Shown: piece by piece, positions 1 through 64,000 of the stretch
How positions within the stretch are numbered: the stretch's first letter is position 1
Layout of the letters: each line of letters begins with the position of its first letter
NCBI GenBank assembly: GCA_021234155.1
Contig: JAJEKV010000017.1
Coordinates: forward strand, 20,156,501 to 20,220,500
DNA from: Isoetes taiwanensis
Taxonomy: Eukaryota > Streptophyta > Lycopodiopsida > Isoetales > Isoetaceae
Direction: 5' to 3'
DNA length: 64,000 bases
The notes under the pieces: generated by a model
Databases searched by the model: none
Seen by the model: the letters and a program-made list of their open reading frames with translations, nothing else
Told to the model about the DNA's origin: nothing
Program-made: the position numbers and the translations under genes

Positions 1-48
1 GTAATTATGATTCCATCACATCATACAAGATTTATATCATATACGAAT

Positions 49-233
49 TGTTTTCATTAATTTTGTATAATTACCTAGACTTAAAACCTATGTTTTCATT
101 AATTTTGTATAATTACCTATACTTACAACAACCAACTTTGGCCTATCTAGATTTTCTGACCTATACTTACCTCATTAGTACTACTAGCATACACCCTATG
201 TTACCATTAATTTTGCAATAATTACCTACACCT
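49..233. repeat. Three-copy AT-rich direct repeat
   Basis: A unit of about 35 bp containing CATTAATTTTGTATAATTACC occurs at about 49-83, 91-125 and, more diverged, 199-233. Copies one and two differ by only a few bases. The unit has no coding potential and lies upstream of the decayed transposon gene, so it may be subterminal sequence of that element. This role is an inference. Confidence 0.7.
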
Positions 234-539
234 AAGCTATACTTACAACCTATTTTTGGCTGCACTTACAACATATATTTGTCCATTTAATGGTTTTTTT
301 GGTATTTCTTAAAGTTCCCTTTAATCGGTTCTCAAAATTACTTTGTCCTTTTTTCGAACTAATATTAAGACATTTCACTTTATATAGGTGAAGCGTGTGG
401 ATCCTAAAAAGGGTAAAAATGTAATACCTATCCCCCCAACATGTTTCAACATTGTTACCACATGTTCTTATCACATTGTTACCCCATTGTAAACATTGTT
501 CTTGTAGGTCAATGCTGTGGACCACCCAAAGGGTGTTGA

Positions 540-2102
540 GGTGAGACTACTAAGCAAATTATCCTCCTCTGATGGGTTGGATTGGAAGAATAAGAAGGTG
601 AAACTGAAGCACTAATGCAATAAGGAGCTAGTAGGTGAAGGAACTATCATACTAGCTGATCCTATCCAGGCTGTCAATGATGAAAGGTTAGGAGAGGATA
701 AAGTGGGTGTGGCCATAACAAGTTTAGAGGAAAAATGGAAGGAAAAAGGATCAAATCACCAGGATTGCACTGCTTGTATTAAACAATTGGAGGTTCCATG
801 CATCATGCCATGGCCTATAGGCTGCATTGAGTTTATAGGAGAATTCCTTTTACCGTGAGCGGAGGTTGTGGATGACATCGATTTTCTTAATGCACCTCCA
901 ATAGCTGCCGGGACCACATTTTTGAGAGAAGAGGGCACACTTTCGGTGGTGAAACATTATCCTAGCAAGATGTCCAAGTCAAGTAGTGATTGTTCACGTG
1001 AAGCTCGACTAAGGTAAGGGGAATGGAATGTTGTTGGGCTAATTGTGTTTGAAGTTTGAAATTGATGAATTGGTGGAAGCAAGAGCCACCTTCCAAGAGT
1101 ATACTTGTGATGAGAGGAGGACTTACATGTACTCCATTCATGAGCTTGCACTTCAAGATGAAAAATTTCCAAAGGAAAAAAAATACCCACTGCTAGGGAC
1201 ATGGATATGTAAAGTTGCATGGATACATATTCATGGCATTCCAATTTCATCTTGGCAAAATTGGCAAGCAAGTCATGCAAAGGGGAGTAAAATTGCATTA
1301 CATGGAAATAATGGCATGTTGAGGCCAACTTCTAGGATCCTGGCTGCTAGGGAGGTTTTTGAAAAATATGTTGAATTCAATGCTGAGAATATGCCACATA
1401 AAAGTAGGAAAGATCAACAGGGAAAAATAGTTGTCGAGAAGAGATTGCCATCCCATTGTACCCAGAAGAGCATATTGTCCCCAACCTCAAGATCTACCAC
1501 CAAGGTTCCTCCTCCAACTTGACAATTGTGCTGGACAGAATAAAAACAGGTATATGTTCTCATTCCTATCTTATTTAACAGCCGTGGGTGTCTTTGAAAG
1601 AGTGAATTTAGGGTTCTTAATGCCTGGACATACTCATGAGGATGTGGATGCATTGTTTGGGAAGTATAGTGCGCAGTTGAAATCTCAAACTGTGACCAAT
1701 CTTCCTAGACTAATGGAAGTTCTTAGTGAATGCATTTCACCTTCTCCTATAGGGTTGATCATACAAGAGGTGCCTGATTGGAAGAATTTTATCGAAGGTT
1801 ATGCTCTTGATATGGAAGGTCAATCTAGACCTCTTCAGTACACTTTCTGGGTCATGGGAAATAAGCCAATCATGCAATGGAAGATGAGACCTTCAGATGA
1901 TAAATGGAGGCCAGATGAGGGAGTACCTATATGGCACGAAGATGAAAATGGTAAACCTAAGATTCCAAGGGGTCAACCAAAAGTCTTAAGCCTTTTCCAG
2001 AGGTGGATTCATTGCAAAGCACATTGGACGGCATTTCTGAAGGGAAAAAGAAAACAAATAACAATAGTTATTTGTTTTCATAATACACTTAAAGGAATGT
2101 AG
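540..2102 (+). pseudogene. Decayed DUF7869-type transposon protein, copy 1
   Basis: The plus strand encodes a broken protein of the DUF7869 kind, a domain of large transposon-like proteins in plants and animals whose fold is thought to resemble DDE/RNase H nucleases. The segment 1043-1522 reads as the upstream region (PLLGTWICKVAWIHIHGIP, then HGNNGMLRP and NMPHKSRK). After a frameshift near 1500 the hallmark LQLDNCAGQNKNRYMF follows at about 1515-1560, then LGFLMPGHTHEDVDALFGKY at about 1605-1665 and a tail rich in Trp, Lys and Pro ending at 2102. Upstream, 540-960 is partly open with several stops and contains GTIILADPIQAVNDERLG, which weakly recalls plant CACTA-type transposase N-termini. 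Frameshift and stops make this a pseudogene. A second, more decayed copy lies at 46.5-48.6 kb. Confidence 0.75.
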
Positions 2103-2380
2103 GGTCGAAATAACTCGGCGCAATGGCTTGGAGCCATTTGTGATTTGAATTTATAGTAACCACCCAAGATGGTGGAGACTGATACCACGAGGCCCTAAGT
2201 AGTAGGAACCCAGCCATAGCGGCCGGATCCATGCCATAAAAATGGAAGATGTGAGATAGTCCGGAATTATTTTTTGACCTTAGCATTCCATTCCCCGCTT
2301 CCACAACTTCTCAGAGCACCATCTGTGCATGACTTGGCATTAACCCCGATGATACACAAGGCACCCAAAAAATTAACTAC

Positions 2381-2890
2381 TATAATTTACCACTAAAAAA
2401 CCATTATTAGTATGGTTTTCTATGCAGATTTTTTTATCCTTAATAAAAACCACATATTATTGTGGTTTTTATAATTAGTACATAGTTAATTATATTGGTT
2501 TTTTGTTGAAGCATGGTTTATTTGAGTTGATAATGGTTTTTGATATGGTTTTTAATGCAATAGTGGTAATTCATTATGGTTTTTTAATATACCATGGTTT
2601 ATCGAATTGGTAGTGGCTTGTCATAAGAGTTTTTCAATATTGTTTTCAATGTGATGATGGTTATTCACATTGGTTTCAATTGTGGGAGTTTTTAATACTA
2701 TTTTAAATTTCATAGTGATTATTCATGTTGGTTTTTCTATTACAACGTTGAGTTATTAAAAATTGGATTATGGTCAATTTAGTGGTTATTTACTCATAAG
2801 TTTCACTCAAAAGGGTCGTCATTTCATGATGGCTATTAACATAAGAGTCCAAAGGAAATAGCTATTATAACTATCGTTACCAGACCACTA
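2381..2890. repeat. AT-rich block, possible decayed MITE
   Basis: The block repeats words such as TATGGTTTTT, GTGGTTTTTA and CATGGTTTAT many times. Its ends are weakly inverted (ATAATTTACCACTA on the left; the right end read backwards gives ATAATTATACC...AGTGGT). A block with similar words in the opposite orientation (AAACCACG, AAACCATG) lies at about 7660-8160. A shared MITE family is possible but cannot be proven by eye. Confidence 0.35.
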
Positions 2891-3512
2891 TAGGTATAAT
2901 TATTTTTGGGTTGCTCGAAAGGGCAAACCCTTGTTTGATGGTGTTGTGTCGGGGAGCTAAGAACATTCTCTTGATTCCCAATTCAATGTTGAGTTATTAA
3001 TGGGGATCACCCAAATGTTGTGGAGCTCCAGCGCTGGCTAGAATCCCCGCTTTTATGACCATAGAACTTTTTTTTTTTTGCAAAATGTAATTAAAGCTCA
3101 AAAGACACCATATATCTGATATAAATGTAGAAGACGCAGAAGTTGCAACAGTCTTCAAAGCTTTCAGCTTAGACTGATCATCCATGAGCAGATTGCTTAC
3201 GATTTTTTAATTTGGATCATCAGTTCTAACAAATGTTGTAACCCAAGAGAATTGTATCCAGTTTAGACATCATAGCAACATTTCATATACACAAGAATGA
3301 GCTTGGATAAATAGTAATTATGGCAGAGGGACTAGAATTTACTGAAGATTTCTATTAATTTGGCACTTGAAGCATTTAGGATGTACTGCCTTAAAGCAGA
3401 GGAATATGATCGAAGTATTGAATTCCTTTTTCGAACATCTATTTGAAAGTAGGTTTCATGATTATATTGAAGGATGAATGTCCCACTTTGAGTGTGGAAA
3501 TATTTTGTTCAA

Positions 3513-3617
3513 GACACTTGAGTCAAATGTGCCTAAAAGAACGACAAATTTATTTGAAACTCCAAGCCAAAAGCCAGATACAGATGCAGAGGCGGGACAC
3601 TTGAGTCAAATGTGCCT
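3513..3617 (+). repeat. 22-bp direct duplication
   Basis: The word GACACTTGAGTCAAATGTGC, plus two more matching bases, occurs at 3513-3534 and again at 3596-3617. The intervening 61 bp is not coding. It may be a slippage or filler duplication. Confidence 0.8.
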
Positions 3618-5861
3618 TCCATGGCATTCACACTGAACATGCAAGACAATCTACCTCAGGGAATGAAAGAGGCAAAGCCAGGGACTTGGCATACCTGATG
3701 AACAATATATTTGGCAGGGATACACACACAGATGAAGTATTTATATCTGATCTTGATGATGCTCATGCTTAGAACAAGATTCAACGCATTTGTTCTCTTG
3801 TTGGGTCCCATACTGCATTCCTTATCTTCTCTATGCTTGAGGATTGCAAGTTGACTAGTATTTTCTACATGCATCTGCCCCTCTCCCCCCCCCTTCCCCC
3901 CCATTATATTACAACATTTTCTAGCTGCATGACTCCTAGCGCATCAAAAAGGTATGGCATTATCTTTGGCAGCTTGCTTGAAGAAGTTTAGAGATAGAAA
4001 ATTTTTAAAAGATATGTTTAATACTTTTATTTCTCACTAGAAAGGAAAGCTAAAATTCTATCATATAAAGAAGATTATTATTGTTCATAGCAAGATGAGC
4101 TCATTAGAGCCAGATTCGACTGAATTAGATGAGAGTGAACCATTTTTATAGTAGCACGTCATAACTACCACTTGATGTCTAATTCTATGCAACAGTTAGC
4201 AAATACCAAAATACTCCTCCTAAAACAAAAAACGCTACCGCTTAAACACTCGATTAATTGGCAGGGTTGATCCTTGATCTTTAAAAATTGAATCAAGTGC
4301 CAGACAAATTTTGCCATAGGTTTGCTCAATAATATGATCTTAAACTATTTTGAATTGGCTTCATAATGTAACTGCCTCAATGGAATCGCAGAGTTGTAGC
4401 CCTAAAAAAAAGGAGCCAGAAGTTGAGTTAAGAGAGAGGTATCGTTGCCGCATGTGGAATTTGGCCATTAACTCAACTTTTATGTGTTGCTGATGTATTT
4501 TCTGTTTGATGAACGGCCATTTGAATTTTGCAAGAATTATCACACGACATTTTGCAGTGTAATGATCGTGAAGATGAAAAATATCTCATCCAGAACTATA
4601 CCATTTCATATTCTCCATCTTTAAGGTTGTTTCAACATTGTGAAATGCGTGTGAAACTCCTTCTCTTGGACAAGTGATCTATTGTTGGATTTAGCATTTA
4701 CATAAATAGATGCAAACATGGTGCACAAGCACTTCATGATGCTGATTATGATCGTATTATAGTTATTGGAAAAAAAAAAAAGCAACCATCTGCTAGGGAT
4801 TTGTACGTCCCTCTCGTCTTTCCATCGAAATTACCTTAACACATCGCCCCTCGAGTTTATAGTGACCCAATGGTTGAGATCAATCTTAGCCGGTGGTTTA
4901 TTAGAGCCATAGCTGAAATTTTATTTAAGGAATATGTTAACATTTTATTAAAAAATTTATTAGAGAACCAAGGAAAGTTTTCTCGATCAGGGTGCCCTAA
5001 CCCTAGTTCCGATCCAGAGACGGGCATCCGGCTAGGTTTGCAAAACTGAATGCGGGGCTTCAGAAATAAGGGTTTGTATAGGCGAGTTTCTGCAGCTGCT
5101 TTATCTTCCGGAACGGCTTTGGCATTCTCGGTTTTGGGGATGTTCAGGAGCTTCATAACATCTTAGAGACATGGTATCAGATTGTGGAAGGGGTGAAAGG
5201 CTTTTCATAATGCAAGTGGCAGCTCATTTTGTTAACGAACTGGGCTTGCAGGTAAACTGAGGTTTTGTAGTTTGTTCCGGTTTTGTTTCTTGCAAGAAGC
5301 TAAGGTTTTGTAATTTCGTGTAGAAGCCACACATAAACGCCCTTTCCATAGTGGTTGCCCTAAATACAGATATTTGGTCAGTCTGGCCAAAGGCCTTGGC
5401 ACCAAACGACTATTCTGGCAGTGGCTAATCCGAAAATACAGGATAAAAAATGTTCTGGATTTGCATGTTCCGGATCCGACAGTGCAGAGGCGCTTGGCCC
5501 ATAGCCAGAAAGATGCGTTTAGATTTTCATGTCTTCGAAAATTGAAGAGGTGGTCATTAGCCCTTTAATGGTGATTCCGGCCTCTTTAACTGGGTTTCTT
5601 ACCATTACAGCTCAAGCTCAGAGCAGAAAAAACGCAGAGGTAAATGATTGTTCCAGAAGTATTGAAATCCTGCTGCTTTTACTAAGCTTTGCTTGTCAAA
5701 TAGGTAAAAGTTCTTTTTCTGCTATGGATATGCTGTTCAATAAGCCATGAATGAATTAAAGATAATTATGAAAGCATCCTCATCATTGATGCTGATTTAT
5801 GAAATCTTTATTGAGTGTTTTGCCATTTAAAAGTAAGAAAGTTTTACACTTTCTGTTGCAG

Positions 5862-6537
5862 GTAGTGGTTGTGTAAAACGAGACAGTTGGAAATTTAGTG
5901 TCCACAATCGTCTTACGTGGCAGTACAGATAGTAGGTTAGATGATCTGGAAAGAGCAGTTGACGATGGAGTCAATTCTTATAAGGTAATTCATTCCCTTA
6001 TGTTTTTTTATGCCTCTTAAAGAAGCTACTAAACTTCTTCCTATTTGCAGGCTATGTGCAAAGATAGCCACATTGTGCCAGGTGCTGGAGCCACAGAGAT
6101 TGAATTGAGGAAACATCTGAACGAAATTGGTAGCAAAGAGACTGGGTGGGCTAGAACTTGCTTCAGGAAAAGTCATGTTGGCCAGCAATATCTGACTGGT
6201 GGATGTTTTGAACAGGCTGGATTAGTTTGCTATAGCAAAGTTTGCTCAAAGTCTTGAAGTTGTGCCTGGTACCTTAGCTGAAAATGCTGGTCTTAACTCA
6301 ACAGACGTAATTTCTTCACTGTATGCAGCACATGCAGCTGTAAATAGTAAAACTGGTGTTGATATAGAACAAAATTCAAAGGAGTGTCCAGAAGATATCT
6401 GGGATTTATTTCTGACAAAGTGCGTTTCGTTAACAAGCCTTCTTTCTTACGTCTCACTAATTCCCATGTCATACATCAGGTTTTGGGCCATAAAATTAGC
6501 TGCCAAATCTGTCTGTACAGTGCTTCAAGTGGATCAG
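5862..6537 (+). pseudogene. CCT8: CCT8 (TCP-1 theta) 3' gene fragment
   Basis: Four exons encode the C-terminal third of the theta subunit of the cytosolic chaperonin CCT/TRiC, which folds actin and tubulin. Exon 5862-5984 carries LRGSTDSRLDDLERAVDDG; exon 6051-6145 carries KDSHIVPGAGATEIELRK; exon 6216-6419 carries IAKFAQSLEVVPGTLAENAG and ends in IWDLFLTK; exon 6480-6537 reads WAIKLAAKSVCTVLQVDQ. Introns of 66, 70 and 60 bp have GT/AG borders and keep the phase. In-frame TAA (5874) and TAG (6223) stops, plus absence of the upstream two-thirds and of the terminal exon beyond VDQ, mark a pseudogene. The intact splice sites mean it arose by DNA duplication or transposon capture rather than by retroposition. 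CCT8 identity is strong; which event moved it is unknown. Confidence 0.88.
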
Positions 6538-6539
6538 GT

Positions 6540-9500
6540 AAGAGTTTGCTTTGTCTTTTGGCTTTCAAGACTGTAGAATTATCAATGTTACCCTACTGCG
6601 TGCACTTTTTTCTAATTTAAATCCAGAATGAGATGAAAAATAGAAGGGAAATGTAATCTGGCTCTAACTTGGCAGTTCAATGTCAATAGTTTGTTTTCTA
6701 GACCTAAACGTCATTGGTCTATTTCTTGAGCTTCTTTAAGAGCCATAATATTTCGGCATACCATTTACTCAACCCACCCAATTTAACTACAGTCCATTCT
6801 GTTTGAGACGTCGGATAGCTAACTATGAAGTCTCTTCCGTTTTCATTGTTTCTTGTGAAGTGTTCTGTTGCCCTCTATCATCCATGCTTTCCTTTTTGTG
6901 TAGTTAGTTATTTTTTCTCTGGCCTATTTTTGCTTGGTCTTGTGACATAGGCGATCACTGTATGAAGCAACATGCTTCTAAAATTCATGAACTAATTTGT
7001 GAAAGAGACTTTCTAAGTTGATATGCATGAGCCCTACACATTTCTGATCAATCAGCATTAGCCATCCCTAAATCTTTCTGTTCTCTGGCTTTATTCCTAA
7101 ATGAAAGTCTCTGCCATGATCATGTGACTGGCCGTCATTTCTCTGCTTATGATTTTACACAGTGGTCCATGCTACACAAAACAGAAGTTCAGAAGTGACG
7201 TGCAACTTCCCTTGAAGAATACAGTTTCCCCAAGGGTTGATACAGCTCAAAATGATGTTGTATATGCTGATTAGCTTTTTGAATTTTAAGTTAAAATAGA
7301 TGTCTGGAATAGGGAATGGGGTGGAGCTAATTCATGAATAAATATGAGTTTTTCTAATGGTATTCTTGTATACATATACAAGTAGTTTTTTATTTAATAA
7401 ATTATCGTAGGTCATTTTTTTGAATAAAATGTGCGGAGGATAAGTCAGATATGAAGAAAGTGATTTAGTGCATGACTAAAGTATCCACTTCGGGTATAAT
7501 GCACAATATATGGTTAAAATGGGGTTCAAATACTCATAATGGTTAAAATGGGGTTCAAATCCTCATAGCTTTGATTCATTTGTTTTTATTATTTTTTGAT
7601 CTTGCAAGCTTATGGAATTGCAAGCTTATAGAATTTGGGACTATCTTTTAGAAACCACTAGTCATATACACCTAGGCTTTGGAAAACAAGACGGTTCAGA
7701 TAACACACCAATTATGAAGGGTTTGAACAAAGAAACCACTACAAGTTAAGAAAATAAAATTATATGGTGTTATAAAGTATCTTAATCTGCTTTCGAAAAC
7801 AAAACACTAGTGATTTATGACCTTTAACCACTCCGTAAAAAACTTACTAAACCATCGTCCCATACTAAAAGCATTACGGGTTTGATGCATAAACATGCAA
7901 GGCTTTACGCCATTAAACAATCATGACCTTATGACATGTAAACACAAGGAGAACCATATAAATTTAGCACATCAATAAGTCATGCTATTTTAGCATTCTA
8001 AAAACCACGTATATATAACAATATATTAAACCACGTCTTATTACCACATTCACAAACCATGCATATAAAGCATTATATTTAATTATTGCTTTTAAACATG
8101 TTAGAAAACCACCTTGGTGAACACCATATAAAATTCATATAAGGTTTTTAATGATATCAACCCACAAAGATGTATTGGTCTTATTAAGCAGTTTTATCAA
8201 GACATATATAATGATACATCAACGTGAGGAATTCCACGTGTCTGCTGAGCCCAAGCTCTAACGCTTGGTTTCTGGCAGCGTTACCATATAGAAAAAAGGG
8301 CAAAAATAACATGCCTGGAAGCGTATCTGGCTAGACATCTTCTATGGCATGCATGCTGTAGCGATTGCACCGGCCGTCTCACCGGACTTGATCCTCCTAA
8401 ACTTTCCCCTGATCTTTCCCTGTTTACTCCCTCTTCTAAGCACGAAATCTTCGGTTTTGGCTCCAAATTCACCCAAATCCGCTCCTGTGGCACTGAAAGG
8501 TAGAATTTTTTTCTCTTTTATTTTTGGGTTTTTTCAATCTAAAATTTCTCTGTTTGAATTTAGTCCAGTTTTGATCAATTGATGATTTTATCTATGTTTC
8601 TCTTGCAGATTCTGCAATGTTTGGGCTTAATCTACTCTCTCAATCCCAGCTCGGGCCTAATTTTGGATGCGAGGATTGCGGCAAAATCGTTGTTCCATGG
8701 CTTCCCGGCCATGTCCATGCCTGGCGAAATGATGCTCCATCATTCTGATCCTGCGTATTTGTGGTAATAAAACCCGGCTCCGAAAACATAGACTAGACTC
8801 CAAATCAAAATAGTCTGTTACGGCCAACACCAGCACACAACAGAAATCTGTAACTTGGCTTTGCTGGGTGTAATCCAACAACAAACTTAAAGCTGCGGAA
8901 CCTGCAGCTGGATCCAGCTTTTCCGGAATCTAAATTCCGTTTCAATCCCAATTCAATCAACCCAAAATCGAATTGCAACAGCTGTGGGTTTCTACTGTCC
9001 GATAGAAAAACAAACCAGACCACCGTTACCTTTGAGCAATTCTGATGCAGGCCCTTGCCGTTCTGCATCAAACCCTGCCGTTCTGCCTCAACTCTATCTC
9101 CTTGCCTCAAACCTTCCCCCGTTTGCTGGGATCACCTCCATAAAACCCCACCTCCGCACATCTGGCCGCCCCCTGTATCTGCTCTTTATAACACGTGTCC
9201 CACATTATGGCTTATACCAAATGTCACTTATGTTGAAAATGAGGCATGACCATAATTCCAACATTTGGGTAGACATACTAGAGATAGATGATATTCGTTT
9301 ATTGCTGGATCCTGGATCCTGACTGAAGTCAATTTAAATGTGAATGTGAATTTGAAGTGCAAAATTCAAGCTCATGGCCAAGTAGTTGGCCACCACAAAA
9401 GCATGCTATATGCATTTCCTGTTATATAATCACCCATCTATATAATGTAAATGTGCAAACATAACCACCAACCCTATATGTCCTCGTTATGTTCCTTCCC

Positions 9501-9930
9501 TCCTCCTCCAAAATCATGAGAAAAACACTTCTTAGAGCTAGCTTAAAAAACCCATGTTTGTCCACCTGACTAGCAACCATGAAATTTAATTGTCGAAGTC
9601 TTGTTAAGGGCTTTTGGTCATGAAAGACTACAATATACCTACTTTATAACTGGAGCCAATATATGTGTATGTGACTAAATACCTTGGGGGTGCTAATGGA
9701 AACTTTTATTAATAGGTGGAAGGACTAGGCATTGCTGCTCAATTTTTCACCTGAGAGAATCTTGAAACTTTGGGAATACTGAGCATTCTAGAAAATTCTA
9801 GAACCACCTTAAGAAAATCTAAAGGAATTTACCATAAAGTCTAGAGTAAATTTACAGAATTAAAAGGGAATCAACAAATTTGGCATTCAAATTAATAAAA
9901 CAACATTTAGTATCTTTTACATTGTTGCTT
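6540..9930. other. Intergenic stretch, no convincing gene
   Basis: The stretch is AT-rich and mostly non-coding. It contains a 29-bp tandem duplication (7510-7567), an AT-rich block with AAACCAC/AAACCAT words (7660-8160), and a CG-richer patch (8280-9200). In that patch a splice-like pair (a GTAGAA donor near 8500, TTCTCTTGCAG near 8608) separates short open frames on the plus strand. None of the translations resembles a family I know. Confidence 0.5.
7510..7567 (+). repeat. 29-bp tandem duplication
   Basis: Two consecutive copies of ATGGTTAAAATGGGGTTCAA followed by ATnCTCATA differ at a single base. Each copy contains GGTTCAAAT, which resembles a tRNA B box, but no A box or acceptor-stem pairing is visible. 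Confidence 0.9.
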
Positions 9931-9954
9931 CTTTTCATTATGTCATTTTCCTTT

Positions 9955-10002
9955 GAAGAGAAATGTTCGCGGCGGCCTTGGCCGCCGCGATAAATTTCTT
10001 GT
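9955..10002. repeat. GC-rich hairpin, copy 1
   Basis: An inverted repeat with 11-bp arms TCGCGGCGGCC and GGCCGCCGCGA around a TT spacer lies at 9967-9990. AT-rich outer arms (GAAATGT on the left, AAATTTCTT on the right) lengthen the stem imperfectly. The same hairpin recurs at 60221-60244 in inverted orientation relative to its outer arms. The surrounding sequence is AT-rich, so this GC island stands out. Confidence 0.9.
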
Positions 10003-10044
10003 ATACATAACTAGGGTAAAAACCCATATTGGTTTTAATTTTGG

Positions 10045-10545
10045 GTGCCTTGTGATACCAACCTTGCATTGATAGATTATTGGACACAGGTACATGGATT
10101 ATTGGGACAAGTAGACACATCCTCTGATGAACTCAAAGATGGATGGCTACCTAAGACTAGGTGGAGAGACTTGATAATACCTGAGGAAGCTGATGATGTG
10201 GTTAGTAGTATTCGCAAGTCCATGGCTTCTCCAGTTGCTGAAAAACACTATGTTGGTCCTAGGAAAGGAAGGCCTAAATATCTGATTCTGAACAAAAGGG
10301 TGTTAATCTCCTTACCCCGCCCATGTATCCATGGAGTAGCTTTTATGAATCGTATTTCTTCGATGGAATGCAGCTTGTTTCAAGGTAGATTTTGGGAGAT
10401 TCTTATCGATATTTTTCTCGTTAACGTATTTGGGATGGTTTTGCAGCCCACCGGTAGTGGGTTGGCCTCCAGTGCAAAATTTCTGAAAGCAGACTCTTGC
10501 TGCTCATACAGCGCAGAAAAACGCAAGAGAAACTCAGCCTGCTAA
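10045..10545 (+). CDS. Hypothetical open frame, 166 codons
   Basis: An uninterrupted frame runs from ATG 10045 to 10545. The first 70 residues are hydrophilic with Trp, Asp and Glu (for example LPKTRWRDLIIPEEADDVV, then KGRPKYLILNK) and look protein-like. The rest looks like translated non-coding sequence. It lies between the GC hairpin at 9967 and the repeat at 10620, upstream of a Helitron end, so it could be a captured exon fragment. I do not recognise a family. Confidence 0.25.
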   Translation: MPCDTNLALIDYWTQVHGLLGQVDTSSDELKDGWLPKTRWRDLIIPEEADDVVSSIRKSMASPVAEKHYVGPRKGRPKYLILNKRVLISLPRPCIHGVAFMNRISSMECSLFQGRFWEILIDIFLVNVFGMVLQPTGSGLASSAKFLKADSCCSYSAEKRKRNSAC

Positions 10546-10619
10546 CTTACATCAGTTCAGACCAGTCCGATGCCATCGCCAGTTCCGGCACTAAGAGATT
10601 AGAACACCTAGATTAGAAC

Positions 10620-10795
10620 CAGTTAACCGGTTTCGAGAGGGGCTCCCCTGCAACATAAATGACCGCCAATTTATGGCCAACATTGGGTTTTTAGCAGTCA
10701 TTAGCATATTCCATGCATATACTGGCATATACTAAGAATATGCCATAAACCCACATAAACAAGGGATTGCCCCCTTAGGGGTAACCCAAAAACCT
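10620..10795 (-). repeat. Dispersed repeat, inverted copy
   Basis: Read on the minus strand, this stretch starts GTTTTTGGGTTACCCC and continues through GGCATATTCTTAGTATATGC to a GGCGGTCA stretch. It aligns end to end with 58916-59070 on the plus strand. Only the first 40 bp or so is also seen at 2886-2930. The start forms a hairpin of GGGTT and AACCC type in all copies. The element class is unknown; LTR or SINE-like ends are possible. Confidence 0.7.
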
Positions 10796-11084
10796 AAATA
10801 TATAAATATTTACAAAGAAGATGTCCATTTGAGATCATGGGCTCAATTATTTTAATAGATACATAGTTACAACTTTTAATGTCCCAAGAAGCCAAAATTT
10901 ATGGGACACACACCCAGATGGGGCCTAACTCCACTGGGACTCCACCCTTGACTCCACCAATGTACATCCCTAAAGTGGGTTCTTCCCCCACTAACTTTAC
11001 AACGATCATAGCCACATTCACTACGAGACATGTCATGTCAATTCTTTGCCTTTTAGATATTTTTAAAATAATGCCCTAGAAAAA

Positions 11085-11112
11085 GCCCAGCAACGCTGGG
11101 CATTTTTTCTAG
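11085..11112 (+). mobile_element. Helitron 3' terminus
   Basis: The hairpin GCCCAGC-AA-CGCTGGGC... at 11085-11101 is followed 7 bp later by CTAG (11109-11112) and then T (11113), which is the expected 3' end of a rolling-circle Helitron inserted before T. The hairpin is identical to that of the Helitron ending at 23581, so both belong to one family. The 5' end is not certain. One candidate is TCTATATAATG at 9437, preceded by A, which would give a 1.68-kb element enclosing the frame at 10045. Confidence 0.75.
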
Positions 11113-11135
11113 TCTAGAAATAACAAAATGCAGAT

Positions 11136-11646
11136 CGATCCGACGGATCGCGATTCTCGAGCCAGACGAGCATGCAAGAGTTGCATGCGTTGCCTGCATG
11201 CATTGCATGCATTTCGGGCCTCTCATCCGGTTAGGGGATCGCTATTTCTTCCTGCATTCGCCTTGGCTTCTCGCCGCGCTTTCTCTTAGCCCAGCCGGTG
11301 TTTGAGGTTATGTTCTATGCTCTCATGCGGAGAGGGGCTTCCTCTTGCATGGGTTGACCTTTCGTGGCATTTCCTATCATTCTTGTTTCTCTTGACCTGA
11401 CCTTTCTGGCGTATCCCTTCTGGCGTTTCTTATCGTTCTCGGTTTCTCTTCTACCTTGGCTGCGTTGACCTTTCTGGCGCATCCCTTCTGGCGTTTCCTA
11501 TCTTTCGTATCTCTTCCTATCCTTCCGATCTCGCTTCTACCTCGGCATTCCTCCACTATGGGGCAATTCTTGAGCCTTCATCTGGATCGGATGGGGAAGT
11601 TCTCTTCTTCAGGCGTTGTTGTGTCATGCGTGCGGCTTCGAGAATG
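11136..11646 (+). repeat. DIRS terminal unit, first left copy
   Basis: The unit starts with the palindrome CGATCCG-A-CGGATCG (11136-11150), then ATTCTCGAG and CGAGCATGC. It ends GTTGTTGTGTCATGCG...TTCGAGAATGCAG, so its ends are inverted copies of ATTCTCGA...GCATG. It contains an internal imperfect tandem duplication of about 65 bp (about 11395-11530) built on TGACCTTTCTGGCG and CCCTTCTGGCGTTTC. It starts 24 bp after the Helitron end at 11112. Confidence 0.7.
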
Positions 11647-11650
11647 CAGT

Positions 11651-12240
11651 CGATCCAGGCGGATCGCGATTCTCGAGCAGGCGAGCATGCAAGAGCCCAT
11701 CGTTACTGCATGCATTACATGCATTTTGAACCTCTCATCAGGTTGGGGTCGCTATTTCTTCTGCATTCGCCTTGACTTCTCATCGGCGGCTTTCTCTTAG
11801 CCTTGGCCCGGTGTTTTGGGTTATGTTCTATGCTCTCCCTCCTCCTCCCTTAAGTATTTTGTTTATATATGTTTGTTGGTGGCTTGGCCTTTAATCAACC
11901 CTAAGCTTTTGGGGGTTTTGTTCTTCTCTATTGTGTTTTGTGGTCTTATGCAGTGCAGGCGTTGCGGCGTTGGTTTCTTTTGGAGCGTGGGTTTTGGGAA
12001 GTTTAGCGGCCGGCGTTGTCTAAGCCCTTACTAGGGCTTATCGCTAGGGTTTTTCCTCGAAAACCCGAAGGGCGGGTTTTTAATCCCCGGGCGATAAGCC
12101 CTAAGGTGTACACTAGCCAAACATCTATGATATATATTTTTGTATTTTGGGGTCCGTGTGTTATTTGGATATTCCTATTTTTTGTTTTGGGTAGCTTGCG
12201 ATATGCGGCTACCCACTCTCTACCATTGTAATTACACTGC
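11651..12240 (+). repeat. DIRS terminal unit, second left copy
   Basis: The start repeats the first unit closely (CGATCCAGGCGGATCG, ATTCTCGAGCAGG, CGAGCATGCAAGAG). It continues with a segment absent from the first copy, including the hairpin at 12033-12102 and CTACCCACTCTCTACC near 12220, that is also present in the solo unit at 55937-56815. Confidence 0.7.
12033..12102 (+). promoter_or_regulatory. Conserved LTR-type hairpin, copy A
   Basis: The arms AGGGCTTATCGC (12033-12044) and GCGATAAGCCCT (12091-12102) pair perfectly around a loop with TAGGGTTTTTCC, TCGAAAACCC and GGGTTTTTAATCCC. Similar GGTTTTTCC / GGGTTTTTAA blocks are known near the RNA end-processing region of plant LTRs. Copies occur at 56363-56432 and 26724-26794, and the stem is kept while its sequence changes. 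Confidence 0.7.
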
Positions 12241-12279
12241 TGGGATGAATAGAAAAGCCCCATCCATCGGCCGGTTTGG

Positions 12280-12450
12280 TGTGCATTGCGAGTCCCTTAC
12301 CAGAATGGCATCGATCCGAGCCGTCGGATCGGCATTCTGGGAAGGGGCGAGCTGCTATATGAGACGTCATTCCAGTTGTAGCAGGTTATCGGCGTTCTTC
12401 TCACGGCGGTTGATTCTCCATCTTTGCCTTTGACTCCCTCCTCAAAGATT
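12280..12450 (+). repeat. Left direct repeat of DIRS-like element
   Basis: This stretch, from GTGCATTGCGAGTCC through CTATATGAGACGTCATTCC to TTTGCCTTTGACTCCCTCCTC, aligns with 19560-19735 in the same orientation at high similarity. It contains a near-perfect 41-bp palindrome at 12300-12340 with arms CCAGAATG...ATCCGA and TCGGATC...CATTCTGG. Confidence 0.85.
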
Positions 12451-13756
12451 CGCTTCACGCGATACCGTTCTACTCAGCAGCGCTTCTTCCTCACATGGAT
12501 CGAGATCCTTTTCTTCGAGAGCTAGCTGGGGTGGTTTTTCTCATCAGTCTGCTCGTCTTACTCTGGAAGGTATGGCCTCTTCTCCTCAATTGCCTGTCTG
12601 CACAGGTATAGCCCCTTTTTCGGTTGGTATTTTTCCGCTTGTTGGCGGTTGTAGGATGATTCTTTTGATTGGTTTATGAGATGGGCTGTCAGGAAGCAAC
12701 ATGCAGATTGATTGGGTCGGGTCCCTCCGGATCTGGGTTCTTTGGGGATTTGGTTTCAGCTAGGTATGCAGGTTCATTTGGGAGATGGTGGTGGTTCGTC
12801 CAGTTTGTCTGATGCAACAAGCATGCTTTGTTTTTTGGGAAGAGATTTCATGGTTTGTTGGGGACATGCAGGTGCTTTTCCCGTTCGAGATCTAATCCAT
12901 CTTAGCATATCTTAGCATGCAGGTTGCGATTCAGGTCAGCCCTTTGGCCCCTGCCTCCCCCCTCTGATCATCGCTTGGGATTCTTGTGCAGGCGGGCCCC
13001 GGCCCGCCCAGATATGCTCGCCCGTTCTCCCGGGAGGTCGATTTGCGAGACCACGGCGGCGGGTTCTTTGTGCGGTATGCCGGGGACCTCGGTTGTTCAA
13101 CCATTGGTCCAAAGCGGGCATCGGAAGAAGGAAAAAGGGGGGAGGTCTAATTTCTCCAGCTAGATCGGGGGCGGGACGGGATCATAAGCGATCTTGGCGG
13201 AGTTCGAACAGCAAAGCGGGGAGGTTTAGCCCACTGCTTCGTCCCAATCTGAGCTTCCTTGAGGGCGATCGAGGCGATTTTTATTTGCCCGATTTCCTTT
13301 GGTCGATTCAGCCTCTCTTCCTCGTTTGCCATCTCTGCGGCTAGTTTGAGATGAGTTTTTATTTGGGTTATCTCGATCTTTTTTTCGATTTCATGGTTGA
13401 CATTTGTTTTTATTTTTAGTCTTGCTTATTGGTTCTTCTTTAGCTTTCACTACATGCATGGTTATGTTTAGGCTTAGCTTATCGATTGGTCTAATTTGGG
13501 CATGCATGGTGGGCGTTCCTTGCATTAAATTTGGTTTTGCGGTCGGTTTTCATTATGCTTATTTTATGGATGGTTGTTTTGGGTTGATTTATCCTCACCA
13601 ATGTTTATTGAAAGCTTAATTGTAAATTTGGTCTTAGGTTTGTTTTTTGCCCAACCCTTTTTTTAAGCCCCTTTCTTTCTCCTCTCATGCATTGCTCCTA
13701 CTTTTTTCCACGGCTTGCTTTCTCTGCTCTCATAGTAAACCTTTCTGCCATTCGAT

Positions 13757-14221
13757 ATGGCTTTTGGTTGTCCTTGTTGTTCTCTGGATCACGGGCTGTT
13801 GGAGTTTTCTCACCCCTTCATCACCCCCATGGTTGACATGGGCGACATCATCTTTACCGCGGAGCACGCGGAGGTGCTTCACCCCTCTGCGAGCGGTTTG
13901 CGATGGGGCGAGAGGACATCGGCCGGCCAGCCGGAGTTTTTCCGATCATTATACCTTTATGCCTCCTTGTCTCCTTATTTAGTGGCGAGTGTTTCGGCTT
14001 TTGGTAGCGTGGATTCTCATCGCCATCGCTTTCTTGGCGATGTCATTCTACAATGGGGCTTTTCGTCCCTCGAGCCACTTTCTCCGAAGGAGATTCTTTA
14101 CATCCTCAAGGCCGCCCACCCCATTTTCTTCCCATATACCGGCGTTAGGCATGGGGTGGGTGGCGTGATTCCTTTGAGGTTGGGTTGTGGTTTTGTAATA
14201 ATCGGCATATCCCCGTTCTAA
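13757..14221 (+). pseudogene. Possible first ORF of the DIRS-like element
   Basis: A 154-codon open frame occupies the position where DIRS elements carry their gag-like first ORF, upstream of RT. It includes PSASGLRWGERTSAGQPEFF and LGDVILQWGFSSLEPLSPKE, which look protein-like, and a Gly-rich end. I do not recognise a domain. Neighbouring stretches (15.0-16.5 kb) are Ser/Pro-rich in several frames and may be the rest of this protein. Confidence 0.35.
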
Positions 14222-16789
14222 GGAATAAGGGGCAAAACCCCATTTGATTTTTTTTGTGCTATGTTTAAACTCTTTAGTTGTTTATCTGTGTTGGTAATGT
14301 TATGGATGGCTTAGTGCTTTAGGCGTTTTATAAGTTCAATCGTATTTTTAGGTATGGCTAGATTAAATTCTCATGGGGGATCGGGTGGCATTCTTATTTC
14401 ACTTATGTGTATTTTTGTAGACTTTAAATTCCTTTTTATGTTTCCTTTTTCAAAGTAGTGCTATGGTTGTTTTTGCATCCGCCATATGTGCTAAGGGGTT
14501 GAAATTCTTGCATCATTATCTTAGATGGTTTCTTATTAAGTCTTGCATACTTCATGATTCTTACTTGGGGGGGGAGGCTAAGGTTAGCATGCATCCGGTT
14601 TTTCCCAATTATGTCTCAACTCTTTGGTGGTTGTATTTGTGTTTTTAACGTTGTGGATGGCTCATTGCTTTAGGCATTTTCCTATTATAAGTTCCTTCAG
14701 TATATCTCTTCTATTTTGGCTAGACTAACTTCTCATGGGGGCCTAGGGTGGCATTCTTATTTTCGGCTATGCGTAATTTTTCGTAGACTTACATTTCATG
14801 TTTTTCCCTTTCAAGTTTGGTATTATGATTGTTTGGCATCCGACATATATAAGGGTTGATGGTTTTTTGGTTTTGATGGGGCGAAGTTCTTAATCCTTAT
14901 TCTAATGGTTTTATTATTAGTTTTGTAGATTTCATGATTTTACTTTTTAGGGGTGAGGCTTCCGGTCTTAGTTTTCTTTGCACCCGGAGGGGGGTACTTA
15001 CAAAATATGTTTGTGGAAAGGGGGTATAGGCCCATCTAACATTGATATGCATTGGCAACAATGGTACTTATTTTTGGTCAGGCTACCTATGGGGATGATG
15101 TCATTCATTATAGTCTGTTTTTTTTGCATTTTTTTTTTCTATTCGTCTTGTGGTTTGTATTGTCTTCCCAGAAGGTTGCTCTCATCCTAACTATGTTGGC
15201 TTTTTATCTTGTCTTTGTTTTCGGGGGAGGACCAAGAAATGGTACTTTGGTGTTTCTTTTCTTTGTGGCCCAAGGTTTTAGGGGTTTTTTCGCTGTTGTG
15301 TCCATAGGCTTAAGGTACATATCATGGGGCGCATGGGGTCGTGGCGTGCCTTTCCTCTTTTCCACCTCGTTTCATGCCTTGATTTTTTCTTCATTATCTA
15401 TTCTTACGTGTTCCTCGTTTTGCGGGTTATTGAGCTCATCCCTTCGCTTCGGAACCACGGCTTCTACCTCGTCAGGATCTCTTTCCCCAGCGTCTGGCTT
15501 TCGGGCTGCGGGTGCGTCGTCGTCGGTGAGAAGCCTCTCTTTCTCGACCGCGGATTCGGGGGAACTGCCTCGGTTTCCCCGTCATCACCCTCCACCACTT
15601 TTTCCTTTTGGCCCTCATACGCCTTTCGTCACCTTCTTCCCTTTCTCCATCACGGGGTTGCTTCCCCTTGTTCTCCCCCATATGGCTCCGCTTTTTCATC
15701 CCTCCACCTCTTTTTCGGCCCCTTCTCCTCCCTCTGCCTCTTCTCCTTTTGATTATACCCGGTATTTTATGCGAGCTCCAACAGAGAGGGCTACTTTGCG
15801 AGGAGCCGGTCTTGGTTACCGCGGCTCTCGTCCGTCGTCAGATGCGCAGCTTGAACACCTTGGCGGGATATCTGAGAGGCTGCTTTCGGCCGTGCCGACT
15901 TTGAGCGCGACTCCTTACGACATTAATACGAGTTGGCGTCGGCTATGGACACCAGGTTTCCTTTGGATCTATGGGAATGACTCGCCATGTTGAGGGCGGC
16001 TATTAGGAGGGCGTCGCACATGGTGGAAGAAGGTAAGCGTTTGGCGGACCAAGAGATGAAATTTGTTTTGATTGCCCGACCAACCACGGCCACGAGGTTG
16101 CCCGCCGGTTTAGTGAGTCCCCCGTCTTGATTTTCTTCGATGAATCTAAGCGGCGCCGGGCCAAAAGTTTGCCCATGAGAAAGCGTCTATCCGGATTCGG
16201 CGTTCTTCTCCTTATCTGCCCCTCGTTTTATCCCCTTCTTAGCCCTCCAACGCCAACCCATCCTCTCTTATTTTGTACTTTTCTGCGGCCGTTTTAGCCA
16301 TCACCGTGGTTTTTCGTCGACTTTTTCTCACAATGCGGTCCCCCCCATGTCTCCACCTTTTCTCCACTTTTTTCTCGGGCACGCTTGCTCCCTCTCCTTT
16401 GTTGACTCTATCTCCTCAATCACCCCAACCCCCTTTGCCTCAGTCATCTCCATCACGGTCTTTCGTAATGTCGCCAAGTGCATTTTTTAGTGTCTCGATG
16501 TAATTATGGTTTGTGTCATCAATAAAAAGCGTGCTTAATTTGATGTGTTATCTTTTTCTGCAGTTGCCAAGTTTTAGCCTCTCCCTTGCCTCATTTCCCC
16601 TTTGACCCTACAGCCCTTGATACCCACTATGCTACTTTAATGCGTCGGTAGCCTCTCTGCCTTGTTTACCATTTTGGCACTCTATTTCCATGAACCCCTT
16701 GTTATTTCTTGGATTGGCTGGTTACCCCCTTCCTTGGGCACGGGCCCCTTCCCAACCATTTTTTCCGTCCCAACCTTTTTATTTGTCCT

Positions 16790-17660
16790 CCCAACTCCCA
16801 TTTGCAGCTCAGCTATTAGGTGACCTTACGCTACGAGGGGCAATCATGCAAGTTCTGGCCGCCCTTTCTTTTGTTCTCCTTGGGGAGTCCCCAAGGGGGC
16901 CCACAAGTTCGCCTTATTCTTGATTTCGTCACCTTAATTCTTCCTTATCATCCCATCCTTCCGATTCTGAGTCCCTTTCACGATGCCTTGTCATTACTTC
17001 AACCTCTCGATTTTCTTTTTACTCACGGATTTAAAAGTCGGGCTATCATCATGTTCCTATCGGCCCCCCACACCATACCTTCTTGGGTTTCCAACTCGGC
17101 GGCTTATTTTATGTATTTACAATGCTCCCCTTTGGTCTTGCATCCGCCCCTTTGTTTTACCAAACTTATCGCCCCCTTAGTTAGATCCTGGCGTCTTCTG
17201 CCGGTGTCCATTTGCACTCCTTACATGGGCGATTTTCTTTTCTTGACCGCGTGAACACTTAAGCCCTCAATATCATTATCATTTCTGATCGCAACATCTG
17301 GGTTTTCTTATTGCATGGCCTAAATGTCGTCTCAGTTTCCCATCGCACAATTTTCCTTGGGTTCCTCCTTGACTCTTCTTCTATGATTATTTGTTTGTCG
17401 TCCAAGAAGTTAGAAAAATTTTTCCAGCTTTCCTCATCTATTCTCTCTTCCTCTCGTTTGACTTCTTCGCCATCTTGCTAGATTCCTTGGTTTTTACGCA
17501 ATCTCTCGCATCGTTTTCGGTTCCTTGGTCTCTTCCCTCACCTTTTTCTCTTATCTTCTCATCTGACCTTTTTACGGGATGCCCCTATTTCATTATCATC
17601 GTTAGCCAGCATGGAAATTTTGCTCACGGGAATCATCGCCAGCTCTCTCTGTTTTAAGCC
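16790..17660 (+). pseudogene. DIRS-type reverse transcriptase remnant
   Basis: Translated across frameshifts, the segment reads TLRGAIMQVLAA, then a RLILDF/FRHLNS block, KSGYHHVPIGPPHHTFLGFQ at about 17030-17095 and YVFTMLPFGLASAPLFYQ at about 17110-17165. It continues with FLGFLLDSSSMII at about 17355-17395, followed by a Lys-Leu block. The KSGYHH...FLGF...LPFGL.SAP string is typical of DIRS and related Ty3-like RTs. The YxDD catalytic motif, expected near 17220, is not preserved. Several stops prevent translation. Confidence 0.82.
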
Positions 17661-17699
17661 CTATTTCTCCTCTCCGTCGGTAGTCCATTGTTTTAGGTT

Positions 17700-18160
17700 T
17701 TGATGCTAAGCGCTTTTTTTGGTTGGGGGTTGGTTGCTTCGCTTTTGGCCAAAGCAGGTGTTGATTTTATGGGTCTTTTGAAATTTGAATACGCCCGATC
17801 ATCCACATGGCGTGAGCTTTTGCTTTTCACGGTCCTACGGTCGGCTTTACCTTTTATCCATTCGGTGGTCACGGTCCGGCGGGGATAATTTAAGCGTCGC
17901 CTCCATTCTTGGAAGGGTGGTTTCGCTTCTCAGATATTCACCTCGGCTTTGGAAATTTTTTCTTACGTGTTTCCATTGTGCTATTTACGTAGAGCGGTTT
18001 GGATTCCCGCTCGAGCAGAATGGGCGGATTACCTTTCGGTTGCCTCGGTCAGATGAGTTTGCCCTCAGCGCCATGGTGTTTCCGGCATATTGATTACGTA
18101 TGGGGCCCGCATCATGTTGACCGTTTTGCTTCACCTATTAATCACAAACTCCCGTTTTTA
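17700..18160 (+). pseudogene. RNase H and DRFAS segment of DIRS pol
   Basis: The segment gives SSTWRELL, RSALPFIHSV and RRGDNLSVASIL at about 17795-17920, a pattern of the DIRS/LTR RNase H domain with its D-N-x-S/A-V motif. After a frame change WGPHHVDRFASPINHKLPF follows at about 18098-18155, matching the conserved block downstream of RNase H in DIRS polyproteins. Frames change at least twice. It follows RT directly, as expected for one polyprotein. Confidence 0.8.
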
Positions 18161-19079
18161 ACACCCGGTTTGCATATCCCCATCATTATCCCGCGGACGC
18201 CTTCACCTATGATTGGCACATCTTTAATAATTCTTGTTTTCCCCCCTCAGGCTATGATTCCCGTGTCTTGCACCATCGCGGCGGCTTGTCGCGCTCGGAT
18301 GACTTTTGGTGGTTTTATATTGGCCCTCACTGGTGGCCTCTTCTATGCAATGGCGGAGTCATGGGCACCTTTTATTGTGGATGTATTATTTTTTTGATGC
18401 TTTTTCTCATGCTTTGTTGCCAAGTTTGTCAACCTCATTTACGGGGTGTCGGCGTCATGTAGCTATTTATGTTCTTATTTGTCACTTTATCACGGAATAA
18501 TATTTGGATTCTCTTGGTTTATTTTATTCGTCAATTTAATGTGGATTAACGAGTGCATTCTTTCTTTTTGTGGCGGTTGCCGGCGCTTAATTCCTCTGCT
18601 CACATTCCTCTATTCTTTTCTTCGGCTCCCCTTAGTTTTTTTTTTTTCATCGCGCCCCTTCTACCATCTCGCCTATGTTGCTATGTTTGGCGTTTTGTAC
18701 TCTGGTGCGCTCACACTCTATATCTTATCTCCACAGCTTCCCCTTCCATTTGTCAGCGGCGTTTTTGCTTCTCTCCACCTGTAGGATATGTCTTCCTCCC
18801 AAATTATTAATACGACCTCATTGCGATATCCTTTTTCATCGGCTTTTCAATCTTCCCTAAGCCCTCGGTTCTCCCCTTGCCATCTTTGCTTTCGTCCCGC
18901 CGCATCTCGTCATGCCGCCCTCCTCGCACTTTTTTTTTGCCTCTTCTTCCCCATCACGTGCGTTCCGCCATTACTCGATTTCGCCCCCCTCGGTACGCCT
19001 TTTAGATCCCTAGCTTTCGGGCGCCCTCATTCTCCTTTCGCCAGCGGCTTTTTTGCATCTCAGAGAATACTGGCTTTGA

Positions 19080-19510
19080 ATTAGCGCGACTTATCCTTCT
19101 CTCCACCTTACGTCGAGATTTTTATCCGTCGGTCCAAGAGATCGGCTTGCGGGGCCACCATTTAAGCTGCTTCGTTTGCCCTCCCTCTTTTTGCCGGTCA
19201 CTATTCTTCAAGCGTCTTATTTCGTCCGGTCGCTACCCTCTCTTGGACCCTCCCTCCGTGCCTTTTTGGCGCTAACCGGAGTCCTGGCCCCCTATCCTAT
19301 CGCGGCAATTTCGTTCTTGGTGGCGGTGTTTGCTTCGCGATCGGCTTAGACCCTTCGGTATGGGACACATTATTTCGTCGTGGAAATTATGGCGGCGGCA
19401 TCTCGAGGGTTTCTCGGACAGCGGCTTTCGGCTACCACGGACGATGGCGTTAACCCGTCACCCTCTCGCTATGTCTTTGCATATTTCGAGTCATCACACG
19501 GAGGTCTCCG
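19080..19510 (+). pseudogene. Tyrosine recombinase C-terminal remnant
   Basis: Near 19350-19455, two frames together give DTLFRRGNYGGGIS and RGFLGQRLSATTDDGVNP. This matches the C-terminal box of tyrosine recombinases, where the pattern LGH-x-S-xx-TT-x-(Y/R) precedes the catalytic tyrosine. The upstream stretch (18.5-19.3 kb) should hold the rest of the enzyme but is too decayed to align. The domain sits after RNase H and before the right repeats, the DIRS position. Confidence 0.65.
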
Positions 19511-19559
19511 CCGCGCTTGGGCCTTTAGATTGGTTCTCTGGCGGTGAAGGCGGTTTAAT

Positions 19560-19735
19560 TGTGCATTGCGGAGTCCTTACGAATGGCATCGTCCGGCCCG
19601 TCGGATCGGCGATACGGGAAGGGGCGAGCCGCTATATGAGACGTCATTCCGGTTGTAGCGGGTTATCGGCGTTCTTCTCCACCTGGAAAAGCGAGTTCTC
19701 CATCTTTGCCTTTGACTCCCTCCTCACACGCCCCA
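19560..19735 (+). repeat. Right direct repeat of DIRS-like element
   Basis: This is the partner of 12280-12450. It shares GAATGGCATCG, CCGTCGGATCGGC, GGGAAGGGGCGAGC, TATATGAGACGTCATTCC and TTTGCCTTTGACTCCCTCCTC in the same order and strand. Its palindrome is more decayed than the left one. Confidence 0.85.
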
Positions 19736-19813
19736 TAGGTTGTTCGGGTTTTGTTACATTGTTTTGTTTCATTTAAGTCGTTGTTACACCTGCGGGTGCA
19801 TGTTATTTTCCAC

Positions 19814-20120
19814 CTTTGGAGGTCATGCGAGAACTTTATATATCTATTTTATCGGTCCACCCGAGGGTGATGTGTCTGGCTGCGATATATATGTATTTTT
19901 AATTTGGTCCACCCATGGGGTGATGTTGCTTTTCATGTCTACATATATCTATTTTTATACGGTCCCCCCGGGTGGACGGATAAAAAATAGATATGTAGAC
20001 ATGAAAAAAGCAATAAACTGGGTGGACCAAATTAAAAAATACATATATATCGCTAAAAGCATCACCCGGCGGGTGGACCGTGATAAAATAGATATATAAA
20101 GTTCTGCATGACCTCCAAAG
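19814..20120. repeat. 307-bp long hairpin near right end of DIRS-like element
   Basis: The outer arms are CTTTGGAGGTCATGC (19814-19828) and its exact reverse complement (20106-20120). Pairing continues inward through TATATATCTATTTTAT, GGTCCACCC, ATACATATATAT-like and GTCTACATAT-like blocks to a centre near 19968 (CCCCCC/GGGTGG). Both arms are about 150 bp with scattered mismatches. A transcript would fold into a long double strand. Confidence 0.9.
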
Positions 20121-20471
20121 GGCGTTGTTGTGTCATGCGAGTCGCAGCTCGAGAACTGTACTTATATGGTCCTTCCAAAGAACCAAATCAAAGAAGAGTA
20201 TGGTGACTAAGACTGGGTTGAAGCTAGAATGCTCTGAATAAAGAATGCCATACTTGGGGTTGTTGTTCACACATCCTGTTATCTGGAAAGACAAGAAACA
20301 TAAACACTTCAATTCAATTCAATTTCCTCAATCAACCACGGGGCATCTTCTTTTCCCTCATTAATGCTTCATGACAGAATTTTACATGCATTAAATCTGT
20401 GCATTGAATTGAAGGCTTCATTTCTTAATCCCACGGATTTTTACACCATGCAATCACAACTGGCCAGTTTC

Positions 20472-21039
20472 CATGCAAGAAATTGTCCAATGTTTGGACT
20501 ACGAAGTGAAATCCCTATTATTATGTTTATGAAAAAGTCACTTGGCAGCAAACAAAATGAAGCCTAACTTAGTCTAAAGTCTTTAGAAAAACGACAATGG
20601 TCTTTAAGCAAAGCTAGAGTTTAACTTGCTAAAGCTTTCATAACAATAATGCCAAGTTTGAATCTTTCTTCACTCGAAAACATGGGATCTACATTGAATT
20701 GACAATGCACACGCAGTCAGAAACTAGGTCTTAGACCAGGCCTTACAAGCAGTTGTAGTTTCCAGAAATCACAACACCATGCAAGAAATTGTCCAATGTT
20801 TGAACTAGGAAGTGAAATCCCGATTAAATGAGTATGAAAAAGTCACTTGGTAGCAAACAAAATGAAGCCTAACTTAGTCTAAAGTCTCTAGAAAAACGAC
20901 AATGGTATTTAAGCAAAGCTAGAGTTTAACTTGTTAAAGCTTCGATAACAATAATACCACACTCGAAGACATGGGGTCTACGTTGAATTGACAATGCTTA
21001 CCCACTCAGAAACTACGTCTTAGAGCAGGCCTTACAAGC
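20472..21039 (+). repeat. Direct duplication of about 270 bp
   Basis: Copy one (20472-20750) and copy two (20778-21039) both run from CATGCAAGAAATTGTCCAAT to GGCCTTACAAGC. They share long exact words such as AGCAAACAAAATGAAGCC. Small deletions shorten the second copy. No coding sequence is apparent. The Helitron begins 48 bp downstream. Confidence 0.9.
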
Positions 21040-21285
21040 CTTAAGTCCCAAATCCTTAAGTTGTCCAGGTCTTTCTGCATATGGTCATCCTATATTATAA
21101 AATTTTGATGTATGTCTGTCTTGAGTCTCGCCCTAAAATTGGATGGCTTAGATTGAAGCCCTAAATCGGGCGGTCCTGAAAGAAGGAAAATTGGTTCTCT
21201 CTGTGATCGAGGAGTGGAGAAGGCAGCGATTGCCGGACCTACTTGCCTTACCATCAATTGCAGGAGATTGCAGGCAAAAGCAGGG

Positions 21286-21370
21286 GATGTAAGACCCGAT
21301 GATTGGTATTGTTCTGCTGGTAGCCGCAATGCTCATAACTTTGCAAGCAGAAATAATTGTTTTAGCATAC
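21286..21370 (+). pseudogene. RanBP2-type zinc-finger exon fragment
   Basis: The frame reads DVRPDDWYCSAGSRNAHNFA, then SRNNCF. This matches plant RanBP2-type zinc fingers (W-x-C ... C-x3-N-F-x-S-R ... C-x2-C), modules that bind RNA or ubiquitin. Two of the four cysteine positions are replaced (Arg from a CGC codon, and Ile), so zinc binding should be lost. No other part of the source gene is evident. It lies inside the Helitron. Confidence 0.6.
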
Positions 21371-21617
21371 AAAGACAAGTCTTTGGAGTGTCGTCAGGAA
21401 GGTATGATAGAGGCCGAAGAAGGAAGCTGGCGACCTGCTGTAGTGTCACAGAAGAAATATCGTGGCATGCTCCCGAAGGAATATTGCGGCAAGCTTTTTG
21501 GTAAATGCAGTTCCATATCTTTCTTTTATTTCCTGCTTCATGTTCGGTTCATGTTAGGTCCATTGCGTTTATCAAGGAAGCTAACGGCTGTGGATTTGTT
21601 ACACGATCTTCTTGCAG

Positions 21618-22129
21618 GGAGAGTTCAGTCAGTGCACATTCCTGCATATTCTACTGCTGGATATGCTGGATATGGAGCGGGAATTGCGAGTTGCTATATG
21701 CTGCAAAGTCCATGGCATAGAGGATCGGTTCATAATTTGGCTAATTTGGCTGGGCATTTGTCGTGGAACTTAGTTCAGTTGATTCGAATGGCATGTCCCA
21801 TGTTCAGTTACTGTATGGCTGGTATAGCCATTAATTGTATGTCTACTGATAACCATCGTTGTTATTGTGCAGGTTTCAAAAACTATACCAGCTTATCCAG
21901 ATATTTATTTTGTTGTCGAGGATTATGAAGATACTTTTGAAGCTGTGTTGAGGCAACTTTTGAAGATTGTGTTATGACATGTAAGTCATATTAAGTCCAG
22001 TCCTATTCCTTTTAGAATAAATAAAGTCTGGGCCGTAGCTTGGCAATGGTCACATGTTCTTACAAACACAGATCATTGTTCTGAGCTGAATGCATCTGGA
22101 GGAGCAGCCTTTGCCATGCTGCATTCTTA
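21618..22129 (+). pseudogene. Exons of a conserved plant protein of unknown function
   Basis: After an acceptor TTCTTGCAG, 21618-21836 reads GYAGYGAGIASCYMLQSPWH, then an NLAGHLSWNLVQL block. After TTGTGCAG, 21873-21955 reads PAYPDIYFVVEDYEDTFEAV. After further decay, 22062-22129 gives LTNTDHC and LNASGGAAFAMLHS. The three pieces are in the order expected of one gene and resemble a plant protein I cannot name with confidence. A stop (21974) and an 18-bp insertion-like run after TFEAV disrupt it. A further possible exon at 22216-22275 (LANLGYFKKAENILEASN) may come from the same or another gene. All lie within the Helitron. Confidence 0.5.
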
Positions 22130-23689
22130 GGTTTGCTTTATTTTCTTTTATGTTTGTTTCCTAGAAATTTTACCTCTGCTCTACTTGGACCTTAGTTTTA
22201 TTGCAACATTTGCAGCTGGCAAATCTGGGTTATTTCAAGAAGGCAGAGAATATATTAGAGGCCTCCAATAGAATGTATGGGATTATGGAACTACAACGGA
22301 GATGCAATGATTTATAAGCACCAAAGGTCTATTTATATGGCAACATTTATGACATCTTTTACATATGGAGAGGACCATAAGATTGCCAGAAGTATTTGCA
22401 TCTATAGTATCCTCTATGATCTGTGTCTCATTATCTCCATGAGCTGGGAAATGTTTGTGAACAGGAAAAGAATCTGAGAACTGAAGGTTCCTATATTGTA
22501 ATATGCAGGCAATAAAGTAACATTCTGCAAAAATAAATGATTCCAAAAATGTATTGCTTGCAAAATGAAGTAGGAAACGAGCAGGTTGACATGGATCAGG
22601 CTGAAAAAATCAATGGCAGTATGTATTCGGATTAGATTTGATTGTACAGATCCTTGCCATGCACTGCCCTATGTTATGCTGATCTGGATGAGCTAAGAAT
22701 CAAAAAGTTAACTTGCACGCATTGTTTTTTTATAGATGGAGGTGCCAACATTCAAGGCATTCATATTATTGGCCATGCTACACACGATTCAACAAAGAAA
22801 GATATGAGCATTTATTTGACTAGGGGTGAGAGGGAAAGCCAAAACAATATGTACTACGGAAAATGCGTCATTGATATATGGCCTCTAATTATTATATTAT
22901 GAGAAAATGCACATCAATTAATGGATTTGCAATGGAGGATACAAATTTGTGTTTGGATGAAAAAGATAGTATACACCAGCATCCTTTGCTTTTGCCTTTT
23001 GTATTCAATGTTGTTCTAACTCATCAGGAAGCAACATCAATAATGTCCAGCATCAAATGTTGAAAAATGATGGAGTAGATTGCACTCATCATTTTTGCCA
23101 AAAATGTATTGTCCATGTATAATATGAACGCAAATTTTAAATGTAAATATGGTAAATATGGCAAATTGTCGATTGACAAGCTTTGCCCTAACTGTACTAC
23201 TATATTACAATCTCATATTTTCAGCTGCATTTGTATCCTATTGTATTATAACCATTTTATGTGTTGAACTACTGGAAGGTTCTACCCTATATTACGTGGC
23301 CATATTGTTAGCTTCATTTTTATCCTATTGTATTGTTACTATTTCATGTGTTAAACTATTTGACAACGGTTCTATCAGAATGTGCAGTTCAAAATATTCA
23401 CAACACATCCACATTCATATAAAAACAACAAAAGAGTGATTATATGAAATTTTGTAAACAACCTCGACAACTCATAGACATGGCTACTTCAAGGCTCCAA
23501 AAAGCAACTCTACTCAAAATCAAATGCATAACATTTACAGGTGCCCAAATTATGCCCAGCAACGCTGGGCACCGCTACTAGTGTTCACAGAAGTCTCTGT
23601 CAATTTCAATTGTACAGCCTTCAATGCTGATGCGAAAATTATCACGATGTGAGAAATGGAGGCTTTAAAGTCCTATAAAAAATGTCGAT

Positions 23690-26593
23690 TTGCCATACTT
23701 ATGCAGCCCAATACTAATGGCAATCTGCAATCTCATTTCCGTCATTCTTCTCACAATCGTAATCTTGGTACAATCTGCCTGTGCTTCTTCATTATATTAT
23801 CCTGATTTATCAAAGCAAGAAGGGAGTTCCTGTGCTGAGAAAACTCTGTTCGCCACAACCAGCGATCCATTCTACGACTGGATCACTGGATCTTATCTTG
23901 TCAGTGGTTTTGAAACCGACAGCTATATCAAGATTCAGGAAGCTGGTTTAGCCTATAAAAAGCTGAGTGCATGGAGGGTTACAAGTTCTAATTCTACGCT
24001 CATGTTTAATTCACCTGAACCCCACGTCCTCGGAGGGTCGTTCACTCAAAATTCCCATAACAGAATTGCAAGAATGACTGTGGACTGGGGGTTGAGCATC
24101 CGGATTTGCAACGGTGCCATCTTCGGCGCCAAAGGTCAAAACATGTGCCGCTATACTGCTCAGATAATGCCTGTCTTATTACAAAATGGTTCCATCAGTT
24201 TCCATAGTCTGTTATCAGAAATAAAGTACAATAACAGTGATCTTATACATCTGACAAACTGGGTAAGCAATGCAAAAACCCCAGGGGCCGTCGGAGTAAA
24301 TCGAACCGTAATTTCCAGGACTTCAAATTTTACGTATTATTCCAATCCCCAGTTGGCACTTAATTGTAGCAGACTGCCCATATATTACAGAGCTGACTTG
24401 ACTGCATATTTAGGCAAGTCCTTTGTAGCATGCGCTTGCGTGGAAAACGTATGTGCTCAAAGTTTCAATCTGACAGTTAGCAGCGGTGTGTTCAAGGATC
24501 CAGGTCCATGCAAGACAGTTAACTCCTACTGGTTGCCCCTAGCTGATGGAGTCTACCTTTTTACTTACAGTCATAAGTTTGATCGATACTATGTTGTAAA
24601 CTCCACCTTTAATACCACTGAGTTTCCTGCTAATATCAGCAAAGATAAACTTGATGAAATGAGGGATCTATCGTCTTGCTTGGAAGACTGGTTAGCCAGC
24701 AACGCTAATAAATCTATCGAAACTGCTTGTCCTTCTGAGGTAGCAGTATGGGGTAGCCGTATAGGGGAATGTCACCTAAAGTGACATTTCCCAAACGTGA
24801 AGTTTGCTTAGGTTACATTCTGTCACTTTTTTTTCCTCATTTTTTTTCTCCGCTCGTTTCCTCCTCCGTCCGTTTGTGTTCTTGGTTGGCGATCTTCCTG
24901 CGAAAGCGGTTTTATCGCCGCTTGTTGCTTCCGGTGGCATTCCAGCCAAGTATTAGGATCATTGTGACGAAGTTTGAAAGGATTTGACGAGTTTTGAAGA
25001 ATCTTACTCTGTTTTTGAAGAATCTTGCTCTGTTTTTGTTGCTACCATAGCCGATGTGATAGTTTCTGGCGCCATTTGTGTTTTTTCTTTGCCTGAAGAA
25101 GTTGGACGAAGTGGTAAGAAGATTTGGAAGATTCTTTGTTTGCATGTTGCTTTCTTTGCTACAAATATGTGTGGGGAGCATGTAGCACTTAATTTGGAAG
25201 GCGGTCAGATGCCTATTTTGCAAGAAATTTTGCATGCGTGGTTCTCTAGTCAAGTTTTCGGTTCCTAATTTGTTTGTGTTCCGATACTTGCTATAGGATC
25301 TAGTTTCAGAGTTGTATTTTAGATTCTTGTTTGATCCGTGGTGGTTTGCTTCAAAGATTGTGTCAAAAAGGCAAGTATTATTCTTTTTTTTCGTGTTTCT
25401 TTTGATATTCTTTGTTTCTTGTTACTAACTGCAATGTTTCTTGTTATGCCACCATGTTAGGAAATGATCATTAAAATGATAAAGGGTTTTGGCCTGAAAA
25501 ATTGTGGAAGTTCTCTTTGGTTTTGGACCCGCTACTACCCTTGAAGTTCTTGTGTTTTAATGCTTTTGATTGTAATGTTTTTTTGAGGAATTGATACTTT
25601 TAGTATCAGACTTTTTGTAATCTGGACACTCAGATTGAATCAGATATGAAGATATTTTGAGTCCTAAATTTGTTGTACAGTAATTGCAAGTAAATTTGTT
25701 GTATAACAGAATTGCAAGAAGACATAGAATTGCAATTAACTTGAAGACATTTCTGAAAAAGAAAAACATAGTAGAATGTGGGATAAAAGTGACAGAATGT
25801 AACCTAAGCAAACTTTACGTTACTCAGATTCTCATATGGTCATCTCATACGGTGTAGATTTAGCTCTCGAAAGTGTGCAGAATGCTTTGGAAAGTGGAGA
25901 TGATTGTCAGGAAACTGTCATTGTGGAAAAGGTATGCTCTTCCAACATCTTAACGGATCAGGAAGTACAAGAGATAAAGAATATAGTAGGGAACTTAAGC
26001 CTCCAGGAAGTGAGGAACTATGCCCATAACCAATGGGCCAACATGGCGTCCAAGCGTCATGACGCCTACTTGGATATTGTAGCAGCTATTTTGGCTATAT
26101 TTGTTACAAATGAAGTAGTATACAGTCACGGATTGGTGGATATAGAGAAATGGCTTTACAAGCATTGCACATGGAGGAAGAAAAGGGTCCATACAATCAC
26201 AATCAGGATTATGGAAGACGGTGATTATATTCTCTGTAAGATGGATCGTGAGGATTGGTCCTATAGGTGCAATCATAGTTCGTTTCATGTATAGTATGTG
26301 GAACACCTTCAAAGACCTACAGGCAGGACCATCCAATGCATGGACTCGAACTGCAGCAACCACATAAGGACATAGCTTATCTTGTCACCACTACTTCTAC
26401 CATTCAGGTCCGACCCATATGGAGCACATGTTATGTTCTAGTAGGTATTGCTATTGTTTACTTTATACCCTCTATCTACCTCACCTTTCGTACAGTGGGT
26501 AAACACCCTATTGATGATGGAGCACCTAAGGGTCACCAGCCTACTCACCCTGTTGACGATGGATCACCTCAGGGCTACCCGGCTATTCCATAA
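23690..26593 (+). CDS. Orphan type-I membrane glycoprotein gene
   Basis: Exon 1 (23690-24758) encodes 356 residues: a signal peptide (hydrophobic residues about 9-32, an alternative Met at 10), then an ectodomain with about a dozen Cys and eleven N-x-S/T glycosylation sites. A phase-1 intron 24759-25827 (donor GTATAG, acceptor TTACTCAG) joins it without a stop to exon 2, whose frame opens again as SHMVISYGVDLALESVQ. The third coding part ends at 26593. It has a transmembrane helix (YVLVGIAIVYFIPSIYLTF, about 26430-26490) and a tail with two HP(I/V)DDG(A/S)P repeats. Between exons 2 and 3 the frame shifts: either a 59-bp intron (GTAAGA at 26236 to TATAG at 26294) or a frameshift is needed. No family is recognised. 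A Helitron lies 108 bp upstream of the ATG, so promoter integrity is doubtful. Confidence 0.6.
24794..25821. mobile_element. TIR transposon forming most of an intron
   Basis: Terminal inverted repeats of 37 bp (24794-24830 and 25785-25821) match at 36 positions; the core is AGTTTGCTTAGGTTACATTC. The element is 1028 bp and contains an open frame of 94 codons (24984-25268) without a known domain, plus a 24-bp internal tandem duplication near 24990-25038. A hairpin with GGGAATGTCAC / GTGACATTTCCC arms (24764-24792) precedes the left end. No target duplication is obvious. The element begins 35 bp after the predicted splice donor and ends 6 bp before the exon. The near-identical repeats suggest a fairly recent insertion. 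Confidence 0.85.
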
Positions 26594-26723
26594 TGTTTCT
26601 GCTTTGCTATATACTATAAACACTAGTATTCTTTACATTTGTCACTAGTTCTATAAAGTTACGAGGTGTATACAATTATTATATGCCATTTGACATATAC
26701 AGTTTATACAGTTTATCAGCATG

Positions 26724-26794
26724 CTTATTGCTGCTAAGGTTTTTCCCTCGAAAACCTTTTGGGACGAGGGTTTTTTAATCCTGGACAGTAATAA
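26724..26794 (+). repeat. Conserved LTR-type hairpin, copy C
   Basis: Arms around CTTATTGCTG (26724-26733) and CAGTAATAA (26785-26793) enclose GGTTTTTCCCTCGAAAACC and GAGGGTTTTTTAATCC. The loop blocks match those of copies A (12033-12102) and B (56363-56432). Downstream sequence to about 26990 may be the remainder of a solo LTR. It lies 130 bp past the glycoprotein stop codon and could supply an RNA 3' end there. Confidence 0.55.
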
Positions 26795-27129
26795 CGTCTG
26801 TTGTGCCCTCTTTTTGGTTAGTCCCCATAGATCTATTGGTCTTCTTGGACGACAGAAATCCATTCAACTCAATATTTGGTCCACTGTTGAAAACTATACT
26901 TTCATTAAGTCCATATATGGTTTTGCTAAAGATTTGTGATTTTGCTGATTGATGTTGTTGTTTTTTAGTGGCCAAGGAAACGTCCACTGTTGTTTTTCTA
27001 AGAATCTATGTTTTTATTTTTAAGGAGGTGTGGTTATTTAAGAAGGTACATTTTTTGTTAAAATTAAATTGAATGGAATAGATTTTTATCGTTCGCAAAG
27101 AGTAATCGGAATGTATTACTGTAGGATTA

Positions 27130-27537
27130 GGCCCTTTTTCCACACTAGTCGCAAAATATGGCTGTCATCTACAATATACGACACCATTTGTGACTCCAGG
27201 GCTAAAATGAGACACACAAATTTAACTTACTTTTCCACTGCATGGTAGTCATAAAATATGACACCACTAAAATACTAGTGGAAAAGCATGAAAAAATAAG
27301 ACATGTCTTATTTTTAGTTATATATTCAAATAAGACTAGGTGTCTTATTTTACGGCGGGGGAAATCCCCCGGAATAAAATAAGACTCTATTTGGTATCCA
27401 AACCTATTCCGAACCTAAATAAGACATGTCTTATTTTTATAGTGGAAAAGTAATTTACTTTTAAGACAATAGGTGGCCAAACATCATTGGATAAAATATG
27501 TGACTTTTAGAGATAAGACTACCGTGGAAAAGGGGCC
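27130..27537. mobile_element. Tourist-like MITE (PIF/Harbinger type)
   Basis: A 408-bp non-coding element is bounded by TTA on both sides (27127-27129 and 27538-27540), the target duplication typical of PIF/Harbinger. Its 21-bp ends GGCCCTTTTTCCAC...TAGTC and their inverted copy differ at three positions. Inside, blocks around AAGACATGTCTTATTTTTA recur in both orientations, so the element folds back along much of its length. Confidence 0.85.
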
Positions 27538-27540
27538 TTA

Positions 27541-30500
27541 GGTATGCTGAGAGACTATTCAATGGTACACATTATGTGCATATGATACATTTCAATCTCA
27601 GTGCGGCATAACGAAATGCATGCATCCATGATGTCTAGGAAAAAAAAATCCTAGCAAACCCACTGCGGTTATGTCCAGCAGCATATGGAGCGGCTGGCTA
27701 GGCAGGATGATCTCAGCATAGCGGAGTCGAATGTGGCTGAATGATGAATATTATTGTAGAGTGTGACATTCGTCTTCAATGACAAATTCCATTCTCACAT
27801 GCCTCCTGAGCCCATTTGCATGTCTCAATTCAAAGGCGACATACACATGTGCGAATTGAAGCTATCAATCTGTGCTTTTTCCGTGACAAATGTGTACAGA
27901 AATAGCGCTGTGGACCCGGGGGTTTCATCTAATGGAATCCATATATACCATGTGCGTTAATGAGGTGGGTTTTTTTTCTTTTTTTTCCTACCCATATCCG
28001 GGTAAAAGGATCGGTGGTGGGTAAAAAGCATGCCCCGGACGATGCTTATAGCAGGGGTTTTAGCCCGCTTAAAGCACCCCTCGCTTTTGCTTAATTTGGT
28101 CTTTGGTGGGTGTAATCGCCTCGTCATTTTTGACGCCCTTCATGTACTCACACGCCCACCTCACCAACGAACCGTTAGGGAAATGATTGTGGGATTTTAC
28201 CGGATTTTTCGCGAGTGGTAGTACGTTGTAAATTCGATCGAGCCCGAAACCACTTCGATCTCATGGCCCAAGAAATTCTCCCTCCATTCACTTATTCTCC
28301 TCTCGGGGGAATTTCATGGCGCCCCCCGACACCGGCCCGGAGGCAATCACATGTTTAGCATTGATTTTCGGCCCGATGAATTGAATACTGATGTTCAGAT
28401 TTGTTGGATGTCAATGCAACACGTGAAATATCGCGTGAAGATCCGGTTTCCTCCGCAATTTACAAGAAATTGGATGCAGAGAGAAAGAGAGAATCTGATT
28501 ACGGAATAAGATGAGAAAAGCGGTTGAACAGAAGATCCGAAAGCATGAGACGCAGGCAAGAAATAGCCAAGCTTGTAGTTGATTACTTCAACAAGCTCAC
28601 CAAAAAGCATTCACCCAAACTCAAGGCCGATGTGATGAAGAGGGTGGTTCATCACCACGAAATGGAAATCTCGAGAACGGAATTTTGCCAAATCCAAAGA
28701 AGTGCAAGGGCGGGGGTGCCGCTTTCAACAACTTGAAACAGACAATGGCGACCACAAAGAGGCAAAGGAACCATGATATTTGGAGAGCCGTAACCTCGAC
28801 ACCGGTGATGGCTTCTTCCACAAAATCCGTGATGCAATTCCACTATGGCGTGGCTATTAGGTACATCTAATTCTTGCTTTCATGCCCTCGCGGCTTCTTC
28901 ATGCTTTCAAGTGCTTGTATCCGCCGAAAGTGATCCGGGTTTGGGATATGTTCATTGATTAATGTGCAATATTTCTTATGATAGGTTGCATGAGGTCAAC
29001 TATTGCAACTGCTGCATTAAGGAAATCGGAAGCCTTCCTTGGAAATGGTCCGTGGTCTTGTTTCCAAAGGAGGTTGAGGTGTGATTGGCTCCGGCACATC
29101 CCAAATACCCTAGGGAGCACGTTTCCCGAGGCAAAAATGATGACCCCAAGGCCCAAAGTCAAAAGGTGCGCTGACTGCTATTGACGTGCTTAGAATCGAA
29201 AGTTATGACCGTATTTCGCACTCAGCGCACCTATACGGTTCTGCCGTATAAAATATGCGTGGTATAAAAGTTGACGTAAAAGTTTTATGCTGACCTCCCA
29301 CTTCCAACCCAACACTCTTTCCATTTCGCCAACTCTCTTTATGTAGGATATATATGTTCTATCCCTTTGTTATACATATCTAATGTTCTGTTTTATCCAG
29401 TTAGCAATTCTTTTAAGCAAAAGGTACATCATGGAACACCTTCACCAATAAGCCAATTTCTTTCTTGAAGGGATATATCCCTTTTTCTAGTATTTCAGTG
29501 CATCTACTCTATATTTAAATTAGAGGCGTGCCTTTGGTAAACCCACGTTGTGGAGGCAACAATTCCACCGGAGCAAGCTCTTCGCCATAGCCGCCGTAAG
29601 CAGTCTTGCCATAGCCACGGGAGTCGACCTTTCTCTGCCATAACCGACCTCCGCCACCGACGCCTTAAACGGTAACGCCACGGCATTGCCTCCTGAAATA
29701 GTATGGAATACGTTCTACAAACGCCTTGGCGGCCGCTTCTTCGGTGACGATTCCATCAGCAGATGCAGCGCCCTCAGCCATAGTATTGAGTTACTTCGTT
29801 AACAATCACCACCCCCGCCGCAGACGTCCATGTCGCGTTACCCGGGACCAAAATCTTCATGTCAATTTCTTGTGCTTCGGCCATGTCTATGTCATAGCCC
29901 TTCATACAACTCTCATTTGCATTATATAATAAAAATTGTCGCTAATGATACGATTCGAATTCTTACTCAAGGAGGATGCGCGCGTATGTTAATCAATTTT
30001 GATTTCATTCATACACAATTCTCATCTATAGCTAGCCTAAGTTTTTCGATCTTTTAATTAAATTTCTCCTTGAAATAATTATGGGTAGACTGACAGGTTT
30101 AGCGTCTACCAATTCTCGTATAACAATAACTCCACGCAGCCAAGCACCTGGAGCTACTCGTAACCTTACAAACCGAGACGTTTTAGACAACCAGACAGTG
30201 TTCAGTCTAGTACGTCAGCGAGTGGTTGATAATACCATACTCATTCTTCGCAAGCGAAATGATCCACAACATACGTCGACTACTAAGGGCCAGCGCTCAG
30301 CAATTTTCGACAATCGTGCACAGCGACTGCAGGTCTATCATTATCTAAAAAGAAGCTCACATAGATACCGTCCGGATCTTACCAAACTTATATAGTTGCA
30401 TCGTTAATCTGGGAGACGTATCGGTCACATAATAGAATAGGACCGTTTCCATGTGTGACTAATGTCTATAAATGAAAAACTATAAGAGTTTAATGTCTTA

Positions 30501-31885
30501 AAATGAAAATGGATGTAAATAATGACTTCTAATGTGTACACATCTGAATCTAAGCTATAAATATCTTCAAATGTAGAATCCTGAAGTATAAATTTAGTAT
30601 AATGTGAGCGTGTAATTATGTCCGTGTTATAAAACCTTCACAAGGAATAATGCGACTTAAACTATCATTAAAAAGTAATTATACGAATCATAAATACCTA
30701 AGAATATCTCTGTCTAAATAATCTTGACGTATATACCTAACAATAAGAGATAAGGGCTAAAGGACTATGTCTGCATAGTATAAAATAATAAAAGTATAAA
30801 TCTGATGGGTAGGTATAACACTGGGGGTAACAATACATGACTTGTTTAAAAATGTAAAACAAAAGGTAAGAAAATTATAGTAAATAAAACTCAGTGCATA
30901 ATGTAATAAAGCAAACCTAAAGTAAATCGCAGATATCATAGGGATATAAAAATAACTTGCGTACATAACGAATAAGGTTCCAGTATTCACTGTCAGAATT
31001 ATTACTGCTTGTAACCAAATAGAACTACTACATTTACGAATGTGTATTATCTACAGTTAAGATAAATGGGTCTAAATACATAATGTTTTCTATATTCTGT
31101 ATATTGTAACCTGCTATCAACGTAATATCATAACTTGAAGTATAATATCAATAACTCACCTGTTGATGCGACCTATCTATCGGTAGGAGATCGACTCGAT
31201 ATAAAGGACGCCAATCGAGTCCGCACGATAATGTTACATCTAGGGTCATTCTTTAGACGCCAAGATCAAGAACTCAACATCGAACTTCTTTTTCACAGAC
31301 TTCCCTTTCAAGCTTTTACGAAGCGACCGTCGGCAAAGAAACCGTTCAAGTACGCAGTACCTGCCCAAACTTTTAGCACGCTCCCAGGTGCATACGGTCA
31401 TATACCTTAAGTAGCATAACCTGTGAGTGATATCATGAACTATAGGATCGTCAAGCATTTTTGGTACATGCCTTGTACGAGTTATCACCTCAAGAATTGA
31501 GGAAGTCCTCAATGCGCGGAAAGAACATCCGCAGGATTAACTAAACTTATGCATGATTGTTAGCACATATCCAACGTATTGGATCCACTTGGTGAGCTTG
31601 ATCACCTTGCTAAGACGGAATCATTACCACGATCATTGTTAACTATGTGTAAAGCTAGTATCTCCTGGGAATAATCCAACCAAATGAAGGGAAGTAATCT
31701 AACAAGTCCGACCAACTTGTTATGATAACATCAACTCACTTGGTAGGACTCATTCCAAAATTTAATAAAAAATGAGAGCGCGAATCTCCAGAATAACAAA
31801 ATGCATTATATATTTAGGATACACCAAAAATAAGAAGCATATGTAGTTCCCTACTCTTGTGCGTCCAGAAGGAATGTTTTCATGA
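27541..31885. other. Mixed stretch without a recognisable gene
   Basis: Several open frames look partly protein-like but match nothing I know: 28524-28736 (basic, helical, KLVVDYFNKLTKKHSPKLKA), 28685-28870, 30081-30395 (Ser/Thr/Arg-rich) and 31135-31410. An inverted repeat with 11-bp arms AGGTGCGCTGA / TCAGCGCACCT lies at 29164-29232. The stretch 29560-31500 is richer in CpG and less decayed than its surroundings, so it may be a more recent insertion of unknown type. Confidence 0.4.
29164..29232. repeat. Inverted repeat with 11-bp arms
   Basis: AGGTGCGCTGA (29164-29174) and its exact complement (29222-29232) flank 47 bp. A smaller hairpin, ATACGG-TTCTG-CCGTAT, follows at 29234-29250. No gene is adjacent. 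The pair could be a decayed miniature element or a terminator-like structure. Confidence 0.75.
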
Positions 31886-32678
31886 TAGAACCATCCCGGG
31901 TAGGATGGTTCCAGGGTAAATTTTAAGGACCCTAAATGTTTTCGTATCCAAATAAAGGTTGGCTAAAGCTATAAAAACAAGAGTCCGTACATTTTTTTTT
32001 TGGCGAAATGTGATACAGTCAAGCCCTTTAGTTTTCTTCCCACTCGGCGAAATTATAAAGTTCGTATAATTTAAAAATTCTTATGTTGGCAATTTTGTCT
32101 TTGTTGGTGGTAGCTAAACGGCAACTGTTGAACTAAGCAAGTTATCATGCGTATTTTAGTTGATATATTTAAAGAGAAGTGATAATGTGCGTGTATCTGT
32201 GGGTACCAACAACAATAAAAAGATGATGATGATGGTGCATATCTAACCATAGGGTTGGGTCTGACAATCTTTAGTATTCAGACGAACTACATTGTATGCT
32301 ATGTGAATGGAAATAGCAAACATAATAAAAAAGGTGGGAGTTTTTTTCAATGTTAACATTGCAATAGTGTAATGGTCGTGGTTCTTCAATATGGCGATTC
32401 CTAAATGAAAGATGTATCTGAATAGATTAGACATGGCTATTTGAATTGATCTGGGTGCGCCTAATCAGCTTCAGGGAAGGCGATTCAGCACGCCAATGCC
32501 GCAGTCAATCTCGGCTAAAACCTGAACGTCCAAAATTTTCCCCCTTTTGGAATGGCTATTTTTTTATTTTTTTTAAGAAATGACCCTTATAAACTTTAGC
32601 CACGAAATTTTAGTAAAGGTCTAAAAAATTGCCATTTGGCGAGTTTTAGCCTCTCTTTATTACCCTGGGATGGTTCTA
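31886..32678. mobile_element. 793-bp non-coding TIR element
   Basis: The ends TAGAACCATCCCGGGTA (31886-31902) and, inverted, TAGAACCATCCCAGGGTA (32661-32678) match except for one inserted base. Subterminal blocks also pair (GGCTAAAGCTATAA near 31962 with GGCTAAAGTTTATAA inverted near 32595). The left end carries a second inverted GGATGGTTCC copy that makes a local hairpin. A fragment of the same end (CCGGGTAGGATGG) occurs at about 39378. No coding potential and no clear target duplication are visible. Confidence 0.7.
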
Positions 32679-35395
32679 TGTAGTTTGGTAAACATATAGC
32701 ATTATTCAGATAAATGTCAACATGATAGGTGCATCCATCATACCCTTTTTTTTTTTTTTATTACAATTATTAAGTTTATGTGGGTTATTTGACCTATGGA
32801 TCGCAGAGATTACTGTTCATAACCAGTCATAGTAATTTGTAACAATAGTTGAAGTATTTCTTCTTAAATGAATAGCATAATTATTTGCATATGACAATGG
32901 CAACAAGATATTCTTACAGCAGTGACCAAGTTTGCAGAACATTATGAATGGCAAAGTATGGGCATTATTTGCACGTGTGGAGCTTAACAAAAAAATCATG
33001 GGCGACCTCAAACATGGGTAAAATTTGTTGACACTTGGTTAACATATGGTTGTTTTGTTTTGTTGTGTAAGGAAAATGGATAAATAATGGGCCAAAATGT
33101 TAAAACTATGAAGACAAAATCTAGAGCCAACGTGGCTTGACAGATGAGATTTTTTAGGGCAAAACTGGAGCACGCTTCTCCAATTCGACGGATGTGTTAT
33201 GTTCTAAAGCCATTTGATTCGTATAGACGGTAGCAAGTGCAGGCCGGTGGCTTAATGGCTCTAGAGATTGCAATAATATGGAGGCTTTCTCGGATGTTTT
33301 GATCTGCTCAAGTCCATAAGACAGTGTCGATTATTGCTGGGTTTTTGGCTTTGCTTAAAATGAAAGAAAGGAAATCCGAATGTTGCAACCAGCATATGCA
33401 TGGCAGCCTTGCATATTGTGTTCGTCAGTAGAAAATTGCCAAGGAACTCCTTATGGACTCACTGAATCGTTGATCAATCTGCAAGAGCCCACTAGGAAGG
33501 AACAAGGAGATGGTAAAAATTCGAAATCTATGGAAGGCACCCCGGATGCACCCTTTATCAAGACTACAATGGCATCTGCACAAGGCATTAGCACTCAAAT
33601 TCGAACCCATCAGGTTGGAATTTACTTTTTCTTATCCTCTTATAATTCTAATGATGTCTTTTTTATGTTTGCATCGCATGCAGTCAAATGATAGATTAGG
33701 TGCAGACCTGCCGTAAACACTACTAAATATGATAGATTCAGCAAGTTATTATGCAGCTATTTACATTAGAAAAAATCTCTGAATCTATTATGCTTTATTT
33801 AAGTCCTCCTGTTAATTTAGTTTGGTGGCCAAGTTCTGGAAGTCTATGTTGACTAGTATACTGCATTGAGCGGAATATCTGAATCTTAGAACAAATTGAA
33901 TTATATGAGTTACAGATGGCAATAAGGCATTGGTTATGTTATTTCATTTTAGCAAAGCTATATGAGTCCCTTTGCTGAATAGCTAGTGGACTGAGGTCAA
34001 TTAGGAAATTGGATATTGGTTTTTGTCCCTGTATATATGTACTTTGTCTTTATTCTCTGATTTGTAATCTGGAAGTATAGCATGTGGTATTGCCATGGGT
34101 GCTTGAATCATTTAAGTATCCTTAAAGATTTCTCCAATAGGTTCTGGCATTACATTAATGTCATGGCTTGAATGATCTGTGGGAGTTGTGGCTTTAAATA
34201 AACTGATCCTCTAAATGCGTAGCCATGTGTTATAATGGAAGCTTAAATAATGTGACTGGCTGAAACCGTGTAGTTTCAATGCACGCATCTGCATCTTGGT
34301 GTCCTCTTGGCAGAGGTAGGAGTTTCCTTGTTGCTTTGGGCTTGCTGCATGTTGCTATAAGCCTGCTGCACATCCTTTTATGTTGGCTGCAGATTGTTTA
34401 AACTAAGATGATAATGGCTTTGCTCCAGGAACCATACACAGTCCTAAGTAGTAATGTGATCCATTGTGCTGATAGACAAGGTAACAGACGGTAGTCACTT
34501 TGATTGTCTGTAGAAATAAAACAGGGCTATAAGGCTTTATGGTCTTGCTGGATTCAATTTGGTCTTTGAGTATGTTTTAGCACCACCATAGACTAGGGAC
34601 ATGGGTCTCTTTGCCAGAAGTGCTTTGGTGACAAACTATTATTTGTAGGTGAATATATTAACTGTGTGTAATACAGTACACAACGGCTGTCCTGAATAGA
34701 TTCATACTTGATCATATGCATCCCTCTTAATGCTTAATTGCCTAAATGATTAGAAGGGCAAAAAACAGGGTAAGCCCGTGCTAATGCACAAGACTGGACC
34801 TACACTCTACTTTAAATTTTTAAACATGCAAGGTGAAGGGCGATAAGCTCAAGAAATCTAAAGCTTACCTGTTAGTGACTTAGGCTCTTACCCTTCTTAG
34901 GCTAACTGTCCTCTGGTTTCACTGCAGGTAACGGGATTTCTTGCTCCTGTGTATGTTTGTTCACATTATATCAAGTTTGGATAAGCTTACAAGATATGAT
35001 AAAGGAAGTTCCATGCTGAGATACCTTTGTAATATTGGATTTGTTTTGAGATCTAATGTTTTAATTCTTGAAGGGCAGTACATTCTTGATTCATGTGGCC
35101 TGCGAGTTATTGCAGTAAGTTTAATGGATTAAGTATGCTGATCTCTGTTTAGAATATCAGAAATCTTCTCTTGTAATGTGACTATTTTGGAAAAACAAGT
35201 TTCTTTGGCATTAATATCGGCTTTAAGTTCAAATATTCTAATTGAGAAATATGTATTTATTGTTGAAACTGTAACCATGTTATGGCCTAAGTTGAAATTC
35301 ACCTGTTTTAAACTTAGGGCTGCTAATTGTACCTTGAAAAGGTCTTTGCAAAAGGTCTTGGAAAGGTAGAAAGTCTGTTTGAACAGGTTTAAGGG
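32679..35395. other. Intergenic stretch with exon-like open frames
   Basis: The open frame 33380-33612 (MLQPAYAWQPCILCSSVENC, then a polar Lys/Ser-rich part ending THQ before a GTTGGA donor-like site) and a short open segment after TTCACTGCAG (34928-35130) have the look of exons. I cannot assign them. The remainder is AT-rich without a visible gene. A decayed GCCCGTGC-TAAT-GCAC hairpin lies at 34778. Confidence 0.4.
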
Positions 35396-36680
35396 TTTTT
35401 TTTTTTTGAAGGCAAGGATCTGTATTATATTCAAAGGATAAACATTTTACATACATACAGTTGAGTCCAGAGCTACTACCACTTCTCTAATCCATGAGTA
35501 GTAGTCTAGACTCTGGGCCGGTACTATTAGCACAACTCTCAACTTCTTCTCCGTAGGATACTACAGGAGAGAGGACTAAATTCCTAGACCCAGAATGATA
35601 CAAGTAGGGCCAGTTACTAAACAAGAACAACCCGGCCTCTTCTCCAATTGGGTACTATGGGAGCAAAGCTCTTGTCTTTCCACATGCCCCAAAAGCATCA
35701 TTGCTTCAAAAATGTGGCCCTCGAGATAGAACGAAGAAACCGGACCTTAGGGCGCAAGCGGCGGGGAAAGGAACAAGCCGGATGCATTGATCGCCACCAA
35801 GCTAGAAAAGCAGGATCCTCTTTATGCTCCACCACCAAGATAGTAATGACACGGTCCAAGTGCTCTACGGTACTATAGGGCGCCCCCGCATGAGGCACTC
35901 ACCTTCTTCTCACCAAACAAACCGGCAAATGGCACCACCAGCTAGAATCACAGCAGACATGCGAGGTCCATCTGCATCTAGTCATGCAGGTCTTGTCTTC
36001 CTGCAAGACCAAGACAATAACATTTCTAGGGTCTCCCGCCCACTAGAAGTCATTAGCACAAGAACTGCCCCATTCCTAACTAACAATGCACAAGCCACCC
36101 CTTGCTGGGAAAGGGGAGCACGGGTTCTGCTAATCGTTAGGCACAGCAACCACGTCGTCTTCAATACATTTGCAATAGAAAATGGTGAAGTGCTTTCCTT
36201 CTGTCCACGGCCTGGTTCTTGCAAACAATAACACCAGCAATAAGAAAGATTACAAACTCGGTACTAAGGCTGCCATCATCTTCTTCTTCTTTGCCATAAT
36301 ACTCTGGGGAGGCGGCAACTCTTTTCGGTTCAATCGACTAGCCTTAAAGAACTCATCAATGTATATTCTAGCGGGAGACTCTACTCAAATTTGTTGCGGC
36401 CCTTCTTCTTACATGTCCATTAAAGTACTATAGTGGTGCTTTCATTCTTTTCACGAAAATCTGTACCCTTCTCACAACAAAGACTAGGAGCTTACAAGAA
36501 AGCGGACACTGCGTCCGGAAAGTAGAGCTCTTCATTCAAACCTGACACAACTAACACGAGGCACTACTCCCATAGCGGAAACCTTGTGGAATATGCATAA
36601 ACAAGAAGCGGAAAAACCAAGAATACTAGCCTTGCTGTTAAGAACCACCATTACATCGATTTCTAGGGAAGAAAGCTTTC
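35396..36680 (-). mobile_element. Retroposed segment with poly(A) tail
   Basis: On the minus strand the segment ends with GAATATAATACAGATCC, GCCTTC and a run of twelve A (T-run at 35396-35407). That is the 3' end of a retroposed transcript with a poly(A)-signal-like AATATAAT. Base composition is higher in GC and very even across 35.4-36.7 kb, unlike its flanks. Broken minus-strand frames (35698-35898 and 35982-36224) give no recognised domain. The upstream limit is set only by composition. It could be a LINE 3' part or a processed pseudogene. Confidence 0.45.
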
Positions 36681-38134
36681 CTGGTTAGATGCCTAGAAGG
36701 GATCGGAAGAGTGGAACTTCGGCTGCTCGAATGGATCAGACAGCCCAGTCCCCAAATGCGCACTTATCCCAGCGGCCCTCCGGTTGGTTTGGCTTACCGA
36801 CTGAAAGCGGAGGCGGCCATGGCCGTCCCGCCTTTGCCAAGAACCGCCGCCATATGGCCCGTTATCGGCCAAGCCTCCCGAACCTCTCCATGTACTACCA
36901 CTGCACTCCATCCATCATACCTAGTCAATATATTTAGCTATATAGTGCATCTATTATAAGCTTTCATACGGAAATAAGTTAAATGAACAACCATAATGTT
37001 CCGTAGCATCTTAATCGATCCTTCCAAGGATGCAATTCCTTTAAGAAGCACACCTAATTCTTGTGTATGATAATTAAAACCGGGTCTATCTAACAATACG
37101 TCTAAATTACGATTATTGTTAAATAATCACGACCTAAAAGCCTAGAGTAAAAATAATAGTACTATCGGAGGTAATGTATCCGATATTATCATAATGTTAC
37201 TTCATAAATATTACCTTAAGGTAATTACATTAATCGCTTCAAGTTGCTCTATGTATGCAGCTTATGTTACTATACGTACAGGGTTTGCTTGCCTTAGCCA
37301 AATGGTGATATTAGCGAGGATGAGACCATCTTAAATGGTTATAAGCATGTCCATAGGGCGATGATGAGATCAGCGGGGATGTTCTCTAGCGTAAATCCTC
37401 TGGACCATGGTGCACTGAAGGAGGTCATACATAAGGTAGCACCAAATCATGGGCAATGATAGGATCGTCTTAAATGACCCTTACGCTTAAACCCTTGGGC
37501 CCATGATCGAGTGCAAGATTTAGAAAGGTATACGCATTATAGGGCGCTGTCTCCACGGCCACGATGGAAGAAGCATCCTCTTCCTACGCCAGGAGATTAG
37601 TCTTGCATCCATTTAGGAAATTAGTATGGGTGGTTCCCTCATAACCAACTCTAAATTAATATTCTAGCGTGGTGTGAACCCAGGACGCCAATGAGAACGA
37701 AGAACTGGCGACGGAGTCGCATCACGAACACTTGTTATACGTAACTCTAGAGTACTTGTAATTTTTTCTGTAAGCTAGTAAGTATGTAATTACATACATT
37801 GTCGAATTAATACAAGAATTCAAGGTGCGGAGACTTGCAACACACATTTTGTTATAACGTGTTGCAAGGCATGTAAAGTATCTTTGAATTAAACATTATT
37901 TTGTGCTAATATGTAAAATGCACTACGGTGCTTAAATTCTACGATGATCATAGTCATCTTGTTAATATTTTACCTCCTATAATATGGAGTTCTATACGCT
38001 ATTAAAATGAATTTAATAATAAAACTAACCCCAATGCTGAGGACAGCATAGACCCTTATGTTACTTCCCATTACCTCTTTAAGGTGGGGAGACGACCTTA
38101 CACTAATCTTGATGCTGAGAACAACATCATTTCT

Positions 38135-38160
38135 AAGGTGGGGAAAATGTGACGTTCCAC
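38135..38160 (+). other. Polypurine tract and putative LTR start
   Basis: AAGGTGGGGAAAA (38135-38147) directly precedes TGTGACGTTCC (38148). Plant Ty3-type elements commonly show a polypurine tract of this kind followed by a TGTGA or TGTTA LTR start. A related AAGGTGGGGAGA lies 60 bp upstream. The LTR end was not found. Confidence 0.35.
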
Positions 38161-38357
38161 GTATTTATACGCCTTTTGGGTATAAATACATGACACATCA
38201 CTATGAATAATTAATGGTACACTAATTATTCTTAAGCTAAGGTTAGCTATGTTAACCATTAATTATTAAAGTGGAAACCTAACCTTAGCCCTAATTCGAA
38301 ATTAGGGCTTAACCTAAGAATTAAAGGGGTTTAATTATTAAAGTAGACTAGAAACGT

Positions 38358-38985
38358 GTGCCCGGCGATGCCGGGCATTAGTCCTGGACGTGTGGAATGG
38401 CTAGACGTAATGGACTTTATAGGTGCAATAAAGAGCTACAAAATGTAATTATGCCTATAGATGTAATAGAGTGCCAAGTGCGAGCGAAGGGTTGTAGATG
38501 AGATGTAATCGTGTATGTAGATTCAGGGTTCCTAGGCAATATAGAACTTGGTAAGCCACCATGTTGGACTTCATCTTTAAGAGTTGTAATTTACTTGACA
38601 CATAATCATGATATCTTAAACCCTAAACATAAGCACTAAACACTAAATTTGTGGTAATGATGACATGGTTGATAGCATTGCATGTCCATCTAAGAGATGC
38701 TCTATGTTCATTGGCATTCATGATGTGATAAATTTTAAAGCCCTAAATGCTCAAATCCTTAAACCTTACACCTGTAGCTTAACACTAAACCCTAAAAGAG
38801 TGATTTTTCAAACATGTTTGACATGTTCAATCATTTAGTACTATTATCTTGGGCCAGACAGTGTGACAGCGATGCATGTCATTAGTCTTGAGCATGTGGA
38901 AGGTAGATGTAATGGAGTTTACATGTGGAATAGACGGTTGTAGATACTAAGAGTGGAATGGAGTGCTTATGTAAGAACTCCCACC
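38358..38985 (+). repeat. Diverged direct repeats 512 bp apart
   Basis: About 100 bp starting near 38358 (GTGTGCCCGGCGATGCCGGG, CATTAGTCCTGGACGTGTGGAA) aligns with sequence starting near 38868 (GTGTGACAGCGATGCATGTC, CATTAGTCTTGAGCATGTGGAA). The hairpin GCCCGGC-GAT-GCCGGGC exists only in the first copy. The similarity is clear but old. Confidence 0.6.
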
Positions 38986-39042
38986 GTTTTCATTCTCCAA
39001 ATATGTAAGAACTCCCAAATCCCACCGTTTTCATTCTCCAAA
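38968..39042 (+). repeat. Tandem duplication of about 38 bp
   Basis: ATGTAAGAACTCCC and CCACCGTTTTCATTCTCCAA occur twice in tandem. The second copy has an extra AAATCC inserted after ACTCCC. Confidence 0.9.
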
Positions 39043-39946
39043 TCTTAAGACTGCTATGTTACGCTCTCTATACGTTCTAATACATGAAAGCACAAATTCA
39101 TTTTTAAATTTAGCTGTGAAGAAAGTAAACCCAAATAGCTACCATAAATTGTATTTTCTTAATGGGACGGATGGTATTTTATTATAGTGTAAAAATTGTC
39201 TCTTTGACGTGAATAGATACAAATAACTTACATCCAAGCTATTTCTTCAACGACATGACTTTGGAATGCAAGCACCAACATCTATTCACTCATGCATGGG
39301 CCTTGTTGAATTGTCTAATGCAATACATGCATAATTAGTATGAAAGAATCATGACTTTTCTCCTCCAAGTTATTATTCCGGGTAGGATGGCTTCTAATCC
39401 TGATGGCATTATAAACGAAAACATAGCATGCTTCAGATAGTAATCTTGCAATATAGTAACCTGGAACCATCGTTTGCGCACAAAAAATGCAATGACAAAC
39501 ACTGGAAATATGCTATTTGCATGGGCTAATAGTTTCTACTTCTGCAAATAGAAAAGCTTGATATCGAGAAGTCACATCCAATGTCAAACTTATGCTCAAA
39601 CTTAGTAAAGGACATAAAAAAAAAGAGGTACAAAAATGCAAAACCTGCTTAACAACGTTTTAAGGGCCAAATACAGATGGTGACATTGAATACAACAAAG
39701 CCGTAACTCTTAATTCTTACCTCATTGCATGTTTTGGTGTTCATGGTATCTAATGGAAAAGTATGCAGGAGCTTTGCCAAAAGAATAAAAGTTCAAGAGT
39801 TTATTGAGTAATTTACCGAGATGTCTAATATAAAAGTACTCTTTTGTCAAAGATATATCTGACTATGGGTTCTATTTTAAAATGTTAAGGACTTTGCAGT
39901 TAAAATATTCGTTAGAAAACAAAAAGCAACCAACTTCTCACATTAA

Positions 39947-40016
39947 TTTAAAGAGTGCAGAACATGCACATATGAATACACTTTAAAGAGTGCAGAACAT
40001 GCACATATGGATACAC
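39947..40016 (+). repeat. 35-bp tandem duplication
   Basis: Two consecutive copies of TTTAAAGAGTGCAGAACATG, then CACATATG(A/G)ATACAC, differ at one base. The sequence is non-coding. Confidence 0.9.
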
Positions 40017-41429
40017 TTTGTCAACCGTATTCATATTTGCTATAACTGATATGTCCCTCGACAGCTATTTCTCTTTCTGAATTTTTGGTCTTCCCCTAGA
40101 TAATGGCAAACACAGGGGGCATTGATTTCAAACTTAGCAGCAGCGCCTATAACTTATGTACAGGAAAGCCTCATTGTTGCAAAGTTATCAGTATATTGTT
40201 ATGAATGTGCTAAGTAAAGCCATCTCCAAATGAAGATGCCATAGCGAAATCTGTTACATAGACAACAAAAAGCAGCAATGGCCTTTGTCTATCGATTGGT
40301 ATGGACATGTACTTCGATGGTAAATGAGGTTGACAATCACCTCCTATTGAGCACCTCTTGCATGGAAAAAAGACTAATATTTGAAACTGAAGGATGCTGC
40401 AGTGACCTGAAGTATTGAATGGGACTATGCTTCAAGAGTAATACCTACAGCAGAAACAGAAAAGAGAAAATAAATGTTAGACAAACCTCCAAAATATGAT
40501 CTAGCACCCATAACAAAAGAATGCATTTTCTTTGTACATGTCAAAAAGCTTGGTTGACTCTAGATTAATATGATTCAAAAAAATGATTCACCTAATCATT
40601 GAGAAGATTAAATTGGTTGAAGAAAGATGGGGCAGTTCTACCTATTGAAATTTCACTTGGAGCGATTATTCACTCTAAACTGTGACTTCTTGCTTGGGTC
40701 GTAATCATTGTTAGAGAAGTGTAGTTCCCTTTTTACCACTGCTCGCTTAGTCTTTTTGGTGTTATGAAAGAAGAAAACAAGGTTGCAAATTAAACGGGAG
40801 TGTTGCAGCACTCCCGTTTCAAAGATTCCTTTAGAAAAAGCACGGCACTTCAGAAATTGGGCTTTTTTAAGAAAGGTTCAAAGTTTCAGGAGTATCAGTT
40901 TTTTTTTTGGCCTGTTTTTGGGGCACTCTTTGGACAGGACTTTGGTTTTTTAGAGTTAAGCACATGAAAATAGCAGATTTGAGACATGAGCACGTAATTC
41001 ATTAGAGGTCGATGTACAAAAAACACAAATTTAGTAAACATAATAATAATAATTTCATTACTGGTTTTGTGTTATATCAATAATGGCCAATAATGGCAAT
41101 AAATAATAGATGTCAATCGGTAGCCACAACAAAATCATGGGAGATCTAAATTAAAATCTTCTTCATTCTTCTTTCTTTGCTCGGCTTGACCCGGTTCTAA
41201 CGTTTCACCTTTCTCTGGTGACTTAGGCTTTTTACGTGTTGGTGGCTGCTTCAGGTATTGTAGCTAGAGCAACTTCTTTCATTTCTGCAAATGTAACCGT
41301 CTTCAAAGAGCTCGTAAAGGATTTGTATCTCCGAAGATGTCATCTTAGCAAAATCGAGTTAGACTTTGCCCCCAACTCTTGATTAAATGCGGTAGAGTTG
41401 GTAAGGCGAGAAAGTCTCATCTTGATGAA

Positions 41430-42270
41430 CTATCTGACCTCCTTGTCAATGTCATGACTACACAATTCGCCCTTCTTAAGTGCACAAGCAATAGTTGTGC
41501 ACCGAGGAAAGCAGCGTCAAGCACCCAATCTCTGGGCGTGAGAACATGTCGGAAGATGGTTAATAAGTTCTGTGGCTTTGGTAGTGATTCACTATTCTTC
41601 CTTGTGCACTAGGGTCGGCAACCACGTAACACATTTGGAAACTCCAACACGTTTGAAAAGTTCGGCATGCGGCTGTGTTGAAGTGTTCCATTATCGTTTT
41701 TCCGTCGAAACTCAATAAGCCACGTGAAGATATTCAACCTTACTTAGCGGACGCGGGCCTCCACCATGGTAATTAATATTTGTTTTGTACCTAAGGAAAT
41801 TAGAAATCTGAAGGATTTAAATGCTGACCAAAAGAAAGCGTATTTAGGAATAGAAACTCCAAAAAAATTTAAAAATACTACGGTTGTAACTAACAAAGAA
41901 AACAAAGGTAAGGAAAACAAAAGGACTTGTGTATTCGAATAAGTGCCACAAACATTTTCATAACCAGCTTGGGCAGGGCCCGGACAGTGATTCTTGGCGG
42001 CTTCCACAAGAACGGATTGCATGCTTGAGTGAAATACAACCGACCTCAATGTTTTGCCGTTGTAATCTGCTTTATGCCGTCGTGGCGTTAAACTCGAGAT
42101 TTTTTAAATGGTGATTAAATGCGTGGCGGTTGTCTTTCGGCTTAAACCCATATGGAAGGTCGGCTACTACCAAGGGTAAAATCTTGGGGCTTTTATCGAT
42201 TCGGTTAATTTGGTGCAATCCGCAGGTGTACAATAGAGAAGAGGTTATTTTGATCGAACATTGTAAACCT
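41430..42270 (-). pseudogene. Beta-class DNA amino-methyltransferase remnant
   Basis: On the minus strand the translation gives ILPLVVADLPYGFKPKD at about 42165-42115, resembling catalytic motif IV (D-P-P-Y type) of DNA N6-adenine/N4-cytosine methyltransferases. Further downstream comes LPKPQNLLTIFRHVLTPRDW at about 41590-41535, then VLDAAFLG and, after a one-frame shift, TTIACALKKGELCSHDID at about 41510-41455. The latter match the K-P-x-x-L segment and the S-adenosylmethionine motif I (VLD-x-F-x-G-S-G-T-T) followed by the acidic D-I-D. Motif IV before motif I is the beta-class order. Stops, frameshifts and a non-homologous segment (about 41744-41960) make it non-functional. It lies in the same island as the palindrome array and DUF7869 copy 2. 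Whether it belongs to that element is inferred. Confidence 0.62.
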
Positions 42271-42660
42271 CTAAGTAGTCGGAGGGCCGAGAATCGAACA
42301 TCCTTTGTCGCGGCGTCCTCTCCTCTCGTCTTTGTCATACCAAGTGCATGAAGCCCTCGTGCGGTCTTTGTTTTTCTTTTTGCTTTCTGCAAAAAGCGTC
42401 TTAGTAACAAGAAAAACAACAATATAAAAACAAATCAACATACCCGACCTTCAAAATTTGGCATCTTTGCACAATCCTTTAAATGCGAGGTTGCGATAGG
42501 ATAAAGCTCCTTGCACCTTTCATTTTGTCAACATTTAATTGCTCCATTAAGCGGGTTTGACATGTGATGACATTTTTACGGTTTGTAAGACCACACAAAT
42601 GTTAGAAGGAAGAAAACTAATAACAAAAGCAACAAAAGATCTACTAAAAAAGCGAAAGCG

Positions 42661-42850
42661 AAGTGTATTAGGAATACACTTTGGGTGGAGAACTCTACCC
42701 AGCTCACCACGATTGCCAAAGTGTATTCGAACTTTACAGCTTTTCGTGTGGGAGCCTAAGTGTGATACAGAATACCCTGTCTCCCGTGAGGACCAAAGTG
42801 TATTCGGAATACACTTTTCTCACACAGCCCAAGTCTTCGGAATACACTTT
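42661..42850. repeat. Dispersed TGTATTCnGAATACA palindromes
   Basis: Full palindromic copies lie at 42661-42681 (AAGTGTATT-AGG-AATACACTT) and 42795-42818. Half copies lie at 42716-42730 and 42836-42850. Further single sites occur near 41930, 43174, 44621 and 45372. They are the same motif as the dense array at 44825-45073 and are confined to 41.9-45.4 kb in what I could see. Confidence 0.85.
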
Positions 42851-42961
42851 GTATGTCAGCGTCTAAACCAGTTTTTCAAACTACACTTGTCCCTACCAAA
42901 CAAGAACCCAAAGTGGCATTCTTACTTGTGGAGCTCCTTGGACATTTCTTGAGTAAATTCT

Positions 42962-43288
42962 TTATCGACAACCTTTTTGCAGCGACCTTGCTAATATATC
43001 CATATCTGTGAAGCCACGCATTTCTGTGATTGTCATTTCCTTTTTGGGGGCGTCGGATCCTTTTTTTTTTCGGAGACCTTGCCTTTGCTTTTCAAATCCT
43101 GCCTTTCGAACATGGTGAATATTTCGTTTTGAGGTCCCAAATCTGGAAAGCGATATCGATGGGAGAATTTGTAGGTGTATTCGAATACAAAAACAACACT
43201 CGCCATCTCTGAAGGCTATTTGGAACCGGTTATCGTGTGGTATTAGAGGTTGCCGTTTGTTAGCCTCGTCATATTTGACGGCCTCCAC
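42962..43288 (-). pseudogene. Basic minus-strand open frame, unknown
   Basis: A 108-codon frame with KKKGSDAPKKEMTITEMRGF runs on the same strand as the methyltransferase remnant and upstream of it. It may be part of the same gene or another gene of the element, but no domain is visible. A palindrome copy (43174) lies within it, which argues that part of it is non-coding. Confidence 0.25.
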
Positions 43289-44190
43289 GGCCTACGCTTC
43301 CTTTAGTTCAATGAGTATTGTGGCTTCTTCAAATCTTCTCCATATTTTTCTTTAAATATCATATATTATGTGCATGAACACGATTTTGTCCACAAAGCTC
43401 ATTTCAGGCTTATATTCGTTGTCGGCATTGTGTGTGTTGCAGCGATTTTGCTTTCCTCGTCAATCGGGGGCCCGCGATAAGCGACCACGAACACGAGAGA
43501 GATATCTTGGGTTGTTTTTTTTCTTTGTACAAGCTGTCTCCTTGCTTTGAAGCGTGGTTTCCCCAAAGGACATAGTGCATGTAAGTGTCACGCATTTTCT
43601 CTGTAAGTAGTCAGCGGGGTCCATGCAGCGTGTTCATCAACAAAAGAACAACAATTGGAACAACATGGGCATTGGGGTTGCTCCTTATTACATCCTTCAA
43701 ATTTCTTAAATGGTCGGCATAGATTTTTGAACTTGAGAGGCTCACGGCTTCATTCTTGGTGCTTAACCCTCATTGGGAGTTCTTGGCAAGTAAATTACCC
43801 CTTGAACATACTTGTTAAGATTTATTTGTTCCATCCTCTACGAGGTCTTATCCACCTTTTTCTTTAATGGCCACCCGGGGCCTTGCCCTTTCCTTCTTAG
43901 TTTTTGGTTGTTCCTCGGCGATTTCAACAACAATCTCCTGTACCTTAAAAGCTTCTTTGGTTCTTTAGCGACTATCGTGTGCCTTGGCTGCTCAAGTTTT
44001 TTGTGATCTGTGAGGGGTTCTTCCTCGTCTTGTTCCTGGAACCTTTGTCGATGACCTCCACTGAAGAACTAGCGGTAGGTGGTGATTGTGACCTTTCTCC
44101 CATCGATTGCTCGGACTCAGCGATAGGAAAGTCCTCGCTTGTCTTTGGAACAAACACCAGCAATTAATGAACCACGGCCTTCGTTTTTGC

Positions 44191-44568
44191 TTAGTGTGAA
44201 AAGAATTTGTCTGATCTTTGGTGGTTGCACATTGATAATTTTAAAGAATCACGATGTCCACAATAATAAAGCCTTGGGGTCTTGAAGGAAAGCCTCCCAC
44301 GACCTCCTTGTCCGGCAACATCGAGGAGACATCTTTTATTGTCCCAAGGTTGACAAACTCGGGTCGGCGTACCTTTTGTTGCCGGCAATTTTACAGGGCG
44401 TGCAAAGCGTCGGTGTCTTGTATTTCCATCTGCACCCACAGTCACGAACCCGCTGCGTTTGAAAATTCTAAATAAATAGCGGGGCTCGTGTAACATCGGT
44501 GTGCCACGAGGGTGTGGGCGTTTAGGCTTGTGAGATTTCTTTGGCGCCCTCTTGCTTCCTTCTTCCAC
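44191..44568 (-). pseudogene. Basic minus-strand open frame, unknown
   Basis: The 125-codon frame is rich in Arg, Lys and Pro at the start (KRAPKKSHKPKRPHPRG) and has Cys/His near the end (LYYCGHRDSLKLSMCNH), which could be a remnant of a zinc-binding module. It points away from the palindrome array, divergently to the plus-strand DUF7869 copy. A Ser/Pro-rich frame at 43972-44163 continues on the same strand. The family is not recognised. Confidence 0.3.
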
Positions 44569-44824
44569 CTTTGAAAGCGTTGAAAACTACCTTGTTAAGA
44601 CAGAAATTCAAGCGAAAGTTGTATTCGAATAACATTTACTAAACTTGTGCCACGAAGCCGGAAAAGCGGGGAAAACAAGCTAAAATATTGTCACTCTAAG
44701 TCATGTTTTTTGTGCCTAAATTGGACTACTTAAGTGGTATTTTTAACCTATAAAATGGTATGTTGCAGCTAAAAGTGTGTCATCGTAGTGCAAAAAAAAA
44801 GCGTTCTAATAATTACAAGCAAAA

Positions 44825-45073
44825 TGTATTCCGGAATACACGCTTCTTGTAAGTGCAAGGTGTATTCGAATACACTTTGCCTTCGATCGAAAAAGCAAAG
44901 TGTATTAGGAATACACTTTGCTCAGCGAAAGGCAAAGTGTATTCGGAATACCTTTGCTCGACGAAAGGGCAATGTGTATTCGAATACGCCTTGCTTGGCG
45001 ATAAGCAAAGTGTATTCGAATACACTTTGCTCTTAGCGAATGGGCAAAGTGTATACGGAATACACTTTGGCCC
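44825..45073. repeat. Array of seven palindromes
   Basis: Seven palindromic units occur in 249 bp: 44825-44840 (perfect 16-mer TGTATTCCGGAATACA), 44855-44880, 44895-44921, 44932-44957, 44969-44994, 45005-45030 and 45042-45073. The unit at 45005 is a perfect 26-bp palindrome with half-site GCAAAGTGTATTC. The others keep the arms GCAAAGTGTATT / AATACACTTTGC while the centre varies (CG, AGG, CGG, ACGG). Spacers are 10-14 bp and share GCGAAAGG- or GCGATAAG-like words. The array lies between minus-strand remnants and plus-strand DUF7869 copy 2. It could be a binding-site array, a structured RNA or a transposon subterminal region. Confidence 0.93.
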
Positions 45074-45388
45074 TCTGGCTAAAATCGAGAAAACAAAAGA
45101 AAGGCGTACTATGTACTTTACATGCTTACACATCCATTTTTTAGCTATGTGAATCGGAATCTGACAAATATATATTAATCGGGCTTCGGGCTGGCGACTC
45201 AATCTCACAGCGGAATACATGGAATCGAGATTTCGAATTTTTCCTTTTAAAGGTAGGCAGGCTATGGGTTGTGTTTTTTCTATGTGATCACGGAATCGTC
45301 TTGTCCAAACACTCACCCGGATAAGTGTGATACGGAATAGCATTCTTTTACGACAAAAAGAACCGAGAATACTATTCGAGAATAGCAT

Positions 45389-48300
45389 TTGTATTCTCGA
45401 ATAGCATTAGTCCAATCGACTTGTGAGTTAGTAACAAACCCACAATTTTTGGAGTTGTTTGAAATGGTTAACCAGCCCAGTGAACAAACTTCCACCACCA
45501 TTTGTTTGCCCAAAGTACCTCTGCTTCAGGATGGAACACAAGGCGGAGATCTTCTTCAACACCTACCTCGACAAGGTCTTTGTTGCTTTCGAGACACTCA
45601 GGAGTCGATAACTTGTAGGTACGCCACCACCTTTCCGCCCCTCTCCAAGTCCGGTAGGAAACCCGTTTGCCACCACCTTTCACCCTCACTGTTGCATTAG
45701 CAATCTTCCACGCCATTTGTACCATCCCGACACTACAATGGCTCGACCTACGGCAAATTTTTGAACGGACTACCTCCGTGGTTTGTTGTTTCTCCATCTT
45801 CCTTACACATGCCAAGAATACAACCCGTTAGAGGCTGCGAGATTCTCCATCGTTTCTCCCATCCGATTTCACTACAAATGAAGGCGACCACTGCGGCATC
45901 TACTCCTCTTCACACAAAGCGTGGTGACACATGGGTTTTTGCAAATTTCGGTCTGCTCTAAGAGATATGTTTGATCGAACTCTGTGAAGGCGGCTTCAAC
46001 AACATTATTTGGCACATCATATCTTTGGCCCATCTCCTTCATTCAACGCCTCCGCCTTATCCGGTCTGACTTCCGTGGTTTGTTCTCCTCTACAAGCACA
46101 CCACTAAAATGAGGAGGTCACCCCAGTAGAACTCTCTTGAGAAGATGAAGACACCAGCGAAGTGCTTGAGATTACGCGTTCTCTAGCCAGTCCACCAAGA
46201 AATTCAAGGTGGATTATAGTTTGAGCATGCTCCTCTAAGAAGAAGAAACCTTATGGATTTGAGCATAAATGAGAAGACTTTTAAGTAAATGCTTGCTCAT
46301 TGGGTTGTATCAACAAATTGAACATGTCTAAATTACGAGCAATTAGAGACAACTTCAGTTCAATGACATTGGCTGACAGAATGCCTACTTGGCCTATCAT
46401 ATGAGCCGGACCGCAACACCTTCTTGCACTACATTAACCGTCAAAGAAGTTTGCCGGAAATGCTTTATGGTTGTCACCGTTTAGGGTCCACCAGAATGTC
46501 TAGAATACACAAAAAAGATGGACAAAAATCAGCAATTGATGATCATTGTGGACCAAGAAGAGTTGTAACCATGCATGCCCTTCTTCTTTGTGTCATGGAT
46601 GGAGAAATATTTTAGAGAAACATGTGAGAAAGGCGCCTAATAGCAACATGTATCATTTAGCGATAACATCACCAAAAAGATGTTTTTTAATGAGTACAAA
46701 GAGACTTGCACTCGACTTCAGCACATCTCTTACTCACACTTCACCGGTGTGGAAAAGTGAATTCGGTTTAGTGAAAATTCGAGGAGACCGGAGATACATT
46801 TTGCTCAAGGTGTGCAGAATTAAAAAGTCAAAGAGAAACTGCAAAGACAGAGGTCGAAAGAAGTAAGCTCATGTTCTTCAATCTCTCACTTGTTTTAAAA
46901 AAAATGCTTTGACCTTATTTCTTCTCTGAGGATATTATTACCAGAACCTTGCAGACATCGTGTGAACAACAAGCAGCAGAGAAGAAAAGCTTAAACCACG
47001 TAAAAAAAAAGCTCTTGAGCGTCCACTGCAATATATGTCTGTTGTGATTGATGGAATGGACCAAAAAAACTACTCTACCACATTTCTTGAACATTCCTAA
47101 AAGATGTGCAGGAGGAATGTTTTGTTAAAGTCCACCTTGTAGGAGCTATGGTCTTCAAAGGAAGTCTAAAGTGCAAAGTGTTTTTGGCGTATCCAAACTT
47201 GCATGGTGACCCGAACCTCACAATTACAATTCTTAACAAGGTCCAATGCGGCAAGAGCAATTACGCCCGGTGCTTTATCTCGCAACTTGACAATACTACA
47301 AGGGAGAACAAGAATCAAACACTCTTTGCGTCTTTTGTGCCATGTTAGTGGAGCTAGGGATCTTTAGAAAAGTGGCTCGGTTTCTTACTTGTAGGACACA
47401 CTCATGATCAGATTGACCAAATGTTAAACATTGGATTTTACGTCGCCTTAGAAGGAAGAAGGCTTTTCTGTCTTCCTTCTTTAGTTCGAATTATTGAAGA
47501 TTCTTACACTCCTACTCGATTTGGTCGATCTTCTTAAAGAGGCTGCTGATTTGGAAGTTTATTTTCTCTCAACGTTCAAGCAGAGAACAAAGGCGTGAAC
47601 AAGTTGAATGATCTTACCTTTCAACATCATATCAAGTTCTACTTGAAGGATGGCCAAAGCTTCTTACAGGGAAAAGTATACCACAACTAAAATTTGGAGT
47701 CCACCCGGAGGATTCACGGCTTCCTTAAATATATTCGGACACTTCCATCATAGAGCGTCTTTGAGCAACTTCCCTCTCAAAATCCTAAGGAGTCAAGCGG
47801 AAGAAAAGTACCCCGAGTCATCCTTAAAAGCCATTGAAAATGGAATTTCCCTCGGGCTTTAAGTACTTCTTAGAAGAAGATCGGATGTGGTGGAGTAATT
47901 TCTTTCTCGAGCAGAAAAATTGTTGTACAAAATATAGCTCTAAGGCGGTTGCAAGAACCATTTCAATGGCCTAACACCTTCCATCAACCTGACACAAAAT
48001 GAGGTCCAAGCGATTGCTACATTTGCACCTACGGTAGAAGGCGAGGAGGACCGAGTCATGTACCTCGGACGGGGGCGAGGAATGAGCCTCAAGGTAATAT
48101 CCGAAATTACCAAGGGTATGCTAATTGCTCTTCAAGCGGGAGGATGACAAAGGTCGACCTTTACGGATAGCAAAGTGCTTGACACGGTCAAGGAGGAAGG
48201 CAGTCACTAAACTCAAGATTCATTGGCTTGCAACACGCTCGGAAAATGCTTTTGAAGGTAGATATGAGTTAGAAATGAGAAGCCAAGGAAAAGGAGAAAG

Positions 48301-48640
48301 TCCAAGAAGGTGGGTTGTAGGGATGAGCTGATCCTTAATGGCGTGACTATATTGTGCTATGATTTTAAATTGAAATCGACAATCGTCCGCCCGAGGAGGA
48401 CTATCAATTTGCTTAAAAAAAAGCATAATTACGAAGAAGAGGATGAAGAAGGTGGTGGCAATGCTACACCATCTGTTGATAGTGATGAGGAAGATAACTC
48501 AAGCACTTCCTCTAGTGGCCCGATTGAAAGAAGTGAAGGTGATGAGGATGGCATAAATGAACATGATGGCGTCACGGATCCTTCCTTCATCCTCCTCATA
48601 CTTTTGCACATAAGCCAGTCTTAGAAAAAAGGCGTAAATT
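45389..48640 (+). pseudogene. Decayed DUF7869-type transposon gene, copy 2
   Basis: Pieces of the same protein type as at 0.5-2.1 kb are readable in changing frames: VFLAYPNLHGDPNLTI and FISQLDNTTRENKNQTLF at about 47185-47325 (parallel to LQLDNCAGQNKN), then VGHTHDQIDQML near 47395-47430 (parallel to PGHTHEDVDALF). A late segment reads KIHWLATRSENAFEGRYELE near 48210-48270 and an acidic tail (EEEDEEGGGNATPSVDSDEE) at about 48436-48495. The upstream part, 45.4-46.9 kb, contains open but unassigned frames. Many stops show it is older or faster-decaying than copy 1. Its 5' end faces the palindrome array. Confidence 0.62.
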
Positions 48641-48649
48641 TTGCATGTG

Positions 48650-51540
48650 AATATGAAGATTCTATCTTCAAATTTTGAGAATACTACGGTTTCGATTCTG
48701 GACTAACTTCAATTTTTGTTAAATATTTTATCCTCACGAAATTAGGGTTTTCTCGTAAAATATACTTCAACAACATTCTATTTGCTAAGAAAAATGACAC
48801 TTTAAAAAAGTCAATTCTTTCGTTGCACAAAAAAATTAGTCACTTTTGGGGGGGTCAAAATAGAATTTCATGCAAATTTTTTTTTTAACCTCATTTTACC
48901 CCCTTTTTGTAAAAAAAAAAAAGGAATCTTTGAGGAATATTCCTTTCGCTCTCGTTTAGATGATTTGCTCCCGTTTAATACGCAACTTTGTTAGAATTGA
49001 AACGTGTGGCCAACCACCAGCGGCAAGCTCCATCCAAGGCGGCAAGCTCCATCCAAAAAACTATTCCATACCAATAGAGAATGATTATTCCAACATAGAC
49101 ATGCTTAGCCTATTTAGCTCTGCAGAAGTGCTAAGGAAACTCTTTTGGATTAAAAAAGACATTGATTACTTGTCCACCATAACACAATGGATCTCACTGA
49201 CCAAGTACTGCCAAAGATATACATCAGTGCGAAATAAGTTATCAAAATTGAATGAAATATGTTATGATTCTTATATGTCCATTAGATGCATGTATCAAAA
49301 GCGGATGGTACACTATAAACCTAAATGTTGACATAGAAAATGGCAATGCAGATAAGCAAGCATGTTGCTGCTTTTGGTATCTGGCAGAAGGCCAGGCAGA
49401 TATGAGAAGGCCAGGCAGATATGACGATGCAGCATTCTAATCCCTGCATGTGATCCATCTATAACTAAGAAATAAGCAGGGGGGTATAAGCAGGGGGGTT
49501 AATAATATCCTGTACAAACTTTCTGGCAGCCTCTAACTCTACAGGCTTGGGTTTAGGAACATTATACATTTCACATCAATTCAAAATTGTTGTTTTCAAA
49601 GAATTATTTGGAAACATGCATATGTTATCTAGCATGTTACCTGTTTGCAAACAATCTCGCCGTCCACTCTCAAACCATGCTTCAATACATGCTCTTTTCA
49701 TAACTCGCCCGAAGCTACAATCACGGGATCGCCATGAGCCGCTTGGATATAGGGCGGTGAAACTCCACAAAGGCTGCTCCATATTCCATTTTGTTCGACG
49801 ACCGCCATTGAAAAAGAGGAATTAGGCCTACTCCCACAATATTTAAGTGTGGCCCAAAATCACGGGGCCTTGCTTGCTCCAAGCAAAACATCAGCCACCA
49901 TAGGTTTCTCGGCTCCACTATTCTCCACTCTAGGTTTGATGTAAGGCTCGGGATCATAAGAGGGCTTTAGATCAGCTTTAGCTTTTTGATGTTTTCTCCT
50001 TTACTCTATCCTCCGATTTGGAGTTATTTCCAGATGCACGCAATATGTGGACACGCATGTAATGAAAGTTAGCTACAAACCACGAGCATTTTTATTACAC
50101 ACCGCACGGACATGAAATTAGAAATGTTTGCTACCTAAAGTGACATGCACAACTTACATGTAAAAAGAAAACATGCATTCTCAAATCAATGTTTGCAACC
50201 AAAACTCGTGCGGTGATCCCAACTAATCTATATTTATCTTTGAAGCTAAGCCCTTTTCTAAAGCGCACTAAGAGCTCTAGAGCAACTCTATACTACCATA
50301 CGCATGCACGAAAAACATTGCAAATCATATGAAACTGGTGTCTTGTTGCTCAAATGTCGGATTCACGGGCTTCCAATCTCACCTTTCCCTCCTTTGCTCC
50401 TAATACGTAAGGCATTTTAAATTTAGGTATTCTTTGGATGCCCCTCCAAAAAATCTTTTGCAGAACACATAGAACTGACCCTTGGGCTTGCTACTTTGAC
50501 CTTCAATGAATAAGTACATATGCATACATCAAAATCATCCTTAGAAGGCATACCATGCTCCTTGCTTGCAAGTTTATACAGGAGCTTGCAAACATGCCCA
50601 TTGCATGGCTAAATTAGCATTACCAGTAGTCTGGTTTACAAATGGCTTCTAGTCAATACAGTGCTCAGGATGGCTTTTCGATAACTTTGAGATTGCATAG
50701 TATTGAGCTCCCTGTAAAAACAAAGATGGTAAGACATAGATAAAACAACGATTGCAACAACAATGGCAATAACGAAGCAATAACTTGACTTGCACAGATT
50801 GAAGCAATAACCATAGCAGAATTCCTGAAGCAACATAGCTCTGTAATGGCCAACAATGCAGCAGCAGTAAAGCACCAATCCTCTCATAGAATGGCCCTAA
50901 AGCATGTCTACAGGATAGATGACCTCAGAAATCACACTTAATAAACGTGGACCAGATTGGATATACAGATACCAAGCAAGGAAAAGCAAAAAGTCGGAAA
51001 GAATCCAAGGACCTAAGCCCAGTATACTCACGTGCTTCAATTGCCTACTTCAATGCTCTGCTTCAAATGAATGATCCGAGCTCTTTTCCCAGCAAATAAA
51101 AACCTCAAGCCACCAAATGTAGCGAAAGAAGAATAGAAGTCGGCAAGGTTCTCATACGATTACATAAACAGATAAGAATGAAGGCGGTTTAAGGTCTTAA
51201 TGTTCTCGCTCCACCGATGGCGAGGAACAAAAAATATGGTGCTTGTGGCGATTCAAAACACCTAAGAAATCTTGCTCACGAGATTCACGAGTCCCTAAGC
51301 TATCGTAACATTTAACCCAATATGGCGTTCCTTCTCTTCTCCCATCACTTTCTTTTCTATATTCGATTCTCCTAGAGCTGGGCCCCACCAATCGAAGGAA
51401 AGGCGTGACAGAGAAAGCTGGCCACCCACAATCGAAGGAAAAGGCGAGAGACGGGAAACAAAGGGCTAAAGCCGAGGAAAGAAAGCAAGAATTTGAAAAT
51501 TTCGTCCCCTTGAGAAGGAAGGAACGCCGCATCTTGGCGT
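48650..51540. other. Intergenic stretch, no recognised gene
   Basis: Open frames at 48960-49331 (plus) and 49721-49957 (minus) are unassigned. Homopolymer runs occur near 48850-48920. A pair of AATCGAAGGAAAGGCG-like blocks lies at 51390-51445. The rest is AT-rich without visible signals. Confidence 0.4.
49018..49500 (+). repeat. Cluster of short tandem duplications
   Basis: Three separate short duplications lie within 0.5 kb: CGGCAAGCTCCATCCAA twice (49021-49056), AGAAGGCCAGGCAGATATGA twice (about 49385-49424) and ATAAGCAGGGGGGT twice (about 49471-49500). Each pair is identical or nearly so. Confidence 0.85.
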
Positions 51541-51599
51541 TCCATGCGGCTACCTGAGCACATTCCCAACCCCCTTACCAAAATAAAAAAGAAGATAAT

Positions 51600-53087
51600 A
51601 ATTAGCATGCCACCTGGCCCAAATCGATTGGGCAAGGCAGAGTTTCCAATTTGGGACACCCAAATTGGGGGTTGCACCCCAATTAATTGGAGATGGAGGA
51701 GGAGATGCTGCCCAACCATGAGATGCTGTTCGACCCTGTTCCAGCCAGAAGGATGGCAACCCAGAGGGATAGTGGAGCTAGCTATGTTCCGGTTAGTACA
51801 TAGTTAGCTTAGTTGTGATTCTAGTAGGCTAGCGCCTCTGTTAGGCTTCTTTGTTGAACTTTTGCTGTTGATTAACCCTTGTTTGATAGTTAGAACTGTT
51901 CTTTGTTCTTGTTCATGTTCTGTGATGTATGGATGTATTTGGTAGTCTCTCATTAGTTCCTCCTCAAGCGAGGGGATTAAGGGGGTAGAGACCTCATGCA
52001 CTGATGTTTATTTAGTATGCTTCTATTAGATCCGATAATACCCATTAATTGCGGTTTGTGTACAAGATCCCACCCGAGTCAGTGGGAATCTATGGCATCA
52101 TTGAAGCACCGGATAAGGGGCCGTGAGTGATGAAGTGAGGGGTGGGGGTCTCACCGAGCATAAAAGGCTACTGGGACTCCTTCGATGAGCTAGGCCTAAT
52201 AGTCGGTCCGTAGAGGGCGGATATGGGTCCGACACTCCCGGGTACAGTGGTGTGACCATCCCGTACTTTGAAGATAAAGTTAGGGGAGTAGGTGTGAGCA
52301 CGGATGCGGGGTCAGCTGATGATGCAAGACGTGTCCTCTAGCTCACCCATGGATTCACTGCGACCCTGGAAGGGGACACATCTCTGACCTGCCTCATCGG
52401 ACCGGGAAGATGTAACCTGGAGTAGTCCCGAAGGGTGATTCCTTGGGATTGCGTCTCCGGAAGGCTACAATGGCGCCATAGCTTGATTCAGCTCATCCAA
52501 AGTGTGCGCCGGGGAGGGCGGATGGAGTGGACAACCCTAGCCAGCGTTCTATGCCAATAGCGCCAAAGTTATACCTCTGTCTGCTGATCTCTTGAGACCG
52601 AGCCGTCAGTCCATCCTCACAGGAGTCTGAGCTGGGGTAGAACCTGGGGTTTGGGGTGTTTTCCCTAGGACTAGATGCATCTTCTTTGTCGTTAGTACTT
52701 GGATGGATGTGCCACCCTTCGTGGTGGTTATTTATGTATGATTTATGCTGTATGCTAACATGCATTCACGCTTCCGCGACTTAGGAGTCCCATTGAAGGC
52801 GTGGGCCGAATGATACCTCCATGTCCTTCACCGGGGCATCTTTCTATGGATGGTCCGAGTTAGACGGAGGGCCCTGCTCATGATGAGCTGATTGCCATGG
52901 GAGGGGGAAGTCCCTGCCAACTAGATTCGGTTGGATTCTCTGGATTGGGTAGAGCCATATAATGCCTACTTGCAATGTTCTCAAGCCCGAACTCAGTTGA
53001 GTAGATTGAGTTTGTGGCAATACAAGCTAGTTAATATGATTGTATGTTTGCTTTTACTTCATAGAGTCTGTTGAGTTTATAGAAGCT
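51600..53087 (+). mobile_element. Long LTR of a Ty3/Ty1-type retroelement
   Basis: A GC-balanced, non-coding stretch with many stops in all frames ends directly before a primer-binding site (53088). It has features common in long plant LTRs, such as a GGGATTAAGGGGGTAGAGACC block and GGAGGGGGAAGTCCC near the right end. Beyond the primer site the sequence becomes ordinary AT-rich DNA within about 70 bp, so the element appears truncated or is a recombined remnant. The left border is uncertain by some hundred bases. Confidence 0.5.
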
Positions 53088-53100
53088 TGGTATTAGAGCC
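53088..53100 (+). other. tRNA-Met primer-binding site
   Basis: TGGTATTAGAGCC matches the usual plant retroelement site TGGTATCAGAGCC (complementary to the 3' end of initiator Met-tRNA) with one C-to-T change. It defines the 3' end of the LTR upstream and the plus orientation of the element. Confidence 0.7.
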
Positions 53101-55936
53101 GAGTCAATCTCAAATTTCTGTGCGATGGCCTAAAACAGATTAATATTCCTAAAGGCTAGTACAATCATGCCATGAATGTTGTTGCTTAAACTACCACTCA
53201 AATTGGAATACCTACATCATCTAGCTTTGCCAAAAACTAAAGAAATTTGGTTGACATCGCTATATTATATGGATGGTTTTTGGATATATACCAACAACCA
53301 CCTTTACCTGCAAATCCTCTACTGTTATCCCCTCCCCTCCCCCTCAAAAAAAAAAAAAAAAAAAAGAAAAGGGATGAAAGACCAGCATAGAAAAAATTAA
53401 ATGCGTGGATAAAGTAGAGGGCATGCTATCATATGTAATTATTCCTGGCAACATGGAAAAGTTCTTTGAAAGAGATAAAGCTATAAAATAATAAAGCTAA
53501 AAACTAGCAGAACTTGCAGGCTGTGGATAGATACTTAATGAATGTAGCCAGAATATGATGACAAGGCCGTTTTATAGGACGTTTTTCTAAGCAGAGGGAG
53601 AAATCTCATCAGTTGTTCATGCCAACTCAAATTGCAAAAAGTTGAGCAGTTGAAGACGGTTGTGAAGAAAGCAACAGATGGTTGAGAAAAGTTAAAACGC
53701 ATAAACAAACATAGAAATCAATGATGTTAAAGCCACTATCTCTGCCACCCTTGAGGAAGAGAAAAGAAGAGTCAAAACGGCTCTCAATATCCAGATCACA
53801 GAACTGACTGGACTTGACTTTTTGAAAGCTCCAACCAACTTTATCCAAACCAATTATCCAAGATCATAGCATTGAGTTACCTTAGGAAGTGAACAATGGA
53901 ACATGAATGACCTGCTTTCAGGCAGTTCTATCTAGTTTTTCTCTGTGTGGAGGCTGCACCATCGAAACTTTGATCTTGTTCTTTCGGCCTTCTTGCCAAA
54001 CTGAAGACCATTGTGCATCTGTTAAATTTTTCTTCTAACCATTTCACTTTCAAAGCAGGATGTAATCCTTCACCAGAAAGTCCATGAATCTCAATAAAAT
54101 CCTGCTCAGACACGGCTTCGGCCATTGACAAACAACCGGATCAGAAAATTATATAACGGAATTGCCCAATTGAAATAGCAAAAGGTAAGGAAATGGGGGA
54201 CTCAAAAGAAGGGATCAAAATAGAGAAAGAAGAAAGGGCGCGCAGGAAATGAGGCAACTGAGTTCTTCCGTAATTAATTAGGATTGCTTGAATTTTAGGT
54301 GCTTTAGGTGCTTGGTGTTTTCACGCATTTTGGGGTACCACTATCAAATTTACACCCACTAATGGGGGCAGGACCCATCTAAGTATGCTGTAAATTGTTC
54401 TATACGCCACGGCTTACTGCGAAATCAAAATGCCACCATCACCACCACCACCTTATAGCTTCTGATTAAGAACTTTGATTGATAAACTATTTCTTGCAAC
54501 GTATTCATCTTCTCGAGACCTTTCTAGTGATAACCCATTCTTATATCTTTCTAACTTTTTTATTGAAGAACTTGAGTCATTTATTCGTCACGCACATCTC
54601 TAGTACAATACATGTATCATAGGAAGCAAATATAAATCCACTTCAGACCGCGATATCTTATGAAGGAGCTGATATATGATTGTATATTATATATGGTCAA
54701 TCTTGAACCTATGACCTCAAGACAATGGTTTTTAAAGTCGCCATTAAAGTCATATTGGTCATACTCGAACCCATGATGTTGCTATATCTTTTGATTATAG
54801 ATATATAAAACCCGTATTATTTGAGATTATTACCTGTTTGAGTCTAGGGCTAGAATTTGACGGCTTTCATGCCTGTTTTTGGAATTTTTGCCTGTCAAAA
54901 CAGGTACAAAATGATAATTGTATGGCAAATGAAAGGCAGCACTTGGACTATTGCCCATCATAGTGAAGGGCAACTACAAGATCTGCACGTCATTTGAAAA
55001 GCTAAGAATATAGAAATGCCCGTCATTTTTTTTTACTATAAATCTGTAGAAATTATATACAATTTATATTGTGAATAGTACATACATGCAACTATATAAA
55101 TACAAGTTAACCGAAATTTTAAATGGTTTAAATTATCTACATATAATACTAAAGCCGAAATAAGATGATAGTTTGTGCGCGATCTTGGCTGTTAATTTTA
55201 TTGTGTTTCACAACTTTTATTTTGAGCCGTTTAATAGGTAGTTATTATTTTGCCTTTTCTGGCTAGGTCAATGCATACAAAACGACCGTAAACGATTTTG
55301 CCTTGTCTAGTGGAATTATTTTCCAAAACGATTTTGCCATATTCGATGGGAGTATTGTGTTGGAAAGGGTGTGCAATGAATGTTTTCAGATGGATTTGAG
55401 ATAGGCTACTCTGGTCCTTGGATTTAAAAAAGGAAAAACTCTGGCATGAAGCACTAAAAGGCTTCGGTTAAGCAACATTTGTCTTTCTATGGATCCATGT
55501 TACTTTTGGGCAGCAGCGCCTTGCCGATTGATCTAGAAACCTTCTGTTCATTGCAGATTTTCATGCCTTCGAGAAGGCCCAATAAGCTTTCAGCAAAAGT
55601 AATGAAGATCGCCATTTCCCTGCTTTCTAAAATTCTTTAAATCTCTAATCTATTGGTCGTTATATGCATGACCTACCACGTGCAATCGCTAAACCAGATC
55701 ATGAGGATGAGACTATTCAGGAAAAAGAGGCTTACGTGACTGGCATGTTCATAGCTTGTTGGTCGGGTTAGTTACCTTTTTCTGGCATTTTTTTAAGAGC
55801 CAGATGCAGACAGGATAAAAGTGTTGCCAGATGGAATTTTTTATGCATCCAGAGATTCACATTACTCTTTAAGGCAACAAGGATATACAAAATGAAAATC
55901 ATCAAAGTAGACACCTTACTGTCAGGTGAAATCCCA
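53101..55936. other. AT-rich intergenic stretch
   Basis: No gene is recognised. A 20-bp A-run lies at 53346-53365. Two related blocks with GGTCAATCTTGAACCTATGA and GGTCATACTCGAACCCATGA lie at 54698 and 54757. Minus-strand frames at 53627-53848 and 53928-54131 are unassigned. Confidence 0.5.
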
Positions 55937-56815
55937 TCGATCCGAGACATCGGATCGACATTCTAGAATGGGGCGAGCATGCATGTCTTGCATGCATGCA
56001 TGCGGCGCATGCCCTTTCTGGTTGGGAGTTCGCTATTTTAGGCGCGGTTCTGCATCAACTTCTCATCGGCGCTTCCTCTTCTCTCAGCAGTACCTTATTC
56101 TCTTTGAACCCACCATCCCCCCCTTCTTTGTTTATTGTATTTGTCGCTTTGGCACGCTGCGGACCAGCCCTCTATTTGACGAGGTTTTGTTTTTTATCGC
56201 CTGGCACGCTGATCAGCCCCTCCACTGGGAGGTTTGTTTTGTCTCGTTTTGTTGTGTTGGTGTGCGTGTACGGGTTGGCGAAGCGACATCCGCTTTCGAC
56301 TTCTCCATGCGTGGGTTTTGGGGGCGATTTCTATGCCTTTACGTTTGTCCAAGCCCCTTGCCAAAGGCTTATCACTAGGGTTTTTCCAAAAAACCGAAAA
56401 GGGCGGGTTTTTTAATCCCGGTGATAAGCTTTCGGCAGGTACACCAGCCACACATCTATTAGCATTGTATTTTTTGGGGTCCAAATGATATAATTGGATT
56501 TTCACTTTATTTTTCGTGGGTAGTTCGCATGTGTGCGGCTACCCACTGTCCACCATTGATGAAAATCTGCTGAGAAAATCTTCTCTCAGCAGTACCTTAT
56601 TCTCTTTGAATTGTTTCCAGGCAGGGGAGGGGCTTCTTCCTGCCTGGTTTGGCCCATTTGGCATTTCTTTTATGCTGTGGCATGTCCTTTCTCGGCCTTG
56701 GCTCTTCTTTAGCCTTCATCCTGTGACCTTCGTCCTCGATTCCAGTTTGTTAAGGAAGTTCTCTGGTATTCGGGCGGTTTGTTGGTTTCATGCGAGCCCC
56801 ATTCTAGAATAGACT
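55937..56815 (+). mobile_element. Solo terminal unit related to the DIRS-like ends
   Basis: The unit starts with TCGATCCGA-GACA-TCGGATCGA (55937-55958), then ATTCTAGAATGGGGCGAGCA, and ends CATGCGAGCCCCATTCTAGA near 56810, so ATTCTAGAATGGGGC is inverted at the two ends. Inside are blocks shared with 11651-12240: TTCGCTATTT...TTCTCATCGGCG, the GGGTTTTTCC hairpin (56363-56432), and GGCTACCCACTGTCCACCATTG. It is about 880 bp with no coding sequence of its own. It is best explained as a solo terminal repeat or non-autonomous relative of the element at 11.1-20.2 kb. Confidence 0.7.
56363..56432 (+). promoter_or_regulatory. Conserved LTR-type hairpin, copy B
   Basis: The arms AAAGGCTTATCAC and GTGATAAGCTTT enclose TAGGGTTTTTCC and GGGTTTTTTAATCCC. 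Relative to copy A the inner stem changed from CTTATCGC/GCGATAAG to CTTATCAC/GTGATAAG, so a G-C pair became A-T and pairing was kept. Confidence 0.75.
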
Positions 56816-58915
56816 GCGTGGACTTCAAGAACCAGTTGGAGAGGCATAAGGGCAAGCCTGCATGATTAATGTCAATATTGGTATGACTGCATTGTAAATC
56901 ATGAGATTATTCTTATCTTCTTAAGAGACTCAGTTATCTTTCAACATCTCCCAAGTTTCTAAAGGGGCCTTTTATGTTTGATTCGAGAATAGAATCGACC
57001 ATATTCATGCAATTCGGTAATACTTTTGCAGTTTATTTTGATGTATAGATTCCAGCCGCAATTTTTCAGTTTATTTTGGAGGCACCTATATGTATAGATT
57101 CCAGACACATGGAGAAATGAGGTAAATCAATGACGTAAAGCTTTTCTTCTTTATTTAACTCGCATATTCCATTGTTTTGTTTGTTGATGCAATTTTGATA
57201 GTTACCATTGCTGCATACATACTATAGTAAAATGAATGCCAGAGAATGTTTACCAGCTTTATTATATATCATTGAATTTGTGCAGACATCTATTTCTTCT
57301 AAGATGACATGGAAAGTTTTTCCAAAATAGGATTCAATGCCTTCTTGCTCATCTTTGCTCATCATTTTTAAAGACATGCACTTCATTGGTTATAGAGCTG
57401 TGGCTCTGTATTTAACTTCATTTTTACATTTTTTTTCTGTTTTTTTTTTTTCCTTATTTCCTCTAAGCGGATCGAATATTGGCATTGTTCATCGCAGATG
57501 GAAAAAATATAGTGTTTGCTGGTTTTGCAACAGTGCTAAGCTGGTCAATTTCTCTAAGGTTTTATCCTACATGTGTTTTTTTCAATGTGGCTGAATTTTG
57601 AATTTACAGTTACTGAAGCGGCGACACCATACATAAATGGGAATTCCTTATCACATGCTTTCTTGAGGAAAAATTCTTCCCATACTAAAAACTGATGGAG
57701 AAGCATATAGTGGTGGCAAAGATATTTTAAAGAACAAATCCACAATATCATGACATGGTCTTGATTGATGCTTATGATGGTGATGACATTGTCCCCATTC
57801 CATTTTCAGATAGGAATGTGAAGTTTATGCATGCACTAGAAACGTCTAAAGGTTGCTTCATCCTCAACATGGAACGCAGTAGTAAGTAAATGGCTAAAAG
57901 ATAAGCAACAGTCTACGGATATTTTACTCATCTATTTCTTGATATCTAACATGCACACTGATTTGCCCTTGCCTGAAAGTTTTGAAAGAATTATGGTTAA
58001 TCCAGTTTTGCCAAAGGTTGCTATGGTGCAAGCGGTATGCCTTAGGCCATAGGTACACACTTTTCTTTTCTCTAGGAGCTTATATCGATTGTATAATAGA
58101 ATAAAATTTTCATATTAGCTTTAGATGGTTCATTTTTAGATTGTTATTTGTAGTCATTTTCCAGTGTACCTAAAGTGCTGGCTAAATAGTCAGATACATT
58201 TGAGCAAGTAATGAAATGTACATGCTTATCTGTAGGTATGGCCCTGAAGTGGTGGCAAAACAGTCAGATACATTTGAGCAAACATCCTTTGGATCAAGAT
58301 AATATTTCTATAGATACATTTGAGCAAACATTCTTTGGATTAAGAATATCTCTATTGCAAGTATTGAAATGATCGTGCCTGATGCTTAACTAAAAGTTTT
58401 GTGTATTTTGAGGGAGATGTTTTAAAAAGTATAATCAGTTCCCGCATCAACCGCATGAGAAGTACAATCTGAACAACAAAAAGTGGAGGTAGATGCGTAT
58501 GTAATAGACATGTAACAGACATCACAAAGTAATGTATTTGACTTTTATTCTATATGCGACATTGGAAATGAAGTAATTGAATTGTAAAGCTTTTTTATTA
58601 TTATTATCTTCAAAACTTTTTTGGTTTCTTTTTGCATATATGAACAATAAAAGATATATACAATTTAAACATAATGCAATGTAATATATGTATGAAGTGG
58701 TCATAGAACTAAAATAATAGTTTTTTCGGACCTCATTGTCCTTTTTAAACATCATTTCAAATTCACATTTATTAGAGACACGAAGCTCAAAGTTGGGTGC
58801 TAAAGCTTCAAAGTTGGGTGTAATACTCATTGCGTATGGTGTCTTACACACACATTTGGAAAGCAACAACATGAAAGTCATGGTTATCATAATTACATGC
58901 ATGATAATATAGGTT
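56816..58915. other. Intergenic stretch with one possible exon
   Basis: Most of this stretch is AT-rich and non-coding, with small duplications such as GTATAGATTCCAG (57043 and 57094) and AGATACATTTGAGCAA (three times at 58190-58330). The one protein-like segment is described separately at 57749-57888. Confidence 0.45.
57749..57888 (+). pseudogene. Possible methyltransferase/spermidine-synthase-like exon
   Basis: An open segment reads DMVLIDAYDGDDIVPIPFSD, then a FMHALE block and GCFILNME. The hydrophobic strand ending in D-A-Y/F-D-G-D-D followed by P recalls the substrate-side loop of spermidine-synthase-like Rossmann methyltransferases. Only about 45 codons are visible, and upstream frames are closed by stops within 40 bp, so this is a fragment. 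The assignment is tentative. Confidence 0.3.
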
Positions 58916-59070
58916 GTTTTTTGGGTTGCCTCTGGGAGGCAAACCCTTGCTGATGTGGGTTTTTGGCATATTCTAGGTATATGCTGGAATATACCTGGGA
59001 TATGCCGGTAACTGCTCCAAACTTGTTGTCCCCTCTAAACTGTAAACTGGCGGTCACCCGCGTTCTGTTC
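58916..59070 (+). repeat. Dispersed repeat, plus copy
   Basis: GTTTTTTGGGTTGCC-TCTGGGA-GGCAAACCC begins with a hairpin. It continues through GGCATATTCTAGGTATATGC and GGTATATGCTGGAATATACC to CTGGCGGTCACCCGCG. It aligns with the reverse strand of 10620-10795. A frame following it (59081-59293, ending KKHQRKQTNP) may be a captured last exon of unknown origin. Confidence 0.7.
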
Positions 59071-59845
59071 TGGATCGCCGTTGTTTGAATCGGGTAACTG
59101 GAAAGGCAGACCGAAGCTCCAATCTTGCATTCCTTATTTCTGTGTGTGCCATAGGCTGACCTTTGTTAGAAATGATAGTGGACTTTGCAAGAAGATGACT
59201 GTGGTGTTGCCGTCAGCGCTTGCAGATTTTGAACAATGGATTTATGGTTATTCTGCTCTTAAGAAACACCAGAGGAAGCAGACGAATCCTTAATATAGCA
59301 ATGGAAGTGAACATATATCCTCATGGAATAGCCAGGTAATCAGTTAGAAACCCCATCCTTTAAACATGCTTCTTACACATGCGATAATTTTAAATGTGCA
59401 CTACAACCCTTCAATTCCTTAACGCACATAGACACATTTGATACACGTCAATTAGACAAGAAGGCTTGGCTCGGAGTGTGGAAGATAACAGGACCATGTA
59501 GAGTCTGCATAGGACTATGTTTTGATATGCATAGTTAAAGTTTAAAAATCCACCCGGAGAAGCTAATGAAGGATATAAAATGTTGAATTACCAGTGGTTT
59601 CTTTCTAGAGGATTTCAAGACAAGCATCCGCACAACTTATTTTTTTGGACAACAGCCATCTCTGGCAGAGAAACGTTAAAGAAGGATGACTTTTTATATC
59701 CCCGACAGAATTTTCAATGGAAGAGGAAATGATTTGGAAGAGTACATTTGTGCTGGTGTTAAAACTTTTGTAAGTATTGTCAGTTGAGTGTGTTTTTTTT
59801 AATATTCAGGAACCTGATAACTTTGTGCAATAGGATACTATTGAT

Positions 59846-60088
59846 GTGCTCCAAAGTGTTCTGGCTTGTAATTTGGCAGTAAAAAAGGTAGGTAAAGTCT
59901 ACCCTGATGATGAATCAGAGGGAGTGAAAAGTGGAGAAGAACAATTGAGTGGGGAAGACAAAGAAGCAGCAAGTGGTCAAGAAGAAGAGGATGGAGATGA
60001 CAATGGGGAATTAGATAGAGCATTGGATAAAGATTTTCTTAGAAACAAAAGAGATCATAAATTGTTATACAAAGGAAGAGGAAGGTAG
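59846..60088 (+). CDS. Hypothetical acidic open frame
   Basis: The 80-codon frame is dominated by Glu, Asp, Lys and Ser in its middle (EEQLSGEDKEAASGQEEEDG) and ends basic (KRDHKLLYKGRGR). Such acidic linkers occur in chromatin and transposon proteins, but no domain is visible. It could be an exon of a decayed mobile-element gene. Confidence 0.25.
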   Translation: MLQSVLACNLAVKKVGKVYPDDESEGVKSGEEQLSGEDKEAASGQEEEDGDDNGELDRALDKDFLRNKRDHKLLYKGRGR

Positions 60089-60210
60089 AGTGCATTGAGG
60101 GATCAGAAGTGCCCAAGGAGAAGAAAAGAGCTCCTGGATGTGTGATTAAAAGTAAGGAAGTTTGATAGGAGCACAAAGTTGTTGAACCATGTCAACGCTA
60201 CCACATATAC

Positions 60211-60253
60211 AAGAAATGTATCGCGGCGGCCTTGGCCGCCGCGAACATTTCTT
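60211..60253. repeat. GC-rich hairpin, copy 2
   Basis: AAGAAATGTA and the arm TCGCGGCGGCC, spacer TT, arm GGCCGCCGCGA and ACATTTCTT form a stem of about 20 bp per side with one bulged base. The core is identical to that at 9967-9990. The outer arms are exchanged, so the two copies are inverted relative to each other. A single arm with its flank recurs at 60392-60417. Confidence 0.92.
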
Positions 60254-62130
60254 TTGCCCAACTCGTGGCAAAAGAGGTTTTGTATTAAGTCAAAAGATCT
60301 CAGCTATGGACTTGTGAAATTGAACTACATGTGTCTAAGTTGGAGGACTCTAACGTCCAAATTTTTTTCCAAGAAACTCAAAAGCGATGCACTTGGCCGC
60401 TGCGAACATTTATTTTGTTCCATCCCACTTGCAAACTAAAAATGACAGCAAATAAGAAACTTTATATATTACTAGCCTTGGATACAATAACTACTAGACT
60501 TTAATGAAATCAATAGGGAAAACATACAGGAGTTAGGAGTTGAACCCATATTCTTGCCCTTGCAAAACTTGAAGAAATCCCTCACAAAATTAGGGACATT
60601 CCTATGTGTTCCATCAAATTGAATGTATGGAGGGAAGAACGCAAGATGCTACCTTCCGTCAATGGAGAATTATCCATAACGCAAGGTTATGCATAAGATG
60701 GGTTAGATGTATGAAAAATGGGTCTATACCAAGCTCTGACCTGGAGATACTCAACTGGCCTTGACTCCAAGAAAATTTAAGAGAGCTGATGTAAGTGAAG
60801 ATCTATAACAACATTGCTAACGTTTCGGCAATAATCCCCTCCTTCATAACAAAGCATAGCACTTCATATACACAAAATTAAAATGCCCAAACAAATGGAT
60901 CTCTATTGACCTTAAACCAATTGCAAAGGTCTAAGTAGGAGCTATTTTGACATTTAAATGATATCGTGATAGCCCCATTCTTTTATTTAGCAGTTGTTCA
61001 CATAACAGTTCTTTTATTTAGCAAGACATACCTGTGTAACTTCTGCATAGATTACCCAGATAACCACCACAACTGCAAGTACCGGTTCTCAGCTTTACAC
61101 AGTCAGATCTAATTTGAACCGTTGGCTTGATAGCTGCTATTAGCTAGTAACATGCCAGTGGCTCAAGATTTATGGAGATTATGTAGGATAATCGATGGGA
61201 AATGTTATATTACACCCTAGAGTTTTCCTTTGTACCCTGTTTCTGTTTCTGGCATGTGCCTTGTTTATAAATAACAATACTTCGCTGGAGCTTTGCCGGA
61301 TCAGGGCTTCGGTTTATGCCTTGTGCTTTATTTACAGGTAATAGGGCTTCATTGAACCTTTGCCGGATCAGGGCTTCATTGTGCTTCGCCGAAGCTTTGC
61401 ACGCTTCCTTTGGAAGTAGTCGTTCAAGAGCCTTCTCTGCAGGATTATTCAACAGAACTTTGCTTTTTTGCAAGCAGAAAGAGAAAAACAAAGGGTTCCT
61501 CAAAAACTAGGAATCTTCTCTGCCGGATTACTCACTGTAAAGCCTCAATAATCTTGGTGCAAGATGTACCTGTTTAACTTCTGCAGAGGTTACCCAAATA
61601 ACCACCACAACTGCAAGTAGCACTAATCCAGCCTTATACTTCATCATGTGCTGAAAGCTGCGCACATAAACTAGAGGATCTAATGGCAAAAAACCTGTCA
61701 GTGCCGGATTTGCAGCTTATTGCTGAAATCTTGATTGACCAGATAGAACATTCAGCGACATCCATTATTTGAATGTGAAGAGCTATTTCGAGCTATAGCT
61801 ATGGTGGATGCACGCCGGAAGATACATGGCAGACCCGATGGTTGTATCCTGGCAGTCAAGTCTCTTTGCAGAACTGGAACCCTAGCCCTATTTGCCAGTG
61901 GATCCGGTAAAGAGATTTGCAGAAATCCCTAACCTGTCGCAAATCTGTGCGCCAAACAGCAATCCGGCTGAATGATAAGAAAATCCATCTATTTTTGGAA
62001 GGTCTTTAAAGACATATCTTTGAATGGTCACTATTACTTGGGTCCTTCTGAACGTGTCATCGCTACGTGGTGCTTTTTGTTTTATTTTTTATTTTTTGAG
62101 ACATGCTATTTTTTGCCCCCCGAAACACAG

Positions 62131-63498
62131 AATATGAATAGAATAGAATAGAATACATTAATGTCCCTTGTGCCGCGAGGCCCCTGGACTTGTGTAGCAT
62201 GGGCGAGCTCCCTAAAAGGGCGCTACTAGCGCATCACGCTCGTAGCCTTTTCTGAAGGCTGACTTTTTTCTTTTATTACCAGCATCCCGCTTTACCTCGG
62301 CTTCGTGGCCGTGCAGTGATGCGTCGCTATCAATCAGCTTTTAATTGAACAATTTGTATGGGGCTTTTATGACCCGTTTTTGTACGGACCATATTACGAG
62401 CCCTCTTTCACTGTGTACTTCTCTATGTCTGGTCATCATTTTCTGGATCGCATCTGCCAAGTCTCGAAGTGATTCTGTTATTGTCATCAGAATATAGACC
62501 GGTTCCCCCCATCTTATATTTCTGTATTTGTCTCTGATGTCTCCATAGATCGGGCAATCGTTGACCATGTGATTCTCATCCTCTACTCTCCCATCATCAC
62601 AGATTCTGCATATCCTGTCCTCCTTGTCTATCCCTCTCCACCTATCTTTTTCGATTCTTAGATCATGACTTCCCATCCTGAATCTAGCCAGAATGTCTCT
62701 TCTGTTTTTTCCCAGGATGCTATCCCGATACATCTGGTGTCCTATTTGCTGATCTGGGTTGAAAACTTGCATGAGCCAAGCTGTCTTGGGTCCTGTGTGT
62801 TTTTGCAGCCACGCTCTTGTGGCTCGGTCTGCCCACTCCTCATCCCACTGCCCTTCCTTTATTAGGTCGCTCAGGTTTAATCCCATCTCTCTGGTCCAGT
62901 TTGCCACATCTTTAAACCATCCACTGCCTATGAGGATGTGTGATTTTGCTGATTCGCTAATTGCAATACTAGACAATTTCCCTTGAATATCTCCTGCATT
63001 GTCCCTGATCAAGTACCTTATGGTTCTCTCCCATGCTCTCACCTCCATTGGTTTTTGCCCTGTTTCGAGGATCATGATTGTTAGTGGCGTATTTGTCCTT
63101 ACTTTAAATTCTTGTCTGTGCCATTGCCTAAGAATTCCTTCCTGCTTTTCCCATTTTCTCTCTGTTAGGCCTGGCCCCCAGGCTTCTGCCCCATATAGCT
63201 GAGTGGTGGCTACCACTGCGCTGTATAAGTAGCATTTGATGTCCCAGTCTATTATTCTGCTTCTGTTGCAGAAATTCTTCATGTTGAAGTAACTCCCTAT
63301 AGCTGATTGAAACCTGGCGTCTGCTCCTTTGGCCCATTTCCCTGTACCACGTGCATCGTACCCTAGATATCTGTATTCCGTTGCTTCCTCTATATCTTTT
63401 TCCTTATATCTGAAGGGTCTATGCCTGTTCTTTTGACCAAAGATGACAATCTTAGTTTTTGCTAGATTTACAGTCAGCCCTGTTTTTGCTAGATTTTG
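62131..63498 (-). mobile_element. 5'-truncated LINE (non-LTR retrotransposon)
   Basis: On the minus strand the insertion starts within the reverse transcriptase (63498) and runs through the ORF2 stop (62341) and a 3' untranslated region of about 190 bp. It ends in a short simple repeat of TTCTA/TATTC units (62134-62156 on the plus strand reads GAATAGAATAGAATA). Such truncation and a pentanucleotide tail fit target-primed reverse transcription. The open frame is intact for 386 codons, which suggests a recent insertion. A target duplication was not identified. Confidence 0.82.
62341..63498 (-). CDS. LINE ORF2 C-terminal part
   Basis: The frame begins at the truncation point and reads GLTVNLAKTKIVIFG, the block that follows the YxDD catalytic site in LINE reverse transcriptases. 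It continues with YRYLGYDARGTGKW and the thumb/maturase-like GSYFNMKNFCNR and LYGAEAWGPGL. Near the C-terminus a CCHC zinc motif is present (CRICDDGRVEDENHMVNDC, i.e. C-x2-C-x9-H-x4-C). The frame ends VIKAPYKLFN at 62341. There is no stop or frameshift. RT motifs upstream of GLTV, including the catalytic aspartates, are missing, so it cannot be autonomous. Confidence 0.85.
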   Translation of the reverse strand, partial: QNLAKTGLTVNLAKTKIVIFGQKNRHRPFRYKEKDIEEATEYRYLGYDARGTGKWAKGADARFQSAIGSYFNMKNFCNRSRIIDWDIKCYLYSAVVATTQLYGAEAWGPGLTERKWEKQEGILRQWHRQEFKVRTNTPLTIMILETGQKPMEVRAWERTIRYLIRDNAGDIQGKLSSIAISESAKSHILIGSGWFKDVANWTREMGLNLSDLIKEGQWDEEWADRATRAWLQKHTGPKTAWLMQVFNPDQQIGHQMYRDSILGKNRRDILARFRMGSHDLRIEKDRWRGIDKEDRICRICDDGRVEDENHMVNDCPIYGDIRDKYRNIRWGEPVYILMTITESLRDLADAIQKMMTRHREVHSERGLVIWSVQKRVIKAPYKLFN

Positions 63499-63643
63499 CT
63501 AAATTTAAATGTGTCATTTCGTAGATGAGAAGGCATCTTGGCTATAAGAATTACATTGTTTAGATAAGTTCTCAAATGGGTTATTTTTATTTGAAACTTC
63601 ATAATATATCAAGTTCGTACTAAAGAATGACTTGTTTCTGTAG

Positions 63644-63838
63644 AAAAAGTCCAATGGGTTGCCTGTCGGGTTTTTAAACCTTGTAAGAAGGTGTAAAGAA
63701 GAAAGACAAAAGCTTAAAGCACAAGCAGAAGGTCAAGCTGCATCAGCTAATGATCTTGAAAATTTCTATCTTTTCAACCAAGATGCATTATACAAAGTCG
63801 TAGTTGGAGACACATTAAGTAATTTTAAAGATGAATGA
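63644..63838 (+). CDS. Possible last exon of an unknown gene
   Basis: An open frame of 64 codons follows an acceptor-like TTTCTGTAG (63643) and ends with TGA. It reads LVRRCKEERQKLKAQAEGQA and then ANDLENFYLFNQDALYKVVV, which is protein-like, with a basic helix followed by a mixed segment. It has no Met near its start, so it would be an internal start or terminal exon. The LINE ends only 146 bp upstream and would lie in the preceding intron. The family is not recognised. Confidence 0.35.
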   Translation, partial: KKSNGLPVGFLNLVRRCKEERQKLKAQAEGQAASANDLENFYLFNQDALYKVVVGDTLSNFKDE

Positions 63839-64000
63839 TTGTAACGAACCTAGTCGCTTAGACGAGCTTATAGTTGCATGTTCTAGTTGTCAGTATCGGA
63901 TTGTGTTGATATGTTCTATAGGTGTGTTGGGGGCGCCATTTAAAACTAAATAAAACCTTTAGCTAAGGTAATTTAAACCTTAATTGAATGGGAAAAGTGT

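Follow-up and report, generated by a model that had tools for sequence, protein, structure and literature searches.

Accessory genes that join a ParB-like part to a methyltransferase have been reported in transposons of brown, green and red algae (PMC12477816), and the element described here is therefore not the first of its kind. The algal ParB-methyltransferase transposon in that report measures 21.5 kb. Methyltransferases were described in 2013 in two virus-integrated Mariner transposons, Mariner-2_PGv and Mariner-1_OLpv, which also have an endonuclease and whose methyltransferase domains are of other types; the available text mentions no ParB-like part (PMC3627910). In fungi, DNA transposons carry a TET/JBP enzyme, which oxidises 5mC, beside their transposase, and a ParB-like part is likewise absent from the accessible portion of that paper (PMC12730594). 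VANDAL elements of Arabidopsis combine an accessory protein, VANC, with lineage-specific noncoding repeats in the same element; the binding of VANC was shown, its effect is a loss of DNA methylation, and no methyltransferase activity is ascribed to it (PMC10398659). The bdelloid rotifer enzyme N4CMT is a permuted (beta) amino-methyltransferase of bacterial origin in a eukaryote, encoded by a host gene with a chromodomain and with SPPY (4mC) as motif IV (PMC8885841).

The locus studied here corresponds to a DNA transposon encoding a methyltransferase, as in the virus-integrated Mariner elements, with a predicted base-modifying enzyme beside a probable transposase, as in fungi, and with an accessory protein and lineage-specific noncoding repeats in the same element, as in VANDAL. 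The enzyme belongs, by its sequence, to the same permuted class as N4CMT; it differs from it in being encoded by a transposon and in having D[LI]PY as motif IV. In contrast to VANC, the domain found here would add a methyl group, and binding is a prediction. Compared with the algal case as described, the element resides in a vascular plant, is present in hundreds of copies with a typical full size of 8.2–8.5 kb, carries a DUF7869 gene, and occurs in three lineages with their own palindromes. As far as the searched literature goes (most subscription journals lying outside it), the earlier reports are algal, no vascular-plant ParB-methyltransferase transposon was found and no paper names DUF7869; the high copy number of such a transposon in a vascular plant is what the present case contributes.

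The window, that is the whole stretch of 64,000 nucleotides analysed, is located on contig C985 at 20,156,501–20,220,500. It was compared with the genome from which it comes, 1,658,258,908 bases in 1110 contigs, whose contigs and loci are designated below by C and L numbers. A beta-class DNA methyltransferase remnant had been proposed at positions 41,430–42,270 in a preliminary description. The three motifs on which the proposal was based were present on the minus strand, with DLPYG at about 42,160, KPQNLL...TPRDWVLDAAFLG at about 41,590–41,500 and TTIACALKKGELCSHDID at about 41,500–41,440. The three window fragments searched against Pfam gave no methyltransferase match, the best matches being unrelated (E 0.12–0.18), whereas the intact homologues matched PF01555, the exon of locus L003 with an E value of 5.7e-19; the assignment was thus borne out by the relatives and not by the remnant itself. 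Exon-by-exon tblastn alignment to a good copy gave a match far beyond chance (Table 1), and by these alignments the segment at 41.1–44.6 kb, on the minus strand, represents a decayed version of a gene whose intact form occurs elsewhere in this genome. Stops and frameshifts interrupt the window copy, and its DAAFLG is a decayed form of the DAFSGSG of the family. The N-terminal part is very decayed, and the N-terminal piece of the L007 gene had no tblastn match there. The interval first delimited holds the last two exons of the gene; the whole element extends from 40,776 to 48,992, and its ParB-like part and ends had been missed.

Table 1. Features of the element in window coordinates. E values are from tblastn searches within the 64-kb window, for the methyltransferase gene against a good copy.
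Feature	Position	Strand	Basis or remark
Target site duplication AGAA, left copy	40772..40775	.	directly before left terminus
Left terminal inverted repeat AACAAGGTTGCAAATTAAACGGGAGTG	40776..40802	+	homology break in 12/14 copies; 600 exact genome matches, backward-pattern control 0
Subterminal hairpin AAACGGGAGTGTTGCAGCACTCCCGTTT, 14-bp arms	40792..40819	.	varied forms in other left ends compared
Remnant of methyltransferase exon 5, with KP..L and the motif I/II region	41142..41789	-	E 1e-18; aligned to family copies; DAFSGSGTTIACA...DID in intact copies
Methyltransferase exon 4 remnant, motif IV DLPYG	41948..42385	-	tblastn, E 5e-11
Exon 3 remnant of methyltransferase gene	42447..42577	-	tblastn, E 1e-9
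Two decayed palindromes (42,659 and 42,795), apparent intron between exons 2 and 3	42659..42817	.	L005 and L006 have additional sites in this intron
Exon 2 remnant of methyltransferase gene	42925..43131	-	tblastn, E 8e-15
ParB-like domain exon remnant	43202..43852	-	tblastn, E 4e-31; ParB assignment weak
Strongly decayed N-terminal part of this gene	43853..44586	-	frames resemble L006 and L007 by eye; partly aligned
Palindrome array (GTGTATTC...GAATACAC) between divergent genes	44816..45077	.	intergenic array also in L007
DUF7869 gene, N-terminal exon remnant	46090..46870	+	tblastn, E 9e-29
Decayed gene of the probable transposase: DUF7869 domain (PF25273) with C-terminal part	47026..48432	+	E 1e-87 (tblastn with L009)
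Right terminal inverted repeat, read inward AACAAAGTTGCGTATTAAACGGGAGCAA	48965..48992	-	503 exact genome matches, backward-pattern control 0
Target site duplication AGAA, right copy	48993..48996	.	directly after right terminus

A search of the whole genome with PF01555 (N6_N4_Mtase) gave 1444 first-look candidates, and the 150 that were scored all lay above the curated cut-off (E 3e-17 to 1e-12). The intact L003 exon reached 69.4 bits against a cut-off of 26.7, and the copies of two further lineages, B and C, reached 60.2 and 59.2 bits (E 4e-16 and 7e-16, respectively). In L007 the ParB-like part lies in a long first exon, which is followed by exon 2, a short exon 3, and exons 4 and 5, the exon limits being taken from conserved reading frames and splice-like junctions. 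In this copy, exon 4 contains motif IV, D[LI]PYG, and exon 5 contains KPQKLINHLLDMF and DAFSGSGTTIACA...VDID. The order typical of the beta class, with D[LI]PYG in exon 4 ahead of KPQKLI...DAFSGSG in exon 5, was kept. Both the profile score and the motif order place the predicted protein among the beta-class amino-methyltransferases. The closest solved structures by sequence were those of two bacterial enzymes, CcrM (6pbd, E 4.5e-9) and MboIIA (1g60, E 1e-8), in which the aligned motif IV reads DPPY, compared with D[LI]PY here. Since DPPY is associated with adenine and SPPY with 4mC (PMC8885841), the D of motif IV suggests that N6-adenine methylation is the likely chemistry. Six viral contigs matched the family over short segments with 30–40% identity. 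A search for related loci with peptide patterns of the family found none in genome contigs, probably because the patterns were too family-specific.

The part of the gene upstream of the methyltransferase may be ParB-like, as suggested by weak profile hits. TIGR03764 (ParB family protein; cut-off 143.75 bits) matched with an E value of 4e-4 and a score of 20.1 bits, phrog_30771, a profile of unknown function that has no cut-off, with 3.2e-4, and DUF6551 with values from 0.0027 to 0.07, below its cut-off. In lineage B the unrelated family PF24077 outscored DUF6551, and in lineage C no ParB-type profile matched, PF24077 being the one match. The assignment gains support from the independent description of a protein with ParB-like and methyltransferase parts in algal transposons (PMC12477816). 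An AlphaFold model of the ParB-like exon, built from eight sequences, had a pLDDT of 41.6, too low to be used. Against phages the ParB-like domain gave no match at E 10. Of the 1995 plasmid records matched by the ParB-like and methyltransferase parts together, none covered 80% of the query, and the best 12 matched just the methyltransferase part.

Similarity between copies ended at or within 1–2 bases of the sequence AACA..TTGC.AATT.AACG.GAG, followed by the hairpin, in 12 of 14 copies including that of the window; in L005 and L006 the homology break was further in. The right end, beyond the DUF7869 gene, was the inverse of the matching repeat in the four copies concerned (the window and those on C976, C1034 and C1059). 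Perfect 4-bp duplications flanked five of the eight elements fetched at both sides, with AGAA in the window, TTAA on C976, AATG on C1034, ATAC on C1059 and GACC on C926; another of the eight, on C1025, had a damaged left end. For the remaining two, a further lineage-B element (C1068) and a further lineage-C element (C907), left ends were not found in the stretches fetched. The length of the duplications agrees with that of the 4-bp AT-rich duplications of Sola2 (PMC3627910) and differs from the 8 bp given for Zisupton (KDZ) in PMC12730594. GACC is not AT-rich. The copy on C976 interrupts a PPR gene. Both flanking frames matched PPR (E 1e-19 and 1e-14), and by eye one frame continues into the other across TTAA. 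With terminal inverted repeats and a target site duplication, the element is a cut-and-paste DNA transposon, and the window copy, with its AACA... inverted ends, is complete but dead, 8.2 kb in size, with the methyltransferase gene on the minus strand, the DUF7869 gene on the plus strand and the array of palindromes.

The pairing of the termini was counted on contigs C1–C908, for which the lists of both termini were complete. There, 55 of 95 left termini faced a right terminus within 30 kb, compared with 7 in the same-strand control, and 31 of these 55 pairs were at 8.0–8.7 kb and 5 below 4.5 kb. The past mobility of the element and its high copy number are evident from these observations. The five short pairs, 3.1–4.0 kb apart, were situated on C4, C179, C907 and C908 (two), and are probably internally deleted non-autonomous derivatives.

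The second gene of the element corresponds to DUF7869. The intact copies L008 and L009 scored 175.3 and 176.6 bits with PF25273 (cut-off 26; E 1.3e-51 and 5.5e-52, respectively). The protein is a probable transposase, judging by where its gene lies within the element and by the acidic residues that it conserves; a structure model of the domain from 14 sequences had a pLDDT of 37.4, too low to be used. That a DUF7869 transposon carries the methyltransferase, as first suggested for this locus, agrees with the termini, which enclose both genes, and with the distribution of the two families in the genome. The DUF7869 search gave 9910 first-look candidates, of which 150 were scored. One of these scored DUF7869 matches was present within 15 kb of 24 of the 150 scored methyltransferase matches, compared with 0.66 expected by random placement on the same contigs (mean of 500 runs, maximum 5; contig ends approximated by the furthest match). 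This linkage is a lower bound because 150 of the 9910 DUF7869 candidates were scored. Twenty-two of the 24 pairs were divergent, and in 17 the spacing was 5.1–6.0 kb. The two results that the preliminary description had named as contradicting it, an absence of methyltransferase profile matches and an absence of linkage between intact homologues and DUF7869 elements, were both looked for and did not occur.

Three DUF7869 clades, A, B and C, were distinguished by eye among 20 copies fetched of the 150 top matches. A divergent ParB-methyltransferase gene was present upstream of one DUF7869 gene of clade B (C1025) and of one of clade C (C926). These two genes were 53–56% identical to lineage A in the ParB-like part, 40–46% in exon 4 and 58–62% in exon 5. 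Motif IV reads ADIPYG in both copies, exon 4 of the C1025 copy has a frame break, and the ends of these elements likewise begin with AACAA. The same gene pair has thus been kept in three lineages, one element having been examined in each of B and C. Toward the end of the window, at 59,535–63,835 on the plus strand, fragments of a second, different ParB-methyltransferase gene were visible, with an N-terminal piece at about 59,550–59,702 and an exon 4 piece at 63,644–63,835 that shares 54% identity with lineage B across 59 residues. Between these fragments, at 62,341–63,498 on the opposite strand, lies an open reading frame of 385 amino acids that by eye resembles a reverse transcriptase.

The palindromes first noticed beside the remnant are part of the element, the array being situated between its two genes. 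Each lineage has its own palindrome, GTGTATTCCGGAATACAC in A, CGGTATAAATTTATACCG in B and CCTATGCGCGCATAGG in C, those of B and C being known from one element each (L096 and L097). Intergenic arrays were present between the two genes in the window, L007, L096 and L097. Further sites or arrays occurred in the methyltransferase introns of the window copy, L005, L006, L069 and L096, and a single intron site in L097; L007 has no more than decayed traces in its introns, and L006 has one intergenic site in addition to its intron array. Exact palindromes were found genome-wide with 2585 (A), 4415 (B) and 314 (C) strand hits, and backward controls gave 0. Of the 50 A sites listed (C1–C64), 38 had an A terminus no more than 9 kb away and lay on its inner side, compared with none of the 50 B sites listed (C2–C23). 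In the window, no lineage-B palindrome was found at up to two mismatches. Among the listed A sites with spacings below 400 bp, 10 of 22 spacings were 41–42 bp and 6 were 83–85 bp, and the B spacing was irregular. In 8 of 12 tabulated elements the A sites were located 1.8–2.2 and/or 4.1–4.8 kb from the left end, the elements on C2, C4, C18 and C54 departing from these positions. The cores are TCCGGA, AAATTT and GCGCGC, with TAT as half-site, and all three forms used in the genome-wide counts fit TAT-N6-ATA. Decayed window palindromes often have a shorter core, TAT-TCGA-ATA. A fixed TAT-N6-ATA spacing was considered and set aside, as suggestive at most, in view of these shorter copies, the irregular B spacing and the number of lineages, just three. 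We regard the array as a candidate target of the ParB-methyltransferase protein; the transposase could bind it instead.

Selection on the methyltransferase was estimated from a random draw of 40 copies out of 146 of the 150 scored matches, a set in which good copies are over-represented. Of these 40, 13 were open through exons 4 and 5, one piece each, and 12 of the 13 (L032 being omitted) were compared together with L003 and L007. The dN/dS ratio was 0.16 in 3 pairs with dS below 0.1, 0.107 in 13 pairs with dS of 0.1–0.3, 0.066 in 2 pairs with dS of 0.3–0.6, and 0.03, a rough value at high dS, in 28 pairs with dS above 1. Synonymous distance was saturated in 45 of 91 methyltransferase pairs, 14 of 28 ParB-like pairs and 41 of 66 DUF7869 pairs. 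The ratio was 0.025–0.19 for the ParB-like exon (8 copies) and 0.069–0.135 for DUF7869 (12 copies), in both cases among copies chosen for open frames. These estimates, well below 1, show purifying selection on both genes as far as the compared copies represent them. Motif IV was intact in 10 of the 14 compared methyltransferase copies and motif I in 12. The window copy, with a ratio of 0.59 to its nearest relative, appears to be decaying.

We propose that the window remnant is the methyltransferase gene of a dead 8.2-kb DUF7869 transposon, and that the likeliest role of the system would be self-recognition through the element's own array and adenine methylation in its promoter region. In this model, the palindromes between the two genes, which differ from lineage to lineage, would be bound by the ParB-like part, and the element's own promoter region would be marked by the methyltransferase, of the N6-adenine type as suggested by D-[LI]-P-Y. 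Such marking might allow the element to tell its own copies apart from other DNA and to evade or modulate silencing by the host or transposition. The likeliest role would be that its own promoters are marked and kept usable, with control of transposition as the alternative. The more specific suggestion, of a ParB-like reader and an N6-adenine methyltransferase co-evolving with the palindromes, in which 6mA would serve the element as an epigenetic tag of its own in the nucleus of the plant, is tentative, and we give it appreciable but limited weight.

A different explanation, which we consider rather unlikely, is that the ParB-methyltransferase protein is a regulator of transcription or transposition that uses its methyltransferase fold chiefly to recognise DNA; the arrays would then be simple operators or sites of binding, perhaps by the DUF7869 protein. 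The operator-like position of the arrays between divergent genes, the sites in the introns and the altered motif IV of 4 of the 14 compared copies would fit such a regulator. This explanation is weakened by the persistence of D[LI]PYG and DAFSGSG across lineages A, B and C, whose exons are 40–62% identical, and by the low dN/dS, because DNA binding alone would require none of these residues. It is much less probable that the methyltransferase is passenger cargo or a swept-along host gene sequence that does nothing for the element. DUF7869 elements can persist in its absence, as indicated by the rough first-look counts, in which DUF7869 candidates far exceed methyltransferase candidates, and by three canonical elements (L098, L099 and L100) in which no methyltransferase or ParB-like part was detected upstream at E 1e-3; the pairing is therefore a property of some DUF7869 lineages. 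Mere cargo is nevertheless difficult to reconcile with a divergent pair present in three lineages, with a ratio near 0.03 at high synonymous divergence in lineage A, and with the regular position of the gene on C1–C908, where the exact left terminus was found 604–653 bp from 12 of 21 scored methyltransferase matches and was absent for the other 9. Contamination with bacterial DNA, or recent transfer from a bacterium or phage, to which the prokaryotic nature of the enzyme class and the listed phage and plasmid matches, mostly annotated DNA methyltransferases, might point, has a negligible probability, since the gene is apparently multi-exon, many copies are on contigs of several megabases, one is inside a PPR gene, and the listed prokaryotic matches are 21–28% identical over the methyltransferase part.

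Whether 6mA occurs in the nuclear DNA of plants is disputed. A transposon that encodes a predicted amino-methyltransferase and has thousands of candidate sites would be a clean place to look for it, and the candidate sites that differ between lineages make the published idea of self-binding and self-modification testable in a vascular plant. Transposons may also be the source of 6mA or 4mC signals in genomes of this kind.

Other DUF7869 copies and neighbouring genes were observed. At 1–10,545 of the window, on the plus strand, lies a separate canonical DUF7869 element with the variant LDNCAGQNKNRY (PF25273, E 6e-36), whose main pieces are 93–95% identical to a copy in L005 and which contains foreign DNA at about 2.0–10.1 kb. 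Just to the left of the window, near the DUF7869 gene of this canonical element, a frame with a DGQHS stretch was visible (L100:3,461–3,925, minus strand). It matched TIGR03187 (DGQHR domain) with an E value of 0.097, below the cut-off, and had no demonstrable relation to the methyltransferase or the ParB-like part; it is perhaps another accessory protein without a methyltransferase. At L002:2,495–3,445, on the plus strand, a SET-domain frame (PF00856, E 2.2e-6) is situated less than 1 kb from a methyltransferase copy.
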